The notes under the pieces: generated by a model | The model's database searches: none | Seen by the model: only the letters and a program-made list of their open reading frames with translations | Told to the model about the DNA's origin: nothing | Assembly: GCA_944375745.1 (NCBI GenBank) | Contig: CALWAV010000004.1 | Coordinates: 1 to 58,084, forward strand | DNA length: 58,084 nucleotides | Source: an uncultured Merdimonas sp. | Lineage (GTDB): Bacteria > Bacillota > Clostridia > Lachnospirales > Lachnospiraceae | Reading direction: 5' to 3' | Shown here: in pieces, positions 1-58,084 of the stretch | Position numbering within the stretch: the first letter of the stretch is position 1 | How the letters are laid out: each line of letters starts with the position of its first letter | Position numbers and translations under genes: made by a program

Positions 1-719
1 CCTCATATATATACTGCTTTGCCCGCTCCACCATGTGTTCGTATTCCTCTCTGGAAAACTGAGGTTTCAGCTCCGACTGAAGTTTCAGAGGCGGAAATTC
101 CTTCCGTTCCCCGCCGCGTATGAGGGCAGCCAGCCGTTCCAGCCTCTGTACTGCCTCTTCATAAGCCTGCTTCAATTTTCCCGGTTCATGATTCTCCGGT
201 TTATGACTCTCCGGTTTATGGCTCTCTGCTTCACGACTCTCTGCTTCACGACTTTCCGGCTCCCCTGTCCTGACCCCGACAATCAGGCAGATTTTCTGAC
301 GGTAATGGTCAAAAGCAACGACCTCATCAAACAGCATCAGATCCATATCCCGGAAATCCTTCCATCACCGGACTCTTGTTTTCTCTCAGGATTTCCCGGA
401 GCGCTTCTCCCGGATGTTCCACCCGGCGGCTTTCTATGCTTTCCGTTCCGTCCTTTCCCAGCCTGCGGATTCTCAGCTCGTGATCTGTCACTGTCAGTTC
501 CAGGGACGGATTGCATCCCAGAAAGGAATAGCGTCCCCAGACCTCCGTCTGCCTGGCGCTCTCCAGCAGGTAACAGTGACGGCTGGCGCCCCTTAAAATC
601 CGCATTACTTCCACCGGTGTATACCGGTCTGCCAGAAGCTCACAGCAGATCGGAACGCGCCGGTATCCGCCGGATGACGCTGTCTGTCTGACTGTCTCAA
701 GAGTTGGATAATACTTCAT
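1..719 (-). pseudogene. trpE: anthranilate synthase component I, frameshifted and cut by the window edge
   Basis: TrpE makes anthranilate from chorismate and glutamine or ammonia, the first step of tryptophan synthesis. The first 126 or so codons from the ATG at 719 are a normal TrpE N-terminus (CELLADRYTP, CYLLESA, WGRYSFLGCNP). The frame then runs into a stop at 327-329. A second frame open from about 363 to the window edge resumes TrpE with DMDLMLFDEVVAFD and EYEHMVERAKQYIYE. The stretch expected between them, the FTGG-VGYFSYDYIKYSEP region of about 30-36 residues, is missing, so this is a deletion plus frameshift rather than a simple base slip. A good ribosome site (ggaggaaagcag) precedes the start, and a complete Trp T-box leader lies upstream. 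Either the strain has lost this step or the assembly has an error here. Confidence 0.85.
182..256. repeat. five tandem 15-bp units inside trpE
   Basis: Five contiguous 15-bp units (182-196, 197-211, 212-226, 227-241, 242-256) share the pattern yggttyaygactctc. On the minus strand they encode the repeated pentapeptides ESREA, ESREA, ESHKP, ESHKP, ENHEP in the variable linker of TrpE after the DEVVAFD segment. The unit is a multiple of three, so expansion or contraction keeps the frame. Confidence 0.9.
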
Positions 720-783
720 CTGCTTTCCTCCTATCTGGATTCATAAACCCGGGCATGGCTCATGGCTTTCGCGCACAAGAAAA

Positions 784-1140
784 CGCCCGTCCCTGGCAGA
801 CAGCATAAACTGTCTGCCAGGGACGGGCGTATATAGTTATACTTTACCCGCGGTGCCACCCTGATTCACGGCATGACCCGTGCGCTTAGCGGAATACCTC
901 CATATTCCCGGCAACTGACGTATGCCCCACGTCGCAGAATACTCGGCTTTCGGCCTGCGCTCCTTTCCTCTTATTACAATCTTACAATTCAGAGCTTCTT
1001 CCTTTCGGCCTTTGACTGCGCCCTCAGCGGTCCATTTGACAATCTGCATCTCGATCCGGCTTCCACCTGTCCCGGACTCTCTGTGCGCGCATAACTGCCG
1101 TTATCTCCGCTTCATCGGTTTATCTGTTTAGTGCATTAAA
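784..1140 (-). promoter_or_regulatory. tryptophan T-box leader with terminator
   Basis: Read on the minus strand the leader holds the Stem I signature (agagagtccgggacaggtgg), a specifier loop with TGG (Trp) at 1034-1032 followed by ACCGC, the T-box GGTGGCACCGCGG at about 861-848, and a perfect 20-bp terminator hairpin (784-803 with 810-829) followed by a T-rich tail (gttttcttg). Uncharged tRNA-Trp is expected to pair with TGG and the T-box and prevent termination, which switches on trpE at 719. The sensor looks intact although its target gene is broken. Confidence 0.92.
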
Positions 1141-1149
1141 TTTTTTATA

Positions 1150-1178
1150 AAATTATCACAGATTCCTGCTTTTGTCAA
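1150..1178 (-). promoter_or_regulatory. promoter of the trp leader
   Basis: Minus-strand TTGACA (1178-1173), a 17-bp spacer and TAATTT (1155-1150) lie just upstream of the T-box leader. This is a near-consensus sigma-A type promoter. Confidence 0.75.
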
Positions 1179-1206
1179 GCAAAAGTTTTCAAAAACCTTT
1201 GATGGC

Positions 1207-3276
1207 TTACTGATAATCCTTCCACACAGCTTCCTCATTCTTGTAATTCAGTACCGCTGCGGAATAGGGCGGCATGAAGATCTCGATCTCGCCGTTCCAC
1301 ACCAGATAATAAGCCTTTTCCAGCGTAAAGCTGTCCTCCACCGACATAATCTGCCGGTTCATCAGCACGCCGTCCGGCGTCTCCAGGCGCCAGACAGGAA
1401 GCTCCAGCCTGCGTCCTTCTTCTGTATTATTGATTACCGTGACCACATAGTTGCCTTCCAGAAATCTTCCGAAGGAAATGCAGCCCCCGTCTGCCAGAAG
1501 CCAGACACAGCAGCCTCTGCGGCAGGCCGGATTCTCCTTGCGGATCCGGATCAGCTCCTTGTGGAAGCGGATCAGCTCCTTATCCTCATGACCCCAGGGG
1601 TAGGTTCTCCGGCGGTCCGGATCGGTAAGTCCGCAGACGCCGGCTTCATCGCCGTAATAGATGGTGGGCGCTCCGTGCCAGGTCAGCATAAAGGTCACCG
1701 CCTCACGGAAAACTGCCTTTGATACGCCTTCTTCCGCCGCCTTGCTTCCCAGATCTCCCACACGGCCCACCTTATGGTTGGTTCTGGTCAGGAAACGGGA
1801 ATGATCATGGTTTGACAGCTGATTCATGGCCACCTCGTAGGACTGGCCGTAAAAGGCCGGCGTCTTATCCTGCAGAAGCCTCAGAAAATAATCCGCATTG
1901 TTCATCAGCTCCGGATTGTAAGCATCGCTGTGCTTCTCCATACCGGTCAGATACCAGGTGATCGGTTCCATAAAGGTATCATAGTTCATAACAGAATCCC
2001 ATTCGTCCCCCTGCAGCCAGGCAGAAGCGTCTCCGTAATGCTCGGCGAAAATCACCGCGTCCGGATTGGCCTCCTTGACATTCCTGCGGAAATCCTTCCA
2101 GAATTTATGGTTGAATTCCTCGGAAAGACCCAGATCCGCGGCCACATCCAGCCTCCAGCCGTCCACATTGTAGGGCGGGGAAACCCATTTGCGGGCGATG
2201 CCCATGATGTAGTCATAAAGCTCCTGTGAAGTCTCATAGGAAAGCTTGGGCAGCGTGTCATGCCCCCACCAGCCGTCATAATATTTATTGTAAGGCCAGT
2301 CATGGGTATTGTTGAATTTGAAGAAATTCCGGTAAGGACTGTCCGCGGAAATATAGGCGCCTTTTTCATAATCGCTGTCGCCTTCATAGATCCGCTCCCG
2401 GTCCAGCCATTTGTTGAAGGAGCCGCAGTGGTTGAACACACCGTCCAGAAGGACGCGCATGCCCCTCTTGTGCACCTCTTCCACAAAATGAATAAAAAAT
2501 TCATTGCTGGCTTCCAGATTCTCCTTGCTGACTACCCGCTTGATGTACTTTGTCGCCTTGGTATTGTCCAGCTCACCCGGCGGCAGCAGCTCGCCGCCGT
2601 CGTTTTTGATCACTGTAAAATGGGGATCGATGTAATCATAATCCTGGGTATCGTACTTATGGTTGGAGGGTGATACAAAAATCGGGTTCATGTAGATCAC
2701 CTCAATGCCCAGGTCCTGCAGATAATCCAGCTTATCCAGGATTCCCTGCAGATCTCCGCCGTAAAAGGCCCGTACATCCATGGGCTTCGGGTATTCGTCC
2801 CAGTTCTCCACCTGCTCCACCTGCTCGCCGATATAGCTGTATTCCCCGGTCAGCACATCATTGGAGGGATCGCCGTTGCAGAAACGGTCCACATAAATCT
2901 GATACATCACCGCGCCCTTGGCCCATTCCGGCGTGGAAAAACCGGGAACGATTCCAAAAGCGTAGCAGCTCTGCAGATCCTCCGTCACATTTTTCTTATT
3001 GTAAAAAAGCCGTTCATCCCCGGAACGTACTTCGAAAAAATAGGGAACCAGCTCTGTCCCCACATCTATCTGTGTCTCATAGTAATCGAAATATCCTCTG
3101 GTCTGGACCTTTTCCATGGCCCATCGTTTCTCTCTGCTGATGACAAATACATTATCAACATCATCTCTGCCTGTACGGAATCTCAATGTTACCCGGTCGC
3201 CCGGTTTGGCTTCAAGGGGAATCCGGTATACGCTGGATTCATCCGCATAAAGCGCCTTCTGGTTAATTTTTCCCAT
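1207..3276 (-). CDS. GH13 alpha-glucan hydrolase (neopullulanase/cyclomaltodextrinase type)
   Basis: 689 residues, no signal peptide, so probably cytoplasmic. Residues 1-110 look like the N-terminal beta domain (CBM34-like) of the neopullulanase subfamily. The catalytic barrel follows from about 120: YQIYVDRF, DGVFNH (278-283), GWRLDV with nucleophile Asp377, FAEHYG with acid/base Glu412, and SNHDHSRF with Asp491. The C-terminal 110 residues form the usual small beta domain. Family enzymes cut alpha-1,4 (some also alpha-1,6) bonds in maltodextrins and cyclodextrins. The gene stands alone between the trp leader and ftsH, and glycogen phosphorylase is encoded 45 kb away. Exact substrate cannot be read from the sequence. 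Confidence 0.9.
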   Translation of the reverse strand: MGKINQKALYADESSVYRIPLEAKPGDRVTLRFRTGRDDVDNVFVISREKRWAMEKVQTRGYFDYYETQIDVGTELVPYFFEVRSGDERLFYNKKNVTEDLQSCYAFGIVPGFSTPEWAKGAVMYQIYVDRFCNGDPSNDVLTGEYSYIGEQVEQVENWDEYPKPMDVRAFYGGDLQGILDKLDYLQDLGIEVIYMNPIFVSPSNHKYDTQDYDYIDPHFTVIKNDGGELLPPGELDNTKATKYIKRVVSKENLEASNEFFIHFVEEVHKRGMRVLLDGVFNHCGSFNKWLDRERIYEGDSDYEKGAYISADSPYRNFFKFNNTHDWPYNKYYDGWWGHDTLPKLSYETSQELYDYIMGIARKWVSPPYNVDGWRLDVAADLGLSEEFNHKFWKDFRRNVKEANPDAVIFAEHYGDASAWLQGDEWDSVMNYDTFMEPITWYLTGMEKHSDAYNPELMNNADYFLRLLQDKTPAFYGQSYEVAMNQLSNHDHSRFLTRTNHKVGRVGDLGSKAAEEGVSKAVFREAVTFMLTWHGAPTIYYGDEAGVCGLTDPDRRRTYPWGHEDKELIRFHKELIRIRKENPACRRGCCVWLLADGGCISFGRFLEGNYVVTVINNTEEGRRLELPVWRLETPDGVLMNRQIMSVEDSFTLEKAYYLVWNGEIEIFMPPYSAAVLNYKNEEAVWKDYQ

Positions 3277-3585
3277 ACACTCACTCTTTTCTGTGCTATC
3301 CTATCTCTCCCGTATCATTTTATTTTATAATATCCGATTCTCGATTACAACCTTTTTCTGCGCAAAGTGAAACAGACAGCTTACGCTGTCTGTTTCAGGA
3401 GAAGGTATTTCTTTTTACTTATGGGGTGTAGCAAAAACTATATAATGTATTGGGGGTTTTACGAGTATTATTATATCATAGTTCGGAAATAAGTGTGCAC
3501 AAACTTCACAAAAAATGGATGTTGTTTTTGTGAATTATTCACAAATCATTTCCAGCATTATGACGAACCTACAGCCTGCTCCCCC
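3277..3585. other. intergenic region between ftsH and the GH13 gene
   Basis: No convincing gene. It holds one hairpin (3369-3396) and an AT-rich stretch near 3440-3480. Both flanking genes run on the minus strand, so the GH13 promoter should lie here, but I could not assign -35 and -10 boxes with confidence. Confidence 0.5.
3369..3396 (-). terminator. hairpin downstream of ftsH
   Basis: A perfect 12-bp stem (gaaacagacagc with gctgtctgtttc) closes a 4-nt loop. It lies 190 bp past the ftsH stop. The minus-strand tail is only weakly T-rich (actttgcgc), so termination is likely but not certain. Confidence 0.55.
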
Positions 3586-5412
3586 TTACTCTCCCTGCTG
3601 TGCCTGATCAAACAATGCCTCAAATTCCTCGCGGCTGATTTTCTCTTTCTCCAGGAGAAGCTTTGCAGCGGCATCCAGCACTTTCCGGTTATCCAGAATA
3701 ATCTTCTTGGCCTTCTCGTAGCATTCGTCCACGATCCGCTTAATCTCCGCGTCAATCTTGCCTGCCACATCTTCGCCGTAGGCCTTGGTATGGCCGAAAT
3801 CCCGTCCGATGAAGACCTCTTCATCGGAATCATAGCTTACCAGTCCCAGTTCATCGGACATGCCGTACTTGGTCACCATGGCTCTGGCCACACGGGTAGC
3901 CTGCTTGATATCCTGGGAGGCACCTGTGGTAATATCATCAAAAACCAGTTCCTCCGCAATGCGGCCGCCCAGGGAAACCTCGATATCCTGAAGCATTCTG
4001 CCTTTTGTGTTAAACATCTCATCCTTTTCCGGCAGGGGCATGGTATAGCCGGCGGCGCCCACTCCCGTAGGAATGATGGATACGCTGTAGACAGGCCCCA
4101 CATCCGGCAGCACATGGAACAGAATCGCATGGCCCGCCTCATGATAAGCCGTAATTCTCTTTTCCTTTTCCGATACCACGCGGCTCTTCTTCTCCGCGCC
4201 GATTCCCACCTTCACAAAGGCTTTGCGGATATCGTCCTGCACAATGTAAGGCCGGTCCTCCTTCGCGGCGAAAATAGCCGCCTCATTCAGAAGGTTTTCC
4301 AGGTCCGCTCCTGTCATGCCCGCTGTAGTCTGGGCAATCTGTTTTAAATCCACATCCTCCGCCAGAGGCTTGTTCTTTGCGTGTACCTGCAGGATCTCTT
4401 CCCGGCCCTTCACATCCGGCCGGCCTACCACAATCTTCCGGTCAAAACGGCCGGGACGCAGGATAGCCGGATCCAGAATATCCACACGGTTTGTGGCTGC
4501 CATCACAATGATGCCCTCATTGACGCCGAAGCCGTCCATCTCCACCAGGAGCTGGTTCAGCGTCTGCTCTCTCTCATCGTGGCCGCCGCCCATGCCGCTT
4601 CCCCGGCGTCTCGCCACCGCGTCTATCTCATCGATAAACACGATACAGGGATGATTTCTCTTGGCGTCCGCAAAGAGATCACGGACACGGGACGCACCCA
4701 CGCCCACGAACATCTCCACAAAATCAGAACCGGAGATGCTGAAAAAGGGGACGCCCGCCTCTCCGGCCACAGCCTTCGCAAGCAGGGTCTTACCCGTTCC
4801 GGGAGGGCCCTCCAGAAGCACTCCCTTGGGTATGCGGGCTCCCACACGGACGTATTTCTGGGGCAGCTTCAGGAAATCTACAATTTCCCGGAGCTCTTCC
4901 TTCTCTTCCTGAAGACCCGCCACATCCTTAAAGGTAGTATGGATCTGCTCCTGGGTGGTCATTCTGGCACGGCTTCTGCCGAAATCCATCATTTTCCCGC
5001 CACTTCCGCCGTTCTGGCGGTTCAAGAAGAGCATCATCACAACCACTGCCGCCACGGCAGCCAGCAGGGAAATCCCCACGGATCCCAGCCAGCTCTCTTC
5101 CCTCACCTGGGTAAAGGAGACGCTGATCTCCGGATTCTGAAGCAGAAGATCCCTGGCCTCGACCGTATCCGGCACATTGACCTCACGCTCTGTGCCATCC
5201 TTCATGGTCAGATGGACCGTACCTGTCGGCGTGGCCTCCGACTGCCGTATCACGGCGCTGGCCACCTGGTCCTCCTCCACGGCTGTCTCAAACTGTTCAT
5301 AGGTATAGGTGTTCTCCATGTCCATCCCTGCGATCCACTGCAGAAAAAGCAGAATGATCACCACAAGAATCACCATGGACAGACCCGATACCCGAAATTG
5401 TCTGTTGTTCAA
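3586..5412 (-). CDS. ftsH: ATP-dependent zinc metalloprotease FtsH
   Basis: 608 residues, normal length. Two membrane segments (about 11-30 and 111-130) flank the extracytoplasmic domain. The AAA module has Walker A GPPGTGKT (202-209), Walker B IVFIDEID (257-264) and a second region of homology with LRPGRFDR. The zinc protease motif HEAGH is at 424-428. FtsH degrades misfolded membrane proteins and short-lived regulators. The start is a TTG preceded by agaggaggaaatgat; no ATG fits as well. It is the last gene of the tilS-hpt-ftsH block, 29 bp after the hpt stop, the same order as in other Firmicutes. Confidence 0.97.
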
Positions 5413-5441
5413 ATCATTTCCTCCTCTGAATTGTGCCGCTG

Positions 5442-5969
5442 CTAATCCACAAATTCTATTACTCCGATGTACGGAAGATTCCGGTACTTCTGATCATAGT
5501 CCAGGCCGTAGCCCACCACGAACTCATCAGGAATCTGGAATCCGGTATATTCCACATCCACATCCACGACTCTCCGGGACGGTTTATCCAGCAGCGTACA
5601 GATCGTCATGGTCTTGGGATTTCTCTGTCCCAGAAGCTTCACCAGATGATTCAGCGTCCTTCCGGAATCGATAATATCCTCCACAATAATCACATTCTTT
5701 CCCTGGAGCGGTTCGTCCAGGTCCTTGCTCAGGCGCACCACACCGCTGGACTTTGTCTCAGCGCCGTAGCTGGATACCTGCATAAAATCTATGGTCACCG
5801 GCAGAGTAATTCTCTTTGCCAGCTCGCAGACAAAAAAGACGCTTCCCTTCAGGATGCAGATCAGATGAACACTCTCTCCCGCGAACTTTTCGCTGATCTT
5901 TTCGCCCAGTTCCCTGATTTTTGCGTCTACCTATTCCTACGGAATCATCACTCTGATTTTATCAGCCAT
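5442..5969 (-). pseudogene. hpt: hypoxanthine phosphoribosyltransferase with two in-frame amber codons
   Basis: The frame from the ATG at 5969 is 175 codons, the normal length, and starts MADKIRVMIP. Codons 11 and 13 are both TAG (5939-5937 and 5933-5931), after which the frame continues cleanly as VDAKIRELGEKIS, LKGSVFF and the PRPP loop EDIIDSGRTL to the end. Relatives usually have acidic residues at these two places, so GAG to TAG at each is the simplest reading. The next ATG (5798) would remove the LKGS pyrophosphate loop, so a restart should not give an active enzyme. Hpt salvages hypoxanthine and guanine with PRPP. The ATG overlaps the expected end of the full tilS frame by 8 bases. If the stops are real the gene is dead; a sequence error must be excluded. 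Confidence 0.85.
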
Positions 5970-6096
5970 CTTCCTCTCCTCCATCCACCTGTACTTTCAG
6001 GATTCTTTTCGTATCTTCCGTCACCTTATACCCTTCGCTGATCCGGTACCCCGGAATCCACACAATGTGGGAGCCGTCCGCAAGCAGCCACAGACG

Positions 6097-7392
6097 CTAC
6101 CTTTTGAATGACGGTATCTTTTTATCCACCAGATAAGCTTTCAGCTTCTTTCTGCCATGCTCCCGGTTGATCTCCAGATAATCCCCCGGACGCCTCCTTC
6201 GGATTACCAGACATTGTTTTATTTTATCATAGTCAAACCATTTCGTATATGTTTTTTGCGGAATAATTTGATCTTTTTGCGCTTTTTCCAGGGAAAAACG
6301 CCAGGTCTGCCCCCCTGCCCGCACGCTGCCGGGCGGGCAGGGGCAGGGAATGGCTTCCTCCCCGGAAGCCCGGGTCTGGCCCTGCCCTGTGCCGGCATTC
6401 CCGCAGATCCAAAGACCCTGGTAGTCCCTCCGGGCGGACCTGCCCCCGGGCAGGTCCGCCCGGCTCCCCGTCTGCTTTTCCATCAGCTCCGAAAGGATCC
6501 GGATATGCACCCTCTCCACATCCTTCAGGCCGCCCAGTTTTTCCATGCACAGGCGCAGCAGCCTCTGCTGAATCACCGGATCCAGCCCCTGAAATCCCTT
6601 CTCAAACAGAAAACAGGCTCCTTCCTCCTCCCGGACGCACAGTCGGAAGGCCTCCTGGGTCTTCTGCTCCAGATAATGTTCTATCTGGGAAAGCTCCCGG
6701 GCCGCCTCCGAAATATGGCGCTCCGCCTGGTCATTGATATGCTCCCGCACATAGGGAAGCAGTTCCCGGCGGATCCGGTTTCTCATATATTCGCTGCTTT
6801 CATTGGTACTGTCTGTGCGCCAGGAGATTCCCCTGCTCTCCAGCCACTCCAGAATCTCCTCCCGCCTGATCTCCAGAAGAGGGCGGATGATATCTCCTTT
6901 TACAGGCTCCATGCCGCTTAAGCCCCGGATTCCGCTTCCCCGGAACAGATGAAAAAGTACAGTCTCTGCCTGATCATCCGCATGATGGGCCACCGCGATG
7001 CGCGCCCCGCCAAGCTCTGCGGCCGTCTTCCGGAAAGCCTCATAACGGCAGAGCCGTCCCGCTTCCTCCACAGAGAGCCTTTCCCGGTCTGCCCGCTCCC
7101 GTACATCAAAGCTGAAGACTTTCAGAGAAATCTCCTCCCGGGCACAGAGCTCCCGCACAAAGGCCTCATCGCCGTCCGCTTCCTCTCCCCGCAGGCCATG
7201 ATGCACATGAACCGCCTGCAGATGCGCTCCCTGCTCCCTGCACAGCTCTTTCAGCAGGAAAAGCAGGCATACAGAGTCCGGGCCTCCCGAGACGCCTGCC
7301 ACAATATGCTCACCCGGTCCAATCATCTGATGCTCTTTTACATATGCCCGTACCCGTTCCAGCATGCCTTTTCCTTTCCCATTTCTTTTCAT
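6097..7392 (-). CDS. tilS: tRNA(Ile)-lysidine synthase, C-terminus cut short by TAG
   Basis: 431 residues. The N-terminal PP-loop ATPase motif SGGPDS is at 35-40, with HVHHGLRG and AHHADDQAETVLF following. TilS puts lysidine on C34 of tRNA-Ile(CAU) and is essential in bacteria. The frame stops at TAG 6099-6097 after KIPSFKR, but translation past it gives RLWLLADGSHIVWIPGYRIS and ends at TGA 5964-5962, overlapping the hpt ATG by 8 bases. That extension is the normal end of the TilS C-terminal domain, so the TAG is an internal nonsense codon where relatives carry Glu or Asp; full length would be 476. About 45 residues are lost. Start chosen at ATG 7392 with aggaagggg upstream; ATG ten codons later is possible. 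Confidence 0.88.
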   Translation of the reverse strand: MKRNGKGKGMLERVRAYVKEHQMIGPGEHIVAGVSGGPDSVCLLFLLKELCREQGAHLQAVHVHHGLRGEEADGDEAFVRELCAREEISLKVFSFDVRERADRERLSVEEAGRLCRYEAFRKTAAELGGARIAVAHHADDQAETVLFHLFRGSGIRGLSGMEPVKGDIIRPLLEIRREEILEWLESRGISWRTDSTNESSEYMRNRIRRELLPYVREHINDQAERHISEAARELSQIEHYLEQKTQEAFRLCVREEEGACFLFEKGFQGLDPVIQQRLLRLCMEKLGGLKDVERVHIRILSELMEKQTGSRADLPGGRSARRDYQGLWICGNAGTGQGQTRASGEEAIPCPCPPGSVRAGGQTWRFSLEKAQKDQIIPQKTYTKWFDYDKIKQCLVIRRRRPGDYLEINREHGRKKLKAYLVDKKIPSFKR

Positions 7393-7455
7393 TTTCCCCT
7401 TCCTGCGGGGAGTTGAACTTTCTGAGCTCAGTATACAGGCTTTTCTCCGTGAAAG

Positions 7456-8910
7456 TCAATACTTTACAAGTCCCATGACCAGCACGGTCATATCGTCAGA
7501 GGGCTCTTTTTCCCGGTATTGGCGGACGCGCCCCAGGATATAGGACGCCAGCTCGGCCGGATTGCCCGTGTCATGCTCCATGATAATATCCTTCATCAGG
7601 CTCTCCTGATGGGCGGCCGGAAGAGCGTCCATCACGCCGTCCGTGACCATAATCACCATATCCCCATCGTAAAGCTTCTTTCCGGTGCAGTCCGGCTCCA
7701 GCCTGTGAAAGACTCCGGCCGGAAGGCTTGTGGACGAAATGGTTTCCACCCAGTTTTCCCGGCGGATAAATGTGGTGGAGGCCCCCACCTTTAGGAATTC
7801 GCACACGCCTGTATATAAATCCAGGGATGCAATGTCAATGGTGGAAAATACCTGGGCGTCCGAGCGCAGAATCAGCGCGGAATTGATCATGCGCACTGCG
7901 GTCTCCTTGGAAAAACCGGCCTCCAGAAACTGTTCCAGAAGATCAATCACCATCTCGCTTTCCCGATAAGCCTTGATTCCCGAACCCATGCCGTCAGACA
8001 GGGCCCCGATAAACTGTCCCTCCCTGCAGTAGCGCAGGGAAAAATTGTCCCCCGAAATCCGCTCCTCTCCCTTGACTGCCTTTTCTGCTCCGTAAAGGAC
8101 CTGAAAATTGGTGCGCTCCACAAAAAGCACGGTTACCTTCTCACTGCCCACAAAGGCCCGGCTGTCCCTGGCCGGCATCATGGATTTTTTCATCAGCTTT
8201 GTAAGCGTGGCCGCAATTTCCTTCACCGCCACGCATTTCCGCTTTCTGGTGCTCATGGTCAGATAGACCTCCTGGCGCCGGTGTTCTTCGCAGTAGACCA
8301 GCACTGAATGAACCGAAAGCCCCATGGCTTTCAGCTTTTTCCTCAGATGCTCCTCCATCTCCTCATCGCTGTGGGTGTCCCAGGCATGCTCCACCGTATC
8401 CGTCATAATCTGCGCCATCTCATTCAGCTGCACCGCCATGGCTTCCCTGTTTTCCTCCAGCCTTGTATTCCACAGAAGATTGAGCTTTGCCGGAGCGTCC
8501 AGCACTGCCGCTCCATCCTCCGGATACACATGCTCTTCCCCGTTTTCTCTGTTTTCTCCCTGCCCTCCGCTTTCCGCGGACTTTTTGGCCGAAAGGCCGG
8601 AAAAGCTCTGGGCCAGGTTCCGGAAGGCTGTCTCGTATTCCTGCAGCCTGGCCCGGGCCGGACCAAGCACGCTTGCAGGCTCCTGGCTTTCAGCCGGCAG
8701 AGGCTTGAGCAGCCACTCCATGATGCTTCCGCAGATGACTGTCAGTGAGCAGACCAGAAGTCCCTGGGCCGCTCCCAGAATCACCGCGTAATCCTGCTCC
8801 ATCTGGAACATTCCCATACCAATCTGCATAGCCGCCACGCAGGCCCCGGCTGTGATGCCGTAGACCCAGCCCCAGCTTCCATTTTTTTGCTGTTCCTCTT
8901 CCCTCTTCAT
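7456..8910 (-). CDS. spoIIE: stage II sporulation protein E, short form (PP2C phosphatase)
   Basis: 484 residues. Two N-terminal membrane segments (about 13-33 and 42-62) are followed by a charged linker (110-130), the central region, and a C-terminal PP2C-type phosphatase with DGMGSG (306-311) and VTDGVMDA near 430. SpoIIE dephosphorylates SpoIIAA to activate sigma-F in the forespore. The classical protein is about 800 residues with about ten membrane segments, so this one lacks most of the membrane domain. The start has a good ribosome site (caggaggaacgaaaa) and nothing upstream extends it, so the short form looks genuine. It lies 63 bp upstream of tilS, as in related genomes. Confidence 0.88.
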   Translation of the reverse strand: MKREEEQQKNGSWGWVYGITAGACVAAMQIGMGMFQMEQDYAVILGAAQGLLVCSLTVICGSIMEWLLKPLPAESQEPASVLGPARARLQEYETAFRNLAQSFSGLSAKKSAESGGQGENRENGEEHVYPEDGAAVLDAPAKLNLLWNTRLEENREAMAVQLNEMAQIMTDTVEHAWDTHSDEEMEEHLRKKLKAMGLSVHSVLVYCEEHRRQEVYLTMSTRKRKCVAVKEIAATLTKLMKKSMMPARDSRAFVGSEKVTVLFVERTNFQVLYGAEKAVKGEERISGDNFSLRYCREGQFIGALSDGMGSGIKAYRESEMVIDLLEQFLEAGFSKETAVRMINSALILRSDAQVFSTIDIASLDLYTGVCEFLKVGASTTFIRRENWVETISSTSLPAGVFHRLEPDCTGKKLYDGDMVIMVTDGVMDALPAAHQESLMKDIIMEHDTGNPAELASYILGRVRQYREKEPSDDMTVLVMGLVKY

Positions 8911-9097
8911 TTTTCGTTCCTCCTGATCTCCTGTGTGTGTCTGTGTGATTGGGTATTATAGAGGACGGAAAACAAATATTTTGTCAAACCGCCGCCTCGA
9001 AAAACGGAAGTTTTAGACATTTTAGGACATAGAATCTGTCTTAAGATATTAAACTGCCGCCGCAGACTTTTCACAGGCTTTTCCGGAACAAAAAAAT

Positions 9098-9164
9098 AAG
9101 GCCCGCCGCAGGTTTCCCGGATTCCGGATTGATGATCCGGATCCCGGCCCGCAGAGGCCTTTTT
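9098..9164 (-). terminator. terminator after divIC
   Basis: The stem pairs aaggcc at the left with ggcctt at the right and encloses an inner ccggat/atccgg hairpin. The minus-strand exit is followed by ttattttttt, and the plus side by ttttt, so it can work in both directions. It separates the divIC operon from spoIIE. The remaining bases of 8911-9205 hold no gene that I can see. Confidence 0.75.
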
Positions 9165-9205
9165 ACTCTGATATATAACATTCTTCCTGACGCAGGAATA
9201 AGAAA

Positions 9206-9511
9206 CTACTCCTCCGCTTTAAAAAGGATCTCATCCTCATAGACCAGTCCCAGCCGCTCCTTGGCGACCTCTTCCACATACTTCTTGGTCTGAACATACT
9301 TTTTCAACTCTTCAATTTCTTTCGTTCTCTCCTGTTCCTCGGAGATCTCTGCCAGGAGCTCCTCCTGCTGCTGCCGGTACGCGTCATTTTTCTGCTGGAG
9401 CCGGAGCTTCCCAAAAGAAGCCACGAGCAGCAGACAGAAAACTGCCGCCAGGACCAGCTTGAATTCCATGCGCCTTTTCCGTCTCATGACGCGCCGTGTC
9501 TTCGTGGTCAT
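9206..9511 (-). CDS. divIC: septum formation initiator, DivIC/FtsB family
   Basis: 101 residues. A basic N-terminal tail (RRVMRRKRR) precedes a single membrane segment (about 18-34), then a long coiled coil (LQQKNDAYRQQQEELLAEI) and the short C-terminal domain with KKYVEEVAKERLGLVYEDE, which matches the family. DivIC works with FtsL and DivIB in the divisome. The ATG overlaps the yabQ stop as ATGA, so the two are translationally coupled. It ends in TAG. Confidence 0.9.
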   Translation of the reverse strand: MTTKTRRVMRRKRRMEFKLVLAAVFCLLLVASFGKLRLQQKNDAYRQQQEELLAEISEEQERTKEIEELKKYVQTKKYVEEVAKERLGLVYEDEILFKAEE

Positions 9512-9867
9512 GGCTTCTTTCCTCCCTGGATAGACTTTGATGCTATTATACCCTCTTTGACTGAATTATGCAATTTCTTTCTCACTTTTTTTAATAACTT
9601 TCCTAATTGCAGACACAATAACATGCCCAGCACCACAGCCGCGATGGCAAAGCCCCGGATAGCCCCGCTGTTCTCCTCATAAAGCATCCGGAAAATGAGA
9701 ATTCCGCATATCAGCCAGTACAGAATATCTTCTGCCGCCAGAGCAAGCGTTCCATGGCGGATCAGCCGCCGGATCAGACTGAGCAGGCCGTAAAAAAGGG
9801 ACAGGAAAATTCCCATTAGAAACGCCCGCCCGAAGAACTGCAGCTCCAGCACAATTCCCCCGCTCAT
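9508..9867 (-). CDS. yabQ: spore cortex biosynthesis protein YabQ
   Basis: 119 residues with three hydrophobic segments (about 7-28, 44-60, 69-88) and a basic C-terminus. YabQ is needed for spore cortex formation and sits in the outer forespore membrane in Bacillus. The identification rests on the fold pattern and on its place between yabP (3 bp upstream) and divIC (overlap of 4 bp), which is the conserved order. Confidence 0.85.
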   Translation of the reverse strand: MSGGIVLELQFFGRAFLMGIFLSLFYGLLSLIRRLIRHGTLALAAEDILYWLICGILIFRMLYEENSGAIRGFAIAAVVLGMLLCLQLGKLLKKVRKKLHNSVKEGIIASKSIQGGKKP

Positions 9868-9869
9868 AT

Positions 9870-10154
9870 CTATTTGAACAGGCGGCCCAGAAGCGACGCC
9901 CCTGCCTTATGGAAGTCTGTCACTTCCGAATAGGCCATGCTGTCGATCCGCCCTTCGATGTCCACCTCGCCCTTTTCCAGTGTCAGGCGGTTTACATGCA
10001 GATCCGCTCCCTTTATGGTCAGCATTCCCTGCTCCGTCTCCAGCAGAATCTCCGCAATGTCAAAGGAAATGACGTCTGTCACGCCGCTTACAGTACCTGT
10101 CCTTCTATTGTTCAGCAAAAGCCTGTGTGCCTTTGCATACTGCTTTTCCTCCAC
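9870..10154 (-). CDS. yabP: sporulation protein YabP
   Basis: 94 residues of the YabP/YqfC family: HRLLLNNRRTGTVSGVTDVISF, then ETEQGMLTIKGADLHVNRLTLEKGEVDIEG. YabP is a small spore-coat or cortex assembly factor. I chose the GTG at 10154 because ttaggaggtc sits five bases before it; the in-frame ATG eight codons upstream lies inside that ribosome site and has none of its own. Ends in TAG, 2 bp before yabQ. Confidence 0.88.
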   Translation of the reverse strand: MEEKQYAKAHRLLLNNRRTGTVSGVTDVISFDIAEILLETEQGMLTIKGADLHVNRLTLEKGEVDIEGRIDSMAYSEVTDFHKAGASLLGRLFK

Positions 10155-10226
10155 AAAAAGACCTCCTAACATATTCATCTGTTGTTAAATATATTAGAAG
10201 GTCTTTGATTTTATTCGTATTTTCTT

Positions 10227-10466
10227 TTAAAGATACCGGTACAGTTCCTTTGCCTCATCCTTGCGCACGGTCTCCTGTACGTCCAGAACCTCCACCTTCA
10301 CGGCTTTGCTTCCGAACTGTATCTCAATCACATCGCCCGCCTTCACGTTCACCGATGCTTTGGCGGTCTTGCCGTTCACCAGAACCCGGCCCGCGTCGCA
10401 GGCCTCATTGGCCACGGTTCTCCGCTTGATCAGACGGGAAATCTTCAGATATTTGTCCAAACGCAT
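10227..10466 (-). CDS. rqcP: S4-domain RNA-binding protein, RqcP/YabO family
   Basis: 79 residues that are almost entirely one S4 domain: MRLDKYLKISRLIKRRTVANEACDAGRVLVNG. RqcP binds the 50S subunit with RqcH and promotes C-terminal alanine tailing in ribosome rescue. The stop of the HU gene lies 3 bp upstream, so the pair is probably cotranscribed. Confidence 0.9.
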   Translation of the reverse strand: MRLDKYLKISRLIKRRTVANEACDAGRVLVNGKTAKASVNVKAGDVIEIQFGSKAVKVEVLDVQETVRKDEAKELYRYL

Positions 10467-10469
10467 GGA

Positions 10470-10742
10470 TTAGTTCAGAGCGTCCTTCAGTGCCTTTCCG
10501 GCTGTGAATTTCGGGGACTTGGAAGCCGCAATCTGCATCGGCTCGCCGGTCTGGGGATTTCTTCCCTCTCTGGCGGCTCTCTCAGACACCTTGAATGTGC
10601 CGAAGCCTACCAGCTGAATCTGCTCACCCTTCTTCAGTTCCTCTGCTACTACATCAGTGAAAGCCTTCAGAGCCTTCTCTGCATCTTTCTTGGATAATTC
10701 ACTCTTCTCTGCGATCGCAGCTACAAGTTCCATTCTGTTCAT
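10470..10742 (-). CDS. hup: HU-family DNA-binding protein
   Basis: 90 residues from the ATG at 10742 (MNRMELVAAIAEKSELSKKDAEKAL), with the DNA-binding arm GFGTFKVSERAAREGRNPQTGEP and the end SPKFTAGKALKDALN. HU wraps and bends DNA without sequence preference. An aggagg site lies ten bases before the start. It heads the short rqcP block and follows mazG. Confidence 0.96.
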   Translation of the reverse strand: MNRMELVAAIAEKSELSKKDAEKALKAFTDVVAEELKKGEQIQLVGFGTFKVSERAAREGRNPQTGEPMQIAASKSPKFTAGKALKDALN

Positions 10743-10886
10743 TCGGATAATTCCTCCTATCAATAATACTCTTACTGGGTTTTGATGATATGTCTGTGTG
10801 TGCGTGCTCCATATCGTCTTTCCTATTTATACCCGTTTCTCATATATTTGTCAAGGAGTTTGGCGGATTTTATTGCTGTTCTGTTA

Positions 10887-11327
10887 CTATTCTTTGGAAT
10901 TCCCATCCTGGGCGGCAGCCTGCTGTTTTCTGCGCTCCCGTTCTTCCTTTTCCTGCCTTTTTACAGCCTCCCAGCTGGCCAGTCCTTCTTCTGCGGTCAA
11001 TGCCTTCTGATCGCCGAACACATGGGGATGGCGGCGCACCAGCTTATGGGCCAGCATGTCCACCACGTCCTCGATGGTAAACCGGTACTCCTCCGCCGCA
11101 ATCTGGCTGTGCATCAGCACCTGCAGCATCACGTCCCCCAGCTCTTCACAGAGGTTCTCATCATCCTTATTCTTAATGGCCTGCACTACCTCTTCACATT
11201 CTTCCCTAAGGCATTTTATCATGCTCTCATGGGTCTGCTTCCGGTCCCAGGGGCAGCCGTGCTCGCTGCGGAGCTCCGCCACAATCCCCAGAAGGTCTTC
11301 ATAGGTATAACGCTTTTCCTGATCCAT
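10887..11327 (-). CDS. mazG: MazG nucleotide pyrophosphohydrolase
   Basis: About 146 residues from the ATG at 11327 (MDQEKRYTYEDLLGI). Family motifs are present: LRSEHGCPWDRKQTHESM, the metal-binding EECEE, and EELGDVML, then HKLVRRHPHVFGD. MazG hydrolyses NTPs to NMP and pyrophosphate and removes aberrant nucleotides. Compared with the two-domain E. coli protein this is a single catalytic domain. The tail (KEERERRKQQAAAQDGNSKE) is charged and probably disordered. An upstream in-frame start exists but has no better ribosome site. Confidence 0.92.
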   Translation of the reverse strand: MDQEKRYTYEDLLGIVAELRSEHGCPWDRKQTHESMIKCLREECEEVVQAIKNKDDENLCEELGDVMLQVLMHSQIAAEEYRFTIEDVVDMLAHKLVRRHPHVFGDQKALTAEEGLASWEAVKRQEKEERERRKQQAAAQDGNSKE

Positions 11328-11467
11328 TTTTGTCCTTCTCTTTCCTTTTCCTGTGTTTTTCTGTATATCCGGCACCGGCGCCCGGGAGCCGAAGGCTTCC
11401 CGCGCGCCGGATAGGACTGGTGAAACAGCATTTTGATGCTGATATATGACTGGCGAAACAGTATTTT

Positions 11468-13150
11468 TTACGCAAGTATGGGCTTCAGAGCCTCCGCAAG
11501 CTTATCCTTCTGGGCCTGCGCCTCTTCCAGATTCTTTCCGAGAGTCGTGAAATAGGTCTTAATCTTCGGCTCTGTGCCGGACGGCCGTACAATCACTTCC
11601 GCGCCGCCTTCCAGCTTGTACTGGAGTACGTTTGCGGCGGGCAGCCCCGTCTCTTCCGTATTCTTATAATCGGTCACTTTTACAACCGCGTATCCGCCGA
11701 TTCCCGCAGGCGGATTCTTCCGCAGAGATTCCATGATTCCCGCCATCTTGTCCATGCCGGACAGGCCCGGGAACTCAAAGCTGTCTACCTTGTTCAGGTA
11801 GCGGCCGTATTTCTCATAAATCTCTTCCAGTCTCTGCTTGATGGAAGATCCGATGCTTCTGTAGTAAGCAGCCATCTCACAGATCAGCATGGAACCGATG
11901 ATGGCGTCCTTATCACGCACATAGGGGCCTGCCAGATAGCCGTAGCTCTCCTCAAAGCCGAAGATAAAGCGGTCCACCTCGCCGGCAGCTTCCAGCTGAG
12001 CGATCTGATCTCCAATCCATTTGAAACCGGTCAGCACGCTGCGAAGCTCTACGCTGTAATTCTCTGCCACAGCGTCAGCCAGGGGCGTGGAAACGATGGA
12101 TTTCACCGCAACCGGATTCTTCGGCATGGTTCCATTCTCAATCCGGCCTGCGCAGATGTAGTCCAGAAGGAGTACGCCCATCTCATTTCCGGATACCAGC
12201 TCATAGCTTCCGTCCGGGCACTTCATGGCGATTCCCACACGGTCCGCATCCGGGTCTGTGGCAAGCATAAGATCCGCGCCGGACTTCTCTGCCAGCTCAA
12301 GTCCCAGCTTCAGCGCCTCGAAAATCTCCGGATTGGGATAGGGGCAGGTGGGGAAATTGCCGTCTGGATACTGCTGCTCCGGAACAATCGTAATATCTGT
12401 AATGCCGATATCCTTCAGAACGCGGGTAACCGGAACCAGGCCGGAACCATTCAGCGGAGAGTACACCAGCTTCAGTCCTGCAGTCTTGCAGATTCCCGGA
12501 CGCACGCTGCGTGCCTCGATAGCCGCGTAAAGCGCTTCCTTGCAGTCATCGCCCACATATTCGATCAGGCCTGCGGCCTGTCCCTCCTCAAAGGTCATCA
12601 TCTTGGCGCCTGTGAGAATATCTGTCTTCTGAATTTCCGCGTACACAATGTCCGCCGCCTCGTCTGTCATCTGGCAGCCGTCCGGACCGTATGCCTTGTA
12701 CCCATTGTATTTGGCCGGATTATGGGAAGCCGTCACCATAATTCCCGCGTTTGCTTTATAATAACGGGTCGCGAAGCTTAAAGCCGGAACCGGCATCAGC
12801 GCGTCATAAATGCGGACCCGGATTCCATTGGCCGCCAGCACGCAGGCCGCGGTCTTCGCGAACACGTCGCTGTTGATACGGCTGTCAAAGCTGATAGCCA
12901 CCAGCTGATTTCCCCCCTGGGTCTTCACCCAGTTCGCAAGCCCCTGAGTCGCCTGGCGCACCACATAAATATTCATGCGGTTCGTGCCTGCTCCCAGTAC
13001 GCCCCGGAGTCCCGCGGTTCCGAATTTCAGAGCTACCGCGAAGCGGTCCTTGATCTCGTCATCCTTTCCCTGAATGGATTCCAGTTCTTCCTTCAGAGCC
13101 GGATCCTCCAGATCTGCCTCCAGCCAACGTTTGTAATCATCCATGTACAT
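11468..13150 (-). CDS. phosphoglucomutase / phosphomannomutase family enzyme
   Basis: 560 residues from ATG 13150 (MYMDDYKRWLEADLED), with gtgaggtgcaggact in front. The alpha-D-phosphohexomutase signature is clear: KFGTAGLRG near 42-50, the phosphoserine loop TASHNP with Ser142, the metal loop ATDPDADRVGIA, the sugar-binding loop GFEESYGYL and the phosphate-binding RPSGTEPKIK near the end. It interconverts glucose-1-phosphate and glucose-6-phosphate (or the mannose pair), joining glycogen phosphorylase and glucose-6-phosphate isomerase, both in this window. Length matches the PgcA-type enzymes. Confidence 0.94.
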   Translation of the reverse strand: MYMDDYKRWLEADLEDPALKEELESIQGKDDEIKDRFAVALKFGTAGLRGVLGAGTNRMNIYVVRQATQGLANWVKTQGGNQLVAISFDSRINSDVFAKTAACVLAANGIRVRIYDALMPVPALSFATRYYKANAGIMVTASHNPAKYNGYKAYGPDGCQMTDEAADIVYAEIQKTDILTGAKMMTFEEGQAAGLIEYVGDDCKEALYAAIEARSVRPGICKTAGLKLVYSPLNGSGLVPVTRVLKDIGITDITIVPEQQYPDGNFPTCPYPNPEIFEALKLGLELAEKSGADLMLATDPDADRVGIAMKCPDGSYELVSGNEMGVLLLDYICAGRIENGTMPKNPVAVKSIVSTPLADAVAENYSVELRSVLTGFKWIGDQIAQLEAAGEVDRFIFGFEESYGYLAGPYVRDKDAIIGSMLICEMAAYYRSIGSSIKQRLEEIYEKYGRYLNKVDSFEFPGLSGMDKMAGIMESLRKNPPAGIGGYAVVKVTDYKNTEETGLPAANVLQYKLEGGAEVIVRPSGTEPKIKTYFTTLGKNLEEAQAQKDKLAEALKPILA

Positions 13151-13270
13151 AGTCCTGCACCTCACCCTAATTTTCTGAAAATTGTCAGGCCGGCAAAACC
13201 ACAGACAATCACTCAGTGATCTTCCGGCCTTTTTCTCTATAATTGTAAAATGTTTCAATATAAAAGTCAA

Positions 13271-14272
13271 TCAAAAGCTCAGCGCAAACAGTCCTTTTAT
13301 CAGCTGTTTCCTCCGTCTGTCCTGCTCCAGAAACACCTCCAGTTTCTCAGCGCTCTTTTCCGGCACCCAGGCTTTGCTGGCATTGTAATAATGATGTATC
13401 AGCTTCCAGACCTTTTCCGGGTAATACAGGCTTACCGCCAGATAAAACCGCTCTTTTTCCGACAGGGGAAGCTCCTTTTCATAGGCTTCCAGCATCCGGC
13501 CGGCCAGATTTTCATTCCAGTTCTGCTTCTCCATGATCTTCCGCAGAAACAGACAGATGTCATTCAGCTGTACATTGATCTCAAAGCGCTGGAAGTTTAC
13601 CACGGCAGTTTCCTGGCGGCTGATCAGAATATTGTGGTGGATATATTCTCCATGGCAGATATGCTCTTCCCGGCAGGCGCGCTCGTAGAGCGCGCCGCAG
13701 CCGGAGGCTTCCAGCCTCTCCAGCGCCAGCCGTCCGTCCCGGAAAATGTCCTCCGCGCATTTTAAAAACAGCAGTTCAAAGCTGCCCTTTTTGTGTCTGC
13801 TCCGGATAAAGTTCTGGGTCCGCTTCAGCTCCCTGCCCCGCCGTTCCAGTTCCTGGCTCCGCTCCCTGCCTGTAAGCTTCAGCTTTTCCTGGCCGGACAG
13901 CTTTAGGGCTCCCCTGGCTTCCCGGTGAATCCGCGCCAGGGTCCTCATGCTTTTCAGCAGATCTTCCTCACTCTTCGGATCACATTCCCGGCCTGCGGGC
14001 CAGTTCTTTAAAATATAGGGCGTGTCGTAGTCCCCCACGGACACCAGGGCGCCTTCCCGGTTCGGAACAATTCTGTCCGCCCTGCAGACCCCTCTCTCCT
14101 CCAAATGTCCCAGCAGGGTCTGCACATAGGGAAGCTTCTGTACGGAGCCTGTAAATTCCTTTAATAATTTCAGTCCCTGGTCAGTCTCCAGGATCAGGCT
14201 TCCGCGCCCGCCAAAGCTTCTCTGAAGCCGGATATCATACTGCTCTAAAATCTGCAGTCCTTTTTCGTTCAC
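13271..14272 (-). CDS. CotS-family spore coat protein (kinase-like fold)
   Basis: 333 residues. The sequence follows the CotS/YsxE pattern: LQRSFGGRGSLILETDQGLKLLKEF at the N-terminus, YDTPYILKNWPAGRECD, CHGEYIHHNIL (catalytic-loop position of the kinase fold) and the end with FYLAVSLYYPEKVWKLIHHYY. CotS proteins are spore-coat components resembling small-molecule kinases; activity is unproven for most. It lies 25 bp downstream of the cca gene on the same strand. Confidence 0.85.
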   Translation of the reverse strand: MNEKGLQILEQYDIRLQRSFGGRGSLILETDQGLKLLKEFTGSVQKLPYVQTLLGHLEERGVCRADRIVPNREGALVSVGDYDTPYILKNWPAGRECDPKSEEDLLKSMRTLARIHREARGALKLSGQEKLKLTGRERSQELERRGRELKRTQNFIRSRHKKGSFELLFLKCAEDIFRDGRLALERLEASGCGALYERACREEHICHGEYIHHNILISRQETAVVNFQRFEINVQLNDICLFLRKIMEKQNWNENLAGRMLEAYEKELPLSEKERFYLAVSLYYPEKVWKLIHHYYNASKAWVPEKSAEKLEVFLEQDRRRKQLIKGLFALSF

Positions 14273-14297
14273 GCAAATCCCCCCGTTCCTTTCAAAT

Positions 14298-15641
14298 TTA
14301 TGAAGAAACAGGGGGTATTATTCTTTCTAAAAGCAATTCTTTTGTGTTATATTCCGGATGTTCAATCACCAGTTCCAGAAGCTCATTTAAGGTCTGGCCA
14401 AGCTGGGGACCGGGCTTCAGGCCCGCGTCTATGAGATCTCTGCCGGTCACTGCCAGGTCCTTTAAGGACAGGCAGTCCTGCTGCTTCAGAATTTTCTGGT
14501 ACAGAATTTCAATCTCTTCCAGATTTTTCAGCTTTTTCTCCTGAACCGCCGGATTCTGTGCCAGAATATCCGCCCGGCGCACCTTCAGATAATCCGGGAA
14601 AATATCTGCGCCTATCCGGTGCACCGCCCGGCGGACGCCTCTCTCCGTGGCCTCTGCCTGGAGATCGTCATGGACCTGCACCAGACGGGCCGTCTTTTTC
14701 CGGGTGTCATTGTCAAATTTCAGCCGGCGCAGGATCTGATTTGCCAGCTCTGCTCCCTTTTCCGCGTGCCGGTAAAAATGGTCGACGCCCTGTTCATCCC
14801 TGGTCCGCACCAGCGGTTTCCCAATATCATGAAGAAGCACCGCCAGACGCAGAGTCTTATCCCCTTCCACAAAGGGCAGGGCATGGAGCGTATGTTCTCC
14901 CACAGACCAGCAGTGGTGGGGATTCTGCTGGGGAGTCTCCATGCAGGCATCAAATTCCGGCAGAATCACTGCCGAGATTCCCGTCTCCCAGACCACCCGG
15001 AAAGTCTCAGGATGGGGAGAAACAAGAAGCTTGACCAGCTCCGTCTGGATGCGCTCCGCGCTGACCTTTCGCAGATTGGGCGCAAACTCGGAAAGAGCCT
15101 CCTTCGTCTTCTCTTCTATGGTAAAATCCAGCTGGGCAGAAAAACGCACAGCCCTTAAAATCCGCAGGGCATCCTCCGTAAATCGTTCTCTCGGATCTCC
15201 CACACAGCGGATCCGGCCCCGTTTCAGGTCTCCCAGACCGTCAAAGGCATCCACCAGGCCGTCTTTCTGATTGTACGCCATGGCATTGACCGTAAAGTCC
15301 CGCCGCTTCAAATCTTCCAGAAGACTGGGGGTAAAGATCACTTTATCGGGATGGCGGCCGTCCAGATATTCCCCGTCGATACGGTAGGTGGTCACCTCAA
15401 AGCCTTCTTTTCCCTGCATAACCGTCACGGTTCCATGCTGAAGACCGGTGTCCAATGTCCTGGGAAAGAGCGCCTTCACCTGTTCCGGCCGGGCATTTGT
15501 GGTAATGTCCCAGTCTGCCGCAGTCCGGCCCAGAATGGCGTCCCGGACGCAGCCGCCCACCACGTAAGCCTCAAAGCCGGCTTCCGTGAGAACCGATATG
15601 ATTCTTTCTGCCTTTTCCGGAATCTGAATCTGAATTCTCAT
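14298..15641 (-). CDS. cca: CCA tRNA nucleotidyltransferase with HD domain
   Basis: 447 residues. The nucleotidyltransferase head has YVVGGCVRD (27-33) and DWDITTNA with the metal-binding aspartates (43-50), then RRDFTVNAMAYN and DALRILRAVRFSAQL. An HD domain follows (LAVLLHDIGKP). The enzyme adds or repairs the 3' CCA of tRNAs; the tRNA-Lys gene at 36161 does not encode its CCA, so it depends on such an enzyme. Single-protein CCA addition is likely, but an A-adding paralogue cannot be excluded from sequence alone. Confidence 0.92.
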   Translation of the reverse strand: MRIQIQIPEKAERIISVLTEAGFEAYVVGGCVRDAILGRTAADWDITTNARPEQVKALFPRTLDTGLQHGTVTVMQGKEGFEVTTYRIDGEYLDGRHPDKVIFTPSLLEDLKRRDFTVNAMAYNQKDGLVDAFDGLGDLKRGRIRCVGDPRERFTEDALRILRAVRFSAQLDFTIEEKTKEALSEFAPNLRKVSAERIQTELVKLLVSPHPETFRVVWETGISAVILPEFDACMETPQQNPHHCWSVGEHTLHALPFVEGDKTLRLAVLLHDIGKPLVRTRDEQGVDHFYRHAEKGAELANQILRRLKFDNDTRKKTARLVQVHDDLQAEATERGVRRAVHRIGADIFPDYLKVRRADILAQNPAVQEKKLKNLEEIEILYQKILKQQDCLSLKDLAVTGRDLIDAGLKPGPQLGQTLNELLELVIEHPEYNTKELLLERIIPPVSS

Positions 15642-15683
15642 GACCCTTTCCCCCTGTTTTTCCGGATAAGCCGGATCTATCCC

Positions 15684-15720
15684 AGGAAGGCGGTCCCGGC
15701 ACCGCCGGGACCGCCTTCCT
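15684..15720. terminator. perfect 17-bp hairpin after proS
   Basis: aggaaggcggtcccggc (15684-15700) pairs perfectly with 15704-15720 around a 3-nt loop, 36 bp past the proS stop. Neither side carries a T-run, so termination is inferred from stem strength and position only. Confidence 0.55.
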
Positions 15721-15755
15721 TCCGTCTCAAAGCTTCTGTCTTTCTCTTTCGTTCT

Positions 15756-17195
15756 TTAATATGCCTTGCCCCAGTAAACCATGGCCTTCGCAGGCTTCCC
15801 GCAGCAGACGCACACATCGGAAAGCTTCTCCTGCTTAAAGGGCATGCAGCGGGCTGTAGCTGTAGTCTCATCCTTAATCTTGTCCTCGCAGGCCTGATCG
15901 CCGCACCACATGGCGCGCACGAAGCCCGGCTTCTCATTGATGGTCTTCACAAACTCCTCGTAGGTCAGAGCGTCATAGGTATGAGCGTCTCTATGGGCTC
16001 TTGCCCGCTCCAGCATATCCTTCTGCATGGTGTCAAGCACCTGAGTCAGTTTTGCAGAAAGATTCTCCAGAGCTGCTACGATCTTTTCCCGGGTATCCCG
16101 GCGCACGATTACCGCCTGTCCGGCCTCGATATCCTTCGGTCCGATCTCAATACGCACCGGAATTCCCTTCATCTCCTGCTCAGAGAATTTCCATCCCGGG
16201 CTCTTGTCGGAATCATCCACCTTTACCTTGAAGCCTGCCTGGATCAGCTCATCGCGGATAGCGTAAGCCTTGTCCAGCACGCCCTCCTTGTGCTGGGCAA
16301 TGGGGATCACCATCACCTGGGTGGGCGCGATCCGCGGCGGCAGTACCAGACCGCTGTTGTCTCCGTGTACCATAATGATCGCTCCGATCATACGTGTAGT
16401 CATTCCCCAGGAGGTCTGATGTACGTACTGAAGCGTATTGTCCTTTGCTGTATACTGAATGCCAAAGGCCTTTGCGAAGCCGTCGCCGAAATTGTGGCTG
16501 GTTCCGGACTGCAGAGCCTTTCCGTCATGCATCAGCGCCTCGATGGTGTAGGTAGCCTCCGCGCCGGCGAATTTCTCCTTGTCTGTCTTGCGTCCCCGGA
16601 TAACCGGAATGGCCAGAACCTCCTCGCAGAAATCCGCGTATACATTCAGCATCTGCTGGGTTCTTGCCTCAGCCTCCTCAGCCGTAGCGTGGGCTGTATG
16701 GCCCTCCTGCCACAGGAACTCTCTGGAACGCAGGAACGGACGGGTCGTCTTTTCCCAGCGCACAACAGAGCACCACTGGTTATATACCTTCGGAAGATCC
16801 CGGTAGGACTGGATCTCCTTTGCGTAGAAATCACAGAACAGAGTCTCAGAGGTAGGCCGCACGCACAGACGCTCCTGCAGCTCTTCCATTCCGCCGTGGG
16901 TCACCCAGGCTACCTCAGGCGCAAAGCCTTCCACATGATCCTTTTCCTTCTGAAGCAGGCTCTCCGGAATAAACATGGGCAGATACACATTCTCCACTCC
17001 TGTCTCCTTGAACCGTCTGTCAAGCTCTTTCTGAATATTTTCCCAGATCGCGTAGCCCGCCGGCTTGATTACCATGCATCCCTTTACGCTGGTATAATCC
17101 GTCAGCTCCGCTTTCTTTACAACATCCGTATACCACTGGGCGAAATCCACATCCATGGATGTGATTTCTTCCACCAGCTTCTTCTCCTTTGCCAT
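15756..17195 (-). CDS. proS: prolyl-tRNA synthetase, archaeal/eukaryotic-like type
   Basis: 479 residues from ATG 17195 ([15 protein letters not shown]) with aggagagaacaa in front; an upstream in-frame start adds 17 residues with no ribosome site. Class II motifs are present: [43 protein letters not shown], and [17 protein letters not shown]. The C-terminal part carries a cysteine set ([17 protein letters not shown]) and ends in Tyr, which marks the ProS group shared with archaea and many Clostridia. It charges tRNA-Pro with proline. No T-box was seen upstream. Confidence 0.96.
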
Positions 17196-17397
17196 TTGTT
17201 CTCTCCTCTCGCCGCCCCTGGGCAGAATTTTTATAATTCCTTTCATGATTCTGGTTCATGATTCAGACTGCCCGTCAACAGGGCGTATCTTTTTGTTATT
17301 CTATCGCCCTTATGCTCTTTTTGTCAAGCCTTCTATGTCAGTTAAGCCCCCCATGAAAGCAGTTCTTTTGCCTTTCCTCCAGGATAAAGGTGAATAT

Positions 17398-18468
17398 TTA
17401 CAGTTCCGGCGCGCTGCTTAAGTCCTTTGCGGCCGCCGCGTCCACCTGGTTCCACAGCTCCCGGATCAGAAGCACCGAAAGAGGCCCCAGGAGAATTCCG
17501 CCGAATCCGTATAGCTTCACTCCCGCGTACACGCTTGCGAGAACCACCACCGGCAGGATTCCCAGACGGCCTCCCACAAGCCTGGGCTCCAGAAGCTCCC
17601 TTGTCAGCATGCAGATCCCGTAGGTGGCTGCGAGAATCAGGGCTGCCGTATAGTTTTTCTGGAAAAACACAAGAATCAGAATCCAGGGCAGAAATACGGT
17701 CCCTGTGCCGAACACCGGCAGAGCGTCCAGAAAGCCGATGCCGATTCCCACAGGAATCGGATTGGAAACCATGCCGGATATCCAGACCCCCGCTGTGCAG
17801 AGCAGCATGACAATTCCCATAATAATGCACTGAGCCCGGAGATAACCGCCTGCAGAACGCAGGATTCCCCGAATCACGGAAACCAGATGTTCATAAAGAG
17901 GCCATTTTTTCCCCATATCCCGTATCTTTTCAAAATCAGAAGCCATCAGGAGAAGGGCCACTCCTGTCACCAGCAGAGCCGCTCCCCAGGAGCCCGCGCT
18001 TTTCAGAAATGTCCAGGAACTGCCGAAGGCGCCGGGCAGTATGTTCTGTCTGGCGTGGTCCCGGAACACATTCAGCTGCTCCGTCACAAAGATGCGCACC
18101 TCTCCCGCATCCAGATGCATCAGCTCGCTGATTCCGTCACAGCAGTCATAGAGCAGCTGCCTGGCCTCTCCCGGATTCTCAAACCGTTCCGCCAGCCACT
18201 GAATCAGCTCCCCGGCCTTCCCTCCCAGCCAGGCGCAGCCTGCTGCCAGAAGGACTGCCGCAAGGATCAGAAAGGCCGCCATCACAAAAGCAGGCTTGAT
18301 ATGGAAATGCCTCTGGACCCATCGAAGGACAGGCCAGCACCAGCATACCAGCAGGGCCGCAGTAAAAAACGGAATCAAAAGGGGCACCAGGTACTTCATT
18401 CCCAGATAGACCCCTGCGATGATTCCGATTTTCTTTAAAAGTATGTGGTTTTTCCGTATCCACTCCAT
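17398..18468 (-). CDS. AI-2E family membrane protein (YtvI-like)
   Basis: 356 residues, mostly hydrophobic, with about eight membrane segments; the first pair covers 12-36 and the second 62-80. The motif GFLDALPVFGTGTVFLPWILI near 260 and VYAGVKLYGFGGILLGPLSVLLI near the end are typical of the AI-2E/UPF0118 family. Sporulation paralogues (YtvI) occur in Firmicutes. Transport substrate is unknown. The neighbouring proS and rluA run in the same direction. Confidence 0.85.
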   Translation of the reverse strand: MEWIRKNHILLKKIGIIAGVYLGMKYLVPLLIPFFTAALLVCWCWPVLRWVQRHFHIKPAFVMAAFLILAAVLLAAGCAWLGGKAGELIQWLAERFENPGEARQLLYDCCDGISELMHLDAGEVRIFVTEQLNVFRDHARQNILPGAFGSSWTFLKSAGSWGAALLVTGVALLLMASDFEKIRDMGKKWPLYEHLVSVIRGILRSAGGYLRAQCIIMGIVMLLCTAGVWISGMVSNPIPVGIGIGFLDALPVFGTGTVFLPWILILVFFQKNYTAALILAATYGICMLTRELLEPRLVGGRLGILPVVVLASVYAGVKLYGFGGILLGPLSVLLIRELWNQVDAAAAKDLSSAPEL

Positions 18469-18581
18469 GGGCCGCCCTCTCCTTGCGTCACTTTTTCGTT
18501 TCTTTTCTCTCAGAAACAGTATTCGCAGAAAGACGGCCTTTTACCCTGCTACATTCATCCAGTCCATACTGTGGACTGTGA

Positions 18582-19066
18582 TGTGGATAACTCCTTATTT
18601 TGTGGATAAAAAAGTGGAAAACACAGGATTTTGTGGTTTAACCTCAAATTCCATCCATTTTCCTGTGGACGGATGACGGAACCGGAGCCGGTATGCACAT
18701 AATGCCGGAAATAAGTTATCCACATTTTCCACATAGTTTTCGACATTTTCCACACCGTATTTCCGGTCACCCACCAGAGGGGTGCCCATTCCCGCCATCT
18801 GCACCCGGATCTGATGGTGCCGTCCGGTCTCCAGCCTGATTTCTACCAGCTCCCGGTCATCCTCCCTTTCCAGAACCCGGTAACGGAGCACTGCCTTTTT
18901 CGCTCCCGGATGTGTCTTCGAAACGATTTCCGAACGGTTTTCCCGGCCGTTTTTAAACAGAAAATCCACGCATTCTGTCCAGTTATCCACCAATTTTTCC
19001 ACATTTCCGGATAGTTTTCCACATATATTCTGTCTTTTGGGGATATCCACATCCTGATTATCCACA
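18582..19066. promoter_or_regulatory. cluster of DnaA-box 9-mers in and beside rluA
   Basis: Four perfect TTATCCACA boxes are found, at 18582-18590 and 18601-18609 (minus orientation) and 18716-18724 and 19058-19066 (plus). Several one-mismatch copies (TTTTCCACA, TTATCCACC) lie at about 18725-18755 and 18983-19022. Near 18716-18755 the minus strand reads as head-to-tail 9-mers TGTGGAAAA, TGTCGAAAA, TGTGGAAAA, TGTGGATAA. DnaA binding is inferred from sequence only. Confidence 0.55.
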
Positions 19067-19359
19067 ATCCTGCGGACAGCCAGGTATGTCTTTTCCATTT
19101 TATGCTCTGCCGACTGGCGGCTTAAAGCCGCCGCGGTCTTGGGTGTCAGCGCAAAAAGCACCAGACCTTCCACCGGCTGATCCAGCCGGTGGACAATCCC
19201 CAGATAAGGGGCGCCCTTCCCGGGATTCTTTTCGTACAGATAATTTTTAACCAGACTTTCACAGTCCTTCGCGCCCACGCGGGCGCTCTGAACGGGAACA
19301 CCCGCTGGCTTGTACAAAACCAGCAGGTGCTCATCCTCATATACAATATTCAGCTTCAT
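18595..19359 (-). CDS. RluA-family pseudouridine synthase
   Basis: 254 residues. The catalytic motif GIVHRLDQPVEGLVLFA carries the active Asp near residue 59, and LETGRHHQIRVQMA and LVGDRKYG are also diagnostic. There is no N-terminal S4 domain, so it is the short RluA type acting on rRNA or tRNA uridines. Two insertions are unusual: about 20 residues around CGKLSGNVEKLVDNWTECVD, and VENVENYVENVDNL near the C-terminus. Both are encoded by DnaA-box-like repeats. The stop comes at TAA inside a further TGTGGATAA box. It lies 4 bp downstream of pgi and is probably cotranscribed with it. Confidence 0.9.
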   Translation of the reverse strand: MKLNIVYEDEHLLVLYKPAGVPVQSARVGAKDCESLVKNYLYEKNPGKGAPYLGIVHRLDQPVEGLVLFALTPKTAAALSRQSAEHKMEKTYLAVRRIVDNQDVDIPKRQNICGKLSGNVEKLVDNWTECVDFLFKNGRENRSEIVSKTHPGAKKAVLRYRVLEREDDRELVEIRLETGRHHQIRVQMAGMGTPLVGDRKYGVENVENYVENVDNLFPALCAYRLRFRHPSTGKWMEFEVKPQNPVFSTFLSTK

Positions 19360-19363
19360 ACCC

Positions 19364-20713
19364 TTACAGTCTCTTCAGAAGCTCCTCGCGCTCCTTCTCA
19401 TAGCCCGGCTTTCCAAGCAGAGCGAACATGTTCTTCTTGTAAGCTTCCACGCCCGGCTGGTTGAACGGATTTACGCCAAGGATATAGCCGCTCACGCCTA
19501 CCGCGAACTCGAAGAAATAGAAGAGCTGTCCCAGGCAGTACTCGTCCTGGCGCGGAATATTTACGCGCAGGTTAGGCACGTTGCCATCGGTGTGGGCCAG
19601 AACAGTTCCGTTCATGGCATTCTTATTTACAAAATCAACGGTCTTTCCAGCCAGATAGTTCAGGCCGTCCAGATCCACTGCCTCTTCCTGAATGGTGATC
19701 TCTGCAGGGCTCTCCTCCACGTTCAGAACAGTCTCAAACATGTTGCGCTGTCCGTCCTGGATCATCTGTCCCATGGAATGCAGGTCTGTGGAAAGGTCAA
19801 CGGCTGCCGGGAAGATACCCTTCTGATCCTTGCCCTCGCTCTCGCCGTAGAGCTGCTTCCACCACTCGGATACATAGTGCAGGCTGGGCTCATAGTTTGC
19901 CAGAACCTCGATCACCTTGCCTTTGCGCAGCAGAATGTTTCGGATAGCCGCATACTGCATAGCGCTGTTCTCAGCAAAGGGAGCGTTCAGCGCTTCCTCT
20001 CTTGCCGCCGCTGTTCCTTCCATCAGCTTCTGGATATCCGCTCCGCTTACCGCGATGGGCAGAAGTCCTACGGCTGTAGTCACGGAGAAACGTCCGCCTA
20101 CATTGTCGGGAACTACGAAGGTCTCATAGCCCTTCTCATCAGACAGCTTCTTGAGAGCTCCCTTTGCCTTATCTGTGGTCGCATAAATTCTCTTCGCAGC
20201 CTCAGCCTCGCCGTACTTCTTCTCCAGCATCTCCTTGAAGATACGGAAAGCGATGGCAGGCTCTGTGGTGGTACCGGACTTGGAAATAACATTTACAGAG
20301 AAGTCACGATCTCCGATGACATCCATCAGGTCCTTGATATATTTGCTGCTGATGCTGTTTCCTACAAAATAAATTTCCGGTCCCTTGCGAACCTCTTTGG
20401 AAACCACATTATAAAAGCTGTGCTTCAGGAACTCGATAGCCGCTCTGGCTCCCAGGTAGGAACCGCCGATACCGATGACCAGCAGAACTTCGGAATCGCT
20501 GCGGATCTTCTCCGCCGCCTTCTGAATTCTCGCAAACTCTTCCTTATCGTAATTCACCGGAAGATCTACCCAGCCGATGAAATCATTTCCGGCTCCCTTT
20601 CCTGATACCAGAAGCTCCTTGGCGTTCTCCGCGATAGCTTCCATGCTCTGAATCTCGTTTTCGCCGATTACATTCAATGCCTTGGAATAATCAAATGAAA
20701 TCTTACTGCTCAT
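19364..20713 (-). CDS. pgi: glucose-6-phosphate isomerase
   Basis: 449 residues, the usual length for the Firmicutes form. Signature segments include [55 protein letters not shown] and the C-terminal [16 protein letters not shown]. It interconverts glucose-6-phosphate and fructose-6-phosphate in glycolysis. The ATG follows ggaagaaaataaaa. Confidence 0.97.
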
Positions 20714-20834
20714 TTTTATTTTCTTCCTTTCTTTGCGCCGGCTTATGCCGCCTCTTCTCCCATTCTAGCAAATGACGTCATGCGAATCAAGTTCCAGTCC
20801 GAAAAAATATGGCCTGACTGCCTCAAAATGTCAG

Positions 20835-21137
20835 TTATCCCAGAAATTCTGTCAGAACCTCGTCCAGCACCTGCTCCTCCGATGCACTCAAAGGCATACC
20901 CTGAGGCTTTTTCTCCTGCTTTGCCTGCTCCTCCTGCTGCCTCTTCTGTTCCTGCTCTTTCCTCTGCTCTTCCTGAAAGTTTGGAAAACTTTCCGCGGCC
21001 CTCGCGCTCAAATTTCCCCGGAGAAGCTCTCTTTTATTTTCCTTCACAATCCCGGAAATCTCTCTTACATCCGCCCACAGATAAAGCAGCAGCACCAGAA
21101 GCACTGCCCAGGCTATCACAATAAACACCCGAAACAT
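20835..21137 (-). CDS. small membrane-anchored coiled-coil protein, unknown function
   Basis: 100 residues from ATG 21137, which follows ggggaggaatttca. One N-terminal membrane segment (about 2-22) precedes a Glu/Gln/Lys-rich coiled coil (EEQRKEQEQKRQQEEQAKQ) and a short acidic end (SEEQVLDEVLTEFLG). I do not recognise a family. The position between pgi and the nucleosidase gene gives no clear role. Confidence 0.7.
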   Translation of the reverse strand: MFRVFIVIAWAVLLVLLLYLWADVREISGIVKENKRELLRGNLSARAAESFPNFQEEQRKEQEQKRQQEEQAKQEKKPQGMPLSASEEQVLDEVLTEFLG

Positions 21138-21281
21138 TGAAATTCCTCCCCGCTGTTCCTGATTTTCTTTCATTATACTTAAGGCCGGGACAAATAAAAA
21201 GAGCGGGCGCTCGCCAGAATTCTTCCTTTTCTGACAGCTTTCCCGCTTTTCTCTTTTCATTTTTTCTTTTAAACGTTTCTC

Positions 21282-21995
21282 CTAAAAGGCATCCTCCGGA
21301 ATCCGCGCCACAAAATTCTCCACAAGCCTTACGCTGTGCTCAATGGCCTGCTTCTCAAACTCCGGATAATCCACTGACGCGCTGTCGTCCGCCTTGTCGG
21401 AAATAGCCCGCACAATCACGAAGGGTACCTTATTCAGATAGGCCGCCTGGGCGATCGCCGCTCCTTCCATCTCTGTACAGTACCCGTCTGTCCAGGAGGC
21501 AATCTCCTCTTTCACCTCTCTGCCGGCCACAAACTGGTCTCCGGTCACAACCCGGCCCACAAATACCTGGATATCCGGATTGACCTCCTCGCAGGCCGCC
21601 TTTGCCATCCGGATCAGCTCCGGATCCGCCGGAAAACTGAGCGTATCCATCCGGGGAATCTCACCTCTCGCATAGCCAAAAGCCCGCGCGTCCATATCAT
21701 GCTGCAGAGCGTCTGAGGAAAGCACAATATCTCCGATATTGATCTCCGCCTTCAGCGAGCCGGCGATTCCTGTATTGATCAGCCGGTTTACGTTGAACAC
21801 ATCCACAAGAATCTGGGCGCAGAGTCCCGCGTTCACCTTTCCGATGCCGCTCTTCACCAGCACCACATCTCTGTCGTTCAGCCTTCCCTGATAAAATTCC
21901 ATGGAGGCCTTCTTTACGACAACCTCTATCTCCATCTTTTCCTTCAAAAGAACGATTTCCTCTTCCATGGCTCCGATAATGCCTGTTCTTCCCAT
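21282..21995 (-). CDS. mtnN: 5'-methylthioadenosine/S-adenosylhomocysteine nucleosidase
   Basis: 237 residues from ATG 21995. Motifs fit MTAN: GIIGAMEEEI, KSGIGKVNAG, NTGIAGSL, VVTGDQFV, and TEMEGAAIAQAAY with the purine-binding glutamates, then VRAISDKAD with the catalytic Asp. It releases adenine from MTA and SAH in methionine and methyl-group recycling. The start is fixed by gcgagg six bases upstream; a TTG two codons earlier is less likely. Confidence 0.95.
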   Translation of the reverse strand: MGRTGIIGAMEEEIVLLKEKMEIEVVVKKASMEFYQGRLNDRDVVLVKSGIGKVNAGLCAQILVDVFNVNRLINTGIAGSLKAEINIGDIVLSSDALQHDMDARAFGYARGEIPRMDTLSFPADPELIRMAKAACEEVNPDIQVFVGRVVTGDQFVAGREVKEEIASWTDGYCTEMEGAAIAQAAYLNKVPFVIVRAISDKADDSASVDYPEFEKQAIEHSVRLVENFVARIPEDAF

Positions 21996-22213
21996 AACCA
22001 ACCTCGCTTTCCGCTTCCGTTTCTACTCTTCTTTACGACAGACCTTCTGCCGGATTATTTTTTATTGTAACAACAGATGCATATAATTTCAAGACATTTC
22101 CGGTTTTCCCGCCTTTTCCATCTTTTTGATGCTGCCTTTTGCCGCAATCTCCTTTGACTTCCTTGGCGCTGTCCTTTTTTCTTTTGGTCTTCTCTCTATC
22201 TTCCGCGGAAGAG

Positions 22214-22257
22214 CAGAAAACGCCGGCGGGGAAGGCTGTCCCCGCCGGCGTTTTCTG
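22214..22257. terminator. bidirectional hairpin upstream of mtnN
   Basis: cagaaaacgccggcgggga pairs perfectly with tccccgccggcgttttctg around a short loop. The A-run and T-run flank the GC stem on both sides, the usual form of a bidirectional terminator. It lies in the gap between the secreted-protein gene and mtnN, both minus strand, so it probably ends the upstream transcript. Confidence 0.8.
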
Positions 22258-22471
22258 TCCCTGTCTGTCATTACCGTCCACAAACCGGGAATAGGAAAAA
22301 GTGTGTTGTGTTTTGTGTGTTTTGTTTTTCGTTTTTTATCAAGTGTGTTTGTGTTACCAAATTATAAAGATTTGAAGTTCCATATTCAGTTGTAGTTTGG
22401 GCTGCGAAGCAGCCCTGGGGTTTGTTTTTTCCATGCTGGTGTGGTGTGTCGCCCAAACACCGGAGCAGGAG
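22258..22471. other. GT-rich intergenic stretch
   Basis: No gene seen. The region is strongly G+T rich on the plus strand (gtgtgttgtgttttgtgtg near 22300) and holds a small hairpin at 22399-22415 (gggctgc, loop, gcagccc) followed by a plus-strand T-run. Confidence 0.5.
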
Positions 22472-22969
22472 TTATGATGCCTTTAAAGCCTGAGTACGAG
22501 TACTCGTAGTTTCTGTTGTAGAGCCTTCTGTTACACTGTGTACGCCACGGACAAGGTACAGGCGGCCTGATGTTACAGAGATATTAGCTTTGCTACCATG
22601 GCAGGATGTTGTATTCTGTTCTTCAAAATAGTAACTTCCAATTGTTCCAAAGCTATTTCCACCATCAAGACTTTCGTCAAGATAAACACCAACTTTTACC
22701 TTGTCACATTTAGAATATGCGGTAGTAGTACCAGATACATTTACTTTAGCCGTCCCAGCCTTTTTGATTCCGCTCACTCCACTTGCCAGATAAGTTCCTT
22801 TTGCAATCCCATACCAAGTATCTATTGCCTCATCCTCTGTAATGGTATATTCATGATATCCAGGTACTGATATTTCTTCTGCGTGGCTAATTAGCGTCTG
22901 AGTATTCCACATGCAAATTGTCATCAAAAAGCATAAACCCGCTAAAACTGTCTTCTTCACGTTTTTCAA
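22472..22969 (-). CDS. secreted protein of unknown function (possibly DUF6147-like)
   Basis: 165 residues. An N-terminal signal peptide (KKTVLAGLCFLMTICMW, cleavage probably after SHA) is followed by a small Thr/Ser/Gly-rich domain with WYGIAKGTYLASGVSGIKKAGTAKVNVSG and a later GRLYLVRGVHSV. Two cysteines (KCDK and SCHG) might pair. It resembles small exported proteins of Lachnospiraceae, but I am not sure of the family name. It sits 70 bp after the DUF4367-like gene on the same strand, suggesting a shared regulon with the sigma factor at 25144. Confidence 0.65.
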   Translation of the reverse strand: MKNVKKTVLAGLCFLMTICMWNTQTLISHAEEISVPGYHEYTITEDEAIDTWYGIAKGTYLASGVSGIKKAGTAKVNVSGTTTAYSKCDKVKVGVYLDESLDGGNSFGTIGSYYFEEQNTTSCHGSKANISVTSGRLYLVRGVHSVTEGSTTETTSTRTQALKAS

Positions 22970-23039
22970 ACATTCACCCCCTTCTATTAATAATTAAAGA
23001 TAAACAGTTACAATAAGAATACGAATAATTCATGTTAAA

Positions 23040-23822
23040 TCATATATTATTAAAAAATATTCCACGAATAATCTCTTCAAATTCATCAATACTTATGCTT
23101 GTCATAAGATGATAATAGGCATTTCCTTGTACTAGCTGGGTTACAAAAGATAATCCATTATCGGCTCTATCAATCTGCCATATATACAGTTCTTCATCAT
23201 AATAAAACGATTCTATTTTATCTACAATTTTGCCATCAATTTGCGCGTCAAAAGCAGCTTCACTGTTTTGTTTATTTTGATAAATTATTAAACTTAAATT
23301 TTGATAAGAAAACTCCAACTGAGCTTCACCCATATTTTCATCAATATAAACTTTCTCCAGCTCCATCCCCTGCGGCTTATACCCCAGCCTCAACGCCAAT
23401 ATCCCCAGCCTCTCCTCTATCTCCTCATAAGCTTCCTCTTCCGTCAGCTCAACATAATAAACATCATCCCCACTAATAATCGTCACATTATACTCCCCAT
23501 CCTCAACCTGGCTCTCCACCTCCGGTGCAAAGAGCCGCTCGCCGCTGGCGCCAAGGCCGAGGGCTGCCAGAAGAGCCGCCGCCAGGCCCAAGGCTATGAG
23601 AGCGCGCCTGCGGATATGGAAGGTTCCGGTCCTGGGAGCGAACGGTGCTTTTCCCTTTTTCTCCTCTATCCGCTTCATCAGGTCCCCATAGGAGTCCTCC
23701 GGCATCCGGAGGGAAGACAGCTCCGGGTCCTCTTCCACGGCTTCCTCCGCCTTTTTCTCCAGAGCCTCTGCTTCTGTCTCGATTTCTTTTTCTATCCATT
23801 TATGGAATTTATCTCTCGTCAT
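23040..23822 (-). CDS. membrane protein with DUF4367-like domain, candidate anti-sigma factor
   Basis: 260 residues. An acidic N-terminal cytoplasmic part (1-68) is followed by a membrane segment (about 71-92, RRALIALGLAAALLAALGLG) and an extracytoplasmic domain with LGYKPQGMELEKVYIDENMGEAQLEFSYQN, which matches the DUF4367 pattern seen behind ECF sigma genes. An inside-out single-span layout next to a sigma gene suggests an anti-sigma or sensor role; that is inference. The N-terminus lacks an obvious zinc-binding HxxxCxxC. The sigma gene is separated from it by a plus-strand murG-like gene. Confidence 0.7.
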   Translation of the reverse strand: MTRDKFHKWIEKEIETEAEALEKKAEEAVEEDPELSSLRMPEDSYGDLMKRIEEKKGKAPFAPRTGTFHIRRRALIALGLAAALLAALGLGASGERLFAPEVESQVEDGEYNVTIISGDDVYYVELTEEEAYEEIEERLGILALRLGYKPQGMELEKVYIDENMGEAQLEFSYQNLSLIIYQNKQNSEAAFDAQIDGKIVDKIESFYYDEELYIWQIDRADNGLSFVTQLVQGNAYYHLMTSISIDEFEEIIRGIFFNNI

Positions 23823-23914
23823 TTTCTTCCTCTTAATTTCTTCCGATATGAATTGACAGACCGATGGGATCCTATCATAATAAACATAGACTGTTTTTCA
23901 CGGAGGTGGAATCA

Positions 23915-24985
23915 TTGAAACGTATACTTCTGACCGGCGGAGGAACCGCCGGACATGTGACTCCCAATATTGCTCTGCTTCCCAGGCTTCGGGAGCTTGG
24001 CTATGAAATCTTTTACATGGGATCTTATGATGGAATAGAGAAAAAACTGATTGAAGAATTTCAGATTCCCTATTACGGCATTTCCTCCGGAAAGCTGCGC
24101 CGCTATTTTGATCCCAAAAACTTTACCGATCCTTTTAAAGTTCTGAAGGGATACAGCGAGGCCCGGCATATCATCAAAAAGCTGAAGCCGGATGTGCTGT
24201 TTTCCAAGGGCGGTTTTGTATCCGTCCCTGTGGTTCTGGCCGCCAGACATTTTAAGATTCCGACAATCATCCACGAATCTGATATGACTCCCGGTCTGGC
24301 TAATAAGCTCTGCATTCCTTCCGCCTGGAAGGTCTGCTGCAACTTTCCCGAGACCCTTCAGTATCTGCCGAAAGAGAAGGCTGTCCTGACAGGCTCTCCT
24401 ATCCGGCAGGAACTCCTTACAGGTGACTCTCTGAAGGCTCTCCGCTTCACAGGCCTTTCCCCGGACAAACCTGTCATTCTTGTCATGGGAGGCAGTCTCG
24501 GAGCTGCCGCGGTAAACGAAGCTGTCCGGAGCATTCTTCCCCAGCTGCTGAAGGAATACCATGTCATCCATCTCTGCGGCAAGGGAAAGGTAGATCCCAC
24601 CCTGAACGGCCTTTCCGGCTATGTTCAGTATGAATACATCAAAAATGAACTGAAGGATTTGTTTGCTCTGGCCGATATCGTCATCTCCAGAGCCGGCGCC
24701 AATGCCATCTGTGAGCTTCTGGCTCTGCGCAAACCCAGCCTGCTGATTCCCCTTCCGGCCGCTTCCAGCCGGGGCGACCAGCTTCTGAATGCCCGCTCTT
24801 TTGAAAAACAGGGCTTCAGCATGGTGCTGGAGGAAGAACAGATCACTCCGGACTCTCTTTTTGACGCCGTTCATAATCTTTATGAGAACAGACAGCGGAT
24901 GACGGAAGCCATGGCCGCCAGCCATCAGTCCGACTCCATCGAAACTATTATCAGCCTCATCGAGGAAGCTGCGGGAAAGGCTTAA
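23915..24985 (+). CDS. murG: MurG-like UDP-GlcNAc glycosyltransferase
   Basis: 356 residues from a TTG at 23915, chosen because cggaggtgg lies five to six bases upstream; an ATG at 23864 would add 17 residues without a site. GT28 motifs: TGGGTAGHVTPNIAL at the N-terminus, SKGGFVSVPVVLAA, HESDMTPGLANK, GGSLGAAAVNE, and SRAGANAICELLALRKPSLLIPLP. MurG adds GlcNAc to lipid I to form lipid II at the inner membrane face. The gene is outside any division-cell-wall cluster, so it may be the only copy or a second one. It is the only plus-strand gene between the sigma factor and the DUF4367-like gene. Confidence 0.9.
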   Translation: MKRILLTGGGTAGHVTPNIALLPRLRELGYEIFYMGSYDGIEKKLIEEFQIPYYGISSGKLRRYFDPKNFTDPFKVLKGYSEARHIIKKLKPDVLFSKGGFVSVPVVLAARHFKIPTIIHESDMTPGLANKLCIPSAWKVCCNFPETLQYLPKEKAVLTGSPIRQELLTGDSLKALRFTGLSPDKPVILVMGGSLGAAAVNEAVRSILPQLLKEYHVIHLCGKGKVDPTLNGLSGYVQYEYIKNELKDLFALADIVISRAGANAICELLALRKPSLLIPLPAASSRGDQLLNARSFEKQGFSMVLEEEQITPDSLFDAVHNLYENRQRMTEAMAASHQSDSIETIISLIEEAAGKA

Positions 24986-25042
24986 ACCCGCCTGAAATTT
25001 CTTAAAGAATTTCGTACAAAGATTTTTGGAGTTTACCTGCAC

Positions 25043-25072
25043 AGAAAGGGAATGCGTCAGCGTTCCCTTTCT
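25043..25072. terminator. hairpin between murG and the sigma gene
   Basis: agaaagggaa (25043-25052) pairs with ttccctttct (25063-25072). The genes on each side converge here, so it can serve both; T-runs are short. Confidence 0.6.
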
Positions 25073-25143
25073 TCTGCGTTTCCTCTCATTTTTTCATGGT
25101 TTCAGCGCTTCACCCTGCACTCACTCTCAAAGCTTTCCCTGTC

Positions 25144-25671
25144 TCAAAGCTCTTCATATTCTTCCTGGAAATTTTCTTTCATCCACTTCTTGCTTTTCCG
25201 CAGATAACTGTCAATCGTACTCAAGGATACTCCGCGCTGTTTCGCAACGGTCTTTCTCGGCACTCCCAGATATTCTACCAGAATCAGCACCTCATACCAG
25301 TCCTCGTTCTTCTCCCGCAGCGCTTTCAGAACGCTGCTGCAGAGACGCCGGTATTCCACAAGTTCCAGCGCCCTGCTGGAAGCGGGGTCCACCACTTCCT
25401 TTTCCGTCTTCCAGGAATCATCCGCCAGAACTTCTCTGCGGCTGCTTGATTTCTTCCAGTGGTCATGGACCAGATTGGAAGCGACTACAATCAGCCAGCT
25501 TTTCAGTTTCTCATGGATGATGTAATCCTGATATCCGTAAAGTCTCATAAAGGTTTCCTCACAGATATCCTCTGCCAGATAATAATCCTTTGTCATTCTG
25601 AAGGCTATCTTCAGCACCATATTTTTATATTGTTCGTATATTTCTTCAAACTTATCTTCTGTAGTTTTCAC
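25144..25671 (-). CDS. ECF-like RNA polymerase sigma factor
   Basis: 175 residues. Region 2 is visible as FEEIYEQYKNMVLKIAFRMTKDYYLAEDICEETFMRLY, and region 4 as VLILVEYLGVPRKTVAKQRGVSLSTIDSYLRKSKKWM, a helix-turn-helix. It directs RNA polymerase to a small set of promoters. Likely partners are the DUF4367-like protein and secreted protein at 23040 and 22472 on the same strand. It lies 17 bp downstream of the HIT gene. Confidence 0.88.
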   Translation of the reverse strand: MKTTEDKFEEIYEQYKNMVLKIAFRMTKDYYLAEDICEETFMRLYGYQDYIIHEKLKSWLIVVASNLVHDHWKKSSSRREVLADDSWKTEKEVVDPASSRALELVEYRRLCSSVLKALREKNEDWYEVLILVEYLGVPRKTVAKQRGVSLSTIDSYLRKSKKWMKENFQEEYEEL

Positions 25672-25688
25672 CGCGTCGCTTCCCGGCT

Positions 25689-26102
25689 TCAGTTTCCCGC
25701 CAAAAGGGCTGTGAGCTCATCCCTGGCTTCCGGAGTCAGGCTGCCCTGCTTCCAGGTAATTCCTGCTCCATCTTCCTTATAACGCGGAATAAGATGCATA
25801 TGAAAATGAAAAACAGTCTGTCCTGCTGCCTCTCCATTATTCTGTACCACATTCAGGCCGTCGCATCCCAGCTTTTCCATCATGCGGCTGCCGATTTTCC
25901 GGGCAAGCGCAATGGCTTTTCTGCAGTGTTCCTCGTCCATCTCAAAAAGATTCGCAAAATGCTCCTTGGGCACAATCAGGGCATGGCCCCGGGTGGCCGG
26001 ATTCAAATCCAGAAATACACGAAAATCTTCATCCTCATAGATTGTGGCAGACGGAATCTCCCCGTTCGCGATTTTACAAAAAATACAGTTATCCTCTCTC
26101 AT
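25689..26102 (-). CDS. HIT-family nucleotide-binding protein
   Basis: 137 residues. The N-terminal CIFCKIANGEIPSATIYED contains two of the zinc-binding cysteines, and the histidine triad HFHMHLIP places His99, His101 and His103. Such proteins hydrolyse dinucleotide polyphosphates or AMP conjugates. The start ATG at 26102 follows caggaaaggaacagtaaaa. Confidence 0.94.
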   Translation of the reverse strand: MREDNCIFCKIANGEIPSATIYEDEDFRVFLDLNPATRGHALIVPKEHFANLFEMDEEHCRKAIALARKIGSRMMEKLGCDGLNVVQNNGEAAGQTVFHFHMHLIPRYKEDGAGITWKQGSLTPEARDELTALLAGN

Positions 26103-26172
26103 TTTTACTGTTCCTTTCCTGTTATTTATATCATCTGCTTATTTTTGTCGATTTTTGAAGATTTGTTCTATA

Positions 26173-26201
26173 TTGTCAAATCTTTCCTTTTATGGTACAC
26201 T
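26173..26201 (+). promoter_or_regulatory. promoter of the soluble histidine kinase gene
   Basis: TTGTCA (26173-26178), a 17-bp spacer and TACACT (26196-26201) stand 17 bp before the start codon. Only a short leader with the aggagtgat site follows. Confidence 0.6.
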
Positions 26202-26217
26202 AAAGCACAGGAGTGAT

Positions 26218-26871
26218 ATGAACATGGAAGACATCAATCTCACTATCGCCAAAATAACACATGAAATACGAAATCCGCTGACTTTAATTAACAGTTCTCT
26301 TCAGCTGATAGAAGCCACTCACCCTGAGGTAAAAGAATTTCAATTCTGGTCCCAGACACTGGAAGACGTGGAATACCTGAACCAGCTTTTGGACGACCTG
26401 GCCGCCTACAGCGACAGCCGCCGGTTCTTTATGTGCGAAGTGGATTTGAAAGACGTATTCCACACCTTGGAAGAAAGTCTTCAGCCCTATATTCTTGCAC
26501 ATAAAAAGAATTTTTCCGTTCATCTGCCCGCTCAGCTTCCATCCGTATTCGGAAATCCCATAAAACTGAAACAGGCATTTCTGAATCTTCTCAAAAACGC
26601 CTTCGAGTCCACAGGAGAAAACGGATGTGTATCTTTATCCGCCAGAAAATATCTGGATCAGATCATTGTCCGCGTCACAGATGACGGATGCGGCATGACT
26701 CCCGAAGAAATGGACGAGCTTTTCACTCCATTCTCTTCGCACAAGGCAGGCGGCACGGGACTTGGACTGGCCATTACACAGAAAATCATCAAGGCTCATT
26801 ATGGAAGCATCGATGTCTCTTCCTCACCGGGCCGCGGCACTGTATTTACCGTCACATTGCCACATTTATAA
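26218..26871 (+). CDS. soluble sensor histidine kinase without sensor domain
   Basis: 217 residues from ATG 26218 (MNMEDINLTIAKIT) after caggagtgat. The H-box HEIRNPLTLI carries the phosphoacceptor His15, and the ATPase domain has N (LLNLLKNAFEST), G1 (VTDDGCGMTPEEMDELFTPF) and G2 (GGTGLGLAI) boxes. No membrane segment or PAS domain is present, so input must come from a partner or the cytoplasm; small kinases of this kind feed the Spo0A phosphorelay in spore formers, which is inference here. No response regulator is adjacent. Confidence 0.88.
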   Translation: MNMEDINLTIAKITHEIRNPLTLINSSLQLIEATHPEVKEFQFWSQTLEDVEYLNQLLDDLAAYSDSRRFFMCEVDLKDVFHTLEESLQPYILAHKKNFSVHLPAQLPSVFGNPIKLKQAFLNLLKNAFESTGENGCVSLSARKYLDQIIVRVTDDGCGMTPEEMDELFTPFSSHKAGGTGLGLAITQKIIKAHYGSIDVSSSPGRGTVFTVTLPHL

Positions 26872-26934
26872 TACATATTTTAGTATAATTATGTGAATAA
26901 TACAAGAATTTTTTTGAAACACAGCTTTTGTCAC

Positions 26935-26956
26935 CGGCTCCGCACACGCGGAGCCG
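26935..26956 (+). terminator. terminator after the soluble kinase
   Basis: cggctccgc pairs with gcggagccg around acac, then tatttg follows. It lies 63 bp past the kinase stop and 26 bp before the convergent darA end. Confidence 0.75.
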
Positions 26957-26982
26957 TATTTGTCAGCGCACTGTGACACATT

Positions 26983-27303
26983 TCAGAACTTCAGAGATTT
27001 ATCAACATCAGAAATAAAGATGGTCGCTCCGCCTATTTTCAGAGTACGTTCTGTCTCAACCATGACATTTCCATTATACTCCCATACCTTGCACTCTTCC
27101 TCGCGCTCCGTACAGCTCTGGCGCACATACTCCAGAATCTCCTCCTCGCGCTCCTTTTCGATGCAGATAAGCAGCGTAATATTCGTTTTGTTTGAATACA
27201 GGCCCTCTGTCCTGAACTTCGTGGCCCGGATGCGGTTTCTGATCAGCAGAGTTGCCAGAGCGTCATAATCCTGCTCCTGTACAATCACGATCATCAGCTT
27301 CAT
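26983..27303 (-). CDS. darA: cyclic-di-AMP receptor, DarA/PII-like
   Basis: 106 residues from ATG 27303 (MKLMIVIVQEQDYDAL). The fold pattern is PII-like with alternating strands: RIRATKFRTEGLYSNKTNITLLICIEKE, then a C-terminal KIGGATIFISDVDKSLKF. The family binds c-di-AMP and acts in potassium and osmolyte control. An unusual leader carries two copies of the 15-bp block containing the ribosome site (27308-27322 and 27323-27337). It is 173 bp downstream of the HD gene on the same strand. Confidence 0.88.
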   Translation of the reverse strand: MKLMIVIVQEQDYDALATLLIRNRIRATKFRTEGLYSNKTNITLLICIEKEREEEILEYVRQSCTEREEECKVWEYNGNVMVETERTLKIGGATIFISDVDKSLKF

Positions 27304-27476
27304 TTTTTCGTCCTCCTGAATCTTGTCCTCCTGAATCCTGCGGCATAAAATAGAACCTGCGCCGCAATCTATTCCAAAGTATAGCCGACTTCCCGGCAAA
27401 ATACAAGAGTCCCCGGAAGTTTTTGAAATACATCTGTGAAGGAAACATAAACAGCCATAGATAAAAGGTATAGAAA

Positions 27477-28061
27477 TCAAAGCTGAATATGGGGGAACAA
27501 GTCATAAATGCTGTGTCCCAGCTTCTTGTCGAATTTATCTTTCAGTTTCAGCGCTTCAACCAGATGATAATGAGTATTCTCATGAATCCCTTTCCGGACC
27601 AACAGGTCAATCAGGCGTTTCTCCATCGTCATGGTCTCAAACAGACACATCAGGTCGCACAGGTTGATGATCTCTTCATAAGTATTATAATGATGTTCCC
27701 GAAGTTTCTCACAGCGCAGCGGGTGCTTTTTCGGGATCCCACCCGCCTCACAGGTATAGTCTCCGTTGATATAAGAATGGGTCATGCAGATCCATGCATC
27801 CTGCTCATCAATCCCCTGCTCCAGCAGATAATTGAATCCGAGAACATCATGCCATTCCACATCTTTTTCATTCAGGGACTTTCCAATATCATGTACATAT
27901 CCCAGTGCCCTGACATAATCTGGTTCTTCCAGCCCGATCGCCTCCGCGATCACTGCCGCTGTGTCTCCCACACAGATACTGTGGCGGATAAATCCGTCGT
28001 TTTCCACTTCTTTTCTGGCTTTTTCCAAAAGGCGTGCCGCTATTTCTACTGTTAATCTCAT
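27477..28061 (-). CDS. HD-domain phosphohydrolase
   Basis: 194 residues. The metal ligands are visible as RHSICVGD, YVHDIGKS and HSY, followed by helical C-terminal segments with LCDLMCLFETMTMEKRL. HD enzymes of this size often hydrolyse nucleotides, but the substrate is not evident. It may be cotranscribed with the 48-residue gene just upstream (28083-28229). Confidence 0.8.
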   Translation of the reverse strand: MRLTVEIAARLLEKARKEVENDGFIRHSICVGDTAAVIAEAIGLEEPDYVRALGYVHDIGKSLNEKDVEWHDVLGFNYLLEQGIDEQDAWICMTHSYINGDYTCEAGGIPKKHPLRCEKLREHHYNTYEEIINLCDLMCLFETMTMEKRLIDLLVRKGIHENTHYHLVEALKLKDKFDKKLGHSIYDLFPHIQL

Positions 28062-28082
28062 TTTTTCTGCCTCTTTTCTTTT

Positions 28083-28229
28083 TTATTTTATTTCACGCAT
28101 AAAGCGTAGGCTTTCGAGCTTTTCGATTTCTTCCAAGATCTCCTCGTGTTTCTGCCGCTTTCCGAAATCCAGCTCGGTGATTGCGCAGATATCTTTTTTA
28201 TAACGCTTGTATTCGGACATCCGTACCAT
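28083..28229 (-). CDS. small basic protein of unknown function
   Basis: About 48 residues from ATG 28229 (MVRMSEYKRYKKDICAITELDFGKRQKHEEILEEIEKLESL). A gaggtg site lies six bases upstream, and the composition (alternating basic and acidic helix) looks coding. The same frame stays open further upstream to 28409 with a hydrophobic stretch, so a longer product of about 89 or 108 residues is possible. No family recognised. Confidence 0.4.
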   Translation of the reverse strand: MVRMSEYKRYKKDICAITELDFGKRQKHEEILEEIEKLESLRFMREIK

Positions 28230-28517
28230 GGTCTTCACCTCAATATGCGGTTGGAAAAATAATCCAGCGGCCGCAAAAAATAGCCGAACCACCGCAGAGA
28301 ACAAGGATACTTCCTCAGTATCTTCAATCAGTCCCATCAATAGTTCGCTCATACTTATACATCCACTTAATCCCCTGTTATATGGTATATCATTAAATAT
28401 GCCTTTCAAATTTTGCTGTTTTTTAATATTTTCATGCTATTTTTCCAGAAAAACTTCAACCGCAAAAATTTATTTGATATAATTCAAGGCAGAGTATACA
28501 AAGGAGGATGCGCCCGT

Positions 28518-30206
28518 ATGAAAACTTTAAAGCTTCCGTCTCTGTCGCAGAAATTATTTCTTACTTTTATTCTGAGTTTTCTCATTCCCTTAAGCCTGAT
28601 CGGCATCTTTATCGCATATCTGTTCGGCAATTACCAGTATCAGGATCTCCGGTCGCAGTCCGTAAATGACACGCGGCTGATCCACGCGTATCTGACCAAT
28701 TATATCAATGACATTGACAACATTATGAAAGGTCCCTATTACAGCCCATACCTTCAGTCGCAGTCTGATCTTTCACAGATGTCTATCTTTGACAAAAATC
28801 AGGTAAGTGAGGAGATCGGGGACGCCCTGCGTCTGGCCGCTTACTCCCGGGAAGATTTCGGTGACCTTCTATTTATCTCCGACCAGGAAGTCCTGTATTT
28901 TAATGTGGAAAATTATTATCAATATCTTCCCACCCTTCAGTCTCTGGAAAGCCGGAACTGGTATGTGGATGCCATTGAGAAAAACGGGAAAACTGCGATT
29001 ACCCCTTATCAGGACGGCGGCACAGACAGTTTTTTCGTCTCCCGACAATTAAAAAACCTCTATGATCCGGAGCAGGAAAACGTCATCGTGGTCAATATAA
29101 ATACCCGATTTCTGGACGCACTGTTTTCAGAAATAGACACCCGCACACCCGGTATTGTACTTTTTACCAACGATAAAGGCGAACTGATCTATTCCAGCAG
29201 TGCGGTTAACGCTTCCTTTACAGCCCATCTGGGAGAAAACCAGTTCCGATATGAAAGGCGGATGTGGATACATGAGTCGCAGTCTCTGGAAGATTATCCT
29301 CTGACTGTTCATGTACTGTTATCCGCTTCGTATACCACACAGCAGATCACCATCTTCATCCTTATCTGTCTTTTCTGTTTTCTGACTGCGATCTGTATTG
29401 CTTATCTGCTCTTCCACGGAAATAACCGGTGGATCCAGATACCGATATATCAGATTCAGTCCGTACTGAAAGAGATGGAAAAAGGGCATCTGGACGCCCG
29501 CTGCACCGAGCTTCCCATTCAGGAATTTCAGGATATCGGCTTTTCCGTCAATCACATGGCGGAAAAACTTCAGGAAAAAATTCACAACGAATATGAACTG
29601 CTGATTGCGCAGAAAAATCTGCAGTTCCAGGCCCTGCAGTCTCAGATTCGGCCGCACTTTATCATCAACACCATCTACAGCTTCATCACGCTCAACCAAA
29701 TCGGCGAAACCGAACTGCTCAACGACTGTTTCTACCGTTTTGCTGCCATCCTGCGGTATGTGCTGAGTAAAGACCAGGAAACCACGCTGAAGAAAGAACT
29801 GGATTTTCTGGACAGCTACTGCTCTCTTTTCCATCTGCGTTTCGGAGAACGGATACAATATACGATCTCATGTGAAGAATCTCTGGAATCACTTTGCATG
29901 CCGAAGCTGCTGCTGCAGCCCCTGGTGGAGAACGCGGTCATTCATGGAATCGAACCAAGCGAAACTCCCTGCACACTGAATATCACAGTGGAAAAACACG
30001 GCGAAAAGATTTATATTATAATAGAAGACAGCGGAGTCGGCTTTACGAAAGAACAGCTTCACTCCCCTTCTTCTATCGGCCTCAAAAATGTAGAAAACCG
30101 TATGAATCTGTGGAACAAGGACATTAAATTTTATCTCTACCGGGTAAACGGCCTGACAATCCAGGCTGTCATCATCCCCGGATTTCTGAAGGGAGAAAAG
30201 AAATGA
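28518..30206 (+). CDS. LytS/YesM-type sensor histidine kinase
   Basis: 562 residues from ATG 28518, behind aaaggaggatgcgcccgt. Membrane segments near 13-36 and near 280-300 enclose an extracytoplasmic sensor domain; a HAMP-like linker follows. The His_kinase H-box reads QALQSQIRPHFIINTIYSF, with the phosphoacceptor His and the Asn typical of YesM. The HATPase has PLVENAVIHGIEPSE and EDSGVGF. Its stop overlaps the regulator start by 4 bases (ATGA). Such pairs usually sense sugars and drive neighbouring ABC importers. Confidence 0.93.
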   Translation: MKTLKLPSLSQKLFLTFILSFLIPLSLIGIFIAYLFGNYQYQDLRSQSVNDTRLIHAYLTNYINDIDNIMKGPYYSPYLQSQSDLSQMSIFDKNQVSEEIGDALRLAAYSREDFGDLLFISDQEVLYFNVENYYQYLPTLQSLESRNWYVDAIEKNGKTAITPYQDGGTDSFFVSRQLKNLYDPEQENVIVVNINTRFLDALFSEIDTRTPGIVLFTNDKGELIYSSSAVNASFTAHLGENQFRYERRMWIHESQSLEDYPLTVHVLLSASYTTQQITIFILICLFCFLTAICIAYLLFHGNNRWIQIPIYQIQSVLKEMEKGHLDARCTELPIQEFQDIGFSVNHMAEKLQEKIHNEYELLIAQKNLQFQALQSQIRPHFIINTIYSFITLNQIGETELLNDCFYRFAAILRYVLSKDQETTLKKELDFLDSYCSLFHLRFGERIQYTISCEESLESLCMPKLLLQPLVENAVIHGIEPSETPCTLNITVEKHGEKIYIIIEDSGVGFTKEQLHSPSSIGLKNVENRMNLWNKDIKFYLYRVNGLTIQAVIIPGFLKGEKK

Positions 30207-31585
30207 ATATACTTGTCATCGACGATGAACCTCTAATTCATTTGTCTATAGAAAAGCTGATCCTGTCTTACCGAAATGATATTCAGGTCTTCCATGCCTA
30301 TAACGGACATCAGATGCTGGAGCTTCTGACGGAACATCGTTTTCAACTGGCCTATGTGGACATCAAGATGCCCGGTCTCACCGGACTGGACGCCATCCTC
30401 TTTGCCAAAGAGGTGTCCCCTGATACGCGGTATTATATCATGACCGGTTTTAACGAATTCGAATATGCCAAACAGGCTGTTAAGCTGAAAGTAGAAGATT
30501 ATCTTATGAAGCCTCTGGATCTGCATACGATACAGGCTACGATACAGGCTGCCGAACAGATGGAACTGTCCGGACTGCGCGAACGCAAAGCGGTCTTTCG
30601 GAACTGGCTGGAAAATATTATCAATCACCGTCAGGGGACTCTGGGAAAATATGAAGGGTACTACGGCTTTGTCATTCTGATCACCATTGACAACGTCAGC
30701 CTCCCCCCTGAATCTTTTCTGGAAAAACTGAAACCGTATGAAGACAGTTTTGTCTCCTCTTTTTCTGACAATCAGATCATTCTGCTGTATTTTTCAAAAG
30801 ATCCGGAGTATCTTCGCAGCATTTTAAAAAATCTGTCCAGCCAGGTTTATACAGACGGAGTCTCCTTTTTTACGTCCTCCGTCACCTGCAGCAGGGAAAG
30901 ACTGAAAAGTGATCTGCAAAGTCTTCTGCAGCATTCCTGCCTGCGGGTCCTGAAAGGCTCCGAACAGTTTTATTATCTGAAACCGCTTCTGGATTGTGAA
31001 CCGCAACTGCTCCAGTTCAGCTCACTCTGCGTCAGGTGGCAGGCCGCATGTTTTCAGAAGGATTATAACGAATTCATCAACTACAGCGCCCTGGTTTGCA
31101 GCCGGCTCGCCCAGCTGGAGGAACTGAAGAGTTACTGGGAGAATATTCTCTCATTCTTTACCATCACGATGGGCGTGCCGCCTTCTCTGCCTGCATGTGC
31201 GGAAGACCTGAAACAGTATTTCCAGGAATACGCAAAACAGTTCCTTCAGAGCTCAGAGAACAGCCGTCCGGTCCGGACTATCATCCAGTATATTCAGGAA
31301 CATTACTGTGAGAACCTGTCCATCGCCAGCCTCGCGGAACGCTTCGGATTTTCCGCAAATTATATCAGTAATCTTTTGAAGCAGGAACTTGGCATCTCTT
31401 ACAGCAAATATATCACCCAGCTCCGGCTTAATCGCGCAAAGGAACTGCTGCTTTGCACCGGCCAGTCGGTCAAAGACATTACAGCCACCTGCGGATATTA
31501 CAGTCAGAGTCATTTTACCAAGTTATTTATGGAATATGAAGGGTGCACGCCCACGGAATACCGCAGGCACAATACCCGGCAGTAA
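30203..31585 (+). CDS. YesN-type response regulator with AraC DNA-binding domain
   Basis: 460 residues. The receiver has the acidic pocket IDDEP, the phosphoacceptor Asp53 in YVDIKMPG, and KPLD with the conserved Lys near 110. A long central region of unknown fold follows, then a C-terminal AraC HTH pair (SIASLAERFGFSANYISNLLKQELG and DITATCGYYSQSHFTKLFMEYEGCTPTEYRR). It probably activates the facing transporter operon at 31638-35776 in response to the kinase. Confidence 0.93.
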   Translation: MNILVIDDEPLIHLSIEKLILSYRNDIQVFHAYNGHQMLELLTEHRFQLAYVDIKMPGLTGLDAILFAKEVSPDTRYYIMTGFNEFEYAKQAVKLKVEDYLMKPLDLHTIQATIQAAEQMELSGLRERKAVFRNWLENIINHRQGTLGKYEGYYGFVILITIDNVSLPPESFLEKLKPYEDSFVSSFSDNQIILLYFSKDPEYLRSILKNLSSQVYTDGVSFFTSSVTCSRERLKSDLQSLLQHSCLRVLKGSEQFYYLKPLLDCEPQLLQFSSLCVRWQAACFQKDYNEFINYSALVCSRLAQLEELKSYWENILSFFTITMGVPPSLPACAEDLKQYFQEYAKQFLQSSENSRPVRTIIQYIQEHYCENLSIASLAERFGFSANYISNLLKQELGISYSKYITQLRLNRAKELLLCTGQSVKDITATCGYYSQSHFTKLFMEYEGCTPTEYRRHNTRQ

Positions 31586-31587
31586 AA

Positions 31588-31612
31588 GACCGCCTGCATT
31601 GCTCAGGCGGTC
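31588..31612. terminator. hairpin between the regulator and the convergent ABC operon
   Basis: gaccgcctg pairs with caggcggtc around a 7-nt loop. It sits 3 bp past the regulator stop and 25 bp before the binding-protein stop, so it probably serves both strands. Confidence 0.7.
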
Positions 31613-31637
31613 ACGGAAATATAAATTCAACGTCTGA

Positions 31638-32915
31638 TTACTGAAAAAGTTCCGCTACGCGGTCTGCCATGCTCTGTACCGCTTCTTCTGGAGAGTAATT
31701 GTCCTCCAGGATACATTTCTGAATTTCATTCGCTATGATATCTTTTGTTTCTGCGTATTCCGGAATAAAGGTTGCTTCTGCGCAATACTGTACATTGTCA
31801 GTGATGATCTGCAGATTCGGATCTTCTTCCACCATCTGTTTATAGGTATCCTGTTCTGTGCAGCTCTGTCTCACCGGCAGATATCCGGTTCCGTTCGCCC
31901 AGGTAATCGCATTCTCCGTATTGGTCATAAACTTGATGAACTCCCATCCTGCCGCCTCTTCTTCTTCACTGTGGCCGGAGAACATCATCAGATTGGAACC
32001 GCCTGCAGGATAGGCACGGTCTGTCAGCATCGGGATTGCGGCTACGCCCACTTCAAAATTACAGGTCTCTTCCAGGCCTTTCAGCTGAGCGCTACTCTGC
32101 ATGATCATTGCCGCCGTTCCGGCTGCAAAAGTATTTCTGCAGGCTTCGGATGAGTTATAATCCTGTCCGGAAGGAACATTCATGGTACCTGCTGCGATCA
32201 TGTCTTTCCACAGATACAGAGGCGCCGTACCGGATTCATTATTGAAACCGATTCCCGTCTCATCTTCATTATAAATCGTTCCGCCTGCATTCATCATCAG
32301 GGAAGAATAATACCACTGATCCAACGGGCAGGAATATCCGTAAACACCATCGCCGGTCAGGGCTTCCGCATCTGCTTCCAGCTCATCCCAGGTTTCAGGC
32401 GGATTCTCGATGCCTGCCTGTTCAAAAAGATTTTTATTGTAATAGAGCACTGGAAGGCTTCTGGAATGAGGCAGGGCGATCAGCTCGCCGTCATAATAAG
32501 ACGCATCCAGCAGCCCAGGCATAAAATCATCCAGGTCAAAATCTTCCGCATCCACATATTTCTGCAAATCCACAAGCTGTCCGGAATCCGCGAATACGCC
32601 GAGGCTTCCGATCTCCATCTGAGCCACTACCGGGGCTTCTCCGCCAGACAGGGCCGCCTGCATCTTTGTGCTGGCCTCCGTGTAAGAACCCTGATGAACC
32701 GCCGTCACATGGATCTTATCCTGAGACTCATTGAAAGCATCTGTCAGTTCCTGGATCAGTTCTCCGTTGGATGAACCCATACAATGCCAAAATTCAATCT
32801 CAATCTTTCCGTCCGCAGTCTCCGCAGAAGAGGATTCCTCTCCTCCGGATCCGCATGCGGCCAGTGTGAAAATCGATATTGCCGCAAGCAATGTCATAAG
32901 TACTTTTCTCTTCAT
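31638..32915 (-). CDS. sugar ABC transporter substrate-binding lipoprotein
   Basis: 425 residues. A lipobox LAAC near 18-21 marks a lipoprotein, followed by the family 1 solute-binding fold: EFWHCMGSSNGELIQELTDAFNESQ, YNKNLFEQAGIENPPETWDEL, and GWEFIKFMTNTENAITWANGTGYLPVRQS. It captures the substrate, likely an oligosaccharide or a sugar phosphate ester, outside the membrane. It is the distal gene of the operon that runs from 35776 down. Confidence 0.93.
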   Translation of the reverse strand: MKRKVLMTLLAAISIFTLAACGSGGEESSSAETADGKIEIEFWHCMGSSNGELIQELTDAFNESQDKIHVTAVHQGSYTEASTKMQAALSGGEAPVVAQMEIGSLGVFADSGQLVDLQKYVDAEDFDLDDFMPGLLDASYYDGELIALPHSRSLPVLYYNKNLFEQAGIENPPETWDELEADAEALTGDGVYGYSCPLDQWYYSSLMMNAGGTIYNEDETGIGFNNESGTAPLYLWKDMIAAGTMNVPSGQDYNSSEACRNTFAAGTAAMIMQSSAQLKGLEETCNFEVGVAAIPMLTDRAYPAGGSNLMMFSGHSEEEEAAGWEFIKFMTNTENAITWANGTGYLPVRQSCTEQDTYKQMVEEDPNLQIITDNVQYCAEATFIPEYAETKDIIANEIQKCILEDNYSPEEAVQSMADRVAELFQ

Positions 32916-32951
32916 TTCTTCTCCTCCTTCTTATCTTGAGTTTCTTATTGT

Positions 32952-33797
32952 TTATTTGATTCCTGAATAGGTAAAGGAATTCCGGATTTTTTTGCTGGCT
33001 ATGATGTAAACAATCAGGATCGGCAGTACCAGCACTACGTTGCCTGCCATGATGATATTCCACATCTGCAGTGTCTCCGAGGATTTCAGCGCAGCAACTC
33101 CTACCGGCAAAGTGCGCAGCGATTCGCTGGAAGTCATAATCAACGGCCAGAAATAATTGTTCCATGTCGAAATAAAGGACAGCAGGCCGATCGTGACCAG
33201 AGCCGGCTTTGCCATCGGCATCATGACTCTGAACATAATCTTCATATTGCTGGCATCATCCAGCTTGGCCGCCTCAATAACCTCCTGCGGGATCTGCATA
33301 AAATACTGCCGGAGCATGAAGATTCCGAACGGGTTCGAGATAAACGGCAGGATCAGCGGGAGCAGTGTATTAAGCAGCTTTACTTTGCTGAACATAAAGT
33401 AGACCGGCAGGAATGTGATCTGCTGCGGAATCATCTGTCCCAGAAGCACCAGCCCGAAAAACAGCTTTTTCCCTCTGTACTTATGCCGCGACAGACTATA
33501 AGCAGCAGGGACAATGATCAGGTACTGCAGCACCAGCACCGTGACGCTGACGATCACGGAGTTCCTGAAGTACTGTGTGATCGGGACTACTTCAAACACA
33601 TGCGTATAGTTTTCCCAGTGTAAGCTGGCCGGGATCAACGTAGGCGGAAACTGCAGGGCTTCCGCCAGATCTTTCACAGATGTGACGACCATCCAGTAAA
33701 ATGGGAAAATGAAGATCACGATTACAATCGCTTTCAGAAGCACATTCAGCACGCGCACAATTTTATTGATAATAATATCTCTGTCATATGTCTGCAT
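32952..33797 (-). CDS. sugar ABC transporter permease, MalG type
   Basis: 281 residues with six membrane segments. The EAA loop reads EAAKLDDASNMKIMFRVMMPMAKPALVTI, which contacts the ATPase. It follows the second permease by 15 bp and precedes the binding protein by 36 bp. Confidence 0.94.
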   Translation of the reverse strand: MQTYDRDIIINKIVRVLNVLLKAIVIVIFIFPFYWMVVTSVKDLAEALQFPPTLIPASLHWENYTHVFEVVPITQYFRNSVIVSVTVLVLQYLIIVPAAYSLSRHKYRGKKLFFGLVLLGQMIPQQITFLPVYFMFSKVKLLNTLLPLILPFISNPFGIFMLRQYFMQIPQEVIEAAKLDDASNMKIMFRVMMPMAKPALVTIGLLSFISTWNNYFWPLIMTSSESLRTLPVGVAALKSSETLQMWNIIMAGNVVLVLPILIVYIIASKKIRNSFTYSGIK

Positions 33798-33812
33798 TCT
33801 CTTCCGCCTTTC

Positions 33813-34715
33813 TTATTGATAATGTACTTTGTTCCTGCTGACGCCGAACTGTACATACGTCATGACGCATACCAGCACCAGAAGAACGACACCCGCCGCA
33901 CATGCAACGCCCGGATTGCCATAGCGGAACGCATAAGCGTAAATATAATATACCAGTGTATTGGTCGAATCCACAGGACCACCCTGAGTCATGACATTGA
34001 CCGCATCAAAGATCCTGAACGATGCAATAGACGCCACCACGCAGGTAAATAGAATCGTCGGCGAAATCATCGGCAGGGTAATCTTGAAAAAGGTACGGGA
34101 TTTTGATGCATTATCCAATTCCGCCGCCTCGTAAATGCTCGCAGGAACCGTCTGAAGAGCTGCCATCACCAGCAGCACATAATATCCGACGCTCTTCCAT
34201 ACCATCACCAGTACCAGGGAGAGCATGGCTGTAGATGGACTGGACAGGAATGCGAACTTATCCAGGCCAAGGGATGTGAGCACCATATTAAAAAATCCGG
34301 TGTCCGGCTCCATCAGCCACAGGAATACGATGGAAACCGATACCATGGAGATTACATGCGGTGTAAAAATGCACGCCTCTACCATATTGTTCAGTTTTTT
34401 CTGATGTGAACTGTTCAGCCATACTGCGATAATAATCGCCAGCACCATGGTCAGCCCCACAAACAGCACCGTATAAATGATCGTATTGACCAGCACTTTA
34501 TGGAAGGTTTCATCCAGGAAAATCTCCCTGTAATTATCGATTCCTACAAATTCTTTCTCTGCAGAAATCAGGCTTCCAGAAAACAAAGATCTGTAGATCA
34601 GGTATATTACCGGATAAACGGTGAATATGCACAGCAGAATCGCCGCCGGAGAAGCCGTCACGATACCCAGAAGCCGGTCTCTCTTCCCGCTTGCGCTTCT
34701 TTCTTTTTTCTTCAC
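33813..34715 (-). CDS. sugar ABC transporter permease, MalF type
   Basis: About 300 residues with six membrane segments after a basic N-terminus. The EAA loop is EAAELDNASKSRTFFKITLPMISPTI. I prefer the GTG at 34715, which has agaggaggagtacct directly in front; an ATG at 34736 overlaps the ATPase stop as taATG but lacks a site. The two permeases should form a heterodimer. Confidence 0.92.
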   Translation of the reverse strand: MKKKERSASGKRDRLLGIVTASPAAILLCIFTVYPVIYLIYRSLFSGSLISAEKEFVGIDNYREIFLDETFHKVLVNTIIYTVLFVGLTMVLAIIIAVWLNSSHQKKLNNMVEACIFTPHVISMVSVSIVFLWLMEPDTGFFNMVLTSLGLDKFAFLSSPSTAMLSLVLVMVWKSVGYYVLLVMAALQTVPASIYEAAELDNASKSRTFFKITLPMISPTILFTCVVASIASFRIFDAVNVMTQGGPVDSTNTLVYYIYAYAFRYGNPGVACAAGVVLLVLVCVMTYVQFGVSRNKVHYQ

Positions 34716-34735
34716 AGGTACTCCTCCTCTCGACA

Positions 34736-35776
34736 TTATTCCGCAAACGAAGCTTTAATGACTTCAACTTCTTTGTCGTCCAGTTCTGCGCGTTTTTCAT
34801 TGCTGTCAAACAGGTACACGGAAGAAAGCGGCACACAGACCGACGCCTCGGCTCCTGTGTCAAGCTCGTAATCTGTCTTTGCCATCAACGTCCCGTATTT
34901 GCTGTTCAGTGAATAAATAATCTCCGAACCCAGCATCTCTTTGGTCGCAACCTGTACTTTGATGGTAATATGCGGATCATCCGTCTCATGGAAATAGAGC
35001 TTTTCCGGGCGAAATCCGAGCATTTTCCCATCCGGAAGCATATCTCTGAGCACATTCATCTGCGGCGTGCCAATAAACTGAGCGGCATATACGTTGTTGG
35101 GATTGTTATACAATTCCCTCGGAGAACTCTGCTGTACAATCTCGCCATCCTTCATCAGGACGATCGTGTCTGCCATGGACATGGCTTCTGTCTGGTCATG
35201 AGTTACGTACACAAACGTAGTGCCCAGCCTTTTATGGAGCTCGATCAGTTCCACTCTCATCTGCGCTCTCAGCTTTGCGTCCAGATTGGACAGCGGTTCG
35301 TCCATCAGGAATACTTTCGGCTGCTTAACCATCGCCCTGGCCAGGGCAACCCTCTGGCGTTGGCCTCCGGACAATTTCGCCGGTTTACGGTCCAGGTATT
35401 CGGTCAGGCCCACGATCTCACAGATCTCTTTGACTCTTCTCTCCCTTTCTTTTTTCGGGATCTTCTTATTTTCCAGGCCAAACGAAATATTCTGACGCAC
35501 CGTCATCGTCGGATACAGTGCGTAATTTTGAAACACCATGGCAATATCTCTTTTACCGGGAGTAATATCATTCACTTTCTGCCCATCAATGTAGATCTCG
35601 CCCTCTGTAGGGTCATCCAGTCCCGTGATCATGCGAAGCGTCGTGGATTTTCCACATCCCGACGGCCCGACCAGCACGGTAAAGGAACCATCCGCAATTT
35701 CCAAATTCAGATTCTCGATAACAACGTCTTTATCAAACTGCTTCTTTACGTTCTTTAGCTGAATCGTTCCCATCAC
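34736..35776 (-). CDS. sugar ABC transporter ATPase, MsmK/UgpC family
   Basis: 346 residues. Walker A GPSGCGKST, the signature LSGGQRQRVALARAMV, Walker B VFLMDEPLSNLDAKLR and the switch His in VTHDQTEAM are all present. The C-terminal TOBE-like domain follows from about 240. Having a dedicated ATPase in the operon is notable because many Firmicutes sugar importers share one MsmK. No glycosidase lies in the cluster, so the substrate cannot be inferred from neighbours. Confidence 0.95.
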   Translation of the reverse strand: MMGTIQLKNVKKQFDKDVVIENLNLEIADGSFTVLVGPSGCGKSTTLRMITGLDDPTEGEIYIDGQKVNDITPGKRDIAMVFQNYALYPTMTVRQNISFGLENKKIPKKERERRVKEICEIVGLTEYLDRKPAKLSGGQRQRVALARAMVKQPKVFLMDEPLSNLDAKLRAQMRVELIELHKRLGTTFVYVTHDQTEAMSMADTIVLMKDGEIVQQSSPRELYNNPNNVYAAQFIGTPQMNVLRDMLPDGKMLGFRPEKLYFHETDDPHITIKVQVATKEMLGSEIIYSLNSKYGTLMAKTDYELDTGAEASVCVPLSSVYLFDSNEKRAELDDKEVEVIKASFAE

Positions 35777-35967
35777 TTCATCTCCTTCGTTTCTGTTTGC
35801 TATTCGCGCCGTGTGCTTTTGAACGATTTCAATATACCACTTAAAAAATCATGTGTTTTTTGCTCTTTTCTACATTTAGAATGCTATTTTTGTTGATTTT
35901 TATTTGATATGTAAGAAAAATGTAAAGTTTGTAAAAAGAAAATGAAGATAATTTTACATAAAGAAAA

Positions 35968-35996
35968 AGCTGTTCAGGCAATTATTCTGAACAGCT
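35968..35996 (-). terminator. second hairpin downstream of tRNA-Lys
   Basis: agctgttcag pairs with ctgaacagct around a 9-nt loop, and the minus-strand exit is followed by tttttcttt. It may be a backup terminator, 165 bp past the tRNA. Confidence 0.65.
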
Positions 35997-36111
35997 CTGC
36001 GCATGTCTGTCATATTCAATATTGTATACCTACGTCTGCCAGCTGTATTTTGTCTCCAAACTATGTTACTCCGCTTCCCCCTTCAGGGCCCATATTTCCA
36101 GTATTTGCGCA

Positions 36112-36153
36112 GAAAAAAGCACCGACCCCGCGCTCCATGGCGCAAAACCAGTG
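36112..36153 (-). terminator. terminator of tRNA-Lys
   Basis: On the minus strand gcactg and cggtgc enclose a gcgc/gcgc inner stem, and a run of six T follows. It begins within ten bases of the tRNA 3' end. Confidence 0.7.
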
Positions 36154-36160
36154 CCCTGCA

Positions 36161-36233
36161 TGCGCGATCAGGGGTTCGAACCCTGGACACCCTGATTAAG
36201 AGTCAGGTGCTCTGCCAGCTGAGCTAATCGCGC
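36161..36233 (-). tRNA. tRNA-Lys (anticodon CTT)
   Basis: 73 nt. The acceptor stem gcgcgat pairs at both ends, the D arm is tagctcagctggcagagc, the anticodon loop is gactCTTaatc, and the T arm is ccagggttcgaacccctg. The discriminator is A. The bases after it are tgcagg, so CCA is not encoded and must be added. TtRNA-Lys(CTT) reads AAG. Confidence 0.97.
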
Positions 36234-36428
36234 TTGTCCTTATTTATTTTTCCGTTGTTTTTCAACGCAAGAATTATTATACTGTATCATTCTTAAAAAT
36301 GCAAGTACTTTTTTTATATTTTCTTGATTTTTTTTTAAGGGTTATATACAATGAAGAAAATATGCCGGAAAAACACCTTTTCCGGCGTATGAAGAACCTG
36401 CGGGAATCAAATTAAAAGGAGCTGACAA

Positions 36429-37082
36429 ATGAGACTGAAACATATCAAAGGAGCCGAGGAGGCTGTCGCGCAGAGCCCCTGCGTGATTCACAACCCCAAG
36501 GAGCGCCCGGGAACCTGGCATGAGCTGTTCGGGAACCGGAATCCCATCCATATCGAAATCGGCATGGGCAAGGGCCGTTTTCTTATGGAGCTGGCGGAGC
36601 AGAATCCCCAGATCAACTATATCGGCGTCGAGCGCTACAGCAGCGTTCTGCTGCGAGCCATTCAGAAGATGGAGGAGGAACCTCTGCAGAATCTGTATTT
36701 TCTGTGTGAGGACGCTGCTGAGCTGGAGCAGTTTTTCGCCCCCGGCGAGGTAGAGCGGATCTATCTGAATTTTTCCGATCCCTGGCCCAAGGCCCGCCAC
36801 GCAAGGCGCCGGCTCACATCCGTAAATTATCTGAACCGCTACAAGGCTGTACTGCCGCCCCAGGGCCGGCTGGAATTCAAGACAGACAATGAAGCCCTCT
36901 TCGATTTTTCTCTGGAAAGCGTGGAGGAAGCCGGCTGGCAGCTGACGGGCTGTACCCGGGATCTGCACCATGATCCTTCCATGAATGAGGGCAATATCAT
37001 GACGGAATATGAAGAAAAATTTTCTTCCAAAGGGAATCCCATCTTCAAGCTGACTGCGGTTCCTCCCCGGGAGCTTTCCTGA
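36429..37082 (+). CDS. trmB: tRNA (guanine-N7-)-methyltransferase
   Basis: 217 residues. The SAM-binding motif IEIGMGKGRFLMELA is at 42-56 and the family motif NFSDPWPKARHARRRL follows in the middle. TrmB methylates G46 of tRNAs. The ATG sits after aaaggagctgacaa. It stands alone between tRNA-Lys and a large intergenic region. Confidence 0.96.
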   Translation: MRLKHIKGAEEAVAQSPCVIHNPKERPGTWHELFGNRNPIHIEIGMGKGRFLMELAEQNPQINYIGVERYSSVLLRAIQKMEEEPLQNLYFLCEDAAELEQFFAPGEVERIYLNFSDPWPKARHARRRLTSVNYLNRYKAVLPPQGRLEFKTDNEALFDFSLESVEEAGWQLTGCTRDLHHDPSMNEGNIMTEYEEKFSSKGNPIFKLTAVPPRELS

Positions 37083-37261
37083 TTCTGTGCGGACCGAAGA
37101 AACTTTTTCCTGTTTTTTCAGACAATTACAGATATATTTCGACATTGCGGTTGTCAAGCCTGTTTTGGCCTTTTGACAGAATTTTATCTGATTTATTAAA
37201 TCTGTACAAAACATCCGTTTTGATAAATACTATGTAAACCAGGTTTATACACACCCAAAAA

Positions 37262-37349
37262 TGTGGATAATGTGGATAACTTCGTTGATAACTTTCTTTT
37301 CTGGATTTCTTCTTTGGATAAAATGTGGATAACTTTTCTGTTATCCACT
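37262..37349. promoter_or_regulatory. cluster of DnaA-box 9-mers
   Basis: Perfect boxes in minus orientation (TGTGGATAA) stand at 37262-37270, 37271-37279 and 37324-37332; the first two are directly adjacent. Near matches are TTTGGATAA (37313-37321) and TTATCCACT (37341-37349, plus orientation). The stretch is intergenic and AT-rich. DnaA binding is inferred. Confidence 0.6.
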
Positions 37350-37504
37350 CTTTTTCGTTAAAATTTTGTAAAGTCCATTAAAAGTTTGTGCAAAATGCAG
37401 TTCTGGTAATTTCTTCCCGGATTCGCACTTTTTTTCATGTCTGACAATACCAGACTATTTTCAAAATATATTTTCAATTACGGCGGTCGAAAAAACAGAA
37501 AAAA

Positions 37505-37526
37505 GCAGGAGTCTCTCGGCTCCTGC
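37505..37526 (-). terminator. terminator of the SH3-NlpC/P60 gene
   Basis: gcaggag pairs with ctcctgc around an 8-nt loop, and the minus-strand exit is followed by a six-T run. It is 42 bp past the stop of the minus-strand gene. Confidence 0.85.
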
Positions 37527-37567
37527 AATTTCTATATTGATCCATTTATTCATTTATACGGTTTCGA

Positions 37568-38692
37568 TTAGAAAATTCTTCTTACACAGATTACGTTTCT
37601 GTAGTTTGCCGGGGATGTGTATTTGATTCCCGTAGCCGCAGTGCTGGCATGTACAATCGTATTGTTTCCGCAGTAGATTGCCACATGGCCGCTGTAGCAG
37701 ATGATGTCTCCCGGCTGCGCGTCTGCCAGGCTTACCTCATATCCCACGCTTCTCATGGCGCTGGAAGAATGGGGAAGACTCACGCCGAAGTTCGCGTACA
37801 CGCTCAGGACAAATCCGGAACAGTCTGCTCCATTGGTCAGGCTGGTGCCGCCGTATACATACGGATTGCCCACAAACTGGCTTGCGAAGCTTGCGACCGC
37901 GTTTCCTGAACTGCTTCCGGAACCGCTGCCCACTACTGTCTGGGAAGATCCTTCCGAAGAAGCTTCGACAGCCTTTTCAGCGGCTTTCACCTTGGCTTCT
38001 GCCTGCGCCGCTTTCCGTCTTCCTTCTTCCTTCGCTTCCTCTTCCGCTGCCAGACGGGCCTCTTCTTCTTCCTTGGACTCTGCCTGTACGAAATCGGTTC
38101 TCAAATCTACATAATCAGTGGATACCCAGCCGTCTCCTTCCTCGATGGAAACCTGTACCCAGCCGTCCTGCTCATTGGTGACTGTCAGCTCTTCGCCTTC
38201 TCCAATCAGTCCCAGGACACTGGCATCTGTATTGGCATCTGTTCTTACCCGAAGAGTCTGTGTGGTGACTGTAGCTACCCTCTGTCCCACTTCAGCGGCA
38301 AGGGCCTCTGCCTCATCGCCTGTAACCACATAATCGGACTTCACATACCCTGTCACGCTTCCGGAAGTAATCTTGTACCATCCGTCAGTCTCTTCCTCAA
38401 TGGTTCCCGCTGACTCGTCATAAAGCTTTCCGAGAATCTCGCTCTCCTCATTGGGTTCGCTTCTGACGTTCACATAATCATTCACCTGCGCGATGCAGAT
38501 TCCGTCATATTCAGAAGGAGTCATCTCCTCAAGCACTTTTTCATCCGCTGCCGGGTCCACCTGATAGGCTTCCGTCATGACTGAGGCAATTCCCTCGTCT
38601 GCCGCCGGCAGAAGATTGCTTGCCTCCGCCTTCATGCCGCTCAAACAGAAACAGCACGCTCCGGCCAGACACACTACCGTAAATCTGTGCAT
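37568..38692 (-). CDS. secreted SH3-NlpC/P60 peptidoglycan hydrolase
   Basis: About 374 residues from ATG 38692 (MHRFTVVCLAGACCFCLSG), an N-terminal signal peptide with the likely cleavage after KAEA. Two bacterial SH3 domains follow (VNVRSEPNEESEILGKL and LRVRTDANTDASVLGLI), then a Glu/Ala-rich coiled linker, a Ser/Gly linker, and the NlpC/P60 domain with catalytic Cys in GADCSGFVLSV and His in SGHVAIYCG. Such enzymes cut the D-Glu to diamino-acid bond in the wall. Start chosen because ggaggatgataagg precedes it. Confidence 0.92.
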   Translation of the reverse strand: MHRFTVVCLAGACCFCLSGMKAEASNLLPAADEGIASVMTEAYQVDPAADEKVLEEMTPSEYDGICIAQVNDYVNVRSEPNEESEILGKLYDESAGTIEEETDGWYKITSGSVTGYVKSDYVVTGDEAEALAAEVGQRVATVTTQTLRVRTDANTDASVLGLIGEGEELTVTNEQDGWVQVSIEEGDGWVSTDYVDLRTDFVQAESKEEEEARLAAEEEAKEEGRRKAAQAEAKVKAAEKAVEASSEGSSQTVVGSGSGSSSGNAVASFASQFVGNPYVYGGTSLTNGADCSGFVLSVYANFGVSLPHSSSAMRSVGYEVSLADAQPGDIICYSGHVAIYCGNNTIVHASTAATGIKYTSPANYRNVICVRRIF

Positions 38693-38795
38693 TTCCTTAT
38701 CATCCTCCGTATAATTCACTGCTCAAATATTACAAATTTGTTAAGACTTATGAAAGAATTATAACAGGAGGCTTTTCGCTTGTCAACCGTTTCTT

Positions 38796-39761
38796 CTACT
38801 TATTCACTACGTTTACCGGATTTCCCCCAAGATAAGCTTTTACATTTTCCACCGCGCAGTCCATAATTCTCTGGCGGCTTTCTTTGGGCGCCCAGGAAAT
38901 GTGGGGCGTGATAATGCAGTTTTTGGCTTTCAGCAGGGGATTATCGCCTTTGATGGGTTCCGTGCTCACCACATCCAGCCCTGCCGCGTAGACCTTTCCG
39001 CTGTTCAGGGCGTCTGCCAGATCCTGCTCCACCACCAGCGGCCCCCGGCTGTTGTTCAGGATAATGACGCCGTCTTTCATTTTGGCAATGGTTTCCTTAT
39101 TAATAATTCCTTCCGTGTCCGGGAACAGAGGGCAGTGAAGGGCAATTACATCAGATTCTGCCAGCAGCCTGTCCAGATCCACATATTCTCCGATGGCTTT
39201 TCCCGTTTCCGTTTCATGGTGATCATAGGCCAGAATCTTCATGCCGATGGCCTTGGCGATGGCACCTGTCTTCTGGCCGATTCTTCCGAATCCGATGATT
39301 CCCATGGTTTTCCCCGCCAGCTCAATGAGAGGATAATCCCAGAAGCACCAGTCCGGATTGGTCTCCCAGCGCCCCTGATGCACCGCCTCTGAATGATGGG
39401 CCACATGATGGCAGATTTCCAGCAGCAGAGCGATGGCAAACTGTCCCACCGCGTCCGTTCCATAGGTGGGCACATTGGTCACCGGAATTCCCTTTTCCTT
39501 CGCGTAATTATAATCCACGATGTTGTATCCGGTGGCGAGCACACTGATAAATTTCATGGAAGGGCAGCTTTCTATCACATGGCGGCTGATAGGCGTCTTA
39601 TTGGTAAACACCACCTCCGCGTCCCCGATCCTGCTGATGATCTCCTCCTCATCTGTCAGAGAAGTCCTGTCATACACCGTAAGCTCCCCCAGCTTCTCCA
39701 GTTCTCCCCAGCTTAAATCACCGGGATTTTCCGTGTAGCCATCCAGTACTACGATTTTCAT
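38796..39761 (-). CDS. D-2-hydroxyacid dehydrogenase (hydroxypyruvate reductase type)
   Basis: 321 residues from ATG 39761 (MKIVVLDGYTENPGDLSW), after agaaggaggacgatcaaa. The Rossmann motif GKTMGIIGFGRIGQKTGAIAKAIGM binds NAD, and the catalytic set includes Arg in ILNNSRGPLVVE, Glu in STEPIKGDNPLL and His in CIITPHISWA. It reduces or oxidises short 2-hydroxyacids such as glycerate. It is not in the same operon as the other dehydrogenase at 43497, although both are of the same family. Confidence 0.9.
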   Translation of the reverse strand: MKIVVLDGYTENPGDLSWGELEKLGELTVYDRTSLTDEEEIISRIGDAEVVFTNKTPISRHVIESCPSMKFISVLATGYNIVDYNYAKEKGIPVTNVPTYGTDAVGQFAIALLLEICHHVAHHSEAVHQGRWETNPDWCFWDYPLIELAGKTMGIIGFGRIGQKTGAIAKAIGMKILAYDHHETETGKAIGEYVDLDRLLAESDVIALHCPLFPDTEGIINKETIAKMKDGVIILNNSRGPLVVEQDLADALNSGKVYAAGLDVVSTEPIKGDNPLLKAKNCIITPHISWAPKESRQRIMDCAVENVKAYLGGNPVNVVNK

Positions 39762-39846
39762 TTTGATCGTCCTCCTTCTATTATAAATATCATTATATCT
39801 GTTTTTGTTCCGCAGCGGAATGTTATATTCCTGTAAACTTTTCCTA

Positions 39847-39907
39847 TTGACAAACGAAAAATTTCTGCATAGAATATAAGAAACAATAACCATTATCATT
39901 ATTATGA
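39847..39907 (+). promoter_or_regulatory. perR promoter with Per/Fur-like operator
   Basis: TTGACA (39847-39852), a 17-bp spacer and TAGAAT (39870-39875) form a strong promoter. Just downstream, at about 39886-39907, aataaccattatcattatt resembles the AT-rich Per/Fur box. The position, covering the start of transcription, fits autorepression. Confidence 0.65.
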
Positions 39908-39926
39908 ATTATGAAAGGATGTTTTT

Positions 39927-40307
39927 ATGCCAGCATTGAAATACAGCCGGCAGCGGGAATCCATCAAGCGTTTCCTGATGTCCAGATACGATCACCCTAC
40001 TGCCGATACCATTTATCTGCATGTGCGGGAGGAGTTTCCGAATATCAGCCTGGGAACCGTCTACCGCAATCTGTCCCTTCTGACAGAGCTGGGCGAGATC
40101 ATCAAGATTACCACCGACGGACCGGACCGGTTTGACGGCCATGTGGAGCCCCACTCTCATTTTCTGTGCCGGAAGTGCCATTCTCTTCTGGATGTGCATC
40201 TGGATGACGAAAGCGCCATTGACCGGCAGGCTCAGAAAAACTTTCCGGGGGTCATCGACGGCCACTCCGTCCTGTATTACGGAATCTGCTCCGATTGCGC
40301 AAAATAA
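39927..40307 (+). CDS. perR: Fur-family regulator, PerR type
   Basis: 126 residues. The winged helix (ISLGTVYRNLSLLTELGEI) is followed by the metal-sensing segment RFDGHVEPHSHFLC and two CxxC pairs, Cys81/Cys84 and Cys121/Cys124, for structural zinc. PerR senses peroxide through oxidation of its His ligands. The neighbour downstream is a reverse rubrerythrin, the usual peroxide-defence target, so PerR is a better label than Fur or Zur. Confidence 0.87.
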   Translation: MPALKYSRQRESIKRFLMSRYDHPTADTIYLHVREEFPNISLGTVYRNLSLLTELGEIIKITTDGPDRFDGHVEPHSHFLCRKCHSLLDVHLDDESAIDRQAQKNFPGVIDGHSVLYYGICSDCAK

Positions 40308-40310
40308 TGC

Positions 40311-40339
40311 TTGACGAATACGGAAATCTGTGATACATT
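40311..40339 (+). promoter_or_regulatory. rubrerythrin promoter
   Basis: TTGACG (40311-40316), a 17-bp spacer and TACATT (40334-40339) lie immediately after the perR stop. Confidence 0.7.
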
Positions 40340-40344
40340 AATGT

Positions 40345-40370
40345 CAGTAACAGGAATCATTACTGTTTTT
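40345..40370 (+). promoter_or_regulatory. inverted repeat at the rubrerythrin transcription start
   Basis: cagtaa and ttactg flank a 9-bp centre, followed by five T. It could be an operator or a weak terminator/attenuator for perR readthrough; position just after the -10 box allows either. Confidence 0.45.
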
Positions 40371-40422
40371 AGCAGTAACTAATCAAACAAACTATATTAA
40401 ATAAGAAAAGGAGAATACGATT

Positions 40423-40965
40423 ATGAAGACATGGGTATGTTCTGTATGCGGTTATGTATGGGAAGGCGAGAATCCGCCTGAGAAATGTCCCCAGTGCGGC
40501 GTTGGTCCGGACAAGTTCACTGAGCAGAAGGAAGGCATGACCTGGGCTGCTGAGCACGTAGTAGGCGTAGCAAAGGGCGTAAGCGAGGACATCCTTGAGG
40601 ATCTGAGAGCAAACTTCAACGGAGAGTGCTCTGAGGTAGGTATGTACCTGGCTATGGCAAGAGTAGCCCACAGAGAAGGATATCCAGAAATCGGCCTTTA
40701 CTATGAGAAGGCTGCCTGGGAAGAGGCAGAGCATGCTGCAAAGTTTGCTGAGCTTCTGGGCGAGGTTGTTACCGACAGCACCAAGAAGAACCTGGAGCTG
40801 AGAGTAGCTGCTGAGAACGGCGCTACCGAGGGTAAGACAGATCTTGCTAAGCGCGCTAAGGCTGCAAACCTGGATGCTATCCATGACACCGTACATGAAA
40901 TGGCTCGCGATGAGGCTCGTCACGGCCGCGCATTCGAGGGTCTTCTGAAGAGATACTTTGGCTAA
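40423..40965 (+). CDS. rbr: reverse rubrerythrin (peroxide reductase)
   Basis: 180 residues. The N-terminal rubredoxin domain has Cys6/Cys9 and Cys22/Cys25 (CSVCG, CPQCG), and the four-helix diiron domain follows with [34 protein letters not shown] and [15 protein letters not shown]. The rubredoxin-first order marks the reverse type used by Clostridia to reduce hydrogen peroxide with NADH via a partner reductase. A strong ribosome site (aaaggagaatacgatt) precedes the ATG, and codon use is that of a highly expressed gene. Confidence 0.96.
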
Positions 40966-41004
40966 TAAAAAATCTGAAATTTCGGATAAATGATTTCAGA
41001 CGGC

Positions 41005-41054
41005 AGCGCCGGTATATCGGGGATTTTATCCCTGATACACCGGCGCTGTTTTTT
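41005..41054 (+). terminator. terminator of rubrerythrin
   Basis: agcgccggt and accggcgct form the base of a long hairpin with an inner tatcggggatttta/ccctgata pairing, followed by six T. Confidence 0.9.
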
Positions 41055-41143
41055 GATCCCATATCCTTGTTTCCGGTGAACCCTGAACCAAATACAGTTT
41101 TTCGATATTCTCCGTGTCTGATTAAATGTATTCCCGTTCCCTG

Positions 41144-41380
41144 TCAGTCATCATCATCAGTCTTCGCCTTCTCTCTGGAAAACAGAAGGTATCCGAAGGC
41201 TGCCAGGCCGCAGACACCGCTGGCGCCAATGGCCACTTTTCGTATTCCGTTGTACACCCAGATGGAAAGGGCACTCTGCATGGTGATAATACTCAGCGTC
41301 TGCAGCACCACTGTCAGAATTCCGCAGGCCACAAACAGAATCAGGGTATAGGTAAAAATTTCTCTGAACAGTTTTTTCAT
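41144..41380 (-). CDS. small membrane protein beside the TRAP-like permease
   Basis: 78 residues with two hydrophobic segments (about 10-32 and 46-68) and an acidic tail (KAKTDDDD). It begins 14 bp after the large permease stop, with aaggggagga upstream. It could replace the usual DctQ small subunit, which is normally about 160 residues with four segments, but no sequence similarity to DctQ is evident. Confidence 0.6.
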   Translation of the reverse strand: MKKLFREIFTYTLILFVACGILTVVLQTLSIITMQSALSIWVYNGIRKVAIGASGVCGLAAFGYLLFSREKAKTDDDD

Positions 41381-41393
41381 CGATTTCCCCTCC

Positions 41394-42758
41394 TTAGAAC
41401 ACTGGCATCGGCAGGATGCCGCCGCCTATGAGCACGCCTATGACAAAGTTTATGAGGCCGTAATACAATACCAGATCCTTGAAGCAGACCGACGGGTCCT
41501 TCAATCCCGAGATTCCCGACGCGATAAACAGCGGAGCGGAAGCGGGAGGAATGCAGCCTTCTGTGGCGGCAAAGATCAGCATGGCAGAGATGGCAGTTCC
41601 TGGGGAAATTCCCACGCTGGTCAGCGCTACGAAGCAGACACTTCCCAGAGCCGCGATGGTTCCGGTGGTATTCAGAGGCCCGGCCACAATCAGAATCAGA
41701 ATGCCCGCAAGCATAACGGTGATGATGGGGCTCATGCCTGCCAGGTGTCCGAAAAGAGCCTCCATGTCGGCGCCTATCCCTAAGTCGCCCATAACACTGC
41801 TGGCCGCAATGGAAAAGATAATCGTACCGCCGATGATGGGATAGTTCATAATATCCGCGCGGATCAGATCCAGCCATCCTTTAAAGTCTGTCCATTTGGG
41901 CAGGTAAGCCTTGCCCTCCAGCATAATGATCACACTGAGCAGAACCGGAATCCATACCATCATATCGATGGAATCCACGCCCGCTTCTCCGAAGGGAGTG
42001 GAAGCCAGCAGATCGCTGATGGGGCCTGTGGTCAGAAGCAGCGGAATCAAAACGCCCAGGAAGATAAACAGGGACTTCCAGCCTTCCTTCAGCGCCTGCC
42101 GAAGGGGCATGACATCCTCTCTCTTAACAGGCTGAATATCCAGCTTGCGGATATAAAACCATACGGTGATAAATCTGGCAATAACCACATAAGCTCCGCC
42201 GGCCAGCAGGGCGATATACAGATCTCCTGCCGAAATGGTTCCTGCGATGGCAGGCATGGCCAGCAGCATGAACATAGACGTGGACGGCGGAGTACTTGCC
42301 GCCAGCGTCACGTTTCCGGTTACGATGGTTGTGGCTACCTTTTTGGAAAATCCGGAATTCTCCATCCAGGGAATCGTGATTGCTCCGGATACGGCCGAAA
42401 TACCCGGGCCGGAACCGGTAACCATTCCCAGAAGCACGCTTGTCATGGTAGATACATAACCGGCGCTTCCGCGGATTCTCCAGAAAATCGCGTTCAGAAT
42501 ATTAACCAGTCTGCGGATGATGCCGGTACGGTTCATCAGCACCGCCATGAAGCCGAAGCACATGGACGGGAAGATTACGTCTCCGATGATTCCATCCCAG
42601 AGGCTGGTGACAAACATGGTTCCGAAATTACGGATATCCAGCAGCATGGTCGCCAGCCAGGCCACACCCATGGCAATGGCGATATTCTGTTTTAATACTG
42701 CATTTACTATAATAATAACCCCAATAAATATAATCAGTGACAGTAAACCAGGACCCAT
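41394..42758 (-). CDS. TRAP-like large permease (DctM type)
   Basis: 454 residues, 11 to 12 membrane segments. Repeated half-motifs TGSGPGISAVSGAITIPWM and TLAASTPPSTSMFML, then FAATEGCIPPASAPLFIASG, resemble DctM-type proteins of the IT superfamily, which move carboxylates with a sodium gradient. A true TRAP system needs the DctP binding protein and a DctQ subunit; neither is seen nearby. The gene is first or second in the run with RraA and a dehydrogenase (42784-44510), so a hydroxy- or oxo-carboxylate substrate is likely. Confidence 0.72.
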   Translation of the reverse strand: MGPGLLSLIIFIGVIIIVNAVLKQNIAIAMGVAWLATMLLDIRNFGTMFVTSLWDGIIGDVIFPSMCFGFMAVLMNRTGIIRRLVNILNAIFWRIRGSAGYVSTMTSVLLGMVTGSGPGISAVSGAITIPWMENSGFSKKVATTIVTGNVTLAASTPPSTSMFMLLAMPAIAGTISAGDLYIALLAGGAYVVIARFITVWFYIRKLDIQPVKREDVMPLRQALKEGWKSLFIFLGVLIPLLLTTGPISDLLASTPFGEAGVDSIDMMVWIPVLLSVIIMLEGKAYLPKWTDFKGWLDLIRADIMNYPIIGGTIIFSIAASSVMGDLGIGADMEALFGHLAGMSPIITVMLAGILILIVAGPLNTTGTIAALGSVCFVALTSVGISPGTAISAMLIFAATEGCIPPASAPLFIASGISGLKDPSVCFKDLVLYYGLINFVIGVLIGGGILPMPVF

Positions 42759-42783
42759 GAATTCTCCTCCTTCCCCCTGAAGC

Positions 42784-43470
42784 CTATTTTCCTACAAATT
42801 CACATCCGATCTCTTTCAGCTTCTCATCTACCCACGGACGGATATAAGTGCCTTCTTTATGGATGGTCTCTGTGATTTTTTCTTCTTTTTCAAATACGGC
42901 CTTCGCCTGAGCCGCCAGCTCTTCCGCCTCTTCCGGCTTGATGATGATAATACCGTCCTGGTCACCCACAATGATGTCTCCCGGGCGCACTACCTGGCCG
43001 CCGAAGCTGATGGTGGTTCCGATTTCTCCCGGGCCGTTTTTGTAAGGGCCGTTGGGGGTGACGCCTTTTGCGTAAACCGGGAAATCCAGAGTAGAGAGCG
43101 TATCGGAATCACGAATCGCGCCGTCCACGATTACGCCGGCCAGCCCGCGTTTCTGACAGTACTGAATCATCAGCTCTCCAAAAATGGCTCTGTCTGTAAA
43201 TCCGCCCGCGTCGATGACTACCACATCCCCGGGCTGGGCCATATCCATGGCCTTATGGAACATCAGGTTATCCCCCTGGGGAACCTTCACGGTAAACGCC
43301 GTGCCCAGAAGCGGTGTTTTGTTCAGCGGGAAAATGTCGTTGTGCACAGCCGCCGTACGGTTCATACAGTCATCTATGTTTGCCACAGGCAGGCCTGCAA
43401 ATTTTTCTACCAGTTCTCTATCCGGACGGGTATTTCCCGTTACGATTACACATCCAATATTCTTTGCCAT
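42784..43470 (-). CDS. RraA-family protein (HMG/CHA aldolase-like)
   Basis: 228 residues. The motif ANIDDCMNRTAAVHND, the active-site region GDVVVIDAGGFTDRAIFGELM, and VDGAIRDSDTLSTLDFPVYAKGVTP are those of the RraA/4-hydroxy-4-methyl-2-oxoglutarate aldolase family; the Arg and Asp that support lyase activity in that group (GAIRD) are conserved. Many such proteins cleave oxo-hydroxy acids, while others bind RNase E. The absence of RNase E context and the neighbouring dehydrogenase and permease favour the metabolic role. Confidence 0.86.
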   Translation of the reverse strand: MAKNIGCVIVTGNTRPDRELVEKFAGLPVANIDDCMNRTAAVHNDIFPLNKTPLLGTAFTVKVPQGDNLMFHKAMDMAQPGDVVVIDAGGFTDRAIFGELMIQYCQKRGLAGVIVDGAIRDSDTLSTLDFPVYAKGVTPNGPYKNGPGEIGTTISFGGQVVRPGDIIVGDQDGIIIIKPEEAEELAAQAKAVFEKEEKITETIHKEGTYIRPWVDEKLKEIGCEFVGK

Positions 43471-43496
43471 ATGTAGTTCTCCTCTCTGTCTGTTCT

Positions 43497-44510
43497 TTAT
43501 TCGATGATCAAATCTTCTATTTTGCTGACTACGCCTTTATTGGCGATATATCTTCCACTGACTTTTTTGTGGTTCAGCACGCCGTCTACCAGCTCGAGGG
43601 CCAGGGACAGCTGATTCTTCTGGGAATTCACTCCGTAAAAAGCGCTGTGGCAGGTCAGAATCACATCATCCCTCTGAATCAGCGGGCTGTCCGCGGGCAG
43701 CGGCTCCTTCTCATATACATCCAGGCCCGCAAACTGAATTTCTCCCTGCTCCAGGGCCTCCTCCAGGGCTTTCTGGTCGATCAGCTCGCCTCTGGAAATG
43801 TTTACGATCATGGCGTTTTTCTTCATTTTTTCAAACGCCTCTTTGTTGAAAATATGTCTTGTCTCCGGAGTAAGGGGCGCATGAAGAGACACAATGTCTG
43901 ACTGGGCCAGCAGTTCTTCAAAGCTTACCATCTCCACGCCTTCCGGCGCCTTATCCGGGGAGATATAAGGATCATAGGCCAGAACCTTCGTTCCGAAGCC
44001 ATCCTTGAAAATCTTCCAGAGTTTCCGGGCCGATCCGCCGAAGCCAAAGAGGCCGAGGGTCAGATCCTCCGGGTTTGGCGGCATGGGGCCTTTGGCCTTC
44101 CGCCATTCTCCGCTTCGGATGCCTCTGTCATAATAAGACACATTCCGCATCAGATTCAATATCAATGCTGTGGCATGTACCGCCAGCTCCTCAATGCAGA
44201 AACCGGGCATAAACATCGCCAGCACTCCGGCCTCAGTGGCCGCTTCCAGATCCACGGAATTTACGCCGATTCCAAAACGCTGAACCACCTTCAGCCTGGG
44301 AAGTCCTTTCAGCACCTTGGCTGTAATCGGGGGGTTTCCTGTGCACAGCAGGGCATCCGCGTCTGCGCAGCCGGCCACGATCTCATCATCCGTCTTGAAA
44401 TGCTCCAGCCGTAAATTCATTCCTTTTTTAGCATAATTTTCCACCAGAAGCTGCTGCTTTTCCAGGCTTACGCTTCCGTAGTCACGATCAACTACAACTG
44501 CATTCCACAT
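43497..44510 (-). CDS. D-2-hydroxyacid dehydrogenase in the TRAP-like cluster
   Basis: 337 residues from ATG 44510 (MWNAVVVDRDYGSVSLEK), after gatggaggaatgcaaa. The NAD-binding motif GLFGFGGSARKLWKIF (a shifted GxGxxG, with GFGGSA), the catalytic Arg in IVNISRGELIDQ, Glu in YEKEPLPADSPL, and His in VILTCHSAFYG are present. Similar to phosphoglycerate dehydrogenase but without the ACT domain. The RraA gene starts 26 bp after its stop. It may oxidise the transported acid before the aldolase step, which is inference. Confidence 0.88.
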   Translation of the reverse strand: MWNAVVVDRDYGSVSLEKQQLLVENYAKKGMNLRLEHFKTDDEIVAGCADADALLCTGNPPITAKVLKGLPRLKVVQRFGIGVNSVDLEAATEAGVLAMFMPGFCIEELAVHATALILNLMRNVSYYDRGIRSGEWRKAKGPMPPNPEDLTLGLFGFGGSARKLWKIFKDGFGTKVLAYDPYISPDKAPEGVEMVSFEELLAQSDIVSLHAPLTPETRHIFNKEAFEKMKKNAMIVNISRGELIDQKALEEALEQGEIQFAGLDVYEKEPLPADSPLIQRDDVILTCHSAFYGVNSQKNQLSLALELVDGVLNHKKVSGRYIANKGVVSKIEDLIIE

Positions 44511-44702
44511 TTTGCATTCCTCCATCCTGATTAATGGACAATTATTGAGCATTTTTGCTTCGATAAGAACGGCCGTTTCTTATTTATTTCGTGCAAATTC
44601 TCTATTTTTATTATAATTTTGCCTTTACTTATTGTCTAATATATAATAAAGTATATAATATATAACCAAATCGGAATAAAGTTGAAGAGGATTTAACAAT
44701 CT

Positions 44703-45677
44703 ATGAACTATAAGAATTTTGAATATTTTCTGATCATAGCAGAAGAGGGCAGCGTCACAAAGGCCGCCCAGCGCCTTTATGTCTCCCAGCCTTCCCTGAG
44801 TAAATATCTGCGCAGTCTGGAAGAAGCGCTCGGCGTCCAGCTTTTTTACCGGGACTCCTATCCGCTCCAGCTTACAGGCGCGGGAAAGCTGTATCAGGAA
44901 TACGCGAAAGACGCTCTCATGAAGGAAAAGGCTCTGCTTCAGAACCTGGAAATTCTCAAAAACACAGAGACCGGCACGGTTACCATGGGAATCACAGTCT
45001 TCCGCTCCTCTGCCGTTCTGCCGGCTGCTCTGCCCAAATTCAAATCCATGTACCCGGGCATCGAAGTGAAGGTTCTGGAGGGCTCCCACCAGTATATGAT
45101 GTCCCTGATGGATCACAACAAGGTAGATTTCTGCATTTTCCACTCGCCCAATGTCTATCAGGGCATCACCTTTGAGCATATCCTGAATGAAAAGGTCCTG
45201 TTCTGCGTGCGGGCGGACCATCCCCTCCTGAAGACCCTGGAGCTGAACTCAGATCCTTCCGTCATTACGCCCATCAGCAATGAGGATTTCCGGGCCTTTT
45301 TCAACGAGCCCTTTATTATGCTGAAGCCGGGCCAGAATATCCGGAGCAGCTCCCAGGGCTTTCTGGATAAGCTGGGCATCCATCCCTATGTGATTCTGGA
45401 GACCTCCAATATCACCACTGCCCTGAACTCAGCCATCGCCGGCCTGGGCGTGACCTTTGCCCAGGAAAGCGCTCTCTACACCCTGCGGGGTCTCGAGAAC
45501 CTGAAGTCTTTTACGATTGATTCTCCGCCTCTTGAATGGGGCGTGGGCTTTGCCTACAAAAGCGAGACTCCTCCCGGAAATCTGGCCCGCCTTCTGATGG
45601 ACTGCCTCCGGAGTACCATGCTGGAGCTTCATCACACCCCGAAAGACAGCAGAGAGCTTCTATTCCGCCACGGCTGA
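44703..45677 (+). CDS. LysR-type regulator of the carboxylate cluster
   Basis: 324 residues. The N-terminal HTH (FEYFLIIAEEGSVTKAAQRLYVSQPSLSKYLRSLEEALG) and the periplasmic-binding-like effector domain follow the standard plan. It is divergently transcribed from the dehydrogenase at 44510 across a 192-bp AT-rich gap, the classic layout for a LysR activator of the facing operon. The effector is unknown. Confidence 0.93.
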   Translation: MNYKNFEYFLIIAEEGSVTKAAQRLYVSQPSLSKYLRSLEEALGVQLFYRDSYPLQLTGAGKLYQEYAKDALMKEKALLQNLEILKNTETGTVTMGITVFRSSAVLPAALPKFKSMYPGIEVKVLEGSHQYMMSLMDHNKVDFCIFHSPNVYQGITFEHILNEKVLFCVRADHPLLKTLELNSDPSVITPISNEDFRAFFNEPFIMLKPGQNIRSSSQGFLDKLGIHPYVILETSNITTALNSAIAGLGVTFAQESALYTLRGLENLKSFTIDSPPLEWGVGFAYKSETPPGNLARLLMDCLRSTMLELHHTPKDSRELLFRHG

Positions 45678-45825
45678 GCCGCGGCGGTCTTCTTTTTTCT
45701 TATTATTTCCTTAATCTCCTTGACTTTCTGAATTTCAGGAGTATAATATGAATACAATATAACATAGTTTTAAATACTACATGATAAAGTTTATTGAATT
45801 CATTGTTATAAAAGGAGATGTGGTT

Positions 45826-46494
45826 ATGAAATTTGAAATTAAGGATCCCGGCAGCGCAATCACTCATTTTATCGGCATGCTGATGGCTGCGTTTGCAGCC
45901 ACGCCCCTTCTGATCCGGGCCGCCAGCAACCCTGACAAAATCCACGTGATTTCGCTGGCTGTATTTATCGTAAGCATGATTCTGCTCTATGCGGCAAGCA
46001 CCACCTACCATACCCTGAACCTTTCAGAGAGGGTAAACCGCATCCTGCGCAAAATCGATCACTGTATGATTTTCGTGCTGATCGCGGGCACCTACACCCC
46101 CATCTGCCTGATCGTTCTGGGCGGACGTACCGGCTATACACTCTGTGCCCTTGTGTGGGCCGTGGCCTTGGCGGGCATCTTCCTGAAAATTTTCTGGATC
46201 AACTGTCCGAAATGGTTTTCTTCCATATTATATATCGCCATGGGCTGGCTCTGCGTGCTGGCCTTCACCCAGCTTCTGAATGCCCTCTCACCGGCGGCAT
46301 TCGGCTGGCTGCTGGCAGGCGGGCTCATCTATACGGCAGGCGGCATCATTTACGCGCTGAAGCTTCCGATCTTCAACGCCCGGCACAAGAAATTCGGCTC
46401 CCATGAAATCTTTCACCTGTTTGTCATGGCCGGAAGCATCTGCCACTTCATTGTAATGTATGTATTTGTGGCTTCCATGCCTCTGCCCTTCTGA
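45826..46494 (+). CDS. hemolysin III family membrane protein
   Basis: 222 residues from ATG 45826, after aaaggagatgtggtt. Seven membrane segments and the PAQR-type motifs STTYHTLN, IDHCMIFVLIAGTYTP and GSHEIFHLFVMAGSICHF, which carry a conserved zinc-site His set. Family members in bacteria have no settled function; toxin activity should not be assumed. A hairpin (46532-46574) follows. Confidence 0.88.
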   Translation: MKFEIKDPGSAITHFIGMLMAAFAATPLLIRAASNPDKIHVISLAVFIVSMILLYAASTTYHTLNLSERVNRILRKIDHCMIFVLIAGTYTPICLIVLGGRTGYTLCALVWAVALAGIFLKIFWINCPKWFSSILYIAMGWLCVLAFTQLLNALSPAAFGWLLAGGLIYTAGGIIYALKLPIFNARHKKFGSHEIFHLFVMAGSICHFIVMYVFVASMPLPF

Positions 46495-46531
46495 GAACTT
46501 TAAAAGCGAGATTCCCGCTGAGCCTTTACAG

Positions 46532-46574
46532 AAAAAATTCCTCCGCTTATAATAGACAGCGGAGGGATTTTTTT
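46532..46574. terminator. hairpin containing the GIY-YIG ribosome site
   Basis: aaaaaattcctccgct pairs with agcggagggattttttt (one G-U) across a 9-nt loop; the tail is a T-run. It looks like a terminator of the hemolysin III gene, but its right arm carries the ggaggg ribosome site, and the T-run ends at the ATG of the next gene (46575). Confidence 0.8.
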
Positions 46575-46832
46575 ATGAATTACACCTACATACTCCGGTG
46601 CGGAGACGGCTCTCTCTATACCGGCTGGACCAATAACCTGGAAAAGCGCCTGGAAGACCACAACCTGGGCCGGGGCGCCAAGTATACCCGCGCCCATCTT
46701 CCGGTCGTGCTGGTTTACTATGAGTCCTTTCCCACAAAGGAAGAAGCCATGAAGCGGGAGGCCGCCATCAAAAGATTAAGCCGTCCCCAGAAGGAACGGC
46801 TTATTTCATCCTTTACTGAAGCAGATCCATAG
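46575..46832 (+). CDS. GIY-YIG nuclease-superfamily protein (UPF0213/YhbQ)
   Basis: 85 residues, a complete GIY-YIG domain with YTYILRCGDGSLYTGWTNNLEKRLEDHN and TRAHLPVVLVYYE, ending SRPQKERLI. These stand-alone proteins are thought to bind or cut structured DNA; the exact role is unsettled. The start ATG sits at the foot of a terminator-type hairpin. Its end overlaps the convergent spoIIQ end by 20 bp. Confidence 0.9.
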   Translation: MNYTYILRCGDGSLYTGWTNNLEKRLEDHNLGRGAKYTRAHLPVVLVYYESFPTKEEAMKREAAIKRLSRPQKERLISSFTEADP

Positions 46833-47709
46833 GATCGATGGGCTCTCCATCCTTTGTCACCTGAAAATAGAGATTGCAGCCTTCCTTTGTATAGAAACGG
46901 GTAGGCTCGCTGATATATCCCACAGTCTCCCCTGCCTTCAGGTAATCTCCTTCCTGGACAGGCAGCTCTTTCAGCTGTCCATAAATGATCTCATATCCGT
47001 CTCCGATATCCATGGTGACTGTCATTCCCGCCTCTTCCAGGGTCTCAATCTTCGTAACACGGCCTGCTGCCGCGCTCATTACATTCTCATCCAGTGTTCC
47101 CTGAATAATCACTGCCGGATTATATTTATACTGATCCAGCGTGGTAAAATAAACAGTCTTGTCCATACTGTAATCCATAATCACATTGCCGGCCACGGGC
47201 CAGAGCAGATGATCGGTCTCAGCGGAAAAGGAGAGCTGGGGCTCCTCAGACACCGCGCCGGAAGAAGAGGCCTCCTGGGTATCATCCAGGATGACTGTCT
47301 CGCCGGTTCCCGCCGGATCCGGATCGGTCTGGGCAAATTCACTTTCCAGCTCTGCTCCATCCGCGGCCGCCGTGCCGGCCGTATCTTGTCCGCTTCCTGT
47401 GTTCTCCGCGTCTGCCAGGGCTTCGCCTTCCTTATCTCTGGAGGCAGAGCCGGAAGCCGCTTCCTGCCGCTCTTCCTCTGCTTTCTCTTCCGCTTCCCGG
47501 TTTTTTGCCTCTGCCTCCGCCTGCCGGCGCGCCTCTGCCTCTTCTTCCGCTTCAGCCACCTGCTGCTCCAGCTCCTTCTGTTTCTGATCTGACTGGCCCA
47601 CAGCGTACATCCCAATCATGGTCACTACCGCGAGAAGACACAGACTGAAGGCCACCGTGACGGTCCTTCCTCCGGAAAAGCCGCCCTTTTTCTTTCTTTT
47701 TACTGTCAT
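46813..47709 (-). CDS. spoIIQ: stage II sporulation protein Q, degenerate LytM (M23) domain
   Basis: About 298 residues from ATG 47709 (MTVKRKKKGGFSGGRTVTVAF) after gaggtgaagctt. One membrane segment (about 16-36) is followed by a long Glu/Ala-rich coiled linker and a C-terminal M23 domain from about 180. The metal ligands of active M23 enzymes are missing: the expected HxxxD region reads MDYSMDKT, YxHL reads YGQL, and the last His is YFQV. This matches SpoIIQ, which builds the SpoIIIAH-SpoIIQ channel around the forespore rather than cleaving. spoIID is 100 bp upstream on the same strand. Confidence 0.88.
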   Translation of the reverse strand: MTVKRKKKGGFSGGRTVTVAFSLCLLAVVTMIGMYAVGQSDQKQKELEQQVAEAEEEAEARRQAEAEAKNREAEEKAEEERQEAASGSASRDKEGEALADAENTGSGQDTAGTAAADGAELESEFAQTDPDPAGTGETVILDDTQEASSSGAVSEEPQLSFSAETDHLLWPVAGNVIMDYSMDKTVYFTTLDQYKYNPAVIIQGTLDENVMSAAAGRVTKIETLEEAGMTVTMDIGDGYEIIYGQLKELPVQEGDYLKAGETVGYISEPTRFYTKEGCNLYFQVTKDGEPIDPMDLLQ

Positions 47710-47808
47710 AAGCTTCACCTCTATACTGTTTCCACACATTTTTCTGTGCTGCCGTCACTGCCCTGCCTGTCCGAACAGTTACCTGCCGCTATCTGTAGGA
47801 TAGCCAGT

Positions 47809-48678
47809 TTAGAAGAAGCTTATACACTCCAGGCCTTTATAAAAATATTGCAGAATTTCCTGAAACTGCATGCCGGAAAGGGCCTGAAGATTGGCCTGAT
47901 ACATGCTTAAGCCCAGACCGTGGCCCAGTCCTTTTGTGGTGACGCGGACGCCTTCCTCCGTCTCTTCTGCCGTGAAACAGCTGGAACCCAGACCATACCG
48001 GCTGCGGAACTCTTCCCCTCCCCAGACTTCTTCTCCCAGACGGACCTCCGTCACATAGCCCGCCGCGTCCCGGGACAGAATCTCCGGAACTTCTGAGAGA
48101 TCAAGGGTCACGATTTTCAGATAATCGGCCGACTGCAGATCCCCGGAGCAGTCCACGGACTCCAGGTAGGCATACCCCCCTCCAAGCAGGCTGCCATCCC
48201 TGGTCTTCCCTGCGCTGACCGCATGATAGGGCAGATCCACAGGCGCCCCGTTTTCCGTCAGCACCAGCCCCGCCGTGTCTTCCGCGGCTGAGGCGCATTT
48301 CTCCCCATAACGTTCCAGACTGTCGTAGCCCCAGAGCTTCAACTGTTCCTCCGGGGTATAGTGGGAGAATCCCAGCGCGTCCAGATCCTTTTCCTGGAGA
48401 GCCGCGGCGGCCTCCTCCATTGTTTCACTTCCATAAAATTCCATGGCTTCCCTCAGGAGATTGGTCCGGATAACCACTGCCTGCGCCTTCAGCGCTTCCT
48501 CTTCATAGTTTACGGGCATCTGGGCCGGCAGAATCTCCGCCACCAGATCCTCCAGGTCCATTTCCCGGATCGTTTCCCCTGTTCCGGTCATACTTCCGGT
48601 CCGGAACACAGCCGCCACATAGGGAAGCAGAATTAATATAATCAGAACTGAAATACCTGTCTTTATTTTTTCCTTCAT
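47809..48678 (-). CDS. spoIID: stage II sporulation protein D
   Basis: 289 residues. An N-terminal membrane anchor (about 7-27) precedes the SpoIID/LytB domain with PAQMPVNYEEEALKAQAVVIRTNLL and the terminal TKGLGHGLGLSMYQANLQALSGMQFQEILQYFYKG, a family signature. SpoIID is a lytic transglycosylase that thins septal peptidoglycan for engulfment. spoIIQ follows on the same strand. Confidence 0.93.
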   Translation of the reverse strand: MKEKIKTGISVLIILILLPYVAAVFRTGSMTGTGETIREMDLEDLVAEILPAQMPVNYEEEALKAQAVVIRTNLLREAMEFYGSETMEEAAAALQEKDLDALGFSHYTPEEQLKLWGYDSLERYGEKCASAAEDTAGLVLTENGAPVDLPYHAVSAGKTRDGSLLGGGYAYLESVDCSGDLQSADYLKIVTLDLSEVPEILSRDAAGYVTEVRLGEEVWGGEEFRSRYGLGSSCFTAEETEEGVRVTTKGLGHGLGLSMYQANLQALSGMQFQEILQYFYKGLECISFF

Positions 48679-48761
48679 TCTACAATCTATGAGCGCAAAA
48701 AAAGAGATAGACGTATGAATTTACGCCTATCTCTCTGTTTTCTGTCTGTATCAAAGACGGA

Positions 48762-51245
48762 TTATTTCTTCTCGGACGCCTCTTCCGGCAGAGTCACGGT
48801 CATCTTATCCAGATGCCAGATATCATCCACATACTCCTGAATGGTGCGGTCAGAAGAGAACTTGCCGCTGCAGGCTGTATTCCAGATAGCCTTCTTTGCC
48901 CAGCCCTTCTCATCTCTGTAGGCTGCCTCCACGCGCTCATGAGCCTCTGCGTAAGAGCGGAAATCCTTCAGAATGAAGTAGGTGTCAGCCCGGTCACTGC
49001 TGTTTGTATTCAGCAGAGAATCGTAGATGTCACGGAACATCTCCGGATCCTGGGGTGAATAGTAGCCGTTGATCAGCTGCATCAGCACGTGGCGGATATC
49101 CTGGTCACTGTTGAAGATATCCATGGGATTGTAGCCGCCGTTCTGCTCGTAGTTGATAACTTCATCAGAGCTCAGGCCGAAGATAAACGCATTCTCCTCG
49201 CCCATCTCCTCTACCATTTCCACGGTAGCTCCGTCCATGGTTCCGATGGTCAGCGCTCCATTCAGCATGAACTTCATGTTTCCGGTACCGGAAGCCTCCT
49301 TGCTGGCTGTGGAAATCTGCTCGGACACATCAGCCGCGGCGAAGATCAGCTCAGCGTTGGATACGCGGTAATCCTCGATGAAGACCACCTTCAGCTTGCC
49401 CTTGATGGAAGCATCGTTATTGATCACATCAGCCACAGAGTTGATCAGCTTGATGGTCAGCTTCGCTCTGCGGTATCCGGCTGCCGCCTTGGCTCCGAAA
49501 ATGAAGGTTCTCGGATAGAAAGGCATATCCGGATGCTCTTTGATCTTATTGTACAGATACATCACATGCAGAATATTCAGAAGCTGGCGCTTGTATTCAT
49601 GGAGACGCTTCACCTGCACATCGAAGATAGAGCGGGGATCCACTGTGATTCCATTGTGCTCCTGAATGTATTTTGCCAGACGCACCTTATTCTGATATTT
49701 GATATTCATAAACTCCTGCTGAGCCTTCGCGTCATCGGCGTAGATCTTCAGCTTGGAGATCTGGGACAGATCTGTGATCCACTCGTCCCCGATATGGGCT
49801 GTCACCCAGTCAGCCAGCAGCGGATTTCCATGAAGCAGGAAACGGCGCTGGGTGATGCCGTTTGTCTTGTTGTTGAACTTCTCAGGCATCATCTGATAGA
49901 AATCCTTCAGCTCCTGATGCTTCAGAATCTCTGTATGGAGTCTTGCCACGCCGTTTACAGAGAAGCCGGCTACAATAGCCAGATGAGCCATCTTCACCTG
50001 TCCGTCATAGATGATGGCCATCTTGCGGATCTTCTCCTGGTCGCCCGGATACTTCTTCTGAATCTCGATCACGAAGCGGCGGTTGATCTCCTCAATAATC
50101 TGATAAATACGGGGAAGCAGACGGGAGAACAGCTCGATGGGCCATTTCTCCAGAGCCTCTGCCATAATCGTATGGTTCGTGTAAGCGCAGGTCTTTGTGG
50201 TAACCTCCCAGGCTTCATCCCACTCCAGGCCTTCCTCATCGATGAGGATACGCATCAGCTCTGCCACCGCCACGGTCGGGTGGGTGTCGTTCAGCTGGAA
50301 GACAGCCTTCTCGTAGAACTTGCGGATATCGCTGTGGTTTTTCTTATAGCGCTCAATGGCAGCCTGCACGCTGGCGGAAATGAAGAAGTACTGCTGCTTT
50401 AAGCGCAGCTCCTTGCCTGCCATATGGTTGTCATTGGGGTAGAGTACGTCTACCAGCAGCTTGGCCAGGTTCTCTTCCTCCACTGCCTTCTCATAATCAC
50501 CCTTGTCGAAGGCGTCCAGACGGAAGGTATTCATAGCCTCTGCGTCCCAGATACGCAAGGTATCCACCACATTGTTTCCATAGCCTACGATGGGCAGGTC
50601 ATAGGGAATCGCGCGGACACTCTGATATCCCTTCTGTACGAAATGAGTCTTGCCCTTCTCATCCACTTCCACATCCACGTAGCCGCCGAATTTTACGATC
50701 TTCGCGTATTCTGAACGGCGCAGCTCAAAGGGATTGCCGTCTTTGAGCCAGTCATCGGGAATCTCCATCTGATAGCCGTCCTCGATTTTCTGCTTGAACA
50801 TACCATAGTGGTAGCGGATTCCGCAGCCGTAGGCGGCGTATCCCAGAGTCGCCAGAGAATCCAGAAAACAGGCTGCCAGTCTTCCCAGGCCTCCGTTTCC
50901 AAGAGCAGCGTCCGGCTCCTGATCCTCGATCAGGTTCAGGTCGCAGCCCAGCTCTTCCAGAGCTTCCTTTACTTCATCATAATAGGTCAGATTGATCAGG
51001 TTGTTTCCCAGCGCGCGGCCCATCAGGAATTCCATGGACATATAGTACACAATCTTCGGATCCTGCTTCTTCATCTGCTCCTGGGTGGCCAGCCATGCGT
51101 CAATAATCGCATCCTTGGTCGCCAGAGCCACCGCATTGAAGATATGGCGCGGCGGCGCTTCTTCAATGTTCTGTCTGTACAGTGTCTTTACATTGTAAAC
51201 CACACTTCTCTTAAAGAGCTCCTTATCAAAAGGCCTCTTACTCAT
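48762..51245 (-). CDS. glgP: glycogen/starch phosphorylase
   Basis: 827 residues from ATG 51245 (MSKRPFDKELFKRSVVYNV), after gaggaggaaaccaat; an in-frame ATG eight codons upstream has no site. The pyridoxal-phosphate motif EASGTGNMKFMLNGALTIGTMDGA is near 660, and the N-terminal MEFLMGRALGNNLINL is typical. It releases glucose-1-phosphate from alpha-1,4 glucans, which the phosphoglucomutase at 11468 can use. Length fits the bacterial enzyme. Confidence 0.97.
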   Translation of the reverse strand: MSKRPFDKELFKRSVVYNVKTLYRQNIEEAPPRHIFNAVALATKDAIIDAWLATQEQMKKQDPKIVYYMSMEFLMGRALGNNLINLTYYDEVKEALEELGCDLNLIEDQEPDAALGNGGLGRLAACFLDSLATLGYAAYGCGIRYHYGMFKQKIEDGYQMEIPDDWLKDGNPFELRRSEYAKIVKFGGYVDVEVDEKGKTHFVQKGYQSVRAIPYDLPIVGYGNNVVDTLRIWDAEAMNTFRLDAFDKGDYEKAVEEENLAKLLVDVLYPNDNHMAGKELRLKQQYFFISASVQAAIERYKKNHSDIRKFYEKAVFQLNDTHPTVAVAELMRILIDEEGLEWDEAWEVTTKTCAYTNHTIMAEALEKWPIELFSRLLPRIYQIIEEINRRFVIEIQKKYPGDQEKIRKMAIIYDGQVKMAHLAIVAGFSVNGVARLHTEILKHQELKDFYQMMPEKFNNKTNGITQRRFLLHGNPLLADWVTAHIGDEWITDLSQISKLKIYADDAKAQQEFMNIKYQNKVRLAKYIQEHNGITVDPRSIFDVQVKRLHEYKRQLLNILHVMYLYNKIKEHPDMPFYPRTFIFGAKAAAGYRRAKLTIKLINSVADVINNDASIKGKLKVVFIEDYRVSNAELIFAAADVSEQISTASKEASGTGNMKFMLNGALTIGTMDGATVEMVEEMGEENAFIFGLSSDEVINYEQNGGYNPMDIFNSDQDIRHVLMQLINGYYSPQDPEMFRDIYDSLLNTNSSDRADTYFILKDFRSYAEAHERVEAAYRDEKGWAKKAIWNTACSGKFSSDRTIQEYVDDIWHLDKMTVTLPEEASEKK

Positions 51246-51292
51246 ATTGGTTTCCTCCTCGTCTGCCATTTTGCGTGTAAGGCGCGGGCGCG

Positions 51293-54200
51293 TCAGGAAA
51301 CGCGCTCCACACCCAGGGTCACTTCTTCCCCGTTGATATTCCAGTCTTTCACGTAGCCGGTTGTCTCTCCTGTCTTTACCTGGAGAGCCAGGACTTCCGA
51401 CTGAATCTCGTCTTTATGATCTTCAAGAATCTTTTCGATCTTTTCATTGCCTCTGCAGGAAAGAATGATCTTGTCGGTAACCTGGAAATCTGCCTCTTTC
51501 CGCATAGTCTGTACTTTGCTGATGATCTCACGGACAAAGCCTTCCTCGATCAGCTCCGGTGTCAGCTTTGTATCCAGAACAACGGTGATCTCATTGTCTC
51601 CGTCGGATACATAGCCTTCTGTCTGAGCCACGTCGATCAGCAGATCCTCCTCTGATAATACCACAGTAGTGCCGTTTACGTCAAATGTAAGGTTTCCATT
51701 ATTTTTCAGTTCCGCGTAAGCGCTGTTTCCATCCACGGAGGAAAGGTGCTCACGGATGCCGTTCAGGAATTTTCCGTACTTGGGTCCCACGGTCTTCAGC
51801 TGCGGCTTGAAGCTGTAGCTTGTGAAGGCCCGTACATCGTCTGTAAATTCCACGCTCTTCACATTCAGCTCATCCCGGATGATATCCCGGTAATACTCCG
51901 CAAGCTCATAGGGAGCCTTCACATACATTTTGGCAATGGGCTGGCGGTTCTTGATATTGGCGGCGTTTCTGCAGGCACGGCCGGTTACCACGATGCGCAA
52001 AACCTCATCCATATTCTTTTCCAGTTCCGGATCGATCCATTCCTTCTTTACCTCCGGGAAATCACAGAGATGGATGCTCTCCGGAGCGTCCTTGTCGATA
52101 CTGCGCACCAGATTCTGATAGATGCTCTCTGTCATGAAGGGAATCATGGGAGCCGCTGCCTTGCTGATGGTCACAAGAGAGGTATACAGGGTCATATATG
52201 CATTAATCTTGTCCTGCTCCATTCCCTTGGCCCAGAAACGCTCACGGCTGCGGCGCACATACCAGTTGCTCATGTCGTCCACGAACTCCTGCAGGGCTCT
52301 CGCCGCTTCCGGAATCTTGTAGTTCTCCAGATCGCTGTCCACCTCGCTTACCACTGTATTCAGCTTGGAGAGCAGCCATTTATCCATCACGCTTAAAGTA
52401 TCGTATTTCAGCTCATACTTGGTGGCGTCAAAATTGTCAATGTTCGCGTACAGCACAAAGAATGCATAGGTATTCCACAGGGTTCCCATGAACTTGCGCT
52501 GTCCCTCTGTCACGGCCTTGCCGTGGAAACGGTTGGGCAGCCAGGGTGCGCTGTTGATATAGAAATACCAGCGGATGGCGTCCGCGCCGTAGGTATCCAG
52601 GGCCTCAAAGGGATCCACCGCGTTGCCCTTGGACTTGCTCATCTTCTGTCCGTTCTCATCCTGCACATGACCCAGAACGATGACATTCTCATAGGCAGCC
52701 TTGTTGAAGAGAAGAGTGGACTCGGCAATCAGAGAATAGAACCATCCTCTTGTCTGGTCTACCGCCTCGGAAATGAACTGAGCCGGGAACTGCTGCTCGA
52801 ACAGGTCCTGATTCTCAAAGGGATAATGATGCTGGGCAAAGGGCATGGCTCCGGAATCAAACCAGCAGTCGATAACCTCCGGCACACGGCGCATCTCTCC
52901 GCCGCACTCGGGACACTTCATCGTAATCTCATCAATGTAGGGACGGTGAAGCTCCACGGTCTTCGCCTTCTCATTTCCGCTCATCTCGAAGAGCTCCTGG
53001 CGGCTTCCGATGGAATGCTGATGTCCGCAGTCCTTACACTCCCAGATATTTAAAGGAGTTCCCCAGTAACGGTTCCGGCTGATGCCCCAGTCCTGGATAT
53101 TCTCCAGCCAGTCTCCGAAACGTCCTTTTCCGATGCTCTCCGGAATCCAGTTTACGGTGTTGTTGTTCCGGATCAGATCGTCCTTTACCGCTGTCATCCG
53201 GATGAACCAGGATTCCCGCGCATAGTAGATCAGCGGTGTGTCACAGCGCCAGCAGAAAGGATAGTCATGCTCAAATTTCGGAGCGGAGAACAGTTTTCCT
53301 TCCTTATCCAGATCCTTTAAGATCTCCGGGTCTGCCTTCTTCACAAAGAGGCCCGCGTAGGGAGTCTCCTCGGTCATATCACCCTTGCCGTCCACAAACT
53401 GTACAAAGGGCAGATCATAATTTCTTCCGATGCGGGCATCGTCCTCACCGAAGGCAGGAGCGATATGAACGATTCCGGTACCATCGGACATGGATACGTA
53501 ATTGTCGCAGGTCACAAAATGGCCTTTCTTGCGCTGCTTCTCGGCAGCTTCGCCCGCGCAGGCAAACAGAGGCTCATATTCCTTATACTCCAGATCCTTG
53601 CCCACATATTTCTCCAGGATCTCATAAGCCGGCTTTCCTTCCTCAGCCAAAGGGCCGAGAACCTTGTCAAGCAGAGCTTCTGCCATATAATACACATAAC
53701 CGTCAGCGGCTTTTACCTTCACATAGGTATCAGAAGGATTCACGCAGAGGGCCACGTTGGAAGGCAGGGTCCAGGGGGTGGTGGTCCATGCCAGGAAGTA
53801 AGCGTCCTCGCCCTTTACCTTAAACCGTACCACGGCAGATCTCTCTTTGACCGCCTTGTAGCCCTGAGCTACCTCATGGCTGGAAAGCGGCGTTCCGCAG
53901 CGGGGGCAGTAGGGCACGATCTTGAAGCCCTTGTAAAGCAGGCCTTTTTTCCAGATCTCCTTCAGCGCCCACCACTCAGACTCAATATAATCATCATGGT
54001 AAGTGACATAGGGATGATCCATGTCTGCCCAGAATCCCACAGTGTTGGAGAAATCCTCCCACATGCCTTTATACTTCCAGACGCTTTCCTTACATTTTTT
54101 AATGAAAGGATCGAGACCATACTCCTCGATCTGCTCCTTGCCGTCCAGGCCCAGCTCCTTCTCCACTTCCAGCTCCACCGGAAGTCCGTGGGTATCCCAG

Positions 54201-54451
54201 CCGGCTTTTCTCGGCACATAGTAACCCTTCATGGTCCGGTAACGAGGAATCATATCCTTGATGACACGGGTCAGCACATGGCCGATATGGGGCTTGCCAT
54301 TGGCCGTAGGCGGTCCGTCATAGAAGGTATAGGTAGGGCCTTCCTTGCGGTGTTCCATACTTTTCTCGAAAATGTAGTTTTCTTTCCAGAACTTTTCCAC
54401 GCTTTTTTCGCGTTCTACGAAATTCAGATTTGGTGATACTTTTTCGTACAT
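51293..54451 (-). CDS. ileS: isoleucyl-tRNA synthetase, long type
   Basis: 1052 residues from ATG 54451 (MYEKVSPNLNFVEREKSVEKFW), after aaaaggaggctcat. Class I signatures: HIGH at 55-58, KMSKSKGNAVDPFEA in the middle, the editing domain (TTTPWTLPSNVALCV) and zinc-type cysteines. The C-terminal extension and length are those of the mupirocin-insensitive, eukaryote-like IleS (type 2) rather than the short bacterial form; that subgroup assignment is inference from sequence style. An Ile T-box controls it. Confidence 0.96.
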   Translation of the reverse strand: MYEKVSPNLNFVEREKSVEKFWKENYIFEKSMEHRKEGPTYTFYDGPPTANGKPHIGHVLTRVIKDMIPRYRTMKGYYVPRKAGWDTHGLPVELEVEKELGLDGKEQIEEYGLDPFIKKCKESVWKYKGMWEDFSNTVGFWADMDHPYVTYHDDYIESEWWALKEIWKKGLLYKGFKIVPYCPRCGTPLSSHEVAQGYKAVKERSAVVRFKVKGEDAYFLAWTTTPWTLPSNVALCVNPSDTYVKVKAADGYVYYMAEALLDKVLGPLAEEGKPAYEILEKYVGKDLEYKEYEPLFACAGEAAEKQRKKGHFVTCDNYVSMSDGTGIVHIAPAFGEDDARIGRNYDLPFVQFVDGKGDMTEETPYAGLFVKKADPEILKDLDKEGKLFSAPKFEHDYPFCWRCDTPLIYYARESWFIRMTAVKDDLIRNNNTVNWIPESIGKGRFGDWLENIQDWGISRNRYWGTPLNIWECKDCGHQHSIGSRQELFEMSGNEKAKTVELHRPYIDEITMKCPECGGEMRRVPEVIDCWFDSGAMPFAQHHYPFENQDLFEQQFPAQFISEAVDQTRGWFYSLIAESTLLFNKAAYENVIVLGHVQDENGQKMSKSKGNAVDPFEALDTYGADAIRWYFYINSAPWLPNRFHGKAVTEGQRKFMGTLWNTYAFFVLYANIDNFDATKYELKYDTLSVMDKWLLSKLNTVVSEVDSDLENYKIPEAARALQEFVDDMSNWYVRRSRERFWAKGMEQDKINAYMTLYTSLVTISKAAAPMIPFMTESIYQNLVRSIDKDAPESIHLCDFPEVKKEWIDPELEKNMDEVLRIVVTGRACRNAANIKNRQPIAKMYVKAPYELAEYYRDIIRDELNVKSVEFTDDVRAFTSYSFKPQLKTVGPKYGKFLNGIREHLSSVDGNSAYAELKNNGNLTFDVNGTTVVLSEEDLLIDVAQTEGYVSDGDNEITVVLDTKLTPELIEEGFVREIISKVQTMRKEADFQVTDKIILSCRGNEKIEKILEDHKDEIQSEVLALQVKTGETTGYVKDWNINGEEVTLGVERVS

Positions 54452-54474
54452 ATGAGCCTCCTTTTTCATAAATA

Positions 54475-54750
54475 AAAAACGGCCCCGTCCTGTAACAGGA
54501 CGGAAGCCTCAGACTTTCGTTATACCACCTAATTACAGCATGCCAGCACATGCGTCTCCCTGTAACGGTGGAAATCCGTCGGTACCTATGAAGCCGCTCC
54601 GTATCCGGCACAGCTCCCTTCAGCCCGAAGCTCGGAAGTGATTTTCGAAAAGCCTTACTCGCACCGGGCTTCCACCGTCCCCGGCTCTCTGTGCCTTTCG
54701 GCGCTTCTCTACTCTCTTCGTCTTCGCCTTTTCTTGTCTTTTTCTGTCTG
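54475..54750 (-). promoter_or_regulatory. isoleucine T-box leader with terminator
   Basis: Read on the minus strand the leader has the Stem I start agagagccggggacggtgg, the specifier ATC (Ile) at 54642-54640 in cgaaaATCacttcc, the T-box aggtggtataacg at about 54530-54517, and a terminator with an 8-bp stem (54485-54492 with 54496-54503) followed by a six-T run. Uncharged tRNA-Ile should prevent termination and raise ileS expression. Confidence 0.92.
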
Positions 54751-54762
54751 CCAAACGTCCCT

Positions 54763-54792
54763 AGTATACCCCGTTTTTGCTGTATTTGTCAA
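54763..54792 (-). promoter_or_regulatory. ileS promoter
   Basis: TTGACA (54792-54787), an 18-bp spacer and TATACT (54768-54763) stand just upstream of the T-box leader. Confidence 0.75.
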
Positions 54793-54928
54793 CCTTCCGC
54801 ATACTTTTTTCTTAAGGAAATGTGAACTTTTCTTTTTTGCCCTTGCGCGTAAAAAAGAAATGGCATATACTTGGTTTGATAAATATTACAAATATATTTC
54901 ATTTTCGTTTCCAAAGGAGTTCATTCAA

Positions 54929-56539
54929 ATGAAATTTTCACATAGATTCTGGGCAGGAGCGCTGATGTTTTCTGTCCTTGCTTCACTTTGTCTTCATCCC
55001 ATCACCGCAGACGCCGCCAGAATGACCGCCGCAGAGCAGGCTGCGGCAGAAGCAGCGGAAGCTGAACGCCAGGCCGCCTACAACAAGACCATCGATTCCA
55101 ATTCCATTGAAAGCTGGCCCCAGGGACCGCAGATTTACGCGGAGTCCGCCATCGTCATGGAGGCGGATACCGGAACCATCCTATATAATAAGGATATGGA
55201 TATGGTCAATTACCCGGCCAGCATCACCAAGATCATGACGGCTCTCATCACGCTGGAGCAGTGTTCACTGGATGAGGTGGTTACCTATTCCTACTATGCC
55301 ACCCATTCCATCGAGGCCGGCAGCAGCAGCATCGGAACCACCGAAGGGGAAGAGCTGACTGTGGAGGAATCCCTGTACGCCCTGCTTCTGGAGTCCGCCA
55401 ACGAGTGCGGAAACGGTCTGGCAGAGCATGTGGCCGGTTCCATCGATGCCTTCGTGGAAATGATGAACCAGAAGGCCGCGGATCTGGGCTGTACGAATAC
55501 CCATTTTGTGAATCCCCACGGACTTCACGACGACAATCACTATACCTCTGCCCACGACATGGCGCTTATCACCCAGGCCGCCATCCAGAACGAAGACTTT
55601 GTCCGTATTTCCGGCACAGATAAATACCAGATGCGGGCTACCAATAAAGATGATGAAATCACCTACATGACAAACCACCACAAAATGATCGCTCCCTACC
55701 GGGGTGACTACAATTTCCTGGATGATACAGTTATCGCCGGAAAGACAGGCGGCACCACAGCCGCCAAGAATACTCTGGTCACTGTCGCGGAGCGGAACGG
55801 CATGACGCTGATTGTGGTCACCATGAGAACTGCTTCAACTGCCGAGACCGGCGTTCCTCTGTACACGGACACCGCCCTGCTGCTGGACTATGCTTCCGAG
55901 AATTTCAGCAAGGTCAATGTGGCAGCGAATGAGGCCAGGTTCGCGGTTTCAGATTCAAACAATTTCTTCGCGGGAAGCTCCATTTTCGGACAGACCCAGC
56001 CGCTGATCGTCATCAATCCTGATGACGGAATCATCCTTCCAAACGGCGCGGCTTTCTCGGACGCTTCTCCGGAGCTGACCTTCGCGGATGACAACGCCGA
56101 TTCCAGCCTTCTCGCCACTCTGTCCTACACTTATATGGGACAGCCTGTGGGAACCGCTTCCATCCGGCTGGAAGAAACAGATCTGCAGGACTTCACCTTT
56201 GACCGGGAAATCGACTCGGAGGAAGAGGCAAACGCGGTGACAGCCCTGGGAACCGGAGCCCAGCAGAAACGGTTCATCAAAATCAACGTCCGCCTGATCC
56301 TGATCTTTGCGGCAGTGATTGTGGCAGTCTTCCTGCTGTACCGTCTGATCCGGCATCTGATGAAGAGCTTCCAGTTCTCCATCGGCTTTTCTTCCAGGAG
56401 CAGCCGCTACAGCCATATGAAGTCCCGCCGCCGCAGACGCACCTCCTTCCTGAATAAGAAAAACCGGTTTTCCAAAGGACGCTATCACAGGACCCCGAAG
56501 GACCGCGGCAGTTCCTCCCTGGATGATATTGATTTATAA
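54929..56539 (+). CDS. D-alanyl-D-alanine carboxypeptidase (DacF/DacB-like)
   Basis: 536 residues from ATG 54929, after ccaaaggagttcattcaa. A signal peptide (about 1-30) precedes an Ala/Glu-rich stretch and the S11 peptidase domain: SxxK in PASITKIM (Ser98, Lys101), SAN at 156-158, and KTG in AGKTGGTT. A C-terminal membrane segment and a strongly basic tail (SRRRRRTSF) follow. It trims pentapeptides to tetrapeptides; relatives act in vegetative and spore cortex synthesis. The long C-terminal extension is beyond the usual 400 residues. Stop is followed by a strong terminator. Confidence 0.93.
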   Translation: MKFSHRFWAGALMFSVLASLCLHPITADAARMTAAEQAAAEAAEAERQAAYNKTIDSNSIESWPQGPQIYAESAIVMEADTGTILYNKDMDMVNYPASITKIMTALITLEQCSLDEVVTYSYYATHSIEAGSSSIGTTEGEELTVEESLYALLLESANECGNGLAEHVAGSIDAFVEMMNQKAADLGCTNTHFVNPHGLHDDNHYTSAHDMALITQAAIQNEDFVRISGTDKYQMRATNKDDEITYMTNHHKMIAPYRGDYNFLDDTVIAGKTGGTTAAKNTLVTVAERNGMTLIVVTMRTASTAETGVPLYTDTALLLDYASENFSKVNVAANEARFAVSDSNNFFAGSSIFGQTQPLIVINPDDGIILPNGAAFSDASPELTFADDNADSSLLATLSYTYMGQPVGTASIRLEETDLQDFTFDREIDSEEEANAVTALGTGAQQKRFIKINVRLILIFAAVIVAVFLLYRLIRHLMKSFQFSIGFSSRSSRYSHMKSRRRRRTSFLNKKNRFSKGRYHRTPKDRGSSSLDDIDL

Positions 56540-56595
56540 CTTCTTCTATATTCTAATGCCTGAACGATTTATACTTTAAAATAAAGAATGTAAAA

Positions 56596-56671
56596 GGGCA
56601 GAGACAAAATCCGCAGAGATTCAAAGCTTGGTAAAGCTCGAATTATGCGGGATTGTCTCTGCCCTATTTTT
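56596..56671 (+). terminator. terminator after the carboxypeptidase
   Basis: gggcagagacaaaatccgca pairs with tgcgggattgtctctgccc, an 18 to 19-bp stem with one small bulge, over a 31-bp centre that holds a further aagctt-type pairing. A T-run follows on the plus side and an A-run precedes it, so it may act in both directions. Confidence 0.85.
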
Positions 56672-56717
56672 CCTTCAAAGAAGCCTTCACCTGCACATAA
56701 TGAATGAGCATTTGTAA

Positions 56718-56880
56718 TCAGTCCCATTTACTTTCCAGCAAAAAGTCCCGGATATTGTTTCGCTTGACAATATCTTTAAGCTCTACAGAATTGAATAAGT
56801 CCCGCAGATACTGGCGGCTGGCCGTTTCGTCATAGCGGAGATATGATTTGTTCCGAATGTTATCTATTATTCGGGACAAA
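56718..56880 (-). pseudogene. fragment of an AAA_14/DUF4143-type ATPase
   Basis: A minus-strand frame ending at TGA (56720-56718) encodes about 54 residues. The part KSYLRYDETASRQYLRDLFNSVELKDIVKRNNIRD matches the middle of AAA_14/DUF4143 ATPases, where YLxxLxxxVxLKDIVxRxxI is typical. Neither Walker motifs nor a start codon with a site is present, and the reading breaks off upstream in unrelated sequence. It is a remnant of a larger gene and the first sign that the window end is accessory DNA. Confidence 0.6.
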
Positions 56881-56925
56881 CCGACGGCACCGCAATTTCG
56901 GCAGGGTTCTTATGGTGTTATTTAT

Positions 56926-56958
56926 CGGTTCATAATCAGTTCATATTCGGTTCATATT
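56926..56958. repeat. three tandem 11-bp repeats upstream of the AlbA_2 promoter
   Basis: cggttcataat (56926-56936), cagttcatatt (56937-56947) and cggttcatatt (56948-56958) are adjacent direct repeats, one helical turn each, ending two bases before the -35 box. The layout is that of an operator bound by a protein on one DNA face. Confidence 0.85.
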
Positions 56959-56960
56959 CA

Positions 56961-56989
56961 TTGACACGATTGAGCCGATTTGCTATCAT
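56961..56989 (+). promoter_or_regulatory. promoter of the AlbA_2 gene
   Basis: A consensus TTGACA (56961-56966), a 17-bp spacer and TATCAT (56984-56989) lie 33 bp before the start codon. A ggagatgg ribosome site follows. Confidence 0.8.
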
Positions 56990-57022
56990 AAGAGCGTCAA
57001 TAAGAATGAAGGAGATGGCAGT

Positions 57023-58084
57023 ATGCTTTTTCGGGAAAGTGAGACCATAGAACTGAAAGAAGCTATTGTAGACGAAATCAAAAAAGAGAGCATTGCTTTT
57101 GCTAACTGTGACGGTGGAAAACTGTATATCGGCGTCCAGGATGACGGCACGGTAGTCGGAGTGGATGACCCAGATGGCGTATCTTTGCAAATCAGCAATA
57201 TGGTACGGGATGCCATCAAGCCGGATGTAACAATGTTCGTGCATTACAAGACTATTGAAGAAAATGGAAAAGAAATTGTTGCTGTGGATATTCAGCGCGG
57301 AACGGACCGGCCTTAGTATCTTGCAAAAAAGGGGATACGGCCAGAAGGCGTATATGTCAGGCAGGGTTATTCTTCGGTTCCTTTAATCATACGGCAATCC
57401 GCCGTATGATTAAAGGAACGGATGGGGACCGCTTTGAAGCCATGCGCTCTCTGAACCAGGAACTCACATTTGAAGCCGCGAAAAAGGAATTTGACCTTCG
57501 GAATGTAGAATTTGGTCCGCAGCAAATGCGTACTTTGAAATTGGTCGATCAGGATAACCTTTATAGCAATTTAGGGTTGCTTCTGTCCGACCAATGTGTC
57601 CATACGATTAAGGCTACCGTTTTCCAAGGGACAGACCAAACGGTATTTAAGGACCGCCGGGAATTTAGCGGGTCTCTGCTGCACCAGATGAACGAAGTGT
57701 ATGATTTTATTGACTTCCGCAATCAGACCCGTGCAACCATAGAAAAACTACTAAGGATTGATGTCCGGGATTACCCTGAAATCGCTGTCAGAGAAGCATT
57801 GATGAATCTGCTGGTTCACCGGGATTATTCCTTTAGTGCCAGCGCACTTATCAGTATTTATGCGGACAGGATTGAATTTGTGTCCATTGGCGGATTGATG
57901 CCGGGAATTGACCTGGAAGATATTATGGTAGGTATTTCCGTATGCCGGAACCAGGATCTTGCGAATGTGTTTTATCGTTTACATTTGATTGAGGCTTATG
58001 GTACCGGAATGGGAAAAATTATGAAAGCATACGAAGGCATGGCGGAAAAGCCTGTGATCGAAACCACAAAAAACGCCTTTAAAA
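57023..58084 (+). pseudogene. AlbA_2-domain transcriptional regulator/helicase-like protein, broken and cut by the window edge
   Basis: The gene begins MLFRESETIELKEAIVDEIKKESIAFANCDGGKLYIGVQDDG, the AlbA_2 (Schlafen-like) DNA-binding fold, and stops at TAG 57314-57316 after QRGTDRP, where relatives continue with a Tyr. Past the stop the same frame gives YLAKKGIRPEGVYVRQG, then the palindrome at 57377-57419 shifts the frame. In the next frame the sequence IRRMIKGTDGDRFEAMRSLNQELTFEAAKKEF and EAYGTGMGKIMKAYEG runs open to the edge, which is the rest of a typical COG2865-type protein. So one nonsense codon and one frameshift inactivate an otherwise well-preserved gene. Confidence 0.85.
57377..57419. 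repeat. perfect 19-bp palindrome in the AlbA_2 gene
   Basis: gttcctttaatcatacggc (57377-57395) and its exact reverse complement (57401-57419) flank a 5-bp centre. Only the right arm encodes the expected residues (RRMIKGT); the left arm gives no family match and causes a shift of one base. Confidence 0.9.

Follow-up and report, generated by a model that had tools for sequence, protein, structure and literature searches.

Three TAG codons interrupt the adjacent tilS and hpt genes

We identified three in-frame TAG codons, clustered within 167 bases, that interrupt the adjacent genes tilS and hpt in a draft bacterial genome, and we consider them probably to be a local error, caused by damage or arising in the consensus of what seems to be a metagenome-type assembly. 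The window, meaning the whole stretch of DNA that was analyzed, is the entire contig C4 (58,084 bases). The draft genome to which it belongs totals 2,642,176 bases, is divided into 162 contigs and has a completeness of 83.0%; it appears to be metagenome-assembled.

The minus strand of the window carries tilS, hpt and ftsH, in that order. The frame of tilS, encoding tRNA-Ile lysidine synthetase (5962..7392), begins with an ATG at 7392 and has its natural stop, a TGA, at 5964-5962. This TGA overlaps by 8 bases the frame of hpt, encoding hypoxanthine phosphoribosyltransferase (5442..5969), which extends from an ATG at 5969-5967 to its own terminator, a TAG at 5444-5442. Downstream of hpt lies ftsH (3586..5412), named by eye from its translation and free of internal stops. 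The same gene order, with overlapping tilS and hpt, is described for the tilS-hprT-ftsH locus of B. subtilis (PMC8152036). According to that source the overlap there is one nucleotide, compared with 8 bases here, and, unlike in that locus, both tilS and hpt are interrupted in the window.

On the plus strand, the interruptions appear as CTA at 5931-5933, 5937-5939 and 6097-6099. These read as minus-strand TAG at hpt codon 13, hpt codon 11 and tilS codon 432, respectively, each in frame with its gene, so that hpt is interrupted twice and tilS once. The TAGs were confirmed as genuine features of the given sequence, with both frames continuing as normal protein past each of them, in agreement with the description in an earlier note on this DNA. 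When read through, hpt encodes 175 residues (176 if its natural TAG is also read as a residue) and scores 226 bits against the HGPRTase profile TIGR01203 (cut-off 150) in a profile search; the frame downstream of the stops alone still reaches 216 bits. The read-through tilS product of 476 residues contains PP-loop, TilS substrate-binding and TilS_C domains in the same type of search. The TAG at 6099-6097 splits the TilS_C domain in half, and the remainder of this domain lies in the frame that runs on to the TGA within hpt. Accordingly, the TilS_C score falls from 52.7 bits (profile positions 1-70 of 74) for the full product to 21.8 bits (1-37) for the truncated one, with a cut-off of 22.

If termination occurred at these codons, hpt would yield only a 10-residue peptide, and TilS would lack half of its C-terminal domain. 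A restart of hpt past the stops was also considered. The next ATG, GTG or TTG is a GTG at 5798, leaving 118 residues, and such a product is unlikely to be a full enzyme.

Related genomes lack the stops

The locus was searched for in 61 genomes (the source genome and 60 others) and was at least partly matched in 48 of them, a count that includes the source genome and all 15 relatives of the same genus. The closest relative, G010, shows 89% identity across the locus; across window positions 351-10883 the figure is 94%. None of the seven same-genus relatives aligned in detail has the stops. For a census of residues, we compared 109 loci, comprising 29 from the 61-genome search and the best 80 of 567 TilS matches in a named collection; a species may recur in this set. 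The hpt gene was present in 107 of these loci, none of which has a stop in the best alignment. The tilS gene was present in all 109, and its best alignments contain six stops in five loci, at query positions 8, 10, 471, 474, 474 and 474, with none away from the very ends. Examining hpt and tilS in the closest genomes, a check proposed in the earlier note, thus found the TAGs absent from every compared relative (107/107 for hpt; 109/109 for tilS, barring the ends). Among the best 80 matches, a set that may lack very close records, the nearest named TilS relatives, at 73% identity, come from Lachnoclostridium sp. An131, an uncultured Merdimonas and Candidatus Merdisoma merdipullorum.

The earlier note had taken glutamate, encoded by GAG, to be ancestral at all three sites. 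Glutamate is found at each of them in G010, at hpt codon 11 in 104 of the 107 loci and at hpt codon 13 in 78 of 107. At tilS site 432, however, the commonest residue among the 109 loci is Asp (56), with Glu in 28; G010, G015 and G009 all have Glu. The proposed GAG codon is less firm at hpt codon 13, where 45 loci have GAA and 33 have GAG. Because GAA is also the codon in G010, an ancestral GAG at this site is not certain.

No other such stop in the scanned stretches

To delimit the phenomenon, gene-like frames of G010, G015 and G009 were scanned for stops against the window (43,940 bases covered) and against three 20 kb stretches out of 20 sampled stretches elsewhere in the genome (55,969 bases covered). 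Across the scanned stretches, only the three TAGs were in-gene stops contradicted by all three relatives. For each of a further 17 stops contradicted by two or three relatives, a different frame is open over a longer run at the same place; examples are ftsH at window 4652 and a 463-residue ORF at L244:15060. Two of the 17, at window 36423 and L239:4159, are followed closely by an aligned Met start. The scan's count covers stops contradicted by at least two relatives; of those that a single relative contradicts, the one at window 22025 is located upstream of the ORF at 21282-22001.

Rows with fewer than 8 differences, fewer than 60 codons (window) or 80 codons (other stretches), or a low third-position share were dropped, as were rows below 70% identity in the other stretches. 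Because of these filters, the scan was uninformative for near-identical stretches, among them a large part of L247 compared with G010. A codon-score scan of the sample returned 61 candidate same-frame stops, which fall outside the one-by-one comparison with relatives. Since no other such in-gene stop was found in the scanned stretches, the cause appears to be local and the assembly not broadly error-ridden.

Constraint on hpt and changes in tilS

Besides its two stops, hpt differs from its G010 counterpart by 33 synonymous and 2 missense differences. The corresponding counts are 79 synonymous differences and 51 amino-acid changes for tilS, besides its stop, and 139 and 19 for ftsH. If the two nonsense changes in hpt were neutral, about 40 missense changes would be expected alongside them; the 2 observed have a P of about 4e-15 if this mean is taken as exact. 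A softer test, which asks how often 4 non-synonymous changes would include 2 or more nonsense ones, gives P 0.013. Both frames are open apart from the TAGs, despite 5 gap openings in the alignment with G010. Counted per branch, this genome has 21 changes in tilS against 41 for G010, and 7 against 5 in hpt.

These data bear on whether tilS and hpt are an old pair of pseudogenes undergoing slow decay. Such a history would be compatible with the interruption of two genes and with the tilS ratio of 51:79, which is looser than that of hpt or ftsH, although TilS is generally a variable protein and is variable in the present set as well. The 33 synonymous against 2 missense differences show no relaxed constraint on hpt, the frames are otherwise unbroken through both genes, and tilS has accumulated fewer changes on this branch than on that of G010. 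We therefore disfavor slow decay, which on these comparisons seems most improbable. The same constraint on hpt agrees with the earlier argument that independent loss of two adjacent genes is improbable. From the constraint and the branch counts it follows that the stops are very recent, arose in one joint event, or are not real.

Decoding of UAG as an amino acid is unsupported

A suppressor tRNA that decodes UAG, or read-through, would allow both proteins to be made at full length. Neither frame is broken before or after its TAGs, and hpt is under constraint in other respects, as would be expected in that case, and the in-frame TAGs within conserved genes resemble UAG recoding. We searched the assembly for the corresponding tRNA. 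All 36 tRNA genes found could be typed. Those for Glu comprise two with CTC and two with TTC, and none of the 36 has a CUA anticodon; the assembly is 83% complete, so a tRNA could be missing from it. A targeted pattern for a CUA tRNA gave one match, which lies in tRNA-Arg(TCT).

TAG also behaves as an ordinary terminator, in contrast to what is expected of a recoded codon. In a sample of 427,084 bases, 77 of the 423 ORFs that look coding, some of which may be false frames, terminate in TAG, which is also the natural terminator of hpt both here and in G010. The hpt case is weak evidence, because reading through that codon would lengthen the protein by just 10 residues. The predicted RNA fold around the stops shows nothing unusual (z -0.94), and in the stretches compared the in-gene TAGs occur at this one locus, in three sites. 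A broad screen for altered codes reports that pseudogenes and contamination produce false recoding signals (PMC8629427). Taken with the tRNA search, these observations make suppression or read-through very unlikely as an explanation of the three codons.

Expected requirement for TilS and search for backup copies

The tilS gene is considered essential (PMC12514573). In open runs of at least 450 codons in the sample, which may include false frames, AUA accounts for 649 of 65,138 codons, and at this frequency of about 10 per 1000 TilS should be needed. The assembly yielded no second tilS; the only other match is 33% identical and covers residues 8-150. Fixed loss of TilS would consequently be surprising, and a weakened enzyme less so.

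A second hpt had been suggested as a further point to check. The genome contains 12 phosphoribosyltransferase (PRTase) matches, of which this hpt locus scores best, and the second-best ORF reads by eye as a putative adenine phosphoribosyltransferase; the genome may still hold a second hpt.

Type and clustering of the changes

At all three sites the plus strand of the window has A where relatives have C (one relative has T at 6099), corresponding to G to T on the coding strand. The differing positions are 5933, 5939 and 6099; the first two had been given as 5932 and 5938 in the earlier note. Its proposal that the three sites share one type of change held up, with less certainty at hpt codon 13. 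The three changes lie on the same strand within 167 bases. We defined a private change as a position at which the window differs from all aligned relatives, with at least five aligned. By this definition there are 82 private positions in 3951-8899, of which ten are C>A, and five of the ten fall in 5933-6099. At three of these five sites (5961, 6094 and 6099) the relatives vary among themselves, and at 6094 G010 has G, with the amino acid unchanged relative to G010.

Shuffling the labels of the private C>A changes gave p 0.021 for the tightest three and p 0.023 for the tightest four, for a site chosen after the fact. In tilS and hpt together, 87 of 663 coding-strand guanines yield a stop upon change to T. 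The chance that three of three changes are nonsense is P 0.002, which softens to P 0.008 (3 of 4), 0.018 (3 of 5) or 0.13 (3 of 10) as other private G>T changes are counted. Because the site was picked for its stops, these values overstate the surprise.

A general mutator of the mutY type is unsupported. Over one 4.9 kb stretch, G>T and C>A together account for 16 of the 82 private changes in this genome and for 19 of the 105 in G010, and the mutY match (314 bits, cut-off 286.5) has no stop. A weaker match to the MutY model, at L352 (G000:C68:5837-6424; 91.8 bits), contains one TGA, which may be the end of the frame.

A real mutation cluster as a possible alternative

The clustering on one strand, with C>A changes tighter than in shuffles, could reflect a real and very recent event in one strain, such as a mutation shower or an error-prone repair tract, by which hpt was lost and TilS truncated. 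Half of TilS_C may then be enough for the strain to survive; alternatively, the assembly may have captured a variant that was rare or dying out. The loss is limited to half of a C-terminal domain, and the cluster resembles mutation showers in consisting of several changes of the same type and strand, 6 to 160 bases apart. G to T is a different type of change from the cytidine deamination of AID/APOBEC, and in this the cluster differs from the showers so produced. Same-strand showers have been attributed to that deamination (PMC3628087).

In bacteria, mutagenesis induced by stress, which involves DinB, is said to focus mutations around breaks (PMC9488704), and a 463-residue ORF in the genome sample reads by eye as DinB. 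In one species, tilS mutations outside the catalytic domain increased fitness (PMC12514573). TilS and HprT are moreover reported to act jointly on ftsH in B. subtilis (PMC8152036), and a joint loss of tilS and hpt could for that reason share an effect. Against these points, a single stop suffices for the loss of hpt, which leaves the second unexplained; AUA is a common codon in this genome, and TilS counts as essential (PMC12514573); and neither the spectrum of changes nor mutY gives a sign of a mutator. We regard a real cluster as a possible but less than probable origin of the stops. That the stops are both real and fixed, giving a lineage with TilS cut inside its C-terminal domain and without Hpt after one same-strand G-to-T burst that struck both members of the TilS-HprT pair, or one that tolerates the stops through weak amber read-through, is unlikely. 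If the stops are real, the locus would offer a natural experiment on whether a bacterium that makes free use of AUA can do without the C-terminal domain of TilS; it would also exemplify a bacterial G-to-T mutation cluster.

A local sequence error as the favored explanation

Contamination by a modified laboratory strain was another option of the earlier note, and a misplaced variant copy would be a related one. The contig is co-linear with same-genus genomes over long stretches, with some gaps, and a second copy of the locus was not found in the assembly, so that this origin is scarcely credible. Of the four options in the earlier note, the artefact and the single clustered mutation event remain, while the suppressor and the modified strain are unsupported.

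We hypothesize that the consensus over the 167 bases rested on few molecules, or on one, that were damaged, duplicated or mis-called. Such molecules would give same-strand G-to-T changes, and the genes of the source organism would be intact and ordinary. A stretch of 167 bases would fit inside one sequenced fragment. Within this proposal, the comparisons show where the changes lie, their type, their absence from the compared relatives and the constraint on hpt; we infer the metagenome origin and an oxidative or base-calling cause; the thin read support at the locus is a guess. The fragmentation of the assembly into 162 contigs, the constraint on hpt, the absence of the TAGs from relatives and the lack of a backup tilS in the assembly all count for an error. 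We favor it over a real cluster because constraint is not relaxed and TilS is expected to be necessary, given the use of AUA. Two findings count against it, namely that three of three changes are nonsense, which is unlikely for random errors (P 0.002, or 0.008 to 0.13 with other private changes of this type counted), and that the sample is otherwise clean over 43,940 and 55,969 bases.

The changes resemble oxoG library artefacts in being same-strand G>T within one fragment-sized stretch. Such artefacts are usually of low frequency and not fixed in a consensus, in which the present case differs. Same-strand G>T mismatches are reported to mark ex vivo guanine oxidation, and the matched whole-genome data described in the same source have no consistent G>T asymmetry (PMC12390751); whole-genome libraries are therefore not shown there to behave in this way. 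If the stops are an error, they are a caution that clustered same-strand changes in a draft can make an essential gene look lost or a stop codon look recoded.

Other features of the contig

On the minus strand, a strong GC-rich hairpin of 15 base pairs (window 6410-6490, z -5.0) lies within the tilS coding frame, and G010 has a similar self-inverted match. Tracts at 0-2% divergence from G010 alternate with tracts at about 10% (window 2001-3350 and 9851-10883), and the 20 kb of L247 (G000:C64:20001-40000) differ from G010 by 0.0-2.1% per kb throughout. This mosaic may reflect recombination between species or a mixed assembly; a strain-mixed assembly, in line with the error reading, could produce 0-2% tracts beside tracts of about 10%, and real recombination could do so equally. 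Divergence from G010 is higher, at 16-20%, in window 22001-24000 than in the remainder of the contig. The region at about 28000-36000 is unmatched in G010, G009 and G015 save for matches of 63-69% within about 35054-35716, and inspection of its ORFs by eye suggests a sensor kinase, a response regulator and a sugar ABC transporter.
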